From positions 1 through 62,000 of the forward strand of contig JBBHKE010000519.1 in NCBI GenBank assembly GCA_037447655.1: a stretch of DNA of 62,000 nucleotides, in the 5' to 3' direction. Origin of the DNA: Zygnema cylindricum (taxonomy: Eukaryota > Streptophyta > Zygnematophyceae > Zygnematales > Zygnemataceae). Positions 1 to 62,000 of this stretch are shown piece by piece. Both the position numbers and the translations under genes were made by a program. The notes under the pieces were generated by a model, which was given only the letters and a program-made list of their open reading frames with translations, did no database searches and was not told where the DNA came from. Within the stretch, counting starts at the first letter, position 1, and each line of letters opens with the position of its first letter.

Positions 1-349
1 CTTTGCTCTCTTTCACATTGGCACGGTAAGTTTCCTCTTTTGGTCGTTTGCCTTGGATGTGATTGCTTTTTTCTCTCCAGTGGAAAATTGTCCAGCAAAA
101 AGGAACAATCTCATTGTTGATGTCAAAAACTGTGAGCATAATCTGAGAACCAAGGAACTTTGGAGCTTAAAATTGCAAAGAATACTGTCATTGTGATGAA
201 CTAAGATTAGCATTTAACTCTTCACATACATGTGTGTATGACAGTGGCACCACTTATCGATGTGAAAGAAGAAGGAACTTCGGCTGATTTAAGATGCACG
301 CTTGGATGAATCTAAAATTTACCTTTGCGACATAAGCAAGCCTGAGTTA
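1..349. other. Left-edge intergenic DNA, no gene seen
   Basis: I see no coding, RNA or repeat feature here. The open frames are short, lack recognisable motifs and are not repeated elsewhere in the window. Confidence 0.5.
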
Positions 350-1676
350 GGGTACGGCCCCATGTAGATGTAACTTAGCGTACTTTGGGTTTTAGCGCGG
401 ATCCGGCGGACCCGGATTTCAAGTGTCTCTATGTATTCTCTCGAGATTGTTACTTAAGTTTGTGACGACTGTATACATCAACAATACCCGTGATGGCTGT
501 CACCGTATACAATTTGTCTTTGCCGCACCGTATTTTTTCGAAACTTTTTGAAGCGTCGCAACACGCATAGTAATTTTTGAAACGGTTTGGCATGTCGCGT
601 GTCATTGCGTGACATTGTAGACGTACAGCCTTGCAGCCGTGGCTATACGACATGCCTTTGGGTAAACCTCGCCTGTCAGGCCGCCATGACTTCGAAGATT
701 TTTCACCTTCGCAGATTTTTCAACTTTGCGTGAAATGACACTGCAGCATCGAGACCCCTGCAAAAAAAAACCGTACAAGGTACTACACCGTGGATCGTTA
801 TTAGACTATAGAAATTATTAGTATCAATAATAAATTAGTGTCATTGATTACAATTTGTGTATCAATGCCATTATGAAAAAAATGTTTAATTGTAATTTCT
901 CTATAACGCTGATTTAGGTGTACAGAATCCGCCGTCATTACATACACGTTAAAATAGGTATAAGTACAAAATCTGGCAATCCGTACCACGTCGCGTCCTT
1001 TCAGTGTAATTAATCCATATTTCTAATTTGGGTTTGCGAACGCGTTTCTCGCAAACTCGACTCCACGTTTATTCTAAGCGCAGTTCTGAATGCAACCGAC
1101 ATAAGTTAACTACAATTTCCGTACGATTTTCGGTAATCAAGTACAGTTTTGTACCAGCAAACACATTCCGTACACCACACTATTCATGAAATAAGTACGG
1201 ATATTTCATTGACGCTAATTTACAAGAACCGTAATTAACGTCACGGATAAAATAGAATCAGTCACTGTATTTCGGGTATCAATGTCAAAATTTTGGGGCG
1301 CTGATATAGAGTACATAAGTCTAATAACAAATCACGGTGTACCGGACAAAACCCAACAACCCTGTACTTTTTTTTTCGTCAAAAAATTTTGAAAAAAAAT
1401 CACACTTGAAAAATTGTTTTCCTATTGGTGTAAACGGATTTTACTTAGCTTAAAACACATTGCCGATGTGTTTTATGATAAGTTTGACGATGACGTGACA
1501 GTGGGTCGAAAAAACGCAAATCGACAAATTTTCGTACATCCTAAGTTAGAGAATGACGCAAATTGTACTAATAAAATTTGCGATTTCTTCGTACGGTCGC
1601 AGCTTACGCAGTACGGCGCTAAGTTTGAAAGGAAAACGACGGAAATAAACCCGAACTTAGCCACATGGGGCCATAC
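350..1676. mobile_element. TIR DNA element R1, copy a (non-coding)
   Basis: This segment is a diverged copy of 24029-24767. The two share long blocks of sequence: the GGATCCGGCGGACCCG stretch near 400, the region near 460-780, and the block at about 1390-1676. The left end (TAYGGCCCCATGT) is repeated inverted at the right end (ACATGGGGCCATA), an imperfect terminal inverted repeat of about 13 bp. Without the nested MITE at 786-1339 it is about 770 bp, close to the 739 bp of copy b. I recognise no transposase. The superfamily is unassigned because I cannot define a clean target duplication. Confidence 0.55.
786..1339. mobile_element. MITE nested in R1, TA target duplication
   Basis: The element is about 554 bp, non-coding and AT-rich. 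Its termini are inverted repeats of about 22 bp with some 19 matches: it starts CACCGTGGATCGTTATTAG, and the reverse complement of the right end reads CACCGTGATTTGTTATTAG. It is flanked by TA on both sides (784-785 and 1340-1341). R1 copy b supplies the unoccupied site: near 24425-24442 the flanks join into an 18-nt stretch matching the flanks here with one TA removed. A TA duplication and this size fit a Tc1/mariner-type MITE by established criteria; the family assignment is inference. Confidence 0.7.
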
Positions 1677-2436
1677 GCTTAGGTGAAATTTTAGCAAGTC
1701 TCGTTCTGTACAGTAACGCGGTACTTAAGTTCACCTATTCAGAACAGGATAACCTGGAAAGAGCTTCCTGCCACGCTCGCGTCCGCTGCTAAAAAGATGC
1801 GCTTCTGCAATCTTTGATCGCTCGCAAAGCTGCGCCCAAAGTTTCCAGCAAGAGTGTCGCCAAAAGTCGCTGGATGTCGCTGATTGTCGCTGGATACATA
1901 TTTCCGGAATTTGCAGTGAAAATCATATATCAATGTGAGTGTACAAATTGTGTACGGATTCTATCATTTACGTCCTAAGTGTACAAATTATGTACGATTT
2001 TTGTCATTTAATTTGAACTTTTGGTTCCATCATTTTTCCTTCCAAATTCCTCGTTGGAGTTACTATGCACCATAGTTGTTCACGGCGTTTAGTGCGAACG
2101 ATCTAATCGTGACGAGTTAAAAGTAACAAACGCATTGAACCTTTTAACAAAATCGTAAAAATCGTTAATGAATTTTCATCCGTACTATTCCGTACATGTA
2201 AACAACAAAATTTCACATATACCGCAATTTTTACTTATTCGTACATTTTCCGTATCGTTTCGTGATAGTCTGTACATTTTGGAACAATTCCGTATATTTC
2301 CGTAAAATTTATGTTCAGTTTACCGGACATAAAGTACTACGACTGTAACGTATCTTTTCGTCAAATTCCATACATTTACCGTACAAAACCGTACAGAAAT
2401 CGTAAAATATCGTACAGTTTTCATAAATTGGCCGTT
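1677..2436. other. Intergenic DNA rich in GTAC motifs
   Basis: No gene is recognisable. A short tandem similarity with period 40 starts at 1941 and 1981 (GTACAAATT). From about 2170 onward the palindrome GTAC, often as CGTAC or CCGTAC, recurs every few tens of bases. The solo LTR that follows was inserted into this material. Confidence 0.4.
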
Positions 2437-2650
2437 TGTTGAAATTAATAGATTTCTAGAGTATTTTCTAGGAATAGATATGTTAGTATAAAAAGGAAAG
2501 AGAAAGGACTTGTAGCTTGCCTCCATCTCCTATCTCTAACCCCCATACTTGTTCTAGTCACTGAAAGATAGAGAGGGTGGTTGAGCCATGGCTGCCTTAG
2601 ATCAGCAGACATGACTAAAGAGTGACTAATGACACTCTCAACAAAAGGTT

Positions 2651-2727
2651 GAGTCCAGCGGGACTCGATCCCCCGACCAGTAAAGTACGGCGTAGCCGGT
2701 AGCTCTATCCAGTCTGTCGTGAAGTCC
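2651..2727 (-). other. Antisense tRNA-like module in solo LTR
   Basis: Read on the minus strand, this segment has a shortened D-arm-like stretch (GACTGGATAGAGC) and a T-arm-like stretch GGGATCGAGTCCC that fits the Pol III B-box core. A T4 tract follows on the minus strand (AAAA on plus at 2642-2645). The A box is the weakest of all the copies. The module is antisense to the LTR, as in the other LTRs here. Confidence 0.5.
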
Positions 2728-2863
2728 GTTAAAACACATAGGGTGTGATACGTATTTAAACTGATACATGCTCATGAAACCGATTAGCTGAAATGCAAAC
2801 AAAGGAACATAGAACTAGGTAAAGGTTCAGTGCGGACGTCATTTCGCACGAAACAAATGAATC

Positions 2864-3089
2864 GGACATTTGTTTTCAACGGCCGACATTTAATGACGGA
2901 TTTAATCCAACGGCACATATCACTGCCGAGATTGTGGAATGGTCACTTTGGCGTTTATGAACGTGGCATGACCTGGGGACATTTGTTTTCAACGGCCGAC
3001 ATTTAATGTCAGATTTAATCCGACGGCACATATCACTGCCGAGATCGCGGAATGGTCACTTTGGCGTTTATGAACGTCCATGACCTGGC
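2864..3089 (+). repeat. 113-bp tandem duplication inside solo LTR
   Basis: Two head-to-tail copies start with GGACATTTGTTTTCAACGG at 2864 and 2977. They differ by a few substitutions. The repeat includes the segment CACTGCCGAGAT. The E3 LTR has only one such segment, so this is a local duplication. Confidence 0.85.
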
Positions 3090-3557
3090 ACAACGTGGAG
3101 GGATAACATTTGGTTGCAGGAATTCCGGGGAACACACGGACGAGTGGAAAAGTGACACGCGTCCACTCAGTGGTCTTGTCGTACATATGCCGTACAAAAA
3201 GGACATCAGCCATAATACCTTTCAGTACTTTACAGTCATGTGATTGGTCCGTACTTCAGCAGATAAGGGGTTGTGAGAGGAATTTAGGACTTGGGAAAAT
3301 CTGGTAGGTAGTCACCTCTCTCTAAGAGAGCTTTGTATAAAATTGGCATTTTTGCCGGCTCATAACTCATCGGCTGGTTGGCCGATTTCAATGATTCTTT
3401 TTGCTACGGACTCAGGGGAGTCCAGGCTGCATAGGGGTCCATTCAAACTGTCAGTTCATCATCTTGGGCAGCAGTGATTGTGGCTTGAAGTGGGTTAGTT
3501 AAATACTATCTAGAGGCTTCCTATATTTTGTCGTCCAATGGAGGACACAGAATTTCA

Positions 3558-4290
3558 CCGTTCAGTTTACCGTACAGCAAGTACATCGCGATTTTTTGTG
3601 ATTTTTTCAAAAGTCACGAATTATACGTTTCAATCGCAAAAAAAGAAAAAAACGCGCGATTTATAACAAGGCTATGCACAAATAACAAATACTCACCGTA
3701 ACCAAGCAAAAAGGACGATACCCTAAAATTGCTGAAATTTGTCGATATTCTCCACGAATGAGAGGAAGAGGCTGAATGTACGAATGACTTTTGGAAACTT
3801 CTCGATACCCGGTCACTGTGCTTAAAACTGTGAGCCTAAGCGTGGAGTCGTAAATTCTCAACAACACACAAAACCATTTTACTGTCCACCTCATGTAACT
3901 TGTAGGGACGCGTTTTGCATAAGCGATTTTTACTTGGCCCAAGAGTTCACCTCAGCGGGTATGGTGATAGTGATGAGAAAGTGGCAGGGGCCTACGGGCG
4001 TAAGAACTAAAGTACAAACGGTGTAGAAACGTTTTACTTTAATAACACCTTTATGCTAAATTGGAATGTTATGTACAATAACTAAAAAAATTATGCTGCT
4101 ATAATATTCAGCCATTGATACTCTCAAATCCACTTAAAAAAACGCCAATCGACAACGCACCAACCCGTATATCGCCATTGGTAGCAAAACATTATATCGG
4201 CGGCCCTAAATAACGACTCTTAACCTATATGTATTTAATAAAACTACTTTTCCTTTACCTTAATGTTGTTGAATTGGCACTGTTCTATAT
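3558..4290. other. Intergenic DNA, no gene seen
   Basis: This continues the GTAC-rich sequence interrupted by the solo LTR and then becomes AT-rich. A 93-codon open frame at 3661-3942 on the minus strand has no motif and no second copy. I annotate nothing here. Confidence 0.4.
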
Positions 4291-4611
4291 TGTTGAAAGT
4301 CATGGGCATTAAGACTCGGCTGTGATCCACTCCCACTAGGAGTCACACTTGAACCAGCAGGAGCAGGTGGAGCACTAGGGCTAATAGGAGCACTTGCAAT
4401 AGGAGCTAAGCCATTATCAGAAATGTTAGCGGAAGCAAACCCAAAGAGAAATGCCTAAAAAACTAGATCTATAGTGTAAGATATGTAACTCCAAACGAAA
4501 GAGGTATTTCAACCAAACAAACATGTACAACAAACAAATTAGAGACAATAGAGCATAAAACACCTTAAACTGTACTTTGTGCTCTCATTTCCTTAATTCT
4601 TGTGTAGAATG
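4291..4611 (-). repeat. E2 3' LTR, distal part (U5 side)
   Basis: This is about 90 percent identical to 16095-16375 and starts TGTTGAAAGTCATGGG on the plus strand. The last five bases, GAATG (4607-4611), are the target duplication of E1. The flank to the left is TATAT, a candidate E2 target duplication whose partner lies beyond the gap. Confidence 0.85.
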
Positions 4612-4704
4612 TGAAACTCTGAGACCTCCATAAGTCCTCAGAGTGGACAGCTTCCAAGAAGCCTCTAGGATAATCCTGACCCCTTTGTGTTTAAGCAAAA
4701 ATAA

Positions 4705-4770
4705 CTGCCACCCTGGCAGACAAAAACTCTGACCAACTTCACCCCTGTGAAGACAAGACTCCCCTGAGTC
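4705..4770 (-). promoter_or_regulatory. Three-hairpin cassette in E1 3' LTR
   Basis: In sense orientation there are three short hairpins in a row. They are GACTC-AGGG-GAGTC (4757-4770), CTTCAC-AGGG-GTGAAG (4737-4752) and CTGCCA-GGG-TGGCAG (4705-4719). The loops are G-rich purine runs. Paired substitutions in other subfamilies keep the stems. Location near the LTR 3' end places it in the R/U5 leader of the genomic RNA. A role in packaging or Gag nucleocapsid binding is inference. Confidence 0.75.
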
Positions 4771-5365
4771 GATAGCAAAAAGAATCTCTGAATTTGCTCC
4801 CCTGAGCAGTAAGTTATGGAGGGTCAAAGTTGACCTTTTGTACAAAAGCTCTCTGGGAGAGGGGGTCCTATCTTCTAATTTTTCTAAGTCCTATCTCTCT
4901 CACAGACTCTATCTACTGATGTACGGAACCAATAAGAATTGAGTTCCGTACGCAAAAGTACAGCTGCCGGTGTACTTTATGTACGGACATTGTACGACAT
5001 GGCCAAAATGTCGACACATGTCAAATCCGGATTCGGTGCCATAATCTCCGGAGATTCCACAATCCAACGGAATTTCGCCACGCATCATCCGATGTGGCGA
5101 TGGCCACAAACCGCCGAAATCTTCCTCCGCGATCTCGGCGCTAATCCCGGCCGTCCGATTAAATTCGGCTTTAATCGTAGCCGTAATAAATACATGCGCG
5201 GTATTTGTTTCTTTTACGAAACAAATGCGCGGTACTGATTTTTGTCCGTACCGTAAGTCGTACATTATATATTACTGGATCTATGTATCCCGTAATTCAT
5301 TGCAGTTAAATGGTTTATCGCTTGTATACATATGTAAATAATTATCAAACTATATGCTAGGTAAC

Positions 5366-5461
5366 ACTACCGCTAGATTAAACGGCTAAGGCTACCGGCT
5401 ATTTCGTGTCTGCCGGCCGGTAGGTACAAGGATCAATTCCTGCCGCCGGCACATACCTTTT
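5366..5461 (+). other. Antisense tRNA-like module in E1 3' LTR
   Basis: On the plus strand, opposite to the element, the D-arm-like stretch TAGATTAAACGGCTAAGGC is followed by the B-box-like GGATCAATTCC (5430-5440). A T4 tract at 5458-5461 could terminate Pol III transcription. The spacing between boxes is within the tRNA range. The other copies of this LTR have GGATCAAATCC. Confidence 0.65.
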
Positions 5462-5660
5462 AATTAAATAAATAAACCCTAACATAAAATTCCCGTAAAC
5501 CTCAGGATAGCCAAGGTAGCCATGGCTCTAGCTTCCTCTCCAACTTCTCAGTGACTGCGACAAGTTTGAGAGTTGGAGAGAGAAGTTAGAGATAGACTGC
5601 CTCGACTTCTATATTTCTTTTCAGACCTAGAAAATACTAATAAAACCATTAGTTTCTACA

Positions 5661-6192
5661 CTGTTCGATTAAATTCACATTTAATCGTAGCCGTAATAAA
5701 TACATGCGCGGTATTTGTTTCGCTAAATAAATAAATGCGCGGTATTCGTTTTTTTATCCGTACCGTAATCCGTATGTTTACATTTACTAGATCTATGTCT
5801 CCCGTAAAATTGTTTCAGTTAAATAAACTATCCTACGTATTAATGTTTAATTAATTATCAAACCCTATAATACGTAACACTATGTCTAGTCTTAACGGTT
5901 AAGGCTATCGGCTACCGGCTGTTTACCGTCTGGGAAGTACCAGGATCAAATCCTGAGGTAATCACATACCTTTTAGTAAATAAACCCCTAACGCTAAATA
6001 AACTAATATATATATTTCCCGTAAACCTCTGGATAGCCTAGGTAGCCATGGCTCTAGCTTCCTCTCCAACTTCTCAGTGACTGCGACAAGTTTGAGAGTT
6101 GGAGAGAGAAGTTAGAGGTAGATTGCCTCGACTTCTTTCTATATTTCTATTTAGATATAGATAATACTTTAAACAGACCATTAATTTCTACA
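5661..6192 (-). repeat. Extra partial LTR, diverged subfamily
   Basis: This is the U3-side half of a related LTR, ending (plus strand) TTAATTTCTACA at the purine tract. It differs from the terminal E1 LTRs at an estimated 10-15 percent of sites, whereas those two differ by about 1 percent. It contains its own antisense tRNA-like module at 5886-5970, with TAGTCTTAACGGTTAAGGC and a perfect T-arm CAGGATCAAATCCTG followed by TTTT. Its position beside a complete LTR within one target duplication suggests recombination or gene conversion with a sister element. Confidence 0.75.
5886..5970 (+). other. Antisense tRNA-like module, partial LTR
   Basis: This is the cleanest tRNA-like fold in the region. 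It has an A-box-like TAGTCTTAACGG, a D-arm context GGTTAAGGC, and a five-pair T-stem around ATCAAAT within CAGGATCAAATCCTG. A T4 tract follows just downstream. Confidence 0.65.
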
Positions 6193-6205
6193 CTCCCCTT
6201 ATTTT

Positions 6206-9200
6206 CTAGTCAATCTTTAATTTCAGACCACACTTCTCCTTGTAGAAAATTAGCTTAGGGGAAGGCACAGGTTTGGTCATCATATCTGCTACCATCTCAC
6301 TATCTAGTCGATACTCTAAACTGATTATTTTGTTTTCTACTTTCTTTTTAACAAAACTGAGTCTAATGTCCATGTGTTTGGCTTTAAAATGATGTTTAGG
6401 ATTGGCAAAAATAGCGATTGCTGCCTGATTATCACAGAAAAAAAATTTGCACACCACTCTTAAGGTGACCAAGCTCACCAAGCAAAGACTTGACCCACAT
6501 CAATTCTTTTACAGCAGAGCAAGAGGCCATATACTCAGCCTCCATGGTGGACTGAGCAATAACTTTTTGGTGTTTGCTACTCCAACAACAAGCCCCATAA
6601 CCCACATATAATACATATCCAGAAGTGCATCTCCTCATCGGAGCATCACCATAACTGGCATCACTCCAAGTAGTGATGTCAGTATTCTCCCCACCCAAGT
6701 GCAACCATAGATCCCTAGTTCCTATCAAATATCTAAGGACTCTCTTAGCTGCCTCCCAATCCCTCTTAGTGGGAGCATTTAGACTTCTACTCAGCACTCC
6801 TAGAATTGCAGCTAAATCCGACAAGGTACAATTCATAAAATAGATTAGACTTCCCACTACTTGCCTATAAGGAATAGTCTGCATGAACTTTTGTTTCTTC
6901 AGGAGATAATTCCTCGTTTAAGACTATGACTCATTCTTCCTCACTCCCCTCACTTCCCTTCTTCAACTCCATTGGAGTTGTACAACTATTAGCTTTATCC
7001 ATTTGAAATTTTTCAAGCATGTTCCCTATTGCTTTCTTTTGAGTCAATCTTATAATTTTTCATTTTCGGTCTCTCTCTACTTGAATTCCCAAAATATATT
7101 TTGCTTCCCCCATATCCTTCATTTCAAATCTCCCCTTAAGATCGGTTTTCAGTTTATTAATTTTTTCCATTGATTTACTTAAAACAAGCAAATCATCAAC
7201 ATAAATTGCAATAAATATAAAACCTTCCTCATCTTCGAAAACATAGATTGAGTGATCTGAGCTGATCCGAATATATCCTAGACCCGTAAGAAACTCATCA
7301 AGCTTCTTATTCCACTGTCGGGGCGCCTGTTTCAAACCATAAAGAGATTTAATCAGCCGATATACCTTACTCTCCTCTCCTTCTTCCACAAACCCTTCGG
7401 GTTGTCGCATGAAGATCTCCTCTTCTAATTCTCCATGCAAAAAGGCTTTATTGATGTCCATCTGGTGCACTTCCATGTCTTCCGCCGCTGCTAAACTGAG
7501 AAGTATGCGGACGGAGGGAAATTTGACCACCGGGGCAAAGGTTTCCTCGTAGTCAATTCCTTCCTTTTGTGTAAATCCCTTTGCCACTAATCTGGCCTTG
7601 TAGCGCTCGATTGTGTTATCTGGGTTCAGTTTTAGTTTGAAAACCCACTTACAACCGATTGGTTTTCGGTTAGGTGGACAGTCTACCAGCTCCCAAGTAT
7701 CGGCTGCCATGATTGAAGCCATCTCCTCATTGATGGCTGTCTTCCACCGGTTTCTTTCTTGACAAGTCATCGCCTCTCCATAAGTTTGAGGTTCATCTTG
7801 ATGAGATAGTTTAGTTACCTTGTTATTAACCTGTTTTTCTTGCAGTCTTTTGCTACTTCTCCTCCCTCCCTCAAAATCTGAGGTCGGAATAGATGGTTCT
7901 CGTGGATTCTTTCGAACAAACTCGGCTTCTCCCCTATCCCTTGATTCCGAATCAATTTCCACCACGTCTTCCGCTTCGAGTAGAGTTGTCACTGGAGTTT
8001 CCACAGCCGAGTCCTTTTCGGTCTGATTTGTTCCTGCAAGAATGTCATCGTCTCTAAAACCTGGATAGTTAGGAAGCTCAAAGTCATCAGAATTTTCTGA
8101 CTCAAATCTGATTTTCACTGACTTTGTATATTTGAAGGGATCCACAGACTTTCCTTTATCTATAACTACTAGATGCTTTACTAAGATTATATCTTCTCTT
8201 TTTAGATCATAAACTCTATATCCTTTATCATCCTCATCATATCCTAATAAGTATCCCAGTTTTCCTTTAGGATCTAGCTTCCAATTGGACCGATCAGTAT
8301 CTAGACTGAATACTTGACTGCCGAAAACCTTTAAATGAGATAAGTCTGGTTTCCGGCCTGTCCATCTCTCATAAGGTGTTTGATCTTTTATAGCTAAAGT
8401 AAGAACTCTATTTTTGAGGTAATTAACACAGTTCATTGCTTCTGCCCAAAACCTTTTTCCTATCTTCTTATCCGACAACATACTTCTAGCACTATCACTT
8501 AGTGTTCTATTTAACCTTTCAGCTACCCCATTCTGTTCAGGATTTTCTGGCACTGTCTTTTGGTGTTGAACCCCATCTTCCCTCAAAAAATCCTCAAACT
8601 GGTTAGAAGTATACTCTCCACCATTGTCACTCGTTATTCTCTTGATTGAAGTTTCATAAAGTTTTTCGCTCCATGCTTTATATCGTCTAAAACAGTCCTC
8701 AGCCTCTGACTTGTTTTTCAAAAAATATACTCGGGAATACCGAGACCAATCATCAGTTATAGTCATCATAAATCTCTTCCCCCCCGGTGAGGGCACTCTA
8801 GCCGGTCCCCAAATATCTCTGTGTACTAGATCTAGAAGTTTTTCTCCCTTGTAGGTGGCTGTTTTTGGAAAGGGTAATCTGTGTGCTTTACCTTGAGCAC
8901 ACCCACTACAATCACTTATATCATCACTCTCACTGAACTGAATCCCTTCCACCACTCCCATCTTTTTCATCTCTCTTAACTTATCTAGATTCACATGCCC
9001 AAGCCTCTTATGCCACATCATAATATCATGAACACCAGCATAATAAAGTTTCTTCGTTTCATTACTTAAGATCAGCCTAAACATCCCATGGCTACCTTTC
9101 TCAGCAATGAAATAGACATCCTCCTCAAAACTAGCAGTAAAGACTCCTTCCCTAGTGCTAGTGAAAAAACCCTTATCATCTAATACTGATGTAGAGATAA

Positions 9201-10566
9201 GGTTTTTGTTCAGCTCCGGAATAAACAATACATCGGAGAATGTTAATATGGATGTCTTTCCTTCTACTAACACTTTCAGATCTACCGATCCTACAAGAGT
9301 AGTGGTGACTATCCTCCCATCCCCGTACTCTATCTCTACGGTGGGAATCTTTCTTATCTTAGTGAACAGGTGTCTATTCTTACACATGTGCATTGAGGCA
9401 CCTGAATCTATAATCCAGCCTGCTTCACCTTTCAATCCACCGTAAGCACATTTCTGCCTTCGTGGAATTTCAACCTCAGTTTTCGCCTCCAACTCCTCAT
9501 CCAAAAGGAGCTCATCGTCCTCGTCCTCGCATTCCGCCTCAAGTACCTGTGTGACAAGGGCCTTTTTCTTTCCTCTCAGGGTACCACCGGTCTGCCTCTC
9601 CTTTAACCGAAGCTCGGTTAGCTTGGTGCACTCTGCCATATAGTGCCCCGGTTTCTTACAAAAATGACATAAACCTTTGGGAGCCCTTGGTTCGAACTCG
9701 CCAACCTGTTTTTTCTGCTCCCTACCCCCATAGTTTCTGACTGGTTTCCGGGAATCCTTGTTCCTCTAATCGGTCGCTGTTGCCAAGGCTTGGCCACTCT
9801 TTCCTCCCCTTCGGATCTCAATCGTATTCTCTCGAACGAGAATCATCCCTACCACTGAGTTCCATATCCACCTTGAGTCCGGCAAGTCCTGCACACGGTT
9901 GACTATGTTCTCGAACTCATCAGGTAACTTCATTAGTAAACAGTTAACTTTTTCTTTTTCACTAAAAACTTTACCCGCACTCTCTAGCTCCATGAAGAGT
10001 GTAGCAAGCTCATTGCAAAAATCCAACATATTTCCCCCTATGTATACATACCCCTTAACTTTCTAATCAGCCAACTGTTGTTGCTGAATCGTACCACTTC
10101 GGTACATCTCTATGAGAGCCATCCAAAGATCGGATGCCCTCTCTACCTGCAAATGAGGACATGCAAGTCCTTGAGTGAGATGGCGTAGGATGAAGTGCTT
10201 TGCCGCCATATTGTTGAAGTCCCAGGTTTCAGTATCATTCTCCTCGTTCCTCGGAATAGGCGACATGAATGCTAAAGCAGTTGCTATTGGTGTGGTCGCC
10301 TCCTTCTCCTTTCCTTTGTCCACCACCTCTCCTTCCTTTGTTTCCTCCGTTGAAGGTGAATCCTCTTTTCTGTTGAATCTGCTTCCTTTAAACCCTGGAG
10401 GAATTCCAAGACTTGATGGACGCCCCAATCGTCCACTCACTATCCCCCAAAACCTTTTTTCGCATAGAGCTCCTATCATCATACTTTCCCAGTATATGAA
10501 GCCAGTTCCATTAAAGATTGGTACCCTAGAAGGTGGGCCCATAACCTGAAACTCTGAGACCTCCAT
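6206..10566 (-). pseudogene. E1 gag-pol polyprotein (broken)
   Basis: This is a Ty1/copia polyprotein with domain order gag, CCHC zinc knuckle, protease, integrase, reverse transcriptase and RNase H. The start codon (10564-10566) lies in the 5' LTR and gives M-E-V-S-E-F-Q-V-M-G-P-P. Recognisable motifs are CHFCKKPGHYMAEC, the protease active site WIIDSGASMHMC, the integrase motif SDNGGEY, the reverse transcriptase motif YVDDLL and the RNase H/C-terminal motif HFKAKHMDIRLSFV. Compared with E7 it has a Gln to TAG stop near 10060, a Trp to TAG stop near 9767, a stop near 7058, an extra T near 6890 that shifts the frame, and another disruption near 6440. The part below about 7.0 kb is more diverged from E7 than the rest. 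It is not functional as read. Confidence 0.9.
10532..10546 (-). promoter_or_regulatory. E1 primer-binding site (half-tRNA iMet)
   Basis: Directly next to the 5' LTR the minus strand reads GGTTATGGGCCCACC. This is complementary over 15 nt to the anticodon stem-loop of plant initiator tRNA-Met (GGTGGGCCCATAACC), not to its 3' end. Drosophila copia uses the same type of internal tRNA fragment. The site is also translated, as V-M-G-P within gag. Confidence 0.85.
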
Positions 10567-11594
10567 AAGTCCTCAGAGTGGACAGCTTCCAAGAAGCCTC
10601 TAGGATAATCCTGACCCCTTTGTGTTTAAGCAAAAATAACTGCCACCCTGGCAGACAAAAACTCTGACCAACTTCACCCCTGTGAAGACAAGACTCCCCT
10701 GAGTCGATAGCAAAAAGAATCTCTGAATTTGCTCCCCTGAGCAGTAAGTTTTGGAGGGTCAAAGTTGACCTTTTGTACAGAAGCTCTCTGGGAGAGGGGG
10801 TCCTATCTTCTAATTTTTCTAAGTCCTATCTCTCTCACAGACTCTATCTACTGATGTACGGAACCAATAAGAATTGAGTTCCGTACGCAAAAGTACAGCT
10901 GCCGGTGTACTTTATGTACGGACATTGTACGACATGGCCAAAATGTCGACACATGTCAAATCCGGATTCGGTGCCATAATCTCCGGAGATTCCACAATCC
11001 AACGGAATTTCGCCACGCGTCATCCGATGTGGCGATGGCCACAAACCGCTGAAATCTTCCTCTGCGATCTCGGCGCTAATCCCGGCCGTCCGATTAAATT
11101 CGGCTTTAATCGTAGCCGTAATAAATACATGCGCGGTATTTGTTTCTTTTACGAAACAAATGCGCGGTACTGATTTTTGTCCGTACCGTAAGTCGTACAT
11201 TATATATTACTGGATCTATGTATCCCGTAATTCATTGCAGTTAAATGGTTTATCGCTTGTATACATATGTAAATAATTATCAAACTATATGCTAGGTAAC
11301 ACTACCGCTAGATTAAACGGCTAAGGCTACCGGCTATTTCGTGTCTGCCGGCCGGCAGGTACAAGGATCAAATCCTGCCGCCGGCACATACATTTTAATT
11401 AAATAAATAAACCCTAATATAAAATTCCCGTAAACCTCAGGATAGCAAGGTAGCCATGGCTCTAGCTTCCTCTCCAATTTCTCAGTGACTGCGACAAGTT
11501 TGTGAGTTGGAGAGAGAAGTTAGAGATAGACTGCCTCGACTTCAATATTTCTTTTCAGACCTAGAAAATACTAATAAAACCATTAGTTTCTACA
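10547..11594 (-). repeat. E1 5' LTR
   Basis: This 1048-bp LTR is nearly identical to 4612-5660. The hairpin cassette is at 10640-10705 and the antisense tRNA-like module at 11301-11388 on the plus strand. Its final 20 bases in sense orientation carry the gag ATG. The right flank GAATG is the target duplication. Confidence 0.92.
11301..11388 (+). other. Antisense tRNA-like module in E1 5' LTR
   Basis: It matches 5366-5453 with the B-box form GGATCAAATCC. Here the downstream T tract is shortened by a substitution (ACATTTTAATT), but TTTT is still present. Confidence 0.65.
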
Positions 11595-11599
11595 GAATG

Positions 11600-11968
11600 T
11601 ACATTTTGTATTGAATTGATCATTCCTAATTGAACTAAATACTCAAAAGATCTAGAAAACATCTAAAATATCTAGAAAACATCTAAAATGTATGTACATG
11701 GTTCACCACACACTGTACTGACAAAAATCTAAGTGTTTGGACCAGAATTGTCCACTTACAATATCTATACCCTAAAAATCCGGGTGATTCTTATCACGTC
11801 TACATTCATTGGCGGCCTTACACACTAATTAACTTAAAGATATCAATTCGTGTAGATACTACAAAAAATCCACACAAAATTTGGTCAATATTGAACAGTT
11901 GGTATTCCAAAAATATTCTAAGTCCTAGATTCAAATTTCTAAGGCTTATTAAAGCTTACTTTTCAATA
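11600..11968 (-). repeat. E2 3' LTR, proximal part (U3 side)
   Basis: This is the continuation of the E2 LTR after the E1 insertion. It contains short repeats of the form AAAACATCTAAAAT near 11655-11690. It ends at 11968 beside the purine tract, in sense AAGGGGAG then TATTGAAAAG. No tRNA-like module is seen. Confidence 0.75.
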
Positions 11969-11990
11969 CTCCCCTTAAGCTTTAGAAGGC

Positions 11991-14900
11991 TTACTCACTT
12001 AGACCACATGCTTTTCTCCAGTACTCCAATTTAGGAGCGGGAAGGGCTTTTGTCAACATGTCCGCAACCATTTTCTCATCAGGCAAATAATAAAGTTCTA
12101 CCACTTTTGCAAAGACTTTCTCACGTACCAAATGTAGCCGAATGTCCATATGTTTACTCTTAAAATGGTGACTTGGGTTTGTAGCCACAGAAATGGCTGC
12201 TTGATTGTCACACCACATTATTTGTGTCCCGTGTTGCGTAAAACCCAATTCTTGAAGAAATGCCTTAATCCATAGCAACTCTTTCAAGGCTGCGCTCGCA
12301 GCCATGTATTCCGCTTCCATAGTAGATTGAGCCGTGACCTTTTGAAGTTTACTACTCCAACTACAAGTACCACTTCCAATCTGAATGACATACCCAGTTG
12401 TAGACTTCCTACTAGGCACATCACCATAGGTAACATCACTCCAAGTATTAATGCTAACCTTGTCCCCTCCCAAAGTAAGCCAAAGATTTTTAGTCCCAAC
12501 AAGATACCTTAACACCCATTTTGCAGCCTTATAGTCTCTCTTTCGTGGATTTTGCATACTTCTGCTCAATACACCAACAGCTGCAGCTATATCGGGCCTA
12601 GTACAATTCATGAAGTAAATTAGACTTCCTACTACTTGTTTGTAGGGTAGTTGGGACATAAATTTTTGCTCTTCTGCACTGAGTTCCTCATCTATTATGA
12701 CTCCAAACTCATGCTCCATTCCTTCAAGTTTTTGCTTATACTCCATAGGAGTTGCACAACCTTTGGCATCAGCCCAGCCAAATTTTTCCAACATGTTTCC
12801 TATTGCTTCTTTTTGTGTTAGCCTAATGATTTTCTTTTTTCTATCTTTTTCAACTTGTATTCCAAGAATGTATTTAGCCTCACCCAAATCCTTCATTTCA
12901 AATTTTGAATTAAGAGCGTGTTTTACTCTAGCAATTCCTTCTTTGTTCCTACTAATTAGCAGCAAGTCATCAACATACACAGCAATGAATATCACCTCAT
13001 CACGATTATCACCACACATCACATATACTGAATGATCTGAGCTAAATCTTGTAAATCCTAATCTTGTCAAGAACTCATCTAACTTTCTGTTCCATTGCAT
13101 AGGGGCCTATTTTAGGCCATACAAAGATTTTAAAAGTCTGCACACAAGATTTTCTTTTCCTGCTTCCTCATAACCCTCTAGTTACTTCATATAGATGACC
13201 TCATCTAAATCACCATGCAAAAATGCAGTTTTGACATCCATTTGGTGGATGTCAAAATCCTCTATGGCAGCTAATGTAAGTAAGATGCGGACAGATGGAA
13301 ACCTTACAACCGGTGAAAAAGTTTCTTCATAATCTATCCCCTCCTTTTTATTATATCCCTTAGCAACCAAGCGAGCCTTATACCTATCTATGGTATTATC
13401 TGGGTTCAATTTTAATTTTAACACCCATTTACTTCCAATAGCCTTTCTTCCTGGAGGAAGTTCCACCAGATCCCAAGTTTGGGCCTCCATGATGGACTTT
13501 ATTTCCTCATTGACGGCTTCCACCCAATGTTCCCTTTCATTACTCGAAAAGCTTCTTTCAATGTTAAAGGCTCTTCTACGTGTGCAGAATGAGCAAAGGC
13601 TGCACTTTCTCCCCTGAGTCGTGCACTTCGCCTAACTCCACCTGGAAATTCTGTCGCTGGTATAGATGGTTGGGTCCTCCTCCTCGATACATGTCATTCC
13701 TCTTGTAATTCAGTTTCGGCTTGAGGTAGAGGAGAGTGTACAACTCTTTTAGGCATAACACTTCCTGTTTCTGGTGGAGAAGATGATTCCAAGTCATTTT
13801 GAGTTAAACTAGATGCATTTTCTACATTTTTCTTGAAAAACATAGGATTTTCCTCTAAAAAGATATAATGAACACTTCTATCTTTCTTTTCATCTGTACG
13901 CTGACTAAATACATCTATTCATTTTCCCTCATCCTTCATTATGATGTTTCTGGCTACCACAACTCTATTTCTCCTAATGTCATAAACTTTATAAACCTTG
14001 GCATGATCATCATACCCAAAAAATATGCCTGGTATGCCTTTTGGCTCTAATTTCCATTTTTGTGGATCATTATCTAGCAAGAATATCTTACTTCCAAAAA
14101 CTTTGAAGTGACTTACATCTGGTTTTTGTCCTGTCCACATTTCGTCAGGTGTTTTATCCTTTACTGTCCTTGTTCCTAGCCTGTTTCTCACATAAGCTGC
14201 ACAATTCATGGCCTCTGCCCAAAACTTGTGATCTATGTCCATATCAGCCATCATTGTCCTAGCACACTCTGATATGGTCCTAATCATCCTCTTTGAAACA
14301 CCATTTTGTTCCGGAGAATAGGGAACAGTTAGCTGACGTGAGATTCCATGCAATTTGAGGAATTCTGCAAATTCATTAGAAATGTACTCCCCTCCATTAT
14401 CAGATCTGAATCCCCCTATCTTTCTCTCATGCAGATTTTCAACCCAAGCCTTATACTCCTTTAATTTTGAAAAAACTTCATCCTTACTCTTTAAAAAATA
14501 AACTGTAGTAAATCTACTATAGTCATCAGTAAAGGTAAGCATAAACTTAGCACCTCCCATAGATGGATACCTAGATGGCCCCCATACATCTGAATAAATT
14601 AGTTCTAGCACCCTGCTACTTCTATGATCAGTTTGCAAAGGGAAAGGCAACTTATGAATTTTTCCCATTGCACAACCATCACATACATTTGATGCTGGTT
14701 TTTGACAAATTTTTACACCTTCCACCATTTTTTGATTTACCATCTTTTCTAATCTATCATAATTCACATGTCCTAAACGTTTATGCCATAAATCACAATC
14801 ACTGATTACACTTGACTACATAACATCATTGTCATTATCATTTGCAAGACTGAACCGATACAAATTGTTTCCTCCAGCAAATCCCTCTGCAACTATTTTC

Positions 14901-16228
14901 CCATTTTTTCTCACTGTTTTCTTTCCATTCTCAAATATAGTTTTAAAACCTTTCTTTTCTACCACTGACGTAGAGAAAAAGTTTCTTTTAAAAGCTGGGA
15001 CATGCAACACATCTTCCAAAACCCTTTTCACAGGTTTTCCCTCTACGTTCAACATAAGTGACACCCTCCCCTTTGCTTTTGACTCAACAAAGGTATCATC
15101 ACTAAAATAAATTTTGATGGGTGAAATAGATTGAATACTCTCATATAGATGGCGATTGCGGCACATGTAGGCAGATGCACCGGAGTCCATTATCCATTCG
15201 TCTTCCTCCACGCCTTCCGTTGCTTGTGCCATCGCAAAGTATTTCTTTTCGTTGTTGATGGGATAGCTGCTCACATCCTCCTCCTTTAGTTCGTTGAATA
15301 GAGAAGTTGGCCGTCCACCAGATTGACAAGGAACCCGGCTTTCGTCCCAACCAGAGCGAAAATTTCCTGTAGCTTTCGCTCTCTTGTAGACATTACACAA
15401 TCTGAAAACATGGCCTTTTTCATCACAATAATAGCATGTCAAAGGTGTCCTTCTAGGACCACTAACACTGCCACTGCCATTGCCAATCTTATAGTATGAA
15501 AACTGGTTAGCTAGTGCCTGAACAGACTTACTACTACCTCTTTGTGACATTGGGTTAGCTTCTTCACTCAAAATAAGTTGAATTGCTAATGCTATGTTCC
15601 ATTGACGTTGTGGAATAGCCCTAAGCCTATCCATGGCTCCGTTATATTCATCGGGCAAAGTTCTCATTAACAACATAGCTTGCTGAGGTGGTGAAAAGTC
15701 CCCACATGCACTAGTACTCTGAAGAAACAACCTTTTCATAGCATGACAATGATTTGACATACTACCTCTATAATACTTAAATTCAAAAATCTGAGTGGCT
15801 ATGTTTGTTTGGACGGTAACATCTAGCTGAACATACATAGCACGTACACTAAACTAAACATCAGATGTTTTCGTCATCTCAAGATACGACATTACCAAAT
15901 CTTTTGTCATAGACTGCTTCTAAACGTTGAGGAAATGGAGATTATTCTTTCTCCAATCCGGCGCAGTCACATCCGCTGTTCCTTCCACAATGGGTGACAA
16001 GTCCATCTCCTCGAAATATGAGCTCAATATATCTTCCCAGTATAAGTAGTTAGTTCCGTCAAAAATAGGCAATTTGGGCGGTTGGCCCATAACCTGTTGA
16101 AAGTCATGGGCATTAAGACTCAGCTGTGATCCACTCCCACTAGGAGTCACACTTGCACCAGTATGAGCAGGTGGAGCACTAGGGCTAATAGGAGCACTTG
16201 CAATAGGAGCTGAGCCATTATCAGACAT
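11991..16228 (-). pseudogene. E2 gag-pol polyprotein (broken)
   Basis: This is a second, distinct copia lineage. Gag starts inside the 5' LTR at 16228 (M-S-D-N-G-S-A-P), continues through the primer-binding site as Q-Q-V-M-G-Q-P-P, then reads LPIFDGTNYLYWED. Further along are a complete zinc knuckle CYYCDEKGHVFRLC, the protease WIMDSGASAYMC, integrase with SDNGGEY and PEQNGVSKRM, reverse transcriptase with YVDDLL, and RNase H ending HFKSKHMDIRLHLVRE. The frame breaks near 15.9, 14.8, 13.9-13.5 and 13.1-13.2 kb. The integrase-RT linker at 13.55-13.9 kb is the worst part. Confidence 0.88.
16080..16094 (-). promoter_or_regulatory. E2 primer-binding site (half-tRNA iMet)
   Basis: The minus strand reads GGTTATGGGCCAACC next to the LTR. 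It has one mismatch to the anticodon arm complement of plant initiator tRNA-Met. The same class of primer is therefore used by two quite different copia lineages in this genome. Confidence 0.75.
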
Positions 16229-16375
16229 GTTAGCAGAAGCAAACCCAAAGAGAAATGCATAGAAGACTAGATCTATAGTGTAAGATATGTAACTCCAAAC
16301 GAAAGAGGTATTTCAACCAAACAAACATGTACTATAAGCAAATTAGAGACAATAGAGCATAAAACACCTTAAACT
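16095..16375 (-). repeat. E2 5' LTR, truncated by E3 insertion
   Basis: It is homologous to 4291-4611 and stops at AAACT. The intact 3' copy reads straight through (CCTTAAACTGTACTTTG), so AAACT is the expected E3 target duplication. It encodes the first 44 residues of E2 gag. Confidence 0.85.
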
Positions 16376-16490
16376 TGCAATTCTCTGTCCTTCATTGGAC
16401 TACTGAATACAAGAAGCCTCTAGATAGTATTTAAATAACCCACTTTAAGCCACGACCACTGCTGCCCAAAAAGACAAACTGACAATTTGA

Positions 16491-16524
16491 CTGCACCCCT
16501 GTGCAGCTTAGACTCCCTTGAGTC
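16491..16524 (-). promoter_or_regulatory. Leader hairpins in E3 LTR (covarying)
   Basis: The stem CTGCAC/GTGCAG replaces CTTCAC/GTGAAG of E1/E7, so the third pair changed from T-A to G-C while the AGGG loop stayed. The neighbouring hairpin gains an outer A-T pair (AGACTC/GAGTCT). Confidence 0.75.
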
Positions 16525-17110
16525 TGTAGCAAAAAGAATCACTGAAAACGGCCAACCAGCCGATAAGTTATGAGGCACCAAAAATGCCAATTTGTACAAA
16601 CTCTCAAAGGGAGAGGTGACTACTTACCAAAATTTTCTAAGTCCTGATTCCTTCTAATAACTTCTATCTACTGAAGTACGGACCAATCAAATTACTGTAC
16701 CGTACCAAAAAGTACTACTGCCGATGTACCTTTTGTACGGCCTATGTACGACAAGGCTATTAAGTGGACGCGTGTCTGCTTTTTATTTGTCCGTACATTC
16801 CTCGGAATTCCTATGACCGAAGGTCATCTCTCCACGTGGCTCCAGGTCATGCCACGTCACAAAACGCCAAGGTGACCACTCCGGGATTTCGGCGATGACG
16901 TGCGTCCTTGGATTCGTAATGAGACGTAATCTTAACCGTTATAATTACTTGCGAGATATTTGTTTCGCTGTCAAACAAATGCGAGGTATTCATTTTGAAA
17001 TGATGTCGTACTAAAACTGTATCTATGCACGCCGTATCTAGTTTTAGTTAAACGAATTTCTTACTTCCTAAATGTATATATATCTATCATACTCCATAGC
17101 ACTTAGCATT

Positions 17111-17200
17111 GGTCCTAGTCTAGTAGGATAAAAGCTGACCGCTATCGGCCAACTTGACGAACCGCTGGTTTCGGGTTAAAATCCCGGGTCTGTCAAGACT
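17111..17200 (+). other. Antisense tRNA-like module in E3 LTR
   Basis: The A-box-like TAGTCTAGTAGG matches the Pol III consensus except at one fixed position. The T-arm CGGGTTAAAATCCCG has a good stem and a B-box-like loop. No T4 tract follows within about 30 nt, unlike most other copies. Confidence 0.65.
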
Positions 17201-17407
17201 ATTTATAGTAACCTTCTAAAAATAACTGCCTGTTGAACTAAGGCAGCCATGGATCAACCACCTTCTCTATCCTTCGGTGACTACAACAAGTATGGGGGCT
17301 AGAGAAAGGAGGTGGAGGCAGGCTGTCTGTCATTTTTCTTTTTCCTAACATATTTAAACCTAGAAAATACTATAGAAATCTATGAATTCTAACACTCCCC
17401 TTATTTT

Positions 17408-20400
17408 CTAGTCTAATTTTAATTTTTCTTTTAACCCGCATTTCTCCCGACAATATATTAATTTAGGAGAGGGCACAGTTTGGTCATTATGTCAGCCACC
17501 ATTTCTTCATCAGGCCTATACACAAGATTTAAAATTTTATTTTCAACTTTTTTTTTTACGAAGCTTAATCTTATTTCCATATGTTTTGCTTTGAAATGGT
17601 GTTTTGGATTGGCTGCGATTGCGATTGCAGCTTGATTATCGCAAAAGATTTCATGCACTCCCTCCTTCATATATCCCAGTTCTTGCAACAATGACTTCAC
17701 CCACATTAGTTCTTTTACAGCAGAACAAGACGCCATATACTCAGCCTCCATAGTAGACTGAGCAACCACCTTTTGTTGCTTACTGCTCCAACAACAAGCT
17801 CCTCCCCCCACATATAAAACATATCCAGAAGTGCATCTTCTCATAGGTGCATCCCCATAACTGGCATCACTCTAAGTGGTGATATCAGTGTGCTCCCCTC
17901 CCAAATGCAACCATAATTCTTTGGTTCCAACCAGATATCTCATGACTCTCTTGGCTGCCTCCCAGTCTCTCTTCCTAGGATCATTAAGACTCCTATTGAG
18001 TACTCCAACTGTTGTCGCTATATCCGGCCTGGTAGAGTTCATAAAATAAATTAAACTTCCTACGACCTGTCTATAAGGGATATACTTCATAAACTCTCTC
18101 TCCTCTGGACTCATCTGATCATCTAAGATCATCACTCCTCCTTCTACACTCCCATCACTTACTTTTTTCAAGTCTATGGGAGTGGTACAACTGTTAGCAT
18201 TTTCCATCTGGAATTTCTCAAGCATATTACCTATTGCTTCTTTCTGAGTAAGTCTGATAATCTTCTCCCCCCTATCTCTCTCTATTTGGATCCCCAAAAT
18301 ATATTTTGCCTCCCCTAAATCCTTCATATCAAATATGCCCCTAAGATCTTTCTTTAGCCTATTGATATTCTCCAAAGACTTACTTAACACAAATAGATCA
18401 TCCACATAAATTGCACTAAAAATGACACCATTCTCATCTTCAAACATATAGATAGAATGGTCAGAGCTGATCCGAATGTATCCTATATCGGTGAGAAACT
18501 CATCTAGTTTCTTATTCCACTGTTGAGGAGCCTGTTTCAGTCCATATAAAGACTTTATGAGCCTGCAGACTTTGCTCTCTTCTCCTTCTTCCACAAACCC
18601 CTCGGGTTGCGTCATAAAAATTTCTTCCTCTAACTCACCATCAAGAAAAGCAGTCTTAATGTCCATCTGTTGTATTTCCATATCTTCCGCTGCGGCCAGA
18701 CTGAGGAGAATCCTTACCGATGGGAACCGAACAACTGGAGCAAAGGTCTCCTCATAGTCAATCCCCTCTTTTTGGGTGAACCCCTTCGCTACCAATCGAG
18801 CCTTATACCTCTCAATTGTATTATCTAGGTTCAGTTTTAGTTTAAATACCCATTTACATCCAATAGGTTTTCTGTCTGGAGGGCAATCCGCTAGTTCCCA
18901 AGTATTTGCTTCCATGATAGAAGCCATCTCATCATTTATGGCTCTAATCCATCTTTCTTTCTCTGGACTATTCACTACCTCTAAGTAAGACTGAGGCTCA
19001 TCTGGGTGAGATAGCTTAGTTACCTTATGAGCAGCTTGTTTTTCCTGTATCCTTTTGCTTCTCCTCCTTCCTCCCTCAAACTCCGAAGCTGGAATGGATG
19101 GAAGACTTGGATTTCTTCTCACTGTCTCATCGGCTCCACTGTCCATGGAAACCGGTTAAAGTCCCGCTTCTTCTATCTCCTCGAAGTCCATAGGAGTATG
19201 TGAGGTTTCCGGTGAGTCTCCTGTATCTTGGATCTCCCCTGAATCTGGAATCACGGTATCACTCATGTCTTTTTCTTGAAAAACAGAGTTTTCCTCACTC
19301 TCGGACTCAAACTTGATTCTTATCTTCTTAGTATATTTAAAGGGGTCAATTGACTTTCCTTTATCCATAACAACTAGATGTTTTACCAGAATGATATCTT
19401 GCTTTGCTAAGTCATAAACTCCATATCCCTTAACATCCTCATAATATCCCACAAAGTATCCAAGTTTTCACTTAGCATCTAGTTTCCAGTTTTTCGTATC
19501 CGTGTCAAGACTGTAAACTTGGCTACCAAATACTTTAAGGTGTGAGATATTTGGTTTCCTTCCAACCCATCTCTCATAAGGCGTCACTCCCTTTATAGCT
19601 GAGGTAAGGACTCTATTCTTAATGTAGTTGGCACAGTTCATGGCTTCTGCCCAAAATCTCTTTCCTATTTTCTTGTCGGCCAACATACTGCGTACACTAT
19701 CTCCTAGTGTTCGATTCAACCTCTCAGCTACCCCATTTTGTTCCGAGTTATATGGTACACTTATCTGGTGCTGTACTCCCTCATCTCTCAGATATTCCTC
19801 AAACTCGTTAGAGGTATATTCCCCCCCATTATCACTCCTTATCCTCTTAATGGGGGTTTCATGCAACTTCTCACTCCAAGATTTATATTCTTTGAAGTAA
19901 GTTGATGCTTCAGACTTTGTTTTCAGAAAGTAGACTCTAGAGTATCTAGACCAGTCATCAGTTATGGTCATCATGAACCTCTTTCCTCCAACCGAAGGTA
20001 CTTTTGTAGGTCCCCAAATATCTGTGTGGCGAAATCTAACACTTTCTCACCTCTATATGTGGCGGCTTTGGGAAAGGGAAGTCTGTTAGCCTTACCTTGA
20101 GCACAACCACTACAATCATCCATCATTTCATTATCTCCAAATTGAATGCCATCTACTACCCCAAGCTTTTTCATTTTCCTCAACCTATCAAAATGCACAT
20201 GCCCCAACCGCTTATGCCAAATCATCACCTTAGGAACACCAACATAGTAAGCATTCTTCTTTTCATTACTCAGGTTAAGCCTAAATATTCCTTGGCTACC
20301 CTTATCTATTGTGAAGTAAACTTCATTCCCATACTTAGCTGTAAAGACTCCCTTTCTGGTGAATGCATCAAACTCTTTGTCATCTAACACAGACGTAGAG

Positions 20401-21312
20401 ACAAGATTTTTACTGATCCCACTAGATTTGTAGTAACCACTTTCCCATCCCCATACTCTATCTCTACAGTAGGAATCTTTCTTAGCTTAGTGAAGAGTTC
20501 TTTATCATGACACATATGCATGGATGCACCTGAGTCGATGATCCATCATTCCTGTGGAGCTTCCCGAATTGCTCCAAGGGCACACTTCTGCCTCCGAGGG
20601 ATCTCTTTCTCCTCCAGACTCTCGTCAAGAAGAAGCTCCCCATCCTCCTCAGAGGACTCATCCTCGGTTTCTCTTGACACTTTTGTAACCACAAGTGCCT
20701 TTTTCTTCCCTCCGGAAGAACCCCCTCCACGGTTCTCTTGGAGCCTCAGCTATGATAGCTTGACACAATCTGCAATAAAGTGTCCCGGCTTTTTCCAATA
20801 ATGACAAAGACCCTTTGGGGGCCTCTGTCCCCCAAAATGATCTCTCTCCCCTCTATAAGGTTTCTTCAAGTCCTTCCCCCATCGGTCCCTTCTTGCTGCT
20901 AGAGCTTAAATGCTCTTTCCTCCTCTCCTAATCTCCATTGTGTTTTCCTGCACAAGTATCATCCTAACTACTGTGATACATTTCCATGAACTATCAGACA
21001 TTCCCTGTACATGGTACACTATGTTTTCGAACTCATCTGGTAATTTCATGATAAGGGTGTTAACTTTCATTTTCATTGTACCTGTCCACCCGACACTTTC
21101 CATTTCCATATACAAACAAGAAAGATCATTACATTAATCTAATATCTTTCCTTCTTTCTAAGTGTAACTCAATATCTTTTGCTCAGCCAACTGAAGCTCC
21201 TGAATATTTCCAGCTCTATAAATCTCCACCAAACTCTCCCACAACTCCTCGGCCTTGTAAATGTGAAGATGAGGAGTGGCCAAACCTTGAGTGAGGTGCC
21301 TCAGAATGAAGT
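17408..21312 (-). pseudogene. E3 gag-pol polyprotein (broken, partial)
   Basis: This copia polyprotein is closely related to E1/E7. Visible parts are a gag remnant near 20.9-21.3 kb and a zinc knuckle whose second Cys is Trp (CHYWKKPGHFIADC). Next come integrase with SDNGGEY and SEQNGVAERLN, reverse transcriptase (17872-19146) with KWVFKLKLN and YVDDLF, and RNase H to about 17.45 kb. Frames break near 17.86, 19.15, 19.46, 19.97, 20.45 and 20.9 kb. The gag N-terminus is absent because of the N run. Confidence 0.88.
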
Positions 21313-21322
21313 NNNNNNNNNN
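21313..21322. other. Assembly gap (10 N)
   Basis: Ten N mark a join of unknown true size. Minus-strand E3 gag stops here, and an unrelated plus-strand copia remnant starts on the other side. Order and distance across this point should not be trusted. Confidence 0.95.
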
Positions 21323-22765
21323 AAGTCCAAGTTAACAAAACCTCGTACAAAGTCTGGTATGCCCCTGAAGTTATCAAATGTATTGTCTAAAAGAAAGGAA
21401 AAAAGACGTATGTAGACATTAACGAAGTATGTTTAATGAAGAAGGTTTAGTGGTACGTTCTTTCGTTAGAATTGCAGGTAGACTACGTTAAGGTATAGGA
21501 GATAACGTCGTTCTCTATCGTTTTGAGATTGTCATCCTTTCGCTTGGTGTTTACTCTTCCAGAAAAGTATCAGTTAAGGGAGAAAAAATTTCATAACTTA
21601 TGGAGCTCCCACCGAACCGGAAAGCTATCGGTTGTAAGTGGGTCTTCAATTAAAATTGAATCCTGATAATACAATTGAGAGAAATAAAGCTAAATTGGTT
21701 TCTAAGGGATTTAGCCAAAAAGAGGGAATTGACTATGAAAAGACCTTCTCATTTGTGGTTCGCTTTCCTACTGTTAGAGTTTTGCTATCTCTTGCTGCAA
21801 TAGAGGATATGGAATTGCATCAGATGGACGTTAAGATTGCTTTCTTGCATGGTGATTTGGAAGAAGTAATTTGTATGAAGCAATTACAGATGTATGCAGA
21901 AAAAAGGAAAGAAAATCTGTTATGTAAACTATTGAAGTCCCCGTATGGTCTGAAACATGCTCCAAAACAATTGAACCTGAAGTAAGATAAGTTTTTAACC
22001 AATCTTGGATTTAACACAATCACTTCAAATCACTTAGTCTATGTAGTGCAAGGTGATGATGGAGTGATTTATGTGGCAATTTATGTAGATGATTTGCTAG
22101 TGATTAGCAAATCCATCGTTGAGATTAATAAAATGAAATCAGCTTTGAATTATGGTTTGAAATGAATGACTTGGGTGAGGCTAATTGTATTATAGGAATT
22201 CAACGAGAAAGAGACAAAAAAAACAAAATTATTTATTTAAATAGAAAGAAGCAATCAAGAACATGTTAGAAAAGTTTGGCATATCAGAAGCAAAGGGGAG
22301 TGCCACTCCTATGGAATTCACGCATAAATTGGTGGGTACGGAAACGGATGGTGGTGTTTTGGTTGATGATTTCTTAGATTCAGGGGAGGTTGATTATATG
22401 TCCTCCATTCGTTACAGGAAGATCGTCGGAAGCCTCATTTATTTCATGAACTATACTTGTATAGACATCACAGCAGCAGTTGGAGCCTTGAGCCAAAGCC
22501 TGCAAAATCGAAGGAAGTCAGACTATGAGGCAGCAAAGAGAGTTCTTCGTTATCTTGAGGAACTCAAATTCTTATACTCTCTCTTGGTGGAGAGGAAGTC
22601 AATATTCATACATGGAGCGATGCGAGCTACAGAGATATGCCTAGCCGACGCTCGAACACCGGATACATTCTGAAGATCGGAAGAGGACTTGCTGATGGAG
22701 CAGCAAACTTCAGAAGGTAAGAGCTCAGTCAGCCATGGAGGCTGAGTAAATAGCTGCCAGCTCGG
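21323..22765 (+). pseudogene. E4 copia pol remnant
   Basis: This is a plus-strand reverse transcriptase/RNase H remnant of the E2-like lineage. Recognisable pieces are the RT start near 21600 (NRKAIGCKWVF), LHQMDVKIAFLHGDLEE near 21815-21865, YVDDLLVISKS near 22085-22115, and RNase H pieces (22263-22673). The frame breaks repeatedly, for example near 21650, 21985, 22165 and 22250. No LTR is attached on either side. The first ~270 bases may be the integrase-RT linker but are too decayed to assign. Confidence 0.8.
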
Positions 22766-22799
22766 CAGTTAAGGAGTTACTTCTAAGGAGTTACTTTGG

Positions 22800-23100
22800 A
22801 GTATGGTTACGGAAGAGAGGGTTAGGGAGCATTAAATGGAAAGGAGATAAGGAGCGAGAGAGGGAATGACAGATTAAAAGGGAAAGGGAAAGGGTGACGG
22901 AGAAGGAGAGGGAGAGGGAGAGGAAGGGAACAGTGGAGAGGGAGAGAGAGTGAGAGTGGAGAAAAAGAGAGTTTGTGACCCATTGATAGAAAAAGAAAAA
23001 GTGGGAAGAGGGGGAAAGAGCATATAGGGGTGGAGGATATGTTAGGGAAGATAGGGTTAAGGAGCATTAAAGGGAAAAGTGATTGAATGGAAGCGGATAG
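22800..23100. repeat. Purine-rich low-complexity tract
   Basis: The plus strand is dominated by GGGA, GAGA and GGAAAG runs. A segment containing GTTAGGGAGCATTAAATGG near 22818 recurs as GTTAAGGAGCATTAAAGGG near 23055, so the tract contains an imperfect duplication with period about 240. Confidence 0.6.
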
Positions 23101-24028
23101 GATAGGAAAAAGAAGAGCGATAGTGAGAGATGGAGGGAATAAAAAAAATTGCGACCAACTAACCCGATTTTTTCATCTTCGAGGTGGTTGTTGGAAAAAG
23201 TTCCAAAAGATGATATCCATGTCTCAATTGTTCTTCCCGTTACACACAATAAAAATTGATATTAGAATGACGATAAATCAATGACAAGCACGAAAAGGTA
23301 ACCATGGAGGTGAAATAGGAGGCGAAAGTTCCACCTCCTGTTCAATAAATGGAGAGATGTGGAAAATGGCGACGCAAACCTAAGTTCCCACGGATGGAAA
23401 AAAAAAGAATGGTTGTGATTCGTCAAGAAAGAATCTATTATTTGGTGGCTGTCCTCATTTGATGTTACCCTACGCCATATATCACAAACGCGAAATTTTG
23501 TGCGTTTACTCTATTTTATTTTATTTTATTACTCTAATTCGTGTGCCAAAGTAAACATCCACCTGTATTAATGTAAAAAGGTACTCTACATCAGGGTTCT
23601 TTTGTTAAATTTGCTTATTATTAGGGTAAACTTTACGTTGAATAATCCAGCATCCTGAAATAACGTTATATTCTGCTCTAATTCCTTGAAAGAACCTTAA
23701 TTAAAGTGAAAACAGTAAATGTTGGGGTTGACAGGTAAAGGTTAACGTCGTAGTTGAATCAGCTACGCTGATTTATTGAGAAATTTTGAACTTTCCACAT
23801 ACGACTTGTTTTATGTTCACATGGTCGACCATGCGGTCCACGGACGAACATATGCGAACGGATTTTTTGGCGACGCGATTTGATCCCTTTTTTCGAGTGC
23901 ACATTCACATGCGCGCCCGACTATGTTAAAGTATTTTTTGTATTTTTTTACTTCATAATGTACAGTTTTGTACGATCAAACACTGACCGTACACCATACT
24001 ATTTAAAATCGCAATAGACTAGAGTTAG
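23101..24028. other. Intergenic DNA, no gene seen
   Basis: The sequence is AT-rich with no convincing frame. Around 23958-24000, GTACAGTTTTGTACGATC and ACCGTACACCA resemble the interior of the MITE at 1140-1190, so a decayed fragment of that family may be present. Confidence 0.4.
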
Positions 24029-24767
24029 GGTATGGCCCCATGTACTTGTAACTCACCGAACCTACTTTGTTTGTTAGAGGGCGGATCCGGCGGACCCGTA
24101 TTTTAGGTGTCTCTATGTGTTCACTCGAAATTGCTTCTTAACTTTGTGACGATTGTATGTTTTGACAATACCTGTGACGGCTGTCAACTTGTACAATCTT
24201 TGTCACACCGTACTTTTTGAAACTTTTTGAAACGATTTGGCATGTCGCATTTCATTGCGTGACATCGTAGACGTACAGCCTTGCACCCGTGGCTGTACAA
24301 CATGCCTTGCCGTAAACCTCTCCGTCAGGCCGTCACGACTTAACAAATTTTCCACCTTCGCAGATTTTTCACCTGTACGTGGAAAGACACTCCACATCAA
24401 GACCCATTAAAAAAAAACCGTACAAGGTGCATGCGGACAAAAACGAACAGCCCTATACATTTTTCAGTCGTCAAAAACTCTTGAAAACTTTTCACACGTG
24501 GAAATATGTTTTACTATTTGTGCAAACGGTTCTACTTTGTTTAAAACACATTGCCGATGTGGTTTACGATCAGTTTGAAAATGACATGACAATGGGTCGA
24601 AAACACACAAGACGATAAATTTTAGTACATCCCAAGTTCGACGATGACGCAAACTTTACTTTACAAATTTACTATTTCTTCGTACGGTGGCAACTTAGGC
24701 AGTACGACACTAAGTTTTAAAGGAAAACGACAGAAAAAAACCCGTACTTAGCCACATCGGGCCGTAC
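24029..24767. mobile_element. TIR DNA element R1, copy b
   Basis: This second copy of the element at 350-1676 lacks the nested MITE. It has the same ends, GGGTATGGCCCCATGTA and a right end with GGGCCGTAC. The shared blocks diverge by substitutions and small indels. No coding capacity is recognised. Confidence 0.55.
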
Positions 24768-24827
24768 CTTTATTAACGCTAATCGAAAAGACCCCTAAAG
24801 AGTGTAAAGATTAAAATATAATTATTA

Positions 24828-25660
24828 ATTCTAGGGAATTGCTAATCGCAGAGACTATTTTTTGTCAGAAATTGTACATTTGAAGTACAGTTTAGTACAA
24901 ACTACGTACCTTTGATTTTAGATTTGACGGTCAATCTGTCGAACAACTTTGACTTGCGAAATATTGTAAATATTGTAACGGCGGTTAAAAAAGTGTCGCG
25001 TCGACCATCACAAAAAAAAAAAAAAATCACACGGCCGGCGCAGGTTTACTGTAACAAAACTGCAACAGCCACATATAATTAAAATGGCTGCGCGCAGGTA
25101 GTTCACACTGACATTTGACTTGAACGCTGACACAAATTAAAGGACGACGTACAACATGTATGAACTCGCATGAAACAAAATAAACTTAGTACAAAATAAA
25201 AAAGCATACCCGCTTTTAAATATCGATGAAACTAAAATGACGCGTCGTCACGCGCGACCAAATGAAGTCACACTATTTATGAATCAACACACGTACTTCA
25301 CGGGTTGAGCATCCCAGTTCGTGAGTAGATTTAAGTCAAATGTGTGTGAACTACTTGCGCGCAGCCATTTTATTTATATGTGGCTGCTGCAGTTTTGTTA
25401 CAATAAACCTGCAATTCTGTGTCACCTACGCCGGCCGTGTGATTTTTTTTTTTTTTATCACGGTCGACGTTCGCAAGCGCGACACTTTTTTAACAGCCGT
25501 TACAATATTTCGCCAGTCAAAGTTGTTCGACGGATTGACAGTCAAATCTTAAATCAAAGGTACGTAGCTTGTACGAAACTGTACTTCAAATGTACAATTT
25601 CTGACAACTACCTGCGCGCAGCAAAAATAGTCTCCGCGATTAGCAATTCCCTAATTCTAT
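24828..25660. repeat. Long fold-back repeat (arms of about 300 bp)
   Basis: The left arm (24828-25126) and right arm (25329-25660) are inverted copies separated by about 200 bp. Corresponding segments include GGGAATTGCTAATCGC and its complement GCGATTAGCAATTCCC, and CACGGCCGGC/GCCGGCCGTG next to long A and T runs. Arm divergence is modest. The right arm carries an extra CTACCTGCGCGCAG that also occurs near the loop. It may be a fold-back element or a MITE with very long inverted repeats. Transcription would give a long hairpin RNA. Confidence 0.85.
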
Positions 25661-25823
25661 TTAAGAATTTGGGTCAAAATTTGGGGACACCGAATTTGCG
25701 TTGTTAACCCTAATAGCGATTCACGGTGTACTGTATTGTACTGTACGGTAGAGTTCACGTACCCGTACATCAAGCTTCACATTGACGGTTCAAATTCCAA
25801 AAACATAAAATCTTTGTCTGTAT

Positions 25824-26117
25824 CTCGCCATCGTCACATGCCAAGTTCGGATGAACGTACGGTTGGAAGCTTGGTCCTTGTCGTACGGCATCCAAAGGCT
25901 ATAGTACTTTCCAGGGATTTCCTGTGTACCTCCTGATTGCCTTATCATCGACGGTCTCCATCGTACATATCTCGCCATCGGGCCAGAAGCGAAGTCCGAT
26001 CGACGACGCTCGTTCACCGTACGGGTGGAATCTTGGTCCTTAGTCGTACGGCATCCGAAGGCTACTGTAGAGTTCCTCTGTACCGCCTGAGTGCCGTACA
26101 GACGTTTCCCTGGCACT
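25824..26117 (+). repeat. 147-bp imperfect tandem duplication
   Basis: Two units start with CTCGCCATCG at 25824 and 25971. They share the order GTACGG, GGAA, CTTGGTCCTT, GTCGTACGGCATCC and TGTACC at matching positions. The units are GTAC-rich and sit 200-500 bp upstream of the LRR gene start, so a promoter role is possible but not shown. Confidence 0.65.
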
Positions 26118-26322
26118 ACCTGGATGCCGTACAACAGATGTATTTTGCTTATAATGTTATCTAAAAGTAAAAGACCAAGAAAAAGTTAAAGAAGAAAAAG
26201 AGGAAAGAGGCTGTCCACTAAAGGAGATGTTTTGAATATATAATTGGTTAAACGAAAACATCCACGTAGACCTTTGTTTAAAAAGCCTTTTTCTCTCTGT
26301 GTGACGTGACGAGTCCGTAGCC

Positions 26323-26419
26323 ATGGCGGCCAGCTTTGTCCTCGTGGCAATGCTGAGCATAGCGTGCCACGTGGCACTCGTAAGGGGATACTACGGCTAC
26401 GACGATACGATGGTAGAGG
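26323..26419 (+). CDS. LRR gene exon 1, signal peptide
   Basis: It begins M-A-A-S-F-V-L-V-A-M-L-S-I-A-C-H-V-A-L-V with a strongly hydrophobic core, ending near R-G before a Tyr/Gly/Asp-rich stretch. That is a typical secretory signal. The ATG has a CCATGG context. The donor GTGATT at 26420 gives phase 1, which fits the next exon. The donor choice is inferred from phase. Confidence 0.6.
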
Positions 26420-27054
26420 GTGATTGTACGACTTCCCCAATTTTAGCCCTTTTTTTCTCTTTTTCTTGCAATGATGGGTTTTTAAAGCCAAATCTGTAAA
26501 CGTTTCAAGATGGGACGTCGTCTTAACGTTTTTGTTGAAGTTTAAAGCCTCGATCCGTCACACAAAGTAATTTTTAAATGGTTTCTGATGCTAGATCTTT
26601 CCGGCAAACTATACGTTAGTGTTTGTGAAGTTGTTTTTTATATTGAATATGAGAACTTGGGAAAAATGTCAAAATTGAAGGAGCATTAAAAAGGCTCGAA
26701 ATCCCACACAACAAATAAAAAACAAAACGTTAATCGGTTTGTTTTCCCACAACCCAATTTTCCTTTAAAAATGAACCAATTTTAAGTTTTTTGTAATTTA
26801 AAAAAATTTGGCTAAAAGAACCACCTTCCACTAACTTTTATGAATTAACCAAAAGGTTAACGGTGTTGAATCGCTGGTGTTTTTTTTTTAAAAGACGCCG
26901 AAGCACAACACTACTTCGCGTGCGATCCAAGCGTCCACAAAACATCACTCTAACTGGCTCCACTAAGACCTCTCTCCCAAATCGAAGTTGTTACACGTGC
27001 AATTTTTTTGTCTGATTCGCTTGAGTATGGCCTCTGTCTCTGCGGATTCTGCAG

Positions 27055-27157
27055 TAATTTCACTGTTATTTATGAGTGAGACCATGAGGAACTTTCCCGA
27101 AATCAAATGCAACAACGAATTTTTCTCATGCGATATTGAAGGCTATGTGACAGGAAT
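27055..27157 (+). CDS. LRR gene exon 2, LRR N-terminal cap
   Basis: The acceptor is GCAG at 27051-27054 and the donor GTGAGT at 27158. The encoded part includes IKCNNEFFSCDIEGYVTG. This is the Cys-containing cap that precedes plant LRRs and leads in frame into INLSDNLLSG of the next exon. It ends in phase 2, as expected for plant LRR genes. Confidence 0.65.
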
Positions 27158-27695
27158 GTGAGTATCTATTTCTTCGGTCCTTAAATTTTGCACTAAAATC
27201 TGCACTCAAACTGTTCTAAATTTGGGTTCATTTGTTGCGTGTAAACTTTGCTGCGATTTGATTTGAGATGGACTTGCGCTTGTATGGTTGAGACGGGCCA
27301 ATGGTGGATGGAAAAAGGAGAGAAAAAGGGGGGAGGGGTGATGAACAACCTCGCTAATGGTTCACGGAGAGGGTTACAGAGACCTGCGAGGCAGAGGAAT
27401 GACGGGGACGATTTTGGACACACTCGTCTTCATCCAACGATTATCATACATGTTAGTATATAGGGAGCGACTCGATGTATCTCATATGCAATGATAAGAT
27501 AATGAAGAAGAATAAGACTAAGAACTAAGAGTCGAGGGAATGATAATTGAGAATGAGGATTGAGAATGAGTACCGAGGATGAGAAAACTATGTGTTCTCC
27601 AAGCTTTTCTTTTTGTTTGAATCAAAGCCATTTTTTAAGTCTTGTTGTATAAAAGATGTTCGGGTGGTGGGGGGTGAGGAAGCGAGGTGTCACAG

Positions 27696-27767
27696 AAACC
27701 TGAGCGACAACCTGTTGAGTGGAAGCATTCCTGGTGGCATCGGTCAATTACAAACCCTCGAATACTT
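27696..27767 (+). CDS. LRR gene exon 3, one LRR unit
   Basis: This 72-nt exon has acceptor CACAG and donor GTAATA. It encodes NLSDNLLSGSIPGGIGQLQT plus LEYL, which fits the plant extracellular LRR consensus with GSIP at the expected place. Confidence 0.85.
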
Positions 27768-28206
27768 GTAATACACATTGTACCAAATTAACAAATAACA
27801 TTAATGATTTAATAAGCAATGGGCGTCTCAAAAGGTGGGCTAGATGGGGTTGTTAAGCAAGTGGAAAATTTGATGAAGAAGGAATTATTTTTAAACTTTG
27901 AAGTTACGAGAAGTGAGTCTTTGATAGTGTCAAACATTTTTTTAGCTTTTGCCTTTAGATGTCCACTTTGTGGGGATAGGGAGGGGTTAGAAAGGGTGAT
28001 AAGCAATGGTTTGAGCAAAATATATTAGTAGAAATTGTTAGCCTATTGAGATGACAAGTTTAAAGAATACTTGTGATTGCCTTTTCACCATTTGTGGTTC
28101 AAGAATTGACGTTATGTGTATTTCCAAAATTTCAATGTTACATTTGTTTTTAAATTAACTTGCTTTCGATATCCGTTATAGGGCTATTGGGAGGCATGGG
28201 ATACAG

Positions 28207-28278
28207 AAATATGGCGAACAACCGGTTGAGTGAAAGCATTCCAGGGTCCATCGGTGAACTGCGCTCTCTTCAAACCTT
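28207..28278 (+). CDS. LRR gene exon 4, one LRR unit
   Basis: This 72-nt exon has acceptor ACAG and donor GTAAGG. It encodes NMANNRLSESIPGSIGELRS plus LQTL in the same phase. Confidence 0.85.
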
Positions 28279-28523
28279 GTAAGGCACATTACAATAATAC
28301 TCGTTAAGAAACTTTTGCCATTGATATCTGATTCAATCCACGAGTGGGGTCTCTGGAGTCAGGATTAAGGAGGAAAGGCGGAGGGAATAGGACCTCAGAG
28401 AACAAGAATTTATCTATATAAATTGATGTTTTCAAGCATTATTCATAAATTTGGTTAAAATGTGTTTGTTACTTTTATTTATTTCTATTTTTTTTAAATT
28501 GGTGAGGATGGTGGATGCCACAG

Positions 28524-28595
28524 AGACTTGAGTTCCAACCAGTTGTTTAGAAGCATTCCAAAGTCTATCGGTCAATTGACATCTCTTCAACAGTT
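28524..28595 (+). CDS. LRR gene exon 5, one LRR unit
   Basis: This 72-nt exon has acceptor CACAG and donor GTAAGA. It encodes DLSSNQLFRSIPKSIGQLTS plus LQQL. The intron that follows is recognisably similar to the intron after exon 3, which indicates a tandem duplication of exon-intron units. Confidence 0.85.
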
Positions 28596-29308
28596 GTAAG
28601 ACATATACAAATATACTATACCAGATAAATACATAAGAATTATGATTTAATAAACACTTGCCAGCTCAAGGTATGGGGCAAGTTTGCGATGTTAAGCTAG
28701 TGGACTTTTTGAGAAAAAGAAAAAATAAATAAATTTTTAAAGTTACAAGATGAGATGAAAAGTGAGTGTTTTGTAGTGTCAAACATTTTTTTACCTTTTT
28801 TCTTTACATTTCCACTTCATGGGAATAAAGAGGGGTGAAAAAGTTGATTACTGGTGGTTTCAACAAAATATAATGGTAAATTTTGATAGCCTACTAGGAT
28901 GATATACTTTAACAATGTTGATAATTTTGTGGTTCGATAATGAAAATTATGTGAATTTTAAAAATATCAATAGTTTAATAAAAGCAATTTAATACTAGCA
29001 TAAACAAGTAAATTACCGTTGTAATAATTTATTGTTGATGGTGATTCAACATCTTTAAAAGATGATCAAATCACGCTACATTTCAAGTAAAACGAGGATT
29101 TGAATTTTGTAAGGGGGTAATAGACAAGTAGTGTTGTTCTCATCTTAAAAGCATCTAATCAGATGGCATATTAGTCTCTCAATGTTGGAAATTGCAATGT
29201 TGAGAAATCTAATTAAAATATGTTTGGAACTTTCTTTTAATTTGTAAAATCTTGCTTTTGATATTAATAGTAAGGTCATTGGCGGTGTGGTTATTGGTCG
29301 TGTCACAG

Positions 29309-29379
29309 ATTTCTAAACGACAACTTTTTGGGTGGAATCATTCCGTCGGTCATCGCCCAAATGATTCCTTGAACAAAGT
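29309..29379 (+). CDS. LRR gene exon 6, LRR unit with 1-nt deletion
   Basis: The acceptor is CACAG and the donor GTAAGT, but the exon is 71 nt. It reads FLNDNFLGGIIPSVIAQM and then shifts frame in ATTCC. One added T would restore the 72-nt unit. This is either real decay or a sequencing error. Confidence 0.75.
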
Positions 29380-29460
29380 GTAAGTCACGTTCCATTCGGA
29401 AAAAAATATAATGTTCATTTATTGAACCAAAATATTGTATTATTGCAGTTCCCATCGAAG

Positions 29461-29512
29461 GTTACAAGGGGGGGCCGGGGGGGGGGGGGGGAGGGGGGAA
29501 AAGGCGTTGGAG
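29461..29512 (+). repeat. Poly-G-rich run in LRR gene intron region
   Basis: Long G runs interrupted by CC and A occur right after a possible acceptor (TATTGCAG, 29441-29448). Runs of this kind are prone to assembly error and could hide an exon. Confidence 0.6.
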
Positions 29513-30136
29513 CGTTCAAGCAACTAAACTTGGACATGGACGATCACGTTGATTTTGTAGTTGTAATGCGGTCATGGGATAATGCGGAAAGTAACCCAAA
29601 GAGCTTGAATCTTTTCACATTTTTTTTTTTTTAAATAGTTTTGCTTTCAATAATTCCTAGTATTTTCTGGTTTTATTTTGGGGTAATCTGAACAAATGGA
29701 AATTTTTGAAAATAAAAAAATAAGTCAATGCAAACTATCAGAAAAGTACATTGTACTTTTGGAGGTTTTTAGCAAATTCTAGTACAAAAATCATCACAAT
29801 GTTGACAAAATTTTAGGATAAAATTGATTACATACATTATTGAATATTAGAGTCAATTACGTATGCAACTTCAAATGTTTTTCATCAATTTTTAGGTTGG
29901 AACATTAAATTAACTTTTCAAGTGATATTTTTTTCTTATTTGTCAAAGGAAAATTCTGATATGTTTTGAGATTTTGTCAATCATATCGACTCCTTCAAAA
30001 TCATTTTCTTGTCTGTGACTCCTCTTACACATTTTTATGGCTAACTAGCTTATTATTTTTTGTGGGTGACTCCTCTCATACATTTTTATAGCTAACTAGC
30101 TTATTATTTTCTGCGGTCGGCTGGCTACCTGTACAG

Positions 30137-30421
30137 TGCACTTTCCGGTAACTACTTAGTCGGGCCAATTACCAATGTTAATGGACTCCTTACATATAAA
30201 GTCCTCTCAACCAATTGCCTATTTGGTTCGAGCCTCCCATCAGGATGCAACTTTAAAGAACAGCGAAGGAAAAGCGAATGCGACGTGCTTTGCAACGCGA
30301 CACAAACAGGAGGATCTTGTGGGGGGAGCCAGTATCTGCTTTCGTGACACGTATAAAAACGCATGGGCATGTGAATGCAATGAGGGATACACCGAACAAT
30401 TTAGCAAGTACACTTGCGAAA
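30137..30421 (+). CDS. LRR gene exon, LRR end plus EGF-like module
   Basis: The acceptor is GTACAG and the donor GTAAGT. The exon starts in phase 2 with ALSGNYLVGPIT, a last LRR. After a Cys-containing linker comes an EGF-like pattern, with spacing C-x8-C-x5-C-x10-C-x1-C-x12-C, ending ACECNEGYTEQFSKYTC. The second half is in another frame because of an extra G in GGGGGG near 30320. The six-Cys spacing matches the EGF family. Confidence 0.7.
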
Positions 30422-30815
30422 GTAAGTTCTTCCCCACAAGACGAATGTCATCAATAAAAATCTTTGCCAATCGTATAAAATTTTTTTAATGATATGTCAC
30501 TCAATCGTATGTATGGTTCTTCTTACTGTAATGTTTATACAACTGGTTAAGACTGCAATAATGACTTGTGATATGAATGTAGGTGTTGGTCCGTATTCTT
30601 TCAATAACTGGAAATGTAAACATGTTGCCTAGAGGTGTTTTTTCATTTTTAGTCTAACACATCCAGATTTTCATTAGTTTTATTCATTAACACTCTATTT
30701 TAAACTTTTAGAGTGACCAAAAAGACATAGAAGTGATATAAGATTTTGGTTATACATAAGTTAAATATGGTATCATGAAAACTAGTGCCTACAAATTGTT
30801 TTTTTGTCATGTCAG

Positions 30816-31429
30816 TTGACAAACCACCACCTCCCCTCCGTCCTCCACCCACACGCCAACCGCCACGCAAGCCACCCCCATTCCCTCCACCTCCTCCAAA
30901 ACCTTTTGCTCGTTTACCTCTACCCCCTCCACGTGTCTTACTTCCATCTCCTTCACCTAGTCAAACCATTCTTCCACCACGTTTACCTCTGGCTCTCCCA
31001 CCATTCGTTCGTCCGTCTCCTAAGCCTCCTCCACCAACTCGTTTTCCACCTCCTCGGTCTTCTCCACCCTTCTTTCGTTTGTCTCCTTCCCCTCCTCCAC
31101 CACCAGCGAGTATTCCACCATGTTCTCCTCCGCTCCATCCATAATTCTTTGTTCCATCTTCTTTACCTCCACGTCCACCATTTCTTATTCCACGACGTTC
31201 ACCTTCAAAGCCTCCACCGTTGTCTCGTAAACCTCCACCTTTTGTTATTCGACCTCCTCCATCTCCTCGGTCATTTTTCTGTACATCACCTTTGCCGCCT
31301 ACTCCTCGAACTTGTTTTCCACCAAAGTCACCTCCCTTTCGTCCACCATTTTCTCGCCCGTCTCCTTTGCCTCCTCCACCTGGCCGTCTTCCACCAAAGT
31401 CACCTCAATCACCGCCAAAGACTTCATAA
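30816..31429 (+). CDS. LRR gene last exon, proline-rich tail
   Basis: The acceptor is GTCAG. About 204 codons, mostly Pro with Ser, Arg, Phe and Leu, have many runs of three to five Pro, beginning DKPPPPLRPPPTRQPP and ending at TAA 31427. An in-frame TAA at 31142-31144 divides it, but the same frame and composition continue after it. This resembles extensin/LRX C-terminal domains. Clear Ser-Pro4 repeats and Tyr cross-link motifs are not seen. Confidence 0.7.
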
Positions 31430-32454
31430 TCTCCACTACCCTTATAAAACCTCGTATCCTCTTTTAAAGGTAAATTTCAAGGAACAATACTCAAATCACT
31501 AACAACTGTGAAACATAGAGTCATCAAATTTTTTAAAGTTGTTAAACATCAATACAACAACAATCCCCAATAGCCACAATGACTAATAAGAAAACATTTG
31601 TTCCCTATACTTATTCTAAAGGAAAAACCAAGTAAACCAGGATGAGTTTTTCTCAATTATTGATATAGAAAGATAACAATGACAACAATAAATTGCACAA
31701 TAAACACTCAATATGGAATGTATTCCTCCATAATTCAATATATTCAAAACAACGTAAGTACAAAGCTTATTTACTCTTTGAACTTTCAACGCCTCCAAAA
31801 CAAACTACGCCTCCAAAAAGAAAAACCAACTACTAAGTTTCAACATATACATATGGACACGACTAGGAACGACTAAGTGTCAACGTGGCGAAACGTCACA
31901 AAACTACACGACCGACAACTGGCAGCCTTCCTCGACTACACCATCAATCGCTAGTAGAGTATATAACGCCAATTCGGTGCCATTTTTTCAAAAAAAAAAC
32001 CCGAAATATAATCCATAATTCTATTTTTTCCATTATTCTAATTAAGATTTTTTTTCAATTAACTTTAATAATGGAAGTACACTGCGATGGAAATAGTGTG
32101 GCGTATTGTAAGGGTATCTCCGTATGAAATGGTACTTTTTGAATTTCAAAGGCATAAAAAGACACTTAACATTATATCGCAAACATGTGAATGTGCATTG
32201 GAAAAAAAAGACGCAAACTCGTCAACAAAAATCACGTTCTCATATTTTCGTCCGTTGATCGTCTGCATAGCGCGACGGCGTATGAATTGTCAGATTTTGT
32301 ACGGATACACATATTATTGTAAACATCAAAAGGGTGGGTATTTATTATTCAAGAAAACCCAAATTACAGATAGGGATTAATAAGAATATATATATATATT
32401 TTTTTTCAAAAAACAAAATTTCCCGATTAGTGTTAATAACACTAATATCTATCT
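31430..32454. other. Region downstream of LRR gene, no gene seen
   Basis: The sequence is AT-rich. No frame has a recognisable motif. It contains the presumed 3' UTR of the LRR gene and unassigned sequence up to the E5 boundary. Confidence 0.4.
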
Positions 32455-33050
32455 TATAGGAACTAAGGATCCATGGTTGCATTTGGGTGGAAACAATACT
32501 GACATCACCACTTGGAGTGATGCCAGCTATGTGGATGCTCCTATGAGGAGATGCCTGGATATGTATTGTATGTGGGTAATGGGGCTTGCTGTTGGAGCAA
32601 CAAGCAGTATTGTATGTGGGTAATGGGGCTTGCTGTTGGAGCAACAAGCAGTTAAAGGTCATTGCTCAGTCCACCATTGAGGTTGAATACATGGCTTCTT
32701 GCTCTACTGTAAAAGAGCTAATGTGGGTCAAGTCTTTGCTTGGTGAGCTTGGTCATTTTAAGAGTGGTGTCCAAAAAGTGTTTTGTGATAATCACGATGT
32801 CATTGCCATTTATGCAAATCTTAAACATCACTTTAAAGCCAAACACATGGACATTAGACTTAGTTTTGTTAGAGAGAAAGTAGAAAACAAGAGAATCAGT
32901 TTGGAGTATAAACCGGATAGTGAAATGGTAGCAGATATGATAACCAAACCTGTGCCTTCACCTAAACTAATTTTGTGCCTTCACCTGAACTAATTTTGTG
33001 CCAGGAGAAGTGTTGTCTTAAAATAAAGAGTGACTAGAAAATAACGGGAG
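32455..33050 (+). pseudogene. E5 copia RNase H remnant
   Basis: This plus-strand pol 3' end begins abruptly within RNase H (LHLGGNNTDITTWSDASY), continues with a disturbed VLYVGNGACCWS, and then VFCDNHDVIAIYANLKHHF to the C-terminus near 32990. A stretch of about 40-50 bp (TATTGTATGTGGGTAATGGG...) is tandemly duplicated near 32563-32650. The purine tract AAAATAACGGGAG precedes the LTR. Everything upstream is deleted. Confidence 0.85.
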
Positions 33051-34073
33051 TGTAGAAATAAAAGGCTATTTTAGTATTTTCTAGGTTTTGTAAAATGCAG
33101 AAAAGAAGCAAAGGCAGTCTGCCTCTAACTCCGACACTTCTCGTAGTCATTGAAAGTTGGAGAGGGAGATAGAGCCATGGCCGCCTATGCTATCCAGACG
33201 GGGTCAAACATTAGATTGGTAGATTTACCAAACTAGTTATTCACGGGACCGGGATTTGAACTTGGTACTTGCAGTCCATCATATTCGCTGGTAGCCGGTA
33301 GCCTTAGCCAATTAGACTAGCATCAAGGTTATGCGATATAGGGTTTGATAATTAGATAAATATGTACACGTAGGCTATTTCATTTAACGGGATATTTGGA
33401 CACAGAAACAGTTTGTAATGTACGGCATACGGTATATCCAAAACGGATACCGCGCAATTTGTTTTGAAGGTGAAACAAATATTGCGCAAGTATTTATGAC
33501 GGCTACGATTGAAATCCGGTTTAATGTGATAGCAGCGAAGCATGTCGAGATCGTGGAATTGTTTTTTGGCGGTTTGCAGTCATTGTCACATCGAATGACA
33601 CGTGGCACAACCATATTGTAATACGGCATCTTTGGGGATTACAGGAACGAATCCAAAAATGACATGTGTCGCCTTGTTGGTCATGTCGTACAATCGCCAC
33701 ACATAAAGTACAGTGGCACCTATATTTTTCTGTACGATAAAGTATTATAATTGGTGCCAAACTTCAGTATACAGAGTTTTAAAGAGAGATAGGACTTTGA
33801 AAAATTTGAAAGATTGGACCCTCTCTCTAAGAGAGCTTCTGTTCAAAAGGTCAAATTTGACCCTTTATAATTTTCTACTCAAAGGAGCAATTTGAGATAT
33901 TCTTTTTGGGATCAACTTAAGGAAGTCTTACCTTCACAAGGGTGAAGGTGGCTAGAGTTTTTATTTGCCAGGGTGGCAGTTATTCTTGCCGAAAACACAA
34001 AGGGGTCAGGGTTATCCAAGAGGCTTCGTGGGAGCTGCCTACTCTAAGGACCTATGGAGGTCTCAAAGTTGCA
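33051..34073 (+). repeat. E5 3' LTR
   Basis: This 1023-bp LTR begins TGTAGAAATAAAAGG and ends CAAAGTTGCA. It retains the hairpins CTTCAC-AAG-GTGAAG and TGCCA-GGG-TGGCA near 33930-33980. The right boundary abuts gypsy integrase sequence, so E5 inserted into or recombined with the gypsy element. Confidence 0.85.
33243..33326 (-). other. Antisense tRNA-like module in E5 LTR
   Basis: The minus strand reads TAGTCTAATTGGCTAAGGC, a very tRNA-like D arm and A box. About 50 nt later comes AGTTCAAATCCCGG, a good B box and T arm. No T4 tract follows closely. Confidence 0.65.
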
Positions 34074-34079
34074 GTATAC

Positions 34080-34921
34080 AGATGCCTACAAATTTCCCAT
34101 GGCGAGAGGTTTTTCCCGGTGGAATATCTTGGCTCTTTCCACAATCAGTTTTTAGACTCTTCCCTTGTCATCCATCTCTGAAGGACCATTGCTAGGGCCG
34201 ATGCAACCCTGGGCAGTATCGGATGCCTTCCAATTTACATGAAGTAAGGACGATAGGAGTGGAGAGAAGCTTACCTGCTGAATCTGTAACCCGTAGCAAT
34301 CCAACGCACCCTTCTGTCCCACTCCCCTATATCTTATTCAACTGCATATTTTTGTAGTGACCGCTTCACTGTCTGTATGTACCTTTAAGCCAAACCGTTA
34401 GCTTGCGGGTGGTCACCGCTGGGCTGCCGATGGTCAACAAGGCATTTTTCTAAGAGGTTGGAAAATTCTCTAGCAAATTCGAAGCCTTGTTCGGTAAGAA
34501 CCTCTGCAGGCGCCCCGAATTGGACTAAAACCCTTTGCAAAAAGGTATCTGTATTTGCCTTGGACTCCATTCGAGGCAAAACATCCAACTCGATCTACTT
34601 GGAAAAATGTTTGATCATGACCAGCATGAAGCGGTTACCCCGCCAGCTGGTCGGAAGAGGTCCCTAAAGATCCAAATACCACGTATAAAACATCCCCCTG
34701 ATAGGAAGCAAATGAAGCTCAGTCCCGCCTTTTTTTTCAAAAGTTGCCTTGACTAGATCGCATGAGGAGCAAGTCTGCACAATTTGGTTAACTAGGGTCC
34801 GCAACCCGTGCCACCAATAAGAGCCCGTAACCAAGGAAGTGGTTTGCTTTTGCCCAAAGTGTCCACATTGTTGATGGAGATTAGAAATCAGAGTTTGTTG
34901 TTGTGAGGGGGGAAGATGCAC
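34080..34921 (-). pseudogene. Gypsy integrase (broken)
   Basis: An HHCC-type zinc-binding part is visible (HLPPSQQQTLISNLHQQCGH, then CSSCDLVKATF), followed by the GPLP-type core start. The core continues FGAPAEVLTEQGFEFA and GDHPQANGLAER, and a C-terminal piece reads SPYFM.YGRHPILP. The central acidic residue expected in TDQG is Glu here. Several stops divide the frame. Confidence 0.8.
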
Positions 34922-35257
34922 TTTCCTCGTGCCGTATGTCTATTTCTGTAGGAGAACGCCACTGTCCCAATCATACGTAGCTATCGGGGTTTGTACTCAG
35001 GATAATTTAATTCCAATCAAGTGGGAAAGTGGCGAACCCTGCTGGATATATTGGGGAGCCTCAAGGTCATTCTAGATATCCATACGTTTTACCCTTATAG
35101 GAGCTTCTCCCTCCACGTTGGCCGAGAAAGTTGACGATTCCCCCCTAGATTGGAGAAGCTAAATAAAGGCGGAGGAAGCTCGAATGAGTCCTAGAATGAT
35201 TTGGGGGTCCTCATCATGCCGAGCCGTGGTAGAATCCATAGTGGGGGGATCATGATT

Positions 35258-35713
35258 TTAGCTAAGTACGCCAGCATTTCCATGGATTTCTCCCGCCCTG
35301 TGAACAATGTCGAAATCATATTTTTGCAGGATAAGAACCCATCTAGCGAGTTTGCCGGTTAACTTACTATAATCCATGATCCATTTCAAGGGTTGCTGAT
35401 TGAAAATCAGGTTGAAATGGACCCTGTATAGATAAGGCCGGAAATGTTGGATTGCCCTAACTGCTGCGAGTAGCTCTCCGTGGTAATAGTTATAATTCCC
35501 CTGTGCTCTGTTATTGCTTTGGCTAGCGTAAGCCAACACATATTTTGCTCTGGCTTTATCGACTTGAGCCAAAACCGCTCCCAATCCAAACGTGCTCCAA
35601 TCAGTGTAAAGGAGGAAAGGCCTTTGGTGATCACGCATCCGGAGCACGGGTGCTACTTCAGAGCATCCTTTAAGAACTAGAAGGCCATCTGTTGCTCTTC
35701 TGCCCACTGCCAT
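35258..35713 (-). pseudogene. Gypsy RNase H domain
   Basis: About 150 codons are uninterrupted. Motifs are PFLLYTDWSTFGLGAVLAQ, where the family usually has TDAS, then YYHGELLAAV and VHRAGEIHGNAGVLS, the last being a variant of GxxNxxADxLSR. The reading frame overlaps the end of the RT fragment. Confidence 0.85.
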
Positions 35714-36600
35714 TCTGGTCCTTCTGTTATAGGTGAATTGAGGGGCTGAGCGTGACTACTCAACTCAAGGATGAACTGCGGATAGTAGCTGGCCAGACCC
35801 AGAAAGGTGCGAACGATCGAGATGTTGTGTGGTGGGGGAAGGGCGGCAAGGGCTTCCACATTGACCATGTGGGGACCCACACTCCTGGAAGTCACCTCAT
35901 GTCCGACGTAAATGATTTTCTGTACCCCAAAAATACCTTTGCCTGGGTGATATTTCAAGCCCGCTGCTTGGAGTGCCCGGAGAAGGATCTGGACATGCTC
36001 AAGGTGTTCATCAAAAGTCTTTGAGAATATGATCACATCAACAATATAGCACCGGGCACAATCAATAACTCGAAGTGCTTCATTCATTGCCCGTTGGAAT
36101 TCGGCTGGTGCATTCTTCAGCCTGAATGGCATGTAAATCCATTCATAAAGTGTAGAACATGCCCAAAATACGGTTTTCTCTCTGTGCTTCAATTCCATGG
36201 CAATATGGTGGAAACCGTTCTTTATCTCTTGAGTGGAGTATAGTGGCGCAAGCAAGAGAGTAAAATATCTCCTCTGGGGTCTGCATCGGATACCAGTCAA
36301 AGATGGTGGCCGTGTTCAACATGCGATAATCTCCACACATTAGACGGGTCCTTTTTAGGAGAGAGAACTGTCGGGGAAGCGAACCCATGAAGTCCTGTTC
36401 TTTCCTGAACCAATCTAGCTTCCATTAAGGTCTCGACTTTAGCCGTGATGAATTCCCTCTCCTTAAATCAAAGAGGATACTGCTTATGCCAAACACTAGC
36501 TATCTTGTCTATCAAATCAATTTGGAAAGGTGTCCATTTGTAATTACCAACATCTCTTTCTAACCATGAGAACACTTGCTTGTTTTTGGCCTAAAGTTTG
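35677..36600 (-). pseudogene. Gypsy reverse transcriptase (broken)
   Basis: It is recognisable from MCGDYRMLNTAT through IKNGFHHIAMELKHREKTVF, MPFRLKNAPAEFQRAMNEAL and SARSVGPH-like thumb sequence to FLGLASYYPQFI. The catalytic YxDD is altered: CYIVDVIIFS has Val where an Asp is expected. Frames shift near 36300 and 36390. Confidence 0.85.
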
Positions 36601-36944
36601 GAGAGTCGGGCCTTCTGTTGAGGATCTACCTGCTCCCCTAGGGTCTAATCTATTTTCCTCGGCTCAAAAGTAGCCCAAGCTTTGGGCGGTCTACCCAGAG
36701 GTTAATATCGAATTCGAATCCTACCGGTGGATCTGCCCCTACCCCTTTGGCTAAGACACTACTGCTGACATGTTTCGCTAAGCTGTCGCCATATAAGCCG
36801 CTGCCCTCCCCCAATGGTAAATCTAGCGGTGGTGAAATGTGAATTTTACCCCTTTCTCTCCCTCCTCAAGCTGCAAAGTTGCTACATCGCTAACAACTGA
36901 GGAGCTTGAAGGTAAGAAGCTATTGATTCCGGGGACGTGAGTTT

Positions 36945-37937
36945 GGAAAAGGCGAGTGCATGCTTGAGCAACCATGTGATGGAATTCAAATCCATACTTT
37001 GCCTTATTGGGCTGCACCTCAAAAGGTTTGAAATACCTGATACTGCCGTGGTGCCTTTACGAAATCCCATTGCTTCTTCCCGTTCTTTGATTGTCAGTGT
37101 TGTTCCGATTCTAGCTTTGCTGTTAAAAAATATTCATACTGCTCCTTTCCTATATGCGTGGCTGGTAATGAAAGAAACTAATGTGGGAAGTTCTTTTTGT
37201 GGGAATCCTGGTCGATTGCGTCAAAATAATAGAGAGCGGTTGGGTTTTGTCATAGGGGTGGCCATTCTTCCTTCCCTAAGTATCTGCTGCACATAATTTT
37301 TTGGGTCAGGTTTCTACTTATCGAACAATTGCCGGAGGAGTGGAAGCGACATCATATAGGTCCAATATGCCTTAATTCTATGAGCTCGTGATCTCATCTC
37401 AGCGGCGTCGAAAACCAAGGGAGCTCTTAAAATCCGGTTTACCTGATTCTAGCTATCTACAACATGTTTCTGTTTATCATCTCCCGGGTGAACATTCTCC
37501 GCAACGTACCCCACCGGTGTGTCATAGAGGTGTTGAAGCCACGAGTTTAATTTGATCATCTGATAAAATGTTCCACTCTAACGGTCTTGATGCCCTTTTC
37601 CTTGTCTTGCTAGGGAGTATCCCTAACAAGGCCATCGTGCCAACACCAGATCTAATGTTCCCAAACTGTCTAGATGTTGTGCCATGATGTTTTCTATGTT
37701 TTAGGGAAAAATCCGGTGAGCTTTGGAAATGGCCGACACTAGATGTTGCTAAGGGTATAGGTTGTGCAGTTCTTCGAGGCGGTGTTCGTTGACAGCCCGT
37801 GCCTCGGGTGATATCTCCACTATAGCATATGACTCCACTCGATATCCTATTTTCAAAACCGCTTCCAAATCGGAATAAATTCCTGAAAATAGAGATAAAA
37901 TACGGAGTCCTGCATCGGGGATTGTAAATGACACCAC
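36945..37937 (-). pseudogene. C5-cytosine DNA methyltransferase domain in gypsy pol
   Basis: The conserved methyltransferase motifs occur in order in a single frame interrupted by stops. Motif I is LRILSLFSGI (37907-37878), then AIVEISPEARAV. Motif IV is DLVLARWPC followed by TAG where the PCQ Gln should be (37625-37623), then GKGHQD. Motif VI is YVAENVHPGDD (Glu-Asn-Val at 37499-37491). Motif VIII is AEMRSRAHRIKAYW (near 37400). There is a late TIKEREEAMGF, and a motif-X-like QSMDLNSITWLL (near 37000-36966). The family transfers methyl groups from S-adenosylmethionine to cytosine. The late motifs resemble the Dnmt3/DRM group, tentatively. It lies between the protease and reverse transcriptase of the same element. 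Six or more stops make it inactive. Confidence 0.88.
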
Positions 37938-38339
37938 TTGTCTGTTTAATTCTTTGCTATCTGACTTGTCTTGGGATGCCTCTAACCGGTTGGTGGAAAA
38001 TGTGTTCTCAAGGGTAAAGTTGAGAAGGTCTGATCCACTCCCCGCCGGAGTTTTGCCACCTTTAATAATCTATTTTTGCATTCCTCTTCCCACCACTTGG
38101 AAATGGGGAATTGCTAGATCTCTTCTTCTATATATCTCTGAAATTGTCAAACAGTTCCGTCGGAGAGGATGTAGCATACACATGGTAACAACTCGACACC
38201 GAGACATTTATCTTTCCCCAGTTCCATAAATCTAGAGGAACCACCACTTTGGTTCTTTCGGGATTGCCGGGTCCCGAACTGTAGATTGTTCTTTCCACAC
38301 GCTTAAACCCATTTTCAGCCGTGTCTAAGTTGCCATTCC

Positions 38340-38846
38340 CAACATAATTTCAAATTGAGTCCCTTCCACCACTAACAAAGGAAGCTTAGTTTTCACCTGT
38401 TGGCCGGCGTCATCAGAAAATTCGCTTTCCATGGCCTTGACAATTCCATGGACTAGCTGAGTGTTGCTCCTGATGATGCTTAAGCAGATGTTACTTGGGC
38501 ATATTTATGGCCGGAGTTCCTCGGGCATTTTTTGCAAAGCAAAGGTTGTGATGAGTTTGGGGAGCGCTCCAGTGTCAACCACACCGTCCTCGTATCCTCC
38601 GTACCTGTTGAGTTTGAAGATCCCTTTTCGGTTCAGTATAAGAGCAACGCATAAGGCTTTGTAGTCCCCATCCACCATAGGGGTTTTCTGATATGCAAAC
38701 AAAAATAGTGAGTTCGTTGGGGTTGCCGTGTCAACTTTTACTTTTCCCGAGGGGATCTCTTCTTTTTGTGCCTGTATGAGGATTTCTTTGGGCAGGTTGT
38801 GGAAGGATGTTACAGTCTTGACGTGTGTAAGGGCGTACGGCATAAG
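38340..38846 (-). pseudogene. Gypsy aspartic protease region
   Basis: The active-site-like motif is VVDTGALPKLITTFAL (near 38584-38540). About 55 codons later comes a flap-like region with VEGTQFEIMLG. The normal active site is D-T/S-G, and it is intact here. The upstream end is cut by the ATAAG-flanked LTR element at 38847. Confidence 0.75.
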
Positions 38847-40149
38847 TGTTGTTTTTGGAAGATTCATTTTCGTACATGCGTGCGCTCGCATGTTCGCATA
38901 CTTAGTAACCAAATGTAATATGGTGGTTCGAATGGATTTGTAGTTGGGGGGGTAATTGTACGAATGAATTTAAAGTGACGTAAATTACAAATTGAGTGAC
39001 GCGAAGAAGCGTACGAATAATACGGAATACAAAATGGAAATGGACGGCGGATCGCTTCGCGATCCGATATGAAATGTTTGAAATATTTAAATTGTACGCC
39101 GGCCGTACGGAATCTAATGTGACGGGCAACAATTATGGAAAGTACGCGATGGTACAAAAGAATCTTTTTGGATAAGTATACTTCAATTTTGACGTGCGGC
39201 ATTTATGACGAAGTACGCGGTTTTCGGTACGGACAAGATTTTGATGGTACTGTATTATTTCAACGAGTGGATTGTGTTGTACTTCGAAGGCGGACGGCGT
39301 CCGCCGCTTTTTGATGGATCACACTATTTTGAGAATGTATGATCAAGTGGGCCGTAAGTATGTGACATCGGCTTGCTGCGTGGACTTATCGACAAGTGAC
39401 TAAGCAAGTTGTCACTTATGACGCGGATTTTTGGATGCGTCGGTGTAAATATTTGAAGCATCAATGTTTTGTCTTATTTGAATTAATGATTTAGTGTTGA
39501 TTAAAATAGTTATATTTTAGGTGATCAATGAGGATATCGACAGTTTAATTGTGTGTCTTTATGTGTCGTATTTGTAGACAAGTGTACGCTTACGATTGCT
39601 TGTCTTTCAGGTGTACGCTTACGATTAGTTTACTCTTACTAAAAGGTTATTATGCGTAAATAGGATTTAGTGACAGTAACGTAATTTATGACACTTAGTG
39701 ATTATTTGACAGCTCACAAGTGTATATATAGGAATGAGCTTTGTTAGGAATGAATCATCAATGCTGGTTAGTAAAGTGGGGACCAAAGATGTAGTATTTT
39801 AGGGTTGTCGATTAGGTCATGCACTTTGAATGATATAATGATTATACCTTGATTATACTCTTGTTTATGTGTGATGCATTTGTTTTTATTATTTGTGTTG
39901 TTTTGTATATGTTTGATATGCATTGTTTATGCATTTGTCCTAGGGTTTGTTTATGTCGATTATTCCATCAAACCTTAGATGTTGTCATAGGGTTTATTTA
40001 TGTTGATTATTCCATGAAACCCTAAATGTTGTTGTATGTTAAATGGAGGATGCATTTCAAATGATTGTTCGTCGACCTATTTTTTTTCTTAGCTTTTTGC
40101 ATGATAGTTTGGGTGGCTTCTGCGGTCTATTTTAGACCAAAGAACAACA
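38847..40149 (+). repeat. Non-autonomous element 5' LTR
   Basis: It begins TGTTGTTTTTGGAAG and ends AAAGAACAACA, with short inverted ends TGTTGTT/AACAACA. A TATA box (TATATATA) is at 39723-39730. A perfect inverted GATCGCTTCGCGATC lies near 39050. Open frames of 112 codons on the opposite strand exist only because the LTR is duplicated. Confidence 0.92.
39723..39730 (+). promoter_or_regulatory. TATA box in non-autonomous LTR
   Basis: TATATATA is followed by GGAATGAGC. The position, about two thirds into the LTR, would put the transcript start near 39755. The identical copy in the other LTR is at 41933-41940. Confidence 0.6.
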
Positions 40150-40163
40150 GGTTATGGGCCCAC
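40150..40163 (+). promoter_or_regulatory. Primer-binding site, non-autonomous element
   Basis: GGTTATGGGCCCAC directly follows the LTR. It is complementary to the anticodon arm of initiator tRNA-Met, as in the copia elements here. That identifies a copia-type element with a half-tRNA primer as the likely partner. Confidence 0.85.
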
Positions 40164-41056
40164 ACCCCATCTATCATATGTTAGGTTAAGTCGAGATAGG
40201 TTTGTGTCACACGCATTGTAGCGGGTTAATTTTGTTCTTGCTGGTTGTATTGCAGTAATGGTGTCTTAGTACCCATGAGATCGGCCTTATCATAGTGTTG
40301 GTATGTGCCGAGTTTAATCTTGCATCGCCCCAAGGGTTAACTTAGTGACAGTGCCGAAATGTCTACCCTCAATGAAAATGATAAATTATGAGAAATGATA
40401 TTTTATTTTTGGAAAATACATATTCGTTTGATGGAGAGATGTGGAAGGAGGAGTTTCGACGTTTGGGGGAGAGAGATCCGGAAGGTGGAGTTGTGACATG
40501 TGGTAGAGATATCCAAATATTGTGGATCGATGATTGTTGAAAATTGGATTTGTAATGTAGATTTTGAGTTGTTGGAAAATTTTGGGAAATGTGACATTAT
40601 TAGAATTTTTGGGAAAATACTATTTGTTAAATATATTTTTAATGGGAAATTTTGGGATCAGATTATTAAATGAAAAAGAAAAAGAAAAAGAAAAATTGAA
40701 ATCTAGATTTGATATAGTTGAGATAGAAATTTTGAGTTGGGATATATTATTAGTGTGATCTTTTGGCTTTAATTTTTAGTTGATTTGTGATAGAATTTTG
40801 GGAATGTAGATCCGGATTTAGATATTGGAAGGAATTATTTTTATTGTAATCAGAAAATGAAAATATATATATATATTATGTATTATGAAATTTGGATGGT
40901 ATGTGGAGGCATCGGAAGCGATGGTGGAACAAGTGGGAAAATTCAGGCGGAGGCATTTGGCGGATTCAGGAGACAGCAGGAGGTAACAGTGATCTATGGA
41001 GTGTGACAGATGATGACGTGGCGTCATGGATTTACGAAACTAAATCTTCGGGGGAG
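40164..41056 (+). other. Interior of non-autonomous element
   Basis: No frame encodes gag or pol motifs. The sequence is AT-rich with an (AAAAAG)n-like stretch near 40672-40695 and TATATATATATAT near 40864. It ends in the purine tract TTCGGGGGAG. It presumably holds only packaging and priming signals. Confidence 0.8.
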
Positions 41057-42359
41057 TGTTGTTTTTGGAAGATTCATTTTCGTACATGCGTGCGCTCGCA
41101 TGTTCGCATACTTAGTAACCAAATGTAATATGGTGGTTCGAATGGATTTGTAGTTGGGGGGGTAATTGTACGAATGAATTTAAAGTGACGTAAATTACAA
41201 ATTGAGTGACGCGAAGAAGCGTACGAATAATACGGAATACAAAATGGAAATGGACGGCGGATCGCTTCGCGATCCGATATGAAATGTTTGAAATATTTAA
41301 ATTGTACGCCGGCCGTACGGAATCTAATGTGACGGGCAACAATTATGGAAAGTACGCGATGGTACAAAAGAATCTTTTTGGATAAGTATACTTCAATTTT
41401 GACGTGCGGCATTTATGACGAAGTACGCGGTTTTCGGTACGGACAAGATTTTGATGGTACTGTATTATTTCAACGAGTGGATTGTGTTGTACTTCGAAGG
41501 CGGACGGCGTCCGCCGCTTTTTGATGGATCACACTATTTTGAGAATGTATGATCAAGTGGGCCGTAAGTATGTGACATCGGCTTGCTGCGTGGACTTATC
41601 GACAAGTGACTAAGCAAGTTGTCACTTATGACGCGGATTTTTGGATGCGTCGGTGTAAATATTTGAAGCATCAATGTTTTGTCTTATTTGAATTAATGAT
41701 TTAGTGTTGATTAAAATAGTTATATTTTAGGTGATCAATGAGGATATCGACAGTTTAATTGTGTGTCTTTATGTGTCGTATTTGTAGACAAGTGTACGCT
41801 TACGATTGCTTGTCTTTCAGGTGTACGCTTACGATTAGTTTACTCTTACTAAAAGGTTATTATGCGTAAATAGGATTTAGTGACAGTAACGTAATTTATG
41901 ACACTTAGTGATTATTTGACAGCTCACAAGTGTATATATAGGAATGAGCTTTGTTAGGAATGAATCATCAATGCTGGTTAGTAAAGTGGGGACCAAAGAT
42001 GTAGTATTTTAGGGTTGTCGATTAGGTCATGCACTTTGAATGATATAATGATTATACCTTGATTATACTCTTGTTTATGTGTGATGCATTTGTTTTTATT
42101 ATTTGTGTTGTTTTGTATATGTTTGATATGCATTGTTTATGCATTTGTCCTAGGGTTTGTTTATGTCGATTATTCCATCAAACCTTAGATGTTGTCATAG
42201 GGTTTATTTATGTTGATTATTCCATGAAACCCTAAATGTTGTTGTATGTTAAATGGAGGATGCATTTCAAATGATTGTTCGTCGACCTATTTTTTTTCTT
42301 AGCTTTTTGCATGATAGTTTGGGTGGCTTCTGCGGTCTATTTTAGACCAAAGAACAACA
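41057..42359 (+). repeat. Non-autonomous element 3' LTR
   Basis: This copy matches 38847-40149 in length and, as far as I can compare by eye, in every base, including the TATATATA at 41933-41940. It is followed by ATAAG (42360-42364). Confidence 0.92.
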
Positions 42360-42364
42360 ATAAG

Positions 42365-43069
42365 GTGCTGGATTAGCATGATAACCGGCTTCGAGGAAGG
42401 ATGGGGAGCTTTCAGTGAGGATCTAGAGGAATCTGGTTTTTGCGGATCCTAATCCTTTCCTTCTTTCTCGTCATTCTCGGAGCAGGAATTTGGGACCGGT
42501 GGGGTATTTGGAGTGTCATTTTTTGGGCATTCTACCATATATCTTTCAAACCACTCTTGATTGTCATTTTTCTCTCTTTCTAGTGTCTCCTTTTCCCGTT
42601 GTTGTTTCTCACTCTGGTAGTTTTAGAAACCGGGAGGCAGTTTAGGTTAGATAGGCAAAGATGGCTGATGAGCCAGTTTGATCATGAGGCCAATGTCGTT
42701 ATTATGGATCACCGCCTGGGGAGTAAATGACAAAGGCCCGGTAGCCTTCCGGTTGTGGTCCCCCTGACCCATTTTTTGCTTGTCTCTCGTTTGCTCCGAG
42801 GTGGAATTGCACAATTGTTGACATTTATCTCCAACCCCTACATTCCAAGCTCCAGCCAGGGTAGTTTGTGCATGGTGGGCACTTACGGGTTCTACATCCC
42901 AACCCATTAAATTGTGATTTTGCTTTAAAGCTGAAGCTCCGCGAGTTTCTGTAACAACTTTTATTTCTGTTTTTGGAGTCGTTGTGCAGCCATGAGAGGA
43001 GCAAGCCGTGAAGGAGAATTGAAGCAAAGGGTAGCCAACTATGTAGCCATTGCAGCCAGTCGTTGACAC
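42365..43069 (-). pseudogene. Gypsy gag-pol linker segment
   Basis: This minus-strand frame continues the gypsy element between the CCHC knuckle and the protease. One open stretch of about 140 codons (42647-43069) is rich in Thr, Ser, Asn and Gln and has no domain that I recognise. It is assigned by position only. Confidence 0.55.
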
Positions 43070-43223
43070 TACTGCAAGATGATGATCTTCGGTGTAAGTC
43101 TGGTCAGAGCCACTAATGCTTTTAGGTTCTTCTCAGGTAAGCATAATTCTGCGTCCCTAGAGATAGAGAAGTTCAAGTGAGAAGGTTAAAGGTAGTTTCT
43201 CCTTCTCCAGTGAACAAGGCGAA

Positions 43224-43428
43224 TTACATCATTTCTTTGGGGAACCCATTATTTCGGAAACATTGTGTTTCCTTATGCCCGATGAAACCACAAGCCTTGC
43301 ATTTTGTTCCTTCAGAGTTGTATTTGCTGCGGATTTCATTTGATATCCGGGCGTCATCAAATTTGGGAAGTTTGATTTGTCGTAGGTGGGATTGGGACAT
43401 TTTGCCGGTTTCTCCTCGGGGAGTCAAA
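43224..43428 (-). pseudogene. Gypsy gag nucleocapsid zinc knuckle
   Basis: It contains a complete CCHC motif, CKACGFIGHKETQC, in a basic, short context. It continues upstream in the piece on the far side of E6 (56387 onward), which shows that E6 inserted within gag. Confidence 0.8.
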
Positions 43429-44506
43429 TGTAGAAATTGATGGTAAGTTTAGTAATTTCTTGGTCTAAAATAAAATACAAAAAAGAAGCCAAGGCAGTGT
43501 GCCTCTAACTTCTCTCTTCAACTCCCACACTTGTTGCAGTCAGTGAAAGTCGAAGATGAAGCTAGAGCCATGGCTGCCTATGCTATCCGGAGATTTACGG
43601 GTAGTAGATAAGTTGATTTACAGTAGTAAATAAGTTGATTTTCTAATTTACTAAAAGTAGAGCTGTCAGAACCAGGATTTGATCTTGGTTCCTACTGGCC
43701 GTCAGAGCTGCCGGTATCAAGTAGCTCTATCCATTTAGTCTATGACGAGTGATAAATTACATACGGTTTGATAATTAGATAAACATTTCTACGCTGACAA
43801 ATTCATTTAACGTTAACTATTTACAGGATACATAGATTCGGTTACGTAAAAGTACGGATTAATATACGGACAAGAAACAAGTACCGCGCACTTGTTTCGA
43901 TAGTGAAACGAATATCGCGCAAGTATTTATTACGACTACGATTAAAATATGCATTTAAATCAAATGGCTGGAATGAATGCCGAGATCACGGAAAAAGGTT
44001 TTCGGCGGTTTTTGGTCATCGCCACATCGGATGACACGTAGCAAAATGACATTGGATCGCGCCATCTCTAGAGATTAAAGGAGCAAATCCGGATATACCA
44101 CGTGTCGACATTTAGGCCATGTCGTACAGTATCCGTACAGAAAGTACACCGGCAGTTGTACTTCTATGTACACAAGAGTAATATGATTGGTTCCGTACAT
44201 CAGTAGATAGAGTTTGTGAGAGAGATAGGACTTAGAAAAATTGGTTGATAGGACCCTCTCTACTAGAGAGCTTCTATACAAAAGGTCAACTTTGACCCTC
44301 CATAACTTACTCCTCAAGGTACCAAATTCAAAGATTCTTTTTGCTATCGACTCAAGGAAGTCTTCCCTTCACAAGAAGAAGGTGATTAGAGTTTTTGTTT
44401 GCCAAGGTGGCAGTTATTCGTGCTGAAAGACAAAGGGGTCAGGGTTATCCTACAGGCTTTGTGTGAGCTGCTTACTCTGAGGTCCTATGGAGGTCTCAGA
44501 GTTGCA
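43429..44506 (+). repeat. E6 5' LTR
   Basis: The LTR begins TGTAGAAATTGATGG and ends CAGAGTTGCA. It has an antisense tRNA-like module at 43665-43750 and decayed leader hairpins near 44350-44420. TGCCA-AGG-TGGCA is still intact. Confidence 0.9.
43665..43750 (-). other. Antisense tRNA-like module in E6 5' LTR
   Basis: The minus strand reads TAGACTAAATGGATAGAGC (A-box and D-arm context) and later AGATCAAATCC (B box). A T4 tract follows (AAAA on plus near 43653). Confidence 0.65.
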
Positions 44507-47500
44507 GGTTATAGCCCCACCATCTAGGGTGCATATATTCAATGGAGCTAGCTTCATATACTAGGAAAGTATGATGACAGGAGCTCTATGTGAGAAACGG
44601 TTTCGGGGAATAGTGAGTGGACAGGTGAGGTGTCCATCCAGTCTTGGGATACCTACAGCGTCTACATGAGGCAAATTCATTAGAGATGCAGATCCATCTT
44701 CAACGGAGGAGACAAAGAAAGGAGAGGTGGTGGGAAAAAGAAAGGAGAAGGAGACGACCACACCAATAGAAATAGGTTCGGCATTCATGTCACCTATTCC
44801 GAGGAACGAGGAAAATGATATTGATACATAGGACTTTAACAATATGGCAGCAAAACACTTCATCATCCACCATCTTACTCAAGGACTTGTATGTCCTCAT
44901 TTGCAGTTAGAAAGGGCATCCGATCTTTGGATGGCTCTCATAGAGATGTACTGGAGTGGTACGATTCACCTACAACATTTGGCTGATTAAAAAGTTAAGG
45001 AATATGTATACAAAAGGGGAAAGATGTTGGATTTTTGCAATGAGCTTGCAACACTTTTTATGGAGCTAGAGAGTGCTGGAAAATAATTTAGTGAAAAAGA
45101 AAAGGTTAACTCTCTACTGATGAAGTTACCTAATGAGTTGAATAACATAGTTAACCGCGTGGAGGACTTACCGGACTCAAGATGGATATGGAACTCAGTG
45201 GTAGGAATGATTCTCGTTCGGGAGAATAAAATTGAGATCCGAAGGGGAGGAAAGAGTGGGCAAGCCTTGGCAGCTGGGACCCACTTGAGGAACAAGGATT
45301 CTTGGAGACCGGTCGGAAATTACGGAGGGGGGGAGCAGAAAAATCAGACCGACGAGTTCGGACAAAGGGCTCCCAAGGGTTTATGCCATTTCAGTATCAA
45401 ACCAGGGCACTATATGGCGCAGTGCACTAAGCTAACTGAGCTCCGGTTAAAGGAAAGGCAGACCGGTGGAACCCCAAGAGGAAAGAAAAAGGCCATTGTG
45501 ACACAGGTACATGAGGTGGAATCCAAAGACGAGGACGATGAGCTCCTATTGGATGAGGAGTTGGAAGCGACAAACGAGGTACAAATTCCACGAAAGCATA
45601 AATGTGTTTTCAGTGGATTGAAAGGTGAAGCAAGCTGGATAGTAGATTCAGGTGCCTCCATGCACATGTGTAAGGATAAACACCTGTTCACTAAGATAAG
45701 AAAGATTCCCATCGTAGAAATAGAGTACGGGGATGAGAGGATAGTCACTACTACTCTTATAGGATCAGTATATCTAAAAGTGTTATTAGAAGGAAAGACA
45801 TCTATAGTTACATTCTCTGATGTATTGGTTATTCCGGAGCTGAAAAAAAACCTCATCTCTACGTCAGTATTAGATGATAAGGGTTTTGATACTAGCACTA
45901 GGAAAAGAGTCTTTACTGTTAGTTTTGAGGAAGAAGTTTATTTCACCGCTGAAAAAGGTAGCCAAGGGATGTTTAGGCTGATTTTAAGCAATGAAAAGAA
46001 GAAACTTTATTATGGTGGTGTTCATGATATAATGATGTGGCATAAGAGGCTTGGGCATGTGAATCTAGATAAGTTAAGAGAGATGAAAAAGATGGGAGTG
46101 GTGGAAGGAATTTTGTTTCAGTGAGAGTGAGAATCTAAGTGATTGTAGTGGATGTGCTTATGGTAAAGCACACAGATTGCCCTTTCCCAAAACAGCAACC
46201 TATAGGGGAGAAAAAATTCTAGATTTAGTACACATAGATATTTGGGGACCTGCAAAAGTACCCTCACCAGGGGGGAAGAGATTTATGATGATTCTAACTG
46301 ATGATTGGTCTCGATATTCCAAGGTGTATTTTTTGAAAAACAAGTCAAAAGTTCAGGATTGTTTAAGACAATATAAATCATAGAGCCAAAAACTCAATGA
46401 AACTCAAAACAAGAGAGTAAGGAGTGACAATGGTGGAGAATATACTTCTAACTAGTTTGAGGATTTTTTGAGGGAAGATGGAGTTCGGCACCAAAAGACA
46501 GTTCCTGAAAACCCGGAACAGAAAGGGGTAGCTGAACAATTAAATAGGACACTTAGTGATAGTGCTTGAAGTATGTTGTCGGATAACAAGATAGGAAAAG
46601 GTTATGGGCTGAAGCAATAAACTGCGCTATTTACCTCAAAAATAGAGTTCTTACCTCAACTATAAAAGAGCAAACACCTTTTGAGAGATGGACCGGTCGA
46701 AAACCAAACATATCTCACTTAAAGGTTTTCGGCAGTCAAGTATTCAGTTTAGATACAGATCGGTCTAATTGGAAGCTTGATCCTAAAGGAAAACCGGGAT
46801 ACTTATTAAGATATGATGAGGATGTTAAAGGATATAGAGTTTACGATCTAAAAAGGGAAGATATAATCTTAGTAAAGCATCTAGTAGTTATGGATGAAGG
46901 AAAGTCTGCGGATACCTTCAAGTATACAAAGTTAGTCAAATCCAAATTTGAGTCACAAAATTCCGATGACTTTGAGATCATAACTATCCAGGTTTTAGAG
47001 AATATGACATTCTTAAAGGTACAAATCAGACTGAAAAGGACTTGGCTACGAAAACTCCAATGACAACTCTACCCGAAGCCGAAGACGTGATGGAAATTGA
47101 TTCGAAATCAAGGGATAGGGGAGAAGCCAAGATTGGTCGAAGAATCCACAAGAACCATCTATTCCGCTCACAGATTTTGAATGGGGAAGGAGAAGTAGCA
47201 AAAGATTTCAAGAAAAACAGGTTAATAACAACGTAACAAAACTATCTCATCAAGATGAACCTCAAACTTATGGAGAGGCAATGACTTGTCCAGAAAGGAA
47301 CTGGTAGAAGACAACCATGTCTAAGGAGATGGCCTCAATTATGGCAGCTGATACTTGGGAGCAAGTGGATTGTCCACCTAACCGAAAACCAATCGGTTGT
47401 AAGTGGGTTTTCAAATTAAAACTGAACCCGGATAACACCATTGAGCGTTACAAAGCCTGATTAGTGGCAAAAGGATTTACACAGAAAGAAGGAATCGACT

Positions 47501-48467
47501 ACGAGGAAACCTTTGTCCCGGTCGTCAAATTTCCCGCTGTCCGCATACTTCTCAGTCTAGCAGCAGTGTAAGACATGGAAGTGCACTAGATGGACATCAA
47601 GACAGCCTTTTTGCATGGAGAATTGGAAGAGGAGATCTTCATGCGACAACCCGAAGGATTTGTGGAGGAAGGAGAGGAGAGTAAGGTATGCCGTCTGATC
47701 AAATCCCTTGATGGTTTGAAACATGCGCCTCGACAGTGGAATAAGAAGCTTGATGAGTTTCTTACCCGCCTGGGATATATTTGGATCAGCTCAGATTACT
47801 CAATCTATGTTTTTGAAGATGAGAAAGGTGTCATATTTATTGCAATTTACGTTGATGATTTACTTGTTTTAAGTTAATCAATGGAAAAAGTTAATAAATT
47901 GAAAACCAATCTTAAGGGGAGATTTGAAATGAAGGATATGGGGGAAGCAAAATATATTTTGGGAATTAAAGTAGATAGAGATCGAAAAAGAAAGATTATA
48001 AGATTTACTCAAAAGGAAGCAATAGGGAACATGCTTGAAATATTTCAGAGGAATAAAGCTAATATTTGTACAACTCCAATGGAGTTAAAGAACGGAAGTG
48101 AGGGGAGTGAGGAAGAAAGAGTCATAGTCTTAGACGAGGAATTATCTCCTGAATAACATAAGTTCATGCACACTATTCCTTAAAGGCAAGTAGTGGGAAG
48201 TCTAATCTATTTTATGAATTGTACCCGACCGGATTTAGTTGCAGCTATAGGAGTGTTGAGTGGAATTCTAGATGCTCCCACTAAGAGGGATTAGGAGGCA
48301 GCTAAAAGAGTCCTTAGATATTTAATAGGAACTAGGGATCTATGGTTGCATTTGGGTGGGGAAAATATTGACATCAGTACTCGGAGTGATGCCAGTTATG
48401 GTGATGGTCGATGAGGAGATGTAATTCTGGATATGTATTATATGTGGGTGATGGGGTTTGTTGTTGG
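44486..48467 (+). pseudogene. E6 gag-pol polyprotein, 5' part (broken)
   Basis: This is a copia polyprotein of the E1/E7 lineage. The ATG at 44486 lies in the LTR (M-E-V-S-E-L-Q). Gag continues to about 45430 with a knuckle whose second Cys is Ser (CHFSIKPGHYMAQC). Then come protease WIVDSGASMHMC (near 45636), integrase (46130-46900), reverse transcriptase (47330-47870, YVDDLL near 47850) and early RNase H to the E7 junction. More than ten stops and several frameshifts are present. The primer-binding site at 44507-44521 has two mismatches to the half-tRNA form. Confidence 0.88.
44507..44521 (+). promoter_or_regulatory. E6 primer-binding site (decayed)
   Basis: GGTTATAGCCCCACC has two mismatches to GGTTATGGGCCCACC. 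It lies immediately after the LTR. Confidence 0.75.
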
Positions 48468-48560
48468 TGAAACTCTGAGACCTCCATAAGTCCTCAGAGT
48501 GGACAGCTTCCAAGAAGCCTCTAGGATAATCTTGACCCCTTTGTGTTTAAGCAAAAATAA

Positions 48561-48626
48561 CTGCCACCCTGGCAGACAAAAACTCTGACCAACTTCACCC
48601 CTGTGAAGACAAGACTCCCCTGAGTC
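48561..48626 (-). promoter_or_regulatory. Three-hairpin cassette in E7 3' LTR
   Basis: The three stems are identical to those in E1: 48561-48575, 48593-48608 and 48613-48626. They are unchanged between the two E7 LTRs (second copy at 53962-54027), although nine sites elsewhere differ. Confidence 0.75.
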
Positions 48627-49215
48627 GATAGCAAAAAGAATCTCTGAATTTGCTCCCCTGAGCAGTAAGTTATGGAGGGTCAAAGTTGACCTTTTGTACA
48701 GAAGCTCTCTGGGAGAGAGGGTCCTATCTTCTAATTTTTCTAAGTCCTATCTCTCTCACAGACTCTATCTACTGATGTACGGAACCAATCAGAATTGAGT
48801 TCCGTACGCAAAAGTACAGCTGCCGGTGTACTTTATGTACGGACATTGTACGACATGGCCAAAATGTCGACACATGTCAAATCCGGATTCGGTGCCATAA
48901 TCTCCGGAGTTTCCACAATCCAACGGAATTTTGCCACGCGTCATCCGATGTGGCGATGGCCACAAACCGCCGAAATCTTCCTTCGCGATTTCGGCGCTAA
49001 TCCCAGCCGTCCGATTAAATTCGGCTTTAATCGTAGCCGTAATAAATACATGCGCGGTATTTGTTTCATTTACGAAACAAATGCGCGGTACTGATTTATG
49101 TCCGTACCGTAAGTCGTACATTACATATTACTGGATCTATGTATCCCGTAATTAATTCTAGTTAAATGGTTTATCGCTTGTTTACATATATAAATAATTA
49201 TCAAACTATATGCTA

Positions 49216-49317
49216 GGTAACACTACCGCTAGATTTAACGGCTAAGGCTACAGGCTACTTCGTGTCTGCCGGCCGGCAGGTACAAGGATCAAATCCTGCC
49301 GCCGGCATATACATTTT
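49216..49317 (+). other. Antisense tRNA-like module in E7 3' LTR
   Basis: It has TAGATTTAACGGCTAAGGC, GGATCAAATCC at 49286-49296, and a T4 tract at 49314-49317. Transcription by Pol III, if it occurs, would run toward the LTR 5' side and the 3' end of pol, antisense to the element. Confidence 0.65.
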
Positions 49318-49529
49318 ACTTTAATAAATAAACACTAACATAAAATTCCCGTAAACCTCAGGATAGCCAAGGTAGCCATGGCTCTAGCTTCCTCTCCAAT
49401 TTCTCAGTGACTGCGACAAGTTTGAGAGTTGGAGAGAGAAGTTAGAGATAAACTGCCTCGACTTCTATATTTCTTTTCAGACCTAGAAAATACTAATAAA
49501 ACCATTAGTTTCTACACTCCCCTTATTTT

Positions 49530-52500
49530 CTAGTCAATCTTTAATTTCAGACCACACTTCTCCCTGCAAAAAATTAGCTTAGGGGAAGGCACAGGTTTGG
49601 TCATCATATCTGCTACCATCTCACTATCTGGTCTGTACTCTAAACTGATTATTTTGTTTTCTACTTTCTCTCTAACAAAGCTGAGTCTGATGTCCATGTG
49701 TTTGGCTTTAAAATGGTGTTTAGGATTGGCAGAAATAGCGATTGCTGCCTGATTATCACAAAATATTTTCTGCACACCACTCTTAATGTGACCAAGCTCA
49801 CCAAGCAAAGACTTGACCCACATCAATTCTTTTACAGCAGAGCAAGAGGCCATATACTCAGCCTCCATGGTGGACTGAGCAATAACCTTTTGCTGTTTGC
49901 TACTCCAACAGCAAGCCCCATCACCCACATATAATACATATCCAGAAGTACATCTCCTCATCGGAGCATCACCATAACTGGCATCACTCCAAGTAGTGAT
50001 GTCAGTATTCTCCCCACCCAAATGCAACCATAGATCTCTAGTTCCTACCAAGTATCTAAGGACTCTCTTAGCTGCCTCCCAATCCTTCTTAGTGGGAGCA
50101 TTTAGACTTCTACTCAGCACTCCTACAGCTGCAGCTAAATCCGGCCGGGTACAATTCATAAAATAGATTAGACTTCCCACTACTTGCCTGTAAGGAATAG
50201 TCTGCATGAACTTCTGTTCTTCAGGAGATAATTCCTCGTCTAAGACTATGACTCCTTCTTCCTCACTCCCCTCACTTCCCTTCTTCAATTCCATTGGAGT
50301 TGTACAACTATTAGCTTTATCCATTTGAAATTTTTCAAGCATGTTTCCTATTGCTTCCTTTTGAGTCAATCTTATAATTTTTCTTTTTCGGTCTCTCTCT
50401 ACTTGAATTCCCAAAATATATTTTGCTTCCCCCATATCCTTCATTTCAAATCTCCCCTTAAGATCGGTTTTCAGTTTATTAATTTTTTCCATTGATTTAC
50501 TTAAAACAAGCAAATCATCAACATAAATTGCAATAAATATAAAACCTTCCTCATCTTCGAAAACATAGATTGAGTGATCTGAGCTGATCCGAATATATCC
50601 TAGACCGGTAAGAAACTCATCAAGCTTCTTATTCCACTGTCGGGGCGCCTGTTTCAAACCATAAAGAGATTTAATCAGCCGGCATACCTTACTCTCCTCT
50701 CCTTCTTCCACAAACCCTTCGGGTTGTCGCATGAAGATCTCCTCTTCTAATTCTCCATGCAAAAAGGCTGTTTTGATGTCCATCTGGTGCACTTCCATGT
50801 CTTCCGCCGCTGCTAAACTGAGAAGTATGCGGACGGAGGGAAATCTGACCACCGGGGCAAAGGTTTCCTCGTAGTCAATTCCTTCCTTTTGTGTAAATCC
50901 CTTTGCCACTAATCTGGCCTTGTAAAGCTCGATTGTGTTATCTGGGTTCAGTTTCAGTTTGAAAACCCACTTACAACCGATTGGTTTTCGGTTAGGTGGA
51001 CAGTCCACCAGCTCCCAAGTATCGGCTGCCATGATTGAAGCCATCTCCTCATTGATGGCTGTCTTCCACCGGTTTCTTTCTGGACAAGTCATCGCCTCTC
51101 GATAAGTTTGAGGTTCATCTTGATGAGATAGTTTAGTTACCTTGTTATTAACCTGTTTTTCTTGCAGTCTTTTGCTACTTCTCCTCCCTCCCTCAAAATC
51201 TGAGGCCGGAATAGATGGTTCTCGTGGATTCTTTCGAACAAACTCGGCTTCTCCCCTATCCCTTGATTCCGAATCAATTTCCACCACGTCTTCCGCTTCG
51301 AGTAGAGTTGTCACTGGAGTTTCCACAGCCGAGTCCTTTTCGGTCTGATTTGTTCCTGCAAGAATGTCATCGTCTCTAAAACCTGGATAGTTAGGAAGCT
51401 CAAAGTCATCAGAATTTTCTGACTCAAATCTGATTTTTACTGACTTTGTATATTTGAAGGGATCCACAGACTTTCCTTCATCCATAACTACTAGATGCTT
51501 TACTAAGATTATATCTTCTCTTTTTAGATCATAAACTCTATATCCTTTAACATCCTCATCATATCCTAATAAGTATCCCGGTTTTCCTTTAGGATCTAGC
51601 TTCCAATTGGACCGATCAGTATCTAGACTGAATACTTGACTGCCGAAAACCTTTAAATGAGATAAGTCTGGTTTCCGGCCTGTCCATCTCTCATAAGGTG
51701 TTTGATCTTTTATAGCTGAAGTAAGAACTCTATTTTTGAGGTAATTAGCACAGTTCATTGCTTCTGCCCAAAACCTTTTTCCTATCTTCTTATCCGACAA
51801 CATACTTCTAGCACTATCACTTAGTGTTCTATTTAACCTTTCAGCTACCCCATTCTGTTCAGGATTTTCTGGCACTGTCTTTTGGTGTTGAACCCCATCT
51901 TCCCTCAAAAAGTCCTCAAACTGGTTAGAAGTATACTCTCCACCATTGTCACTCCTTACTCTCTTGATTGGAGTTTCATGGAGTTTTTCGCTCCATGCTT
52001 TATATTGTCTAAAACAGTCCTCAGCTTCTGACTTGTTTTTCAAAAAATATACTCGGGAATACCGAGACCAATCATCAGTTATAGTCATCATAAATCTCTT
52101 CCCCCCCGGTGAGGGAACTCTAGCTGGTCCCCAAATATCTGTGTGTACTAGATCTAGAAGTTTTTCTCCCTTGTTGGTGGCTGTTTTTGGAAAGGGTAAT
52201 CTGTGTGCTTTACCTTGAGCACACCCACTACAATCACTTATATCATCACTCTCACTGAACTGAATCCCTTCCACCACTCCCATCTTTTTCATCTCTCTTA
52301 ACTTATCTAGATTCACATGCCCAAGCCTCTTATGCCACATCATAATATCATGAACACCAGTATAATAAAGTTTCTTCGTTTCATTACTTAAGATCAGCCT
52401 AAACATCCCATGGCTACCTTTCTCAGCAATGAAATAGACATCCTCCTCAAAACTAGCAATAAAGACTCCTTCCCTAGTGCTAGTAAAAAAACCCTTATCA

Positions 52501-53888
52501 TCTAATACAGATGTAGAGATAAGGTTTTTGTTCAATTCCGGAATAAACAATACATCGGAGAATGTTAATATGGATGTCTTTCCTTCAACTAACACTTTCA
52601 GATCTACCGATCCTACAAGAGTAGTGGTGACTATCCTCCCATCCCCGTACTCTATCTCTACGGTGGGAATCTTTCTTATCTTAGTGAACAGGTGTCTATC
52701 CTTACACATGTGCATTGAGGCACCTGAATCTATAATCCAGCCTGCTTCACCTTTCAATCCACCGTAAGCACATTTCTGCCTTCGTGGAATTTCAACCTCA
52801 GTTTTCGCCTCCAACTCCTCATCCAAAAGGAGCTCATCGTCCTCGTCCTCGGATTCCGCCTCAAGTACCTGTGTGACAAGGGCCTTTTTCTTTCCTCTCG
52901 GGGTACCACCGGTCTGCCCCTCCTTTAACCGAAGCTCGGTTAGCTTGGTGCACTCTGCCATATAGTGCCCAGGTTTCTTACAAAAATGACATAAACCTTT
53001 GGGAGCCCTTGGTTCGAACTCGCCAACCTGTTTTTCCCGCTCCCTACCCCCATAGTTTCTGACTGGTTTCCGGGAATCCTTGTTCCTCCAATCGGTCGCT
53101 GTTGCCAAGGCTTGGCCACTCTTTCCTCCCCTTCGGATCTCAATCGTATTCTCTCGAACGAGAATCATCCCTACCACTGAGTTCCATATCCACCTTGAGT
53201 CCGGCAAGTCCTGCACACGGTTGACTATGTTCTCGAACTCATCAGGTAACTTCATTAGTAAACAGTTAACTTTTTCTTTTTCACTAAAAACTTTACCCGC
53301 ACTCTCTAGCTCCATGAAGAGTGTAGCAAGCTCATTGCAAAAATCCAACATATTTCCCCCTTTGTATACATACTCCTTAACTTTCTGATCAGCCAACTGT
53401 TGTTGCTGAATCGTACCACTTCGGTACATCTCTATGAGAGCCATCCAAAGATCGGATGCCCTCTCTACCTGCAAATGAGGACATGCAAGTCCTTGAGTGA
53501 GATGGCGTAGGATGAAGTGCTTTGCCGCCATATTGTTGAAGTCCCAGGTTTCAGTATCATTCTCCTCGTTCCTCGGAATAGGTGACATGAATGCTAAACC
53601 AGTTGCTATTGGTGTGGTCGCCTCCTTCTCCTTTCCTTTGTCCACCACCTCTCCTTCTTTTGTTTCCTCCGTTGAAGGTGAATCCTCTTTCCTGGTGAAT
53701 CAGCTTCCTTTAAACCCTGGAGGAATTCCAAGACTTGATGGACGCCCCAATCGTCCACTCACTATCCCCCAAAACCTTTTTTCGCATAGAGCTCCTATCA
53801 TCATACTTTCCCAGTATATGAAGCCAGTTCCATTAAATATTGGTACCCTAGAGGGTGGGCCCATAACCTGAAACTCTGAGACCTCCAT
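49530..53888 (-). CDS. E7 gag-pol polyprotein (one nonsense codon)
   Basis: This is a complete Ty1/copia polyprotein of about 1453 codons from the ATG inside the 5' LTR (53886-53888). A single TGA near 53699 (Arg codon AGA in E1) separates the first 62 codons; the frame then stays open to TAG at 49530. From the internal Met at 53648 (1372 residues) the knuckle CHFCKKPGHYMAEC is near residue 220 and the protease WIIDSGASMHMC near 303. Integrase Asp, Asp and Glu are near 503, 567 (SDNGGEY) and 600 (PEQNGVAERLN). RT has MDIKTAFLHG near 957 and YVDDLL near 1040. RNase H runs about 1220-1340, with DASYGDAP and CDNQAAIA. All catalytic motifs appear intact. Confidence 0.92.
53854..53868 (-). promoter_or_regulatory. 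E7 primer-binding site (half-tRNA iMet)
   Basis: The minus strand reads GGTTATGGGCCCACC, directly 3' of the 5' LTR. It is a perfect 15-nt complement to the anticodon arm of plant initiator tRNA-Met. It encodes V-M-G-P-P of gag. Confidence 0.88.
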
Positions 53889-54917
53889 AAGTCCTCAGAG
53901 TGGACAGCTTTCAAGAAGCCTCTAGGATAATCCTGACCCCTTTGTGTTTAAGCAAAAATAACTGCCACCCTGGCAGACAAAAACTCTGACCAACTTCACC
54001 CCTGTGAAGACAAGACTCCCCTGAGTCGATAGCAAAAAGAATCTCTGAATTTGCTCCCCTGAGCAGTAAGTTATGGAGGGTCAAAGTTGACCTTTTGTAC
54101 AGAAGCTCTCTGGGAGAGAGGGTCCTATCTTCTAATTTTTCTAAGTCCTATCTCTCTCACAGACTCTATCTACTGATGTACGGAACCAATCAGAATTGAG
54201 TTCCGTACGCAAAAGTACAGCTGCCGGTGTACTTTATGTACGGACATTGTATGACATGGCCAAAATGTTGACACATGTCAAATCCGGATTCGGTGCCATA
54301 ATCTCCGGAGTTTCCACAATCCAACGGAATTTTGCCACGCGTCATCCGATGTGGCGATGGCCACAAACCGCCGAAATCTTCCTCCGCGATTTTGGCGCTA
54401 ATCCCGGCCGTCCGATTAAATTCGGCTTTAATCGTAGCCGTAATAAATACATGCGCGGTATTTGTTTCATTTACGAAACAAATGCGCGGTACTGATTTAT
54501 GTCCGTACCGTAAGTCGTACATTACATATTACTGGATCTATGTATCCCGTAATTAATTCTAGTTAAATGGTTTATCGCTTGTTTACATATATAAATAATT
54601 ATCAAACTATATGCTAGGTAACACTACCGCTAGATTTAACGGCTAAGGCTACCGGCTACTTCGTGTCTGCCGGCCGGCAGGTACAAGGATCAAATCCTGC
54701 CGCCGGCATATACATTTTACTTTAATAAATAAACACTAACATAAAATTCCCGTAAACCTCAGGATAGCCAAGGTAGCCATGGCTCTAGCTTCCTCTCCAA
54801 TTTCTCAGTGACTGCGACAAGTTTGAGAGTTGGAGAGAGAAGTTAGAGATAGACTGCCTCGACTTCTATATTTCTTTTCAGACCTAGAAAATACTAATAA
54901 AACCATTAGTTTCTACA
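53869..54917 (-). repeat. E7 5' LTR
   Basis: This 1049-bp LTR has its hairpin cassette at 53962-54027 and antisense tRNA-like module at 54617-54718. It provides the gag initiation codon. It is followed by the target duplication GTTGG. Confidence 0.95.
54617..54718 (+). other. Antisense tRNA-like module in E7 5' LTR
   Basis: This is the same module as at 49216-49317, with an unchanged A-box-like TAGATTTAACGG, unchanged GGATCAAATCC and TTTT downstream. Confidence 0.65.
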
Positions 54918-55310
54918 GTTGGAGTAGCAAAGAGCAAAAGGTTATTGCTCAGTCCACCATGGAGGCTGAGTATATGGCCTCTTACTCTACAATAAAATAA
55001 TTGATGTGGGTGAATTCTTTGCTTGGAGAGCTTAGTCACCTTAAAAGTGGTGTGCAGAAAATATTTTGTGATAATCAGGCAACAATCGCTATTTTTGCCA
55101 ATCCTATACATCATTTTAAAGCCAAACACATGGAAATTAGACCCAGCTGTGTCATGGAGAAAGTAGAAAACAAAATAATCAGTTTAGAGTACCGACCAGA
55201 TAGCGAAATTGTAGCAGATATGATGACCAAACCTGTGCCTTCCCCTAAGCTAATTTTTTGCTGGGAGAAGTGTGGTTTGAAATTGAAGATTGAAAAGAAA
55301 ATAAGAAGAG
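54918..55310 (+). pseudogene. E6 gag-pol polyprotein, 3' part
   Basis: This is the continuation of E6 RNase H after E7. It has SSKEQKVIAQSTMEAEYMA, FCDNQATIAIFANPIHHF and KHMEIRPSCV to the C-terminus near 55295. The normal stop context GACTAG is changed to GAAAAG, so the frame runs into the purine tract. The purine tract is AAAATAAGAAGAG. Confidence 0.85.
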
Positions 55311-56386
55311 TGTAGAAATTGATGGTTAGTTTAGTATTTTATAGGTCTAAAATAAAATACAGAAAAGAATCGAAGGCAGTCTGCCTCTAACTTCTCTCTT
55401 CAACTCCCACACTTGTTGAATTCATTGAAAGTCGGAGATGAAGCTAAAAGCCATGGCTGCCTATGCTATCCTGAGATTTACGGGTAGTAGAATAGTTGAT
55501 TTACACTAGTAAAGTAGTTGATTTACTAATTTACTAAAAGTAGAGGTTTCGGAATCAGGATTTGATCCTGGTACCTATCGGCCATCAAAGCTGCCGGTAT
55601 CCGAGAGCTCTATCCATTTAGTTTATGACGAGTGTTAGATTACATACGATTTGATAAATAGATAAACATTTCTATGCTGACAAATTCATTTAACGGTAAC
55701 TATTTACAGGACACATAGATTCGGTTATGTAAAAGTACGGATTAATGTAGGGCAAGAAACAAGAACCGCGCATTTTTTTCGATACTGAAACGAATACCGC
55801 GCAAGTATTTATTACGGCTACGATTAAATCTACATTTAAATCGAACGGCTGAAATGAATGTCGAGATCACGAAAGAGGTTTTCGGCGGTTTTTGGTCATC
55901 GCCACATCGGATGACACGTGGCAGAATAACATTGGATCGCGCCATCTCCAGGGATTAAGCGAGCAAATCCGGATATACCACATGTCAACATTTAGGCCAT
56001 GTCGTATAGTATCTGTACAGAAAGTACACTGGCAGTTGTACTTCTTTGTACATAAGAGTAGTATGATTGGTTCCGTACATCAGTAGATAGAGTTTGTGAG
56101 AGACATAGGACTTAGAAAAATTGGTAGAAAGGACCCTCTCTCCTAGAGAGCTTTTGTACAAAAGGTCAACTTTGACCCTCCATAACTTACTCCTCAGGGG
56201 ACCAAATTCAAAGATTTTTTTTGCTATCGACTCAAGGGAATCTTGCCTTCACAGGATGAAGGTGATAAGAGATTTTGTTTGCGTGGGTGGCAGTTATTCG
56301 TGCTGAAAGACAAAGGGGTCAGGGTTATCCTAGAGGCTTTGTGTGAGCTGCTTACTCTGAGGTCCTATGGAGGTCTGAGAGTTACA
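55311..56386 (+). repeat. E6 3' LTR
   Basis: The LTR begins TGTAGAAATTGATGG and ends GAGAGTTACA. It is paired with 43429-44506. The hairpin cassette is partly decayed. The antisense tRNA-like module is at 55543-55634, with TTTT downstream on the minus strand. Confidence 0.9.
55543..55634 (-). other. Antisense tRNA-like module in E6 3' LTR
   Basis: The minus strand has TAAACTAAATGGATAGAGC and AGGATCAAATCCTGA, with a well-paired T arm. Despite 7-8 percent overall divergence between the two E6 LTRs, both keep the boxes. Confidence 0.6.
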
Positions 56387-58349
56387 TCCGACGGTAGGTG
56401 TCAATGGTTAGAAGAGTCTTGTCCACCTCCCTTTCTCCTTCGAGCCTTCTTGTTGCTTCCGGGTCTTGTCTACACATTCCTTCTCCGAATCCTTAAGCTT
56501 TAAGCCTAGCTCCGGTTTAAGTTTCTGGGTGGAATGCTTCAACCCATGACGTGTTTGTTGACCATTAAGGCTATTATAAACAAACACTCGGTCGTCAGCT
56601 CCCATTGACGGTTCGGACCCTCTATCAGCCACTTGCTTTCCTTTAAGGTTCCACAAAGCTTGAAGTTCATTATGTTCCTCACTCAAGGAGGTCTCCTTGG
56701 CAAATCCTGCAAAATTTGCGCAGGCCTTGCCGGTCATGACCTTCTCCCTTGCCTCACTATGTAAAAAGTGGTCGTATAACTTCATCGCCACCAGCAAAAT
56801 ATCCTTGGCTGAGGGATTGATGTCCTGAATTGCTTGTCCGGCAATCCAATTATCCAAGGTAGTCTTCCCTATCGGCTCGAAGGAATTAGGCACAACGATG
56901 AAATATTTTGTTGCCATCCCCAAAAGGTCAATAGTTGACAGCTTTGTTTTCTGACAAATGTTGGAGAGTCGGTTGAAGAGAGTCTGTGGAGTCTCGTTCT
57001 TCAAACAAAAAAATTTCGTTAATTCCTTAATCGCAGACTCGTTCCTCTCGATGTAGAGGAGCCTCCACATGTTCAGCAGAGTAGTACAAAGGTGGGGATT
57101 TGTAACCATGCGAGTTGCGGCATGGGCCGCCAGGATTGCTTGCAGCTCGTTAACATAGGCTCTTCCTTGGGCCTATAGTTTCATGTCATATGTGGAGGTA
57201 GCAGTCACACGTGTTGCACCCGCTGCAACCAAGTTGGCCCCGGCTTGTAAAATAGCCGCATTTAGAGCTAGATCCAAGATGTTGATGGTAGGAGCCATCA
57301 AGAGTGTTGCTCCTTGTAATTCGTCGATGTCCCTCTAGAAAGTTAGTTGACCATCATAGGGAAAAGGGTTGTCTTGAAGTCATCCGGAATGGCTCCTCCC
57401 TTTTATTTGTTGATTTGAGATTGTGTGAAAGATTTCCACTACAACTCAAAATCCGAAAAAGGCGATCCCGCAGCTATCTTCTGTAAACATCCGGATGTCG
57501 CGCATTTCCTTTTCTTCCTCTGCACAATTGGTGAAAAAGGAAGAGGAAGGCCAGGTGGGACTCACTAGCTGAGCCGGAGAGATGACTCTTGTATCTTCTT
57601 CCTCATGACCGGAACGTTCTCCTTTTCCGGTAGAAGGTGTTGCCCTGAGTGTTGTGGATCCCCCTCCTACAGAGGAATTACCAGCGCCTAAAAATATTGT
57701 TGGAGGAAGGATGTTTCCACTGCTCCTTTATATCCAAGAGAGTATTATTCTTCCCTAAGAATTTGCTACAATGTGGAGATGTGGAAGCGAGGTCCGTTCA
57801 ACGAAGGTCCTTGTGGAATGGATGGTGGCGAAAACGAGGACGACTGGAGGCTTTGAGGAAAAAGGGTATGTTTCCAAGGCCGCCTTCGAAAGGTCCCCGG
57901 AGGAGGAGTTCCACAACTAGAGAATGGCGAACGCCTCTGAGGAGGTGAGTAGGCGAGGACATGTTGGTAGGGTAAGATAGGCAGATTCGGTGACCCACGG
58001 ACTGCGGCAGCGGGAGAAAAGGATGGTGAACTGCAGTCCAGAGGCTTTGTGGTAAGGCCCAAGGAGTGAGAGGAAGGAGGAGGAGAAGATGGAAGATCTC
58101 GGAATGCTGTGGGAGATGGCGAAGGAGGTGTTAATGACCTCAAGGGAATGTGAATTCTCTCGTCCGTTGGTAACTCTACCAAAGCCTCCACGGGTGAAGA
58201 CACCTCCACCAAGACTAATGTTGGCTCTTCCGGGGAACAACAGCAGACTCAATAGGTAAATTTGCACCCAAACCCTTCTTGTCAGGTTTGATGTTCCCCC
58301 CCCCTTGTTGTTGAAGAGGAGGCTTTCTGCTAGTTCTCAAGGAAAGAAC
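56387..58349 (-). pseudogene. Gypsy gag, N-terminal and central part
   Basis: On the minus strand a long gag frame is visible from about 58212. It has a Pro/Ser-rich N-terminal stretch and a central helical part (NILDLALNAAILQAGANLV, then GRAYVNELQAILAAHAATR). The largest open piece (56408-57109) has TLFNRLSNICQKT and WIAGQAIQDINPSAKDILL. It ends in a basic region before the E6 boundary. At least one TAG and other breaks are present. The C-terminal knuckle is at 43224-43428. Confidence 0.7.
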
Positions 58350-58543
58350 TGTTGAAATTTATGTATTTTCTAGGTATGTATTGGAAAAATAAATAGAGTG
58401 TTGAAAAAAGGTAAATAATATTTCACTTCTATATTTTAGTTAGAATGTAAAGAAAGAGAAAAAGAGGACCAAAGGCAGGCCATGGCAGCTGCGTCATTTA
58501 GAAGGAGGTAGAATGAATTAGAAGGTATTTTACTAGTTTTAGT

Positions 58544-58628
58544 AAAATGATGCCTCTAGCCGGATTTGAACCGGGGTCTGCAGATTTATTCGTAGACCTA
58601 CGCCTTATCCATTAAGCCACTAACGAAA
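58544..58628 (-). other. Antisense tRNA-Arg-like module in E8 5' LTR
   Basis: The minus strand reads TGGCTTAATGGATAAGGCG, then GGTCTACGAA, then GGTTCAAATCC (58562-58572). Plant tRNA-Arg(ACG) has the same AATGGATAAGGCG and GGTCTACGAA, including the ACG anticodon. The anticodon stem is not preserved and the acceptor stem is weak, so it is tRNA-derived rather than a tRNA gene. TTTT follows (58544-58547 as AAAA). Confidence 0.75.
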
Positions 58629-59141
58629 GGATACACATGCTATGTTTTACGCATATATATTTATTGATCTAAAGGACTAATTCGCAGCAGACTAATGAAA
58701 ACGCGCATTAATCAATTAATGCATTGATGCGAATCGAAGCCGTATAAATACAACTGATCAAACGACCACCATTACAGCCGCCTCCCACAATAAGCTTTCG
58801 GCTGCCTTTGGGGATAGCCTCACGCGGTGCCACGTGGCTCCACAGTATTTGATATCAGAGATAATGGGAGGAGGAACCATGTCTCCCGATTTGGCAAACG
58901 TAACCTTTTAGACCATGTCGTACAATGGCTGTACAATAAGTACATCGCCCGCCGTACCTTCTTGTACTTTATAGTGTTCCTATTGGACTAGGGTTTAGTA
59001 GTAGGTAGTCGTGAGTAGGCAGACCAAGACTTACTGATATTTAGGTAACTCTCTCTAAGAGAGCTTATAACTATAAAGGTCATCTTTCACCAGCCATAAC
59101 TTAATGCTTAGGTGAGCAAATTGAGTGATTCTTTTTGTTGC

Positions 59142-59208
59142 GGACTCAAGGGAGTCCAAGCTACACAAGGGTGTAGTCGGTCAGAGTTTTTGCGTGCCAG
59201 GGTGGCAC
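59142..59208 (+). promoter_or_regulatory. Three-hairpin cassette in E8 LTR (covarying)
   Basis: The stems are GGACTC-AAGG-GAGTCC (59142-59157), CTACAC-AAGG-GTGTAG (59161-59176) and GTGCCA-GGG-TGGCAC (59194-59208). Compared with E1/E7, stem 2 changed T-A to A-T and stem 3 changed its outer C-G to G-C. Both changes are paired and keep the helix. Confidence 0.8.
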
Positions 59209-59425
59209 TTATTTAGTGGGAAAGTCAAAGTGGGGAATATTGTCCAAAACACATATTCAATCTTTGCATTCTGTGGTGGAACAGAGCACACAGAAAGTCT
59301 TATTTCACAGGGGTGAAGCTATAATGGGTTTGTGATTGTCAAGGGGTCAGTCATTTGGGTTTATATCAACTTGGAGTCGGCACTATCTAGATAAGCTTCT
59401 TTTGGATGTGCGATTTCTATGGGCA

Positions 59426-60555
59426 ATGGAGCACACAGAGTTTCAAGTTATAGGCCCACCATCTAGGATGCCTATGTTTGATGGAACAAGCTTCACTTAT
59501 AGGGGATTTATGATGGAGGGATTGCTTTTCAAGAAGCACTTATGGGGAATTGTTTCGGGACAAGTGAGGTGTCCTCCACCGGGCTTTGGAGGAACTCAAT
59601 ATGGAGAATCATTTGGGGCTGCCGAGAAAATCAATTGGAGTTCAGATGCAAAGGAAGGTGAAGGGAAAATCATTGCCATGGAAGGGGAAAAATGGGAGAA
59701 GGGAAAAGGATCACCGATGGTGAGGGTAGCTAAGCTCTCGACTATGGTTCCACTTGTAGGGATTAAAACTAAAGAAAATGACAAAAAAATATGGGAATAC
59801 AAAAAAACTATAGCAAAGCATCTCATACTTAGAAACGTGTCTAAGTCCATAGCTATCACTCTTATAAACTTAACGAAGTCTTCAGAGATATGGGAAGCAC
59901 TAAGTCAGATTTATAAGAGCTAGACTATTCAGAGGCAACAATTAGTTAAACAAGAAATTGATGCCTATGTTTATAAAGGCGTTAGCGTGATAGAGTTTTG
60001 CAATGATATTGCTGCGCTATATGTTGAGCTTGCTAGTGCGGGATATGTAAAATCTGAGGAGAAGAAGATTAATACACTACTTATGAAACTCCCAGATGAG
60101 TACGAAGACATTATTTACCGTATGCAGGCAATGGATCGCTCCTCATGGACTTGGAGCTTTACCATGGGAATATTTCTTCTGAGGGAAAGCACTTTGGAGC
60201 TTCCTAGGGGAAGTGACAAGGTGAATGCATTTATAGCTGGTGGTGATTGGCGGAAGCGTGATGAGAGGAACGGTGGTGACGAGCGAAAGCGTGATGAGAG
60301 GAAGAAAGATAAAGGTAAACCTTATCGGAACTTTGGTGGAAAGAGAAGGAGAGAAATGAAAGGGGAGCTTTGAAAAAGGTTGTTTACTTCTTTTGTAGGG
60401 AACCAGGTCATTATATAGAGGAGTGCCCTTGTTTGGAAGAACTTAGAAGTTGGAATGTGGATGAGGAGGAAGAAAGGGAAGAGCAGAAAGAGGATAAAGA
60501 AATCTTAGAGCTTCTCCACATCGGTAGAATGGAGAAGAGAGAAAAGTACACATAA
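59426..60555 (+). pseudogene. E8 gag (nearly intact, few stops)
   Basis: The ATG at 59426 is in the LTR (M-E-H-T-E-F-Q-V-I-G-P-P). Gag runs 166 codons to a TAG at 59921, resumes in the same region through MIEFCNDIAALYVELASAGY and ends in a Lys/Arg-rich linker with a repeated ERKRDER motif. A knuckle follows with its first Cys changed to Tyr (YFFCREPGHYIEEC). The degenerate primer-binding site AGTTATAGGCCCACC is at 59446-59460. Confidence 0.82.
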
Positions 60556-60726
60556 ATTCCACGAAAGCAATAGTGTGCTTTTGGAGGTATAAGGGAAGTT
60601 AAGGGAAGGGAGGTACTAAAAGGAGTTAGACATGATGTCGATGTCAAGGAGTATAGAAAGTCAGATCTAGAATCTATAATTGAAAAAGGGAAAAATAAAA
60701 ATAATGAGGATAATTTTATAGATATT

Positions 60727-61356
60727 TTGAAAACAAAAACCTGGTCGAAATGGGAGACTTCAACAGATAACGAGGAAAGGGGAGAAGTATATCTAGAGAG
60801 GGTGTTAAAATATAGGGGAGATGAGGAACATTTTATGAAAGGTTTAGGGGAGGAGAAATATTTATTGGGAATAAAAGAAGGAAGTGATAGGGGAAAGAAC
60901 TCCATGGGAGGGAGTGAAGAAAGTTCAGAAAATGGGGTAAGTATCATAGATAAAAATATGATTACGGAAGACGTAGATCTTATGAGGAACTTAGTGGGGA
61001 CACTTGTTTTTTGGGAAAATTTGGGGGGTAATGGATTTGACATCACTAATGGGAGGGATGGCATTTATGAAGGTGTGCCTGTAAAAGAGTTAGCATCTAG
61101 GTGTGTGTCGCATATTGGAGATGGGGCTGGTTGTTTGAATTGCAAGAGGGCAATTGGATTTAGTGTGGATGGAAAAGAGATGAGGTGGATAAAATATTTT
61201 CTCGGATTTATGAAAAATGGCATGCAAAATATAATGTGTGATGCAATTATTATTTCGGTTCATCTAATATACTCCTTTAAATACGAGGGTATTCACTTAA
61301 TGTTTTATGAGGAGAAAAGAAAGAAGAAAAAGAAAACAAAAAAAAAATGTGTTTAG
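60727..61356 (+). pseudogene. E8 residual pol ORF (209 codons)
   Basis: This open frame aligns piecewise with the C-terminal half of copia pol. GEEKYLLGIKEGSDR corresponds to GEAKYILGIQVERDR of E7. MRNLVGTLVF corresponds to the RQVVGSLIYF region. GGNGFDITNGRDGIYEGVP corresponds to the start of RNase H, and then come NIMCDAIIIS and KYEGIHLMF. Catalytic residues are mostly lost and several internal segments are missing, yet the frame is open to 61356 and ends in a Lys run. Confidence 0.7.
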
Positions 61357-61395
61357 TTGGAGTTGAAAAGAAAGTAGACTAGAAAATAAGGGGAG

Positions 61396-62000
61396 TGTTG
61401 AAATTTATGTATTTTCTAGGTATGTACTGGAAAAATAAATAGAGTGTAGAAAAAAGGTAATTAATAGTTCACTTCTATATTTTAATTAGAATGTAAAGAG
61501 AGAGAAAAAGAGGACCAAAGGCAGGCCATGGCTTCTGCGTCATTTAGAAGGAGGCAGAATGAACTAGAAGGTATTTTACTAGTTTTAGTAAAATTATGCC
61601 TCTAGCCGGATTTGAACCGGGGACTGCTGATTATTATGTAGACCTACGCCTTATCCATTAAGGCACTAACGAAAGGATACACATATTAAGTTTTAAGCTT
61701 ATATATCTATTGATCAAAAGGACTAACTCGCAGCAGACTAATGAAAACGCTCATAAATCAATTAATACATTGAAGCAAATCGAAGCCGTATAAATACAAC
61801 TGATCAGACGGCCACCATTACAGCCCCAACCCACAATAAGATTTCGGAGGCCTTTGGGGATAGCCTCACGCAGTGCCACGTGGTGCCACATTATTTGATA
61901 TCAGAGAAGATGGGAGGAGAAACCATGGCTCCCGATTTGGCAAATGTCACCTTTTAGACCATGTCGTACAATGGCCGTAAAATAAGTACATCGCCCACCG
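61396..62000 (+). repeat. E8 3' LTR, truncated by window edge
   Basis: It begins TGTTGAAATTTATG after the purine tract AAAATAAGGGGAG. The antisense tRNA-Arg-like module is at 61602-61672 on the minus strand, with GGTTCAAATCC unchanged and an altered anticodon loop (TACATAA). Confidence 0.9.

Follow-up and report, generated by a model that had tools for sequence, protein, structure and literature searches.

The question raised by this locus is whether the stretch between the protease and the reverse transcriptase (RT) of a decayed gypsy element encodes a C5 cytosine DNA methyltransferase and, if so, whether the domain belongs to the element or landed in it by chance. The window, by which we mean the whole 62,000-nt stretch of DNA that was analysed, comprises bases 1-62000 of contig C398 in a genome assembly of 352.8 Mb and 2689 contigs. 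The initial annotation had proposed a gypsy retrotransposon with a captured methyltransferase. With a probability of roughly 0.87, we read the domain as a Dnmt3-type methyltransferase of a gypsy element with the order gag, protease, methyltransferase, RT, RNase H, integrase and a PHD-like end, which forms a large family in a likely streptophyte genome and has long kept the domain. In the order of the element, the window copy and the insertions that interrupt it read as follows.

56447..58305, minus strand: gag, N-terminal and middle part, to the right of the nested Copia element (tblastn with the open reading frames (ORFs) of sister loci L041 and L045)
43429..56386, plus strand: old Copia element nested within gag, with a second Copia inside it (LTRs 91% identical; gag on both sides)
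42360..43424, minus strand: C-terminal gag with zinc knuckle CKACGFIGHKETQC and the stretch up to the protease (633-aa ORF of L044 and L041 gag, 57-79%)
38847..42359, strand not assigned: nested young LTR element (two identical 1303-bp LTRs, 38847-40149 and 41057-42359)
38131..38846, minus strand: aspartic protease region, VDTGALPKLITTFALQKMPEELRP (residues 391-629 of the L044 ORF, 72-74%)
36885..37958, minus strand: predicted Dnmt3-type C5 cytosine methyltransferase domain (single frame, eight in-frame stops)
37623..37625, minus strand: TAG stop immediately after the motif IV Cys (frame reading and alignment)
35557..36467, minus strand: RT, frameshifted (PF00078, 2.1e-13 on 35680-36315; L041 Pol by tblastn)
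35261..35755, minus strand: RNase H (PF17917, 3.1e-28)
34080..35257, minus strand: integrase with H2C2 zinc finger (34667-34939) and core, C-terminus cut off (PF17921, 2.6e-15; L041 Pol match to 34080)
33448..34073, plus strand: Copia LTR where the gypsy integrase breaks off (LTR comparison)

The methyltransferase of the window copy is read in one frame, open in pieces between stops from 38069 to 36885 on the minus strand; no frame correction was needed, and sister proteins align across it without a change of frame. Motifs I, IV, VI, VIII and X follow one another in the canonical order, without the permutation seen in DRM, in agreement with the initial annotation, which had also placed a stop right after the catalytic Cys. 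Indeed, the PC dipeptide of motif IV is retained and the next codon is the TAG, one of eight stops in the frame (five TAG, one TAA and two TGA). A non-standard code as the cause of the TAG stops is rejected because the 1389-codon Copia frame in the window has no internal TAG and itself terminates in TAG, and because the RT of the gypsy copy is frameshifted too.

Similarity to the C5 methyltransferases had been set beforehand as the check on this reading, and it is significant. With X at the stops, the top phmmer matches of the window domain in PDB are DNMT3C (2.6e-8) and DNMT3A (5.5e-7), with DNMT3B also found, and DRM reaches 0.09 only. The Pfam profile PF00145 matches at E 0.014 with X at the stops and 0.0002 with the stops read as residues, both below the curated cut-off, so that by Pfam the decayed window copy alone would be arguable. 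Three database proteins, which are JGI and ENA records (two of the source names mention a methylase), align with the domain: P0056 (1494 aa, E 3.7e-74, 39% identity with the stops read as residues), P0057 (685 aa, E 3.9e-69, 40%) and P0058 (1583 aa, E 1.7e-13, 30%). A first search confined to proteins of about 217-690 aa had returned no relative, these being found once longer carriers were admitted, and no relative came from viral and prokaryote contigs. Between 37964 and 34080, P0056 aligns with the window in collinear order through the methyltransferase, RT, RNase H and integrase, P0057 being collinear as well; for P0056 the identities are 37% from the methyltransferase to the start of RT, 55-67% in RT and 57% in RNase H-integrase. 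PF00145 is found in P0056 (7e-10) and P0057 (2e-11); P0058 has no match at E 0.01, and its place therefore rests on alignment. A profile of the relatives, built from three proteins of which one was entered twice, scores against the references in the order DNMT3A (6.3e-15), HhaI (2.3e-8), DRM (7.8e-8) and Dnmt2 (7e-4), the C-terminal motif also aligning in order. By these profile scores, the Dnmt3 class appears to fit best among the C5 classes. The predicted structures are of low confidence (pLDDT 33 for P0055 alone and 35 for P0057 with two relatives).

The remainder of the element is recognizable in the window by Pfam and by sister proteins, which together give the protease-RT-RNase H-integrase Pol order of Ty3/gypsy. 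The gag at 56447..58305 matches the L041 (716 aa) and L045 (597 aa) ORFs at 57-63% over the main stretch, with E down to 2.6e-156. The zinc knuckle and the protease motif read CEACGFMGHKEGQC and AVVDTGALPNLITTSALQKMPEELRP in the sisters, with Pfam support for the protease limited to a weak Asp_protease_2 match below the cut-off in L045. On the sister proteins, the window copy falls into three blocks (58305-56447, 43424-42359 and 38846-34080), and the proposed position of the methyltransferase is thereby confirmed, with the protease at 38131-38846 on one side and RT-RNase H-integrase at 36467-34080 on the other. The young LTR element is flanked by a target site duplication, ATAAG, at 38842-38846 and 42360-42364, and residues 391 and 392 of the sister ORF are contiguous across it; its inner part measures 907 bp. 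The 5-mers flanking the old Copia agree at three of five places. A Copia gag-pol frame at 49533-53699 on the minus strand is open over 1389 aa, and its closest database relative is 37% identical. The window gypsy copy retains no terminal repeat, and no tRNA or Rfam family exceeded the threshold in the 62,000-nt window. This copy is dead, as initially stated: its methyltransferase contains eight stops, its RT is frameshifted, two elements have inserted into it and its integrase is truncated.

Copy counts in the genome are lower bounds, only the best candidates having been scored: at least 119 copies of the P0056 domain (best 119 of 1775 candidates; E 4e-129 to 5e-86, 43-57% identity), at least 123 matches to PF00145 (best 123 of 782) and at least 115 RT places (best 115 of 4218). 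Counting stops as residues, loci L011-L040 match the window domain at 67-70% identity in 11 cases, 58-62% in 14 and 44-48% in five; L004 and L005 form a distinct subfamily (30-32%). The segment sits at the same place in the sister gypsy copies, with RT downstream of the methyltransferase in 26 of the 30 best loci (of at least 119), on the same strand in all 26 and after a gap of 438-645 nt; at the other four (L012, L033, L034 and L035), no RT was found within the flank. The methyltransferase frame is open in 17 of the 30 best-scoring copies, a choice that favours intact ones, so the word fossil, used in the initial annotation, suits the window copy but does not cover the whole family.

Fourteen 10-kb stretches around sister loci (L041-L054) contain open Pol frames of 1520 and 1525 aa (L041 and L042) and a 2395-aa gag-pol (L050). 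In L050, Pfam gives a zinc knuckle (below the cut-off), DNA_methylase (2e-11), RVT_1, RNase H, H2C2, rve and PHD (1.5e-9), and L041 and L042 follow the same order with PHD below the cut-off. A VDTGAL-type protease motif lies upstream of the domain in L041, L044, L045, L048, L052 and L054; searching by pattern, no DTG protease motif was found in the tested ORF of L042 or in L050 and L051. One match to the P0056 domain, at 101838-102848, lies on the window's own contig, where L054 (C398:97000-106999), about 64 kb off, is a rearranged copy of another subfamily.

A listed methyltransferase is found no more than 3 kb upstream of 57 of the 115 RT places, and at the remaining ones it may be unlisted rather than missing. 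Both inspected RT places of this kind carry a partial methyltransferase consisting of the C-terminal half (L057, C370:140000-141200; L058, C961:72800-74000), and no Pfam family was found in the 399-aa stretch of these half-methyltransferase copies. These two places suggest that some lineages may do without catalysis. The open frame surrounding the RT copy on C961 is listed as 5743 aa.

By loose patterns, the 19 open copies among 32 loci keep motif I in 19, motif IV (W-P/E-C-Q-G) in 19, motif VI, with its EN, in 19, motif VIII in 17 and motif X in 18. Motif IV reads WPCQG in 17 of them and WECQG in two, L050 and L051, of which L050, the sole sister seen whole, comes from a distant subfamily that shares about 30% identity with the window domain. 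In P0058, the motif reads WSCQH, with Cys and Gln retained and Pro replaced. Ka/Ks was estimated from open copies only, which lowers the values, and from pairs that share history and are not independent. Under these terms, 17 methyltransferases give 136 pairs (76 saturated, four too close and 56 usable), with Ka/Ks below 0.2 in 41 of the 56 and a median of 0.197 (range 0.09-0.59; 32 pairs with Ks 0.05-1.5), and 14 RTs give 91 pairs, with values below 0.2 in 59 of the 74 usable and a median of 0.17 (range 0.01-1.09; 37 pairs). The subfamilies come out broadly alike in trees of 39 methyltransferases and 32 RTs. Resolution is weak in the RT tree, where 5 of the 27 inner branches are starred; the window row has a long branch, and L037 and P0056/P0057 are placed differently in the two trees. 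The same placement in the sisters and the broadly congruent trees argue that the domain has long been held and is no chance insertion. As far as sequence comparison can tell, the element already carried the domain when the subfamilies diverged, and purifying selection has maintained it, from which it follows that the methyltransferase most likely serves the element.

Two explanations would deprive the domain of any such history. A decayed gypsy spacer might resemble methyltransferase motifs by chance, for which the PF00145 score of the window copy itself, below the cut-off, could be quoted; but the DNMT3 match in PDB, the E value of 3.7e-74 to P0056 with collinearity through the integrase, and open copies in the same genome that reach PF00145 at 8e-13 to 2e-11 make this explanation practically negligible, and we reject it. 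Alternatively, a host Dnmt3 gene or a retrocopy of it could have dropped into one gypsy copy, which is what the window copy, and nothing more, would suggest. Such an event is very improbable given at least 119 copies, the same placement at 26 of 30 loci, collinear relatives in other sources and the broad congruence of the trees, and the sister copies rule it out as a single chance landing. We thus retain the reading of a methyltransferase that has long been a part of this gypsy family.

Retrotransposons that carry methyltransferases are known from the charophyte Klebsormidium nitens and from Symbiodinium, according to the available text of PMC5890265. KnitGypsy-Dnmt3, as described there, resembles the present family in its gypsy domains, in the unpermuted Dnmt3-type methyltransferase inside Pol, in having several copies whose domain is under purifying selection, in its streptophyte host (here likely) and in its repeats. 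The latter are whole in sister L050 (C1344:85514-96154), which has split direct repeats in place of plain direct LTRs at both ends: A1 (85514-86444), B1 (94737-94978), A2 (94981-95911; 100% identical to A1) and B2 (95912-96154; 99.6% identical to B1). This A-coding-B-A-B layout is that of DIRS repeats, and K. nitens gypsy has a DIRS repeat structure (PMC5890265, available text). Split repeats and a Dnmt3 in gypsy Pol make our family a further member of the KnitGypsy-Dnmt3 kind, a likeness drawn by description. No record bearing the name K. nitens was among the relatives that the database searches brought up. It differs in the number of copies (at least 119), in the WECQG subfamily and in the PHD-like C-terminus of Pol, the words PHD, chromodomain and protease being absent from the main text of PMC5890265. 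SymbioDIRS-Dnmt3 of Symbiodinium shares the Dnmt3 in Pol beside RT and the split direct repeats, but belongs to the DIRS class with a tyrosine recombinase, whereas L050, L041 and L042 have a DDE integrase core (PF00665) with an H2C2 finger, and no tyrosine recombinase (PF00589) was found in the ORFs of these three; SymbioLINE-Dnmt is also a retrotransposon-carried C5 methyltransferase, but one of an orphan class in ORF1 of a LINE (both in the available text of PMC5890265). Judged by title and the start of the abstract, the open-access literature yielded no gypsy-Dnmt3 report beyond PMC5890265 and PMC12344493, both available in part.

In the window's nearer subfamily, the repeats are seen in part: L045 has B1 and B2 around an A-like stretch, and L046 has a piece of A upstream. 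The outer ends of L050 read TGTC...GACA, with a 4-bp duplication, TTGG, outside A1 and B2, while no match was found between the 5-mers next to A1 and A2. The matching TTGG together with TGTC/GACA makes these ends look like ordinary integrase products. The inner B1-A2 junction reads GACA-GC-TGTC and, in this one element, looks like two unprocessed element ends joined.

Chromoviruses are gypsy elements with a chromodomain at the C-terminus of the integrase. In our family, a histone-reader-like domain likewise ends the integrase, but a PHD-finger-like block takes the place of the chromodomain, and the polyprotein also carries a methyltransferase. Of the 14 loci, 12 have such a block at the end of the integrase (L041-L045, L047-L052 and L054, partial in L049); L046 and L053 lack it. 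PF00628 exceeds its cut-off in L050 (1.5e-9) and in P0058 and stays below it in L041 and L042; Pfam found no PHD in P0056. By title and the start of the abstract, we identified no open-access report of a gypsy integrase closed by a PHD finger. A more speculative idea, which we consider unlikely, is that a Dnmt3-type writer in the protease-RT gap and a PHD reader at the end of the integrase make up a two-part epigenetic kit that methylates the cDNA and chooses the chromatin for the new copy, and that the element unites two modes of replication, DIRS-like split repeats being combined with ends of the DDE cut-and-paste type.

The decay of the window copy bears on who methylates this DNA. Relative to a sister and an outgroup copy, the methyltransferase of the window lineage has 137 changes, with C-to-T at 61 versus 22 in reverse; by context, C-to-T affects 26 of 96 CHG, 7 of 44 CG and 28 of 229 CHH sites (CHG versus CHH, p 0.0017). 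The RNase H-integrase part has 93 C-to-T versus 24 in reverse (CG 32/103, CHG 25/152, CHH 36/382; p 0.024). The sister lineage has 24 versus 20 and 26 versus 22, respectively, and no context effect, a contrast that is explained in part by selection, since a neutral lineage is compared with a selected one and CAG-to-TAG is free in the neutral one only. Like numbers come from two more sister/outgroup pairs for the methyltransferase and one for RNase H-integrase (one pair being too short), which share the same window changes and are not replicates. CpG depletion is not distinctive (0.63 in the window gypsy, 0.58-1.05 in open-copy loci and 0.34-0.59 in Copia). CHG methylation is a mark of plant chromomethylases, and decay at CG and CHG sites fits plant-type silencing. 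The available text of PMC12344493 likewise ties CHG methylation to plant chromomethylases. With C-to-T changes concentrated at CG and CHG sites, the decay speaks for methylation of the dead copy by its host more than for the self-methylating element of the initial annotation; once dead, the copy would have decayed as methylated plant-lineage DNA does. The C-to-T excess might instead be a trace of the element's own methyltransferase, which the size of the excess in both parts of the window lineage would allow; but CHG sites are part of the excess, whereas in a yeast test those Dnmt3 elements that were active methylated CG (PMC5890265, available text), and the sister lineages lack the context effect, leaving this origin improbable.

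The initial annotation had also guessed at a charophyte, a guess supported by the CHG excess and by 27 matches to GRAS exons, which are spread over 12 contigs of the genome and include at least four with internal stops. To our knowledge, GRAS among eukaryotes marks Zygnematophyceae and land plants, and these genes make a streptophyte host likely. The Rubisco large subunit had no match in the genome.

As to what the domain does, we tentatively suggest that its likeliest work is methylation of the element's own cDNA: whether freed by the protease or active as part of Pol, the methyltransferase would methylate the double-stranded cDNA at or before integration, and the PHD finger at the end of the integrase may direct integration or methylation towards particular chromatin. 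The K. nitens domain gave no visible methylation in yeast, a result its authors call inconclusive in the available text of PMC5890265. The methyltransferase could also serve the element otherwise, through RNA methylation, restraint of transposition or as a structural part of Pol, in keeping with the replaced motif IV Pro in L050/L051 and P0058 and with the two RT places that hold the C-terminal half alone. Such roles seem rather unlikely to us, because motif IV Cys and Gln, motif I and the EN of motif VI are kept in all 19 open copies and the domain's closest relatives of solved structure are Dnmt3-class DNA methyltransferases.

Retrotransposons are normally victims of DNA methylation, and one would not expect an element to carry and conserve a methyltransferase of its own. 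In the open-access literature, as far as it was available, the cases so far are K. nitens and Symbiodinium, to which a further, apparently streptophyte genome is added here. What this family brings to the known kind is its size, the PHD-like end, the integrase-type ends, the variation of motif IV between subfamilies and the pattern of decay. The decay spectrum may help to tell whether a dead copy was methylated by the host or by the element, and more than 100 copies, some of them open, with WPCQG, WECQG and half-domain subfamilies side by side, make the question of what such an element gains from its methyltransferase testable.
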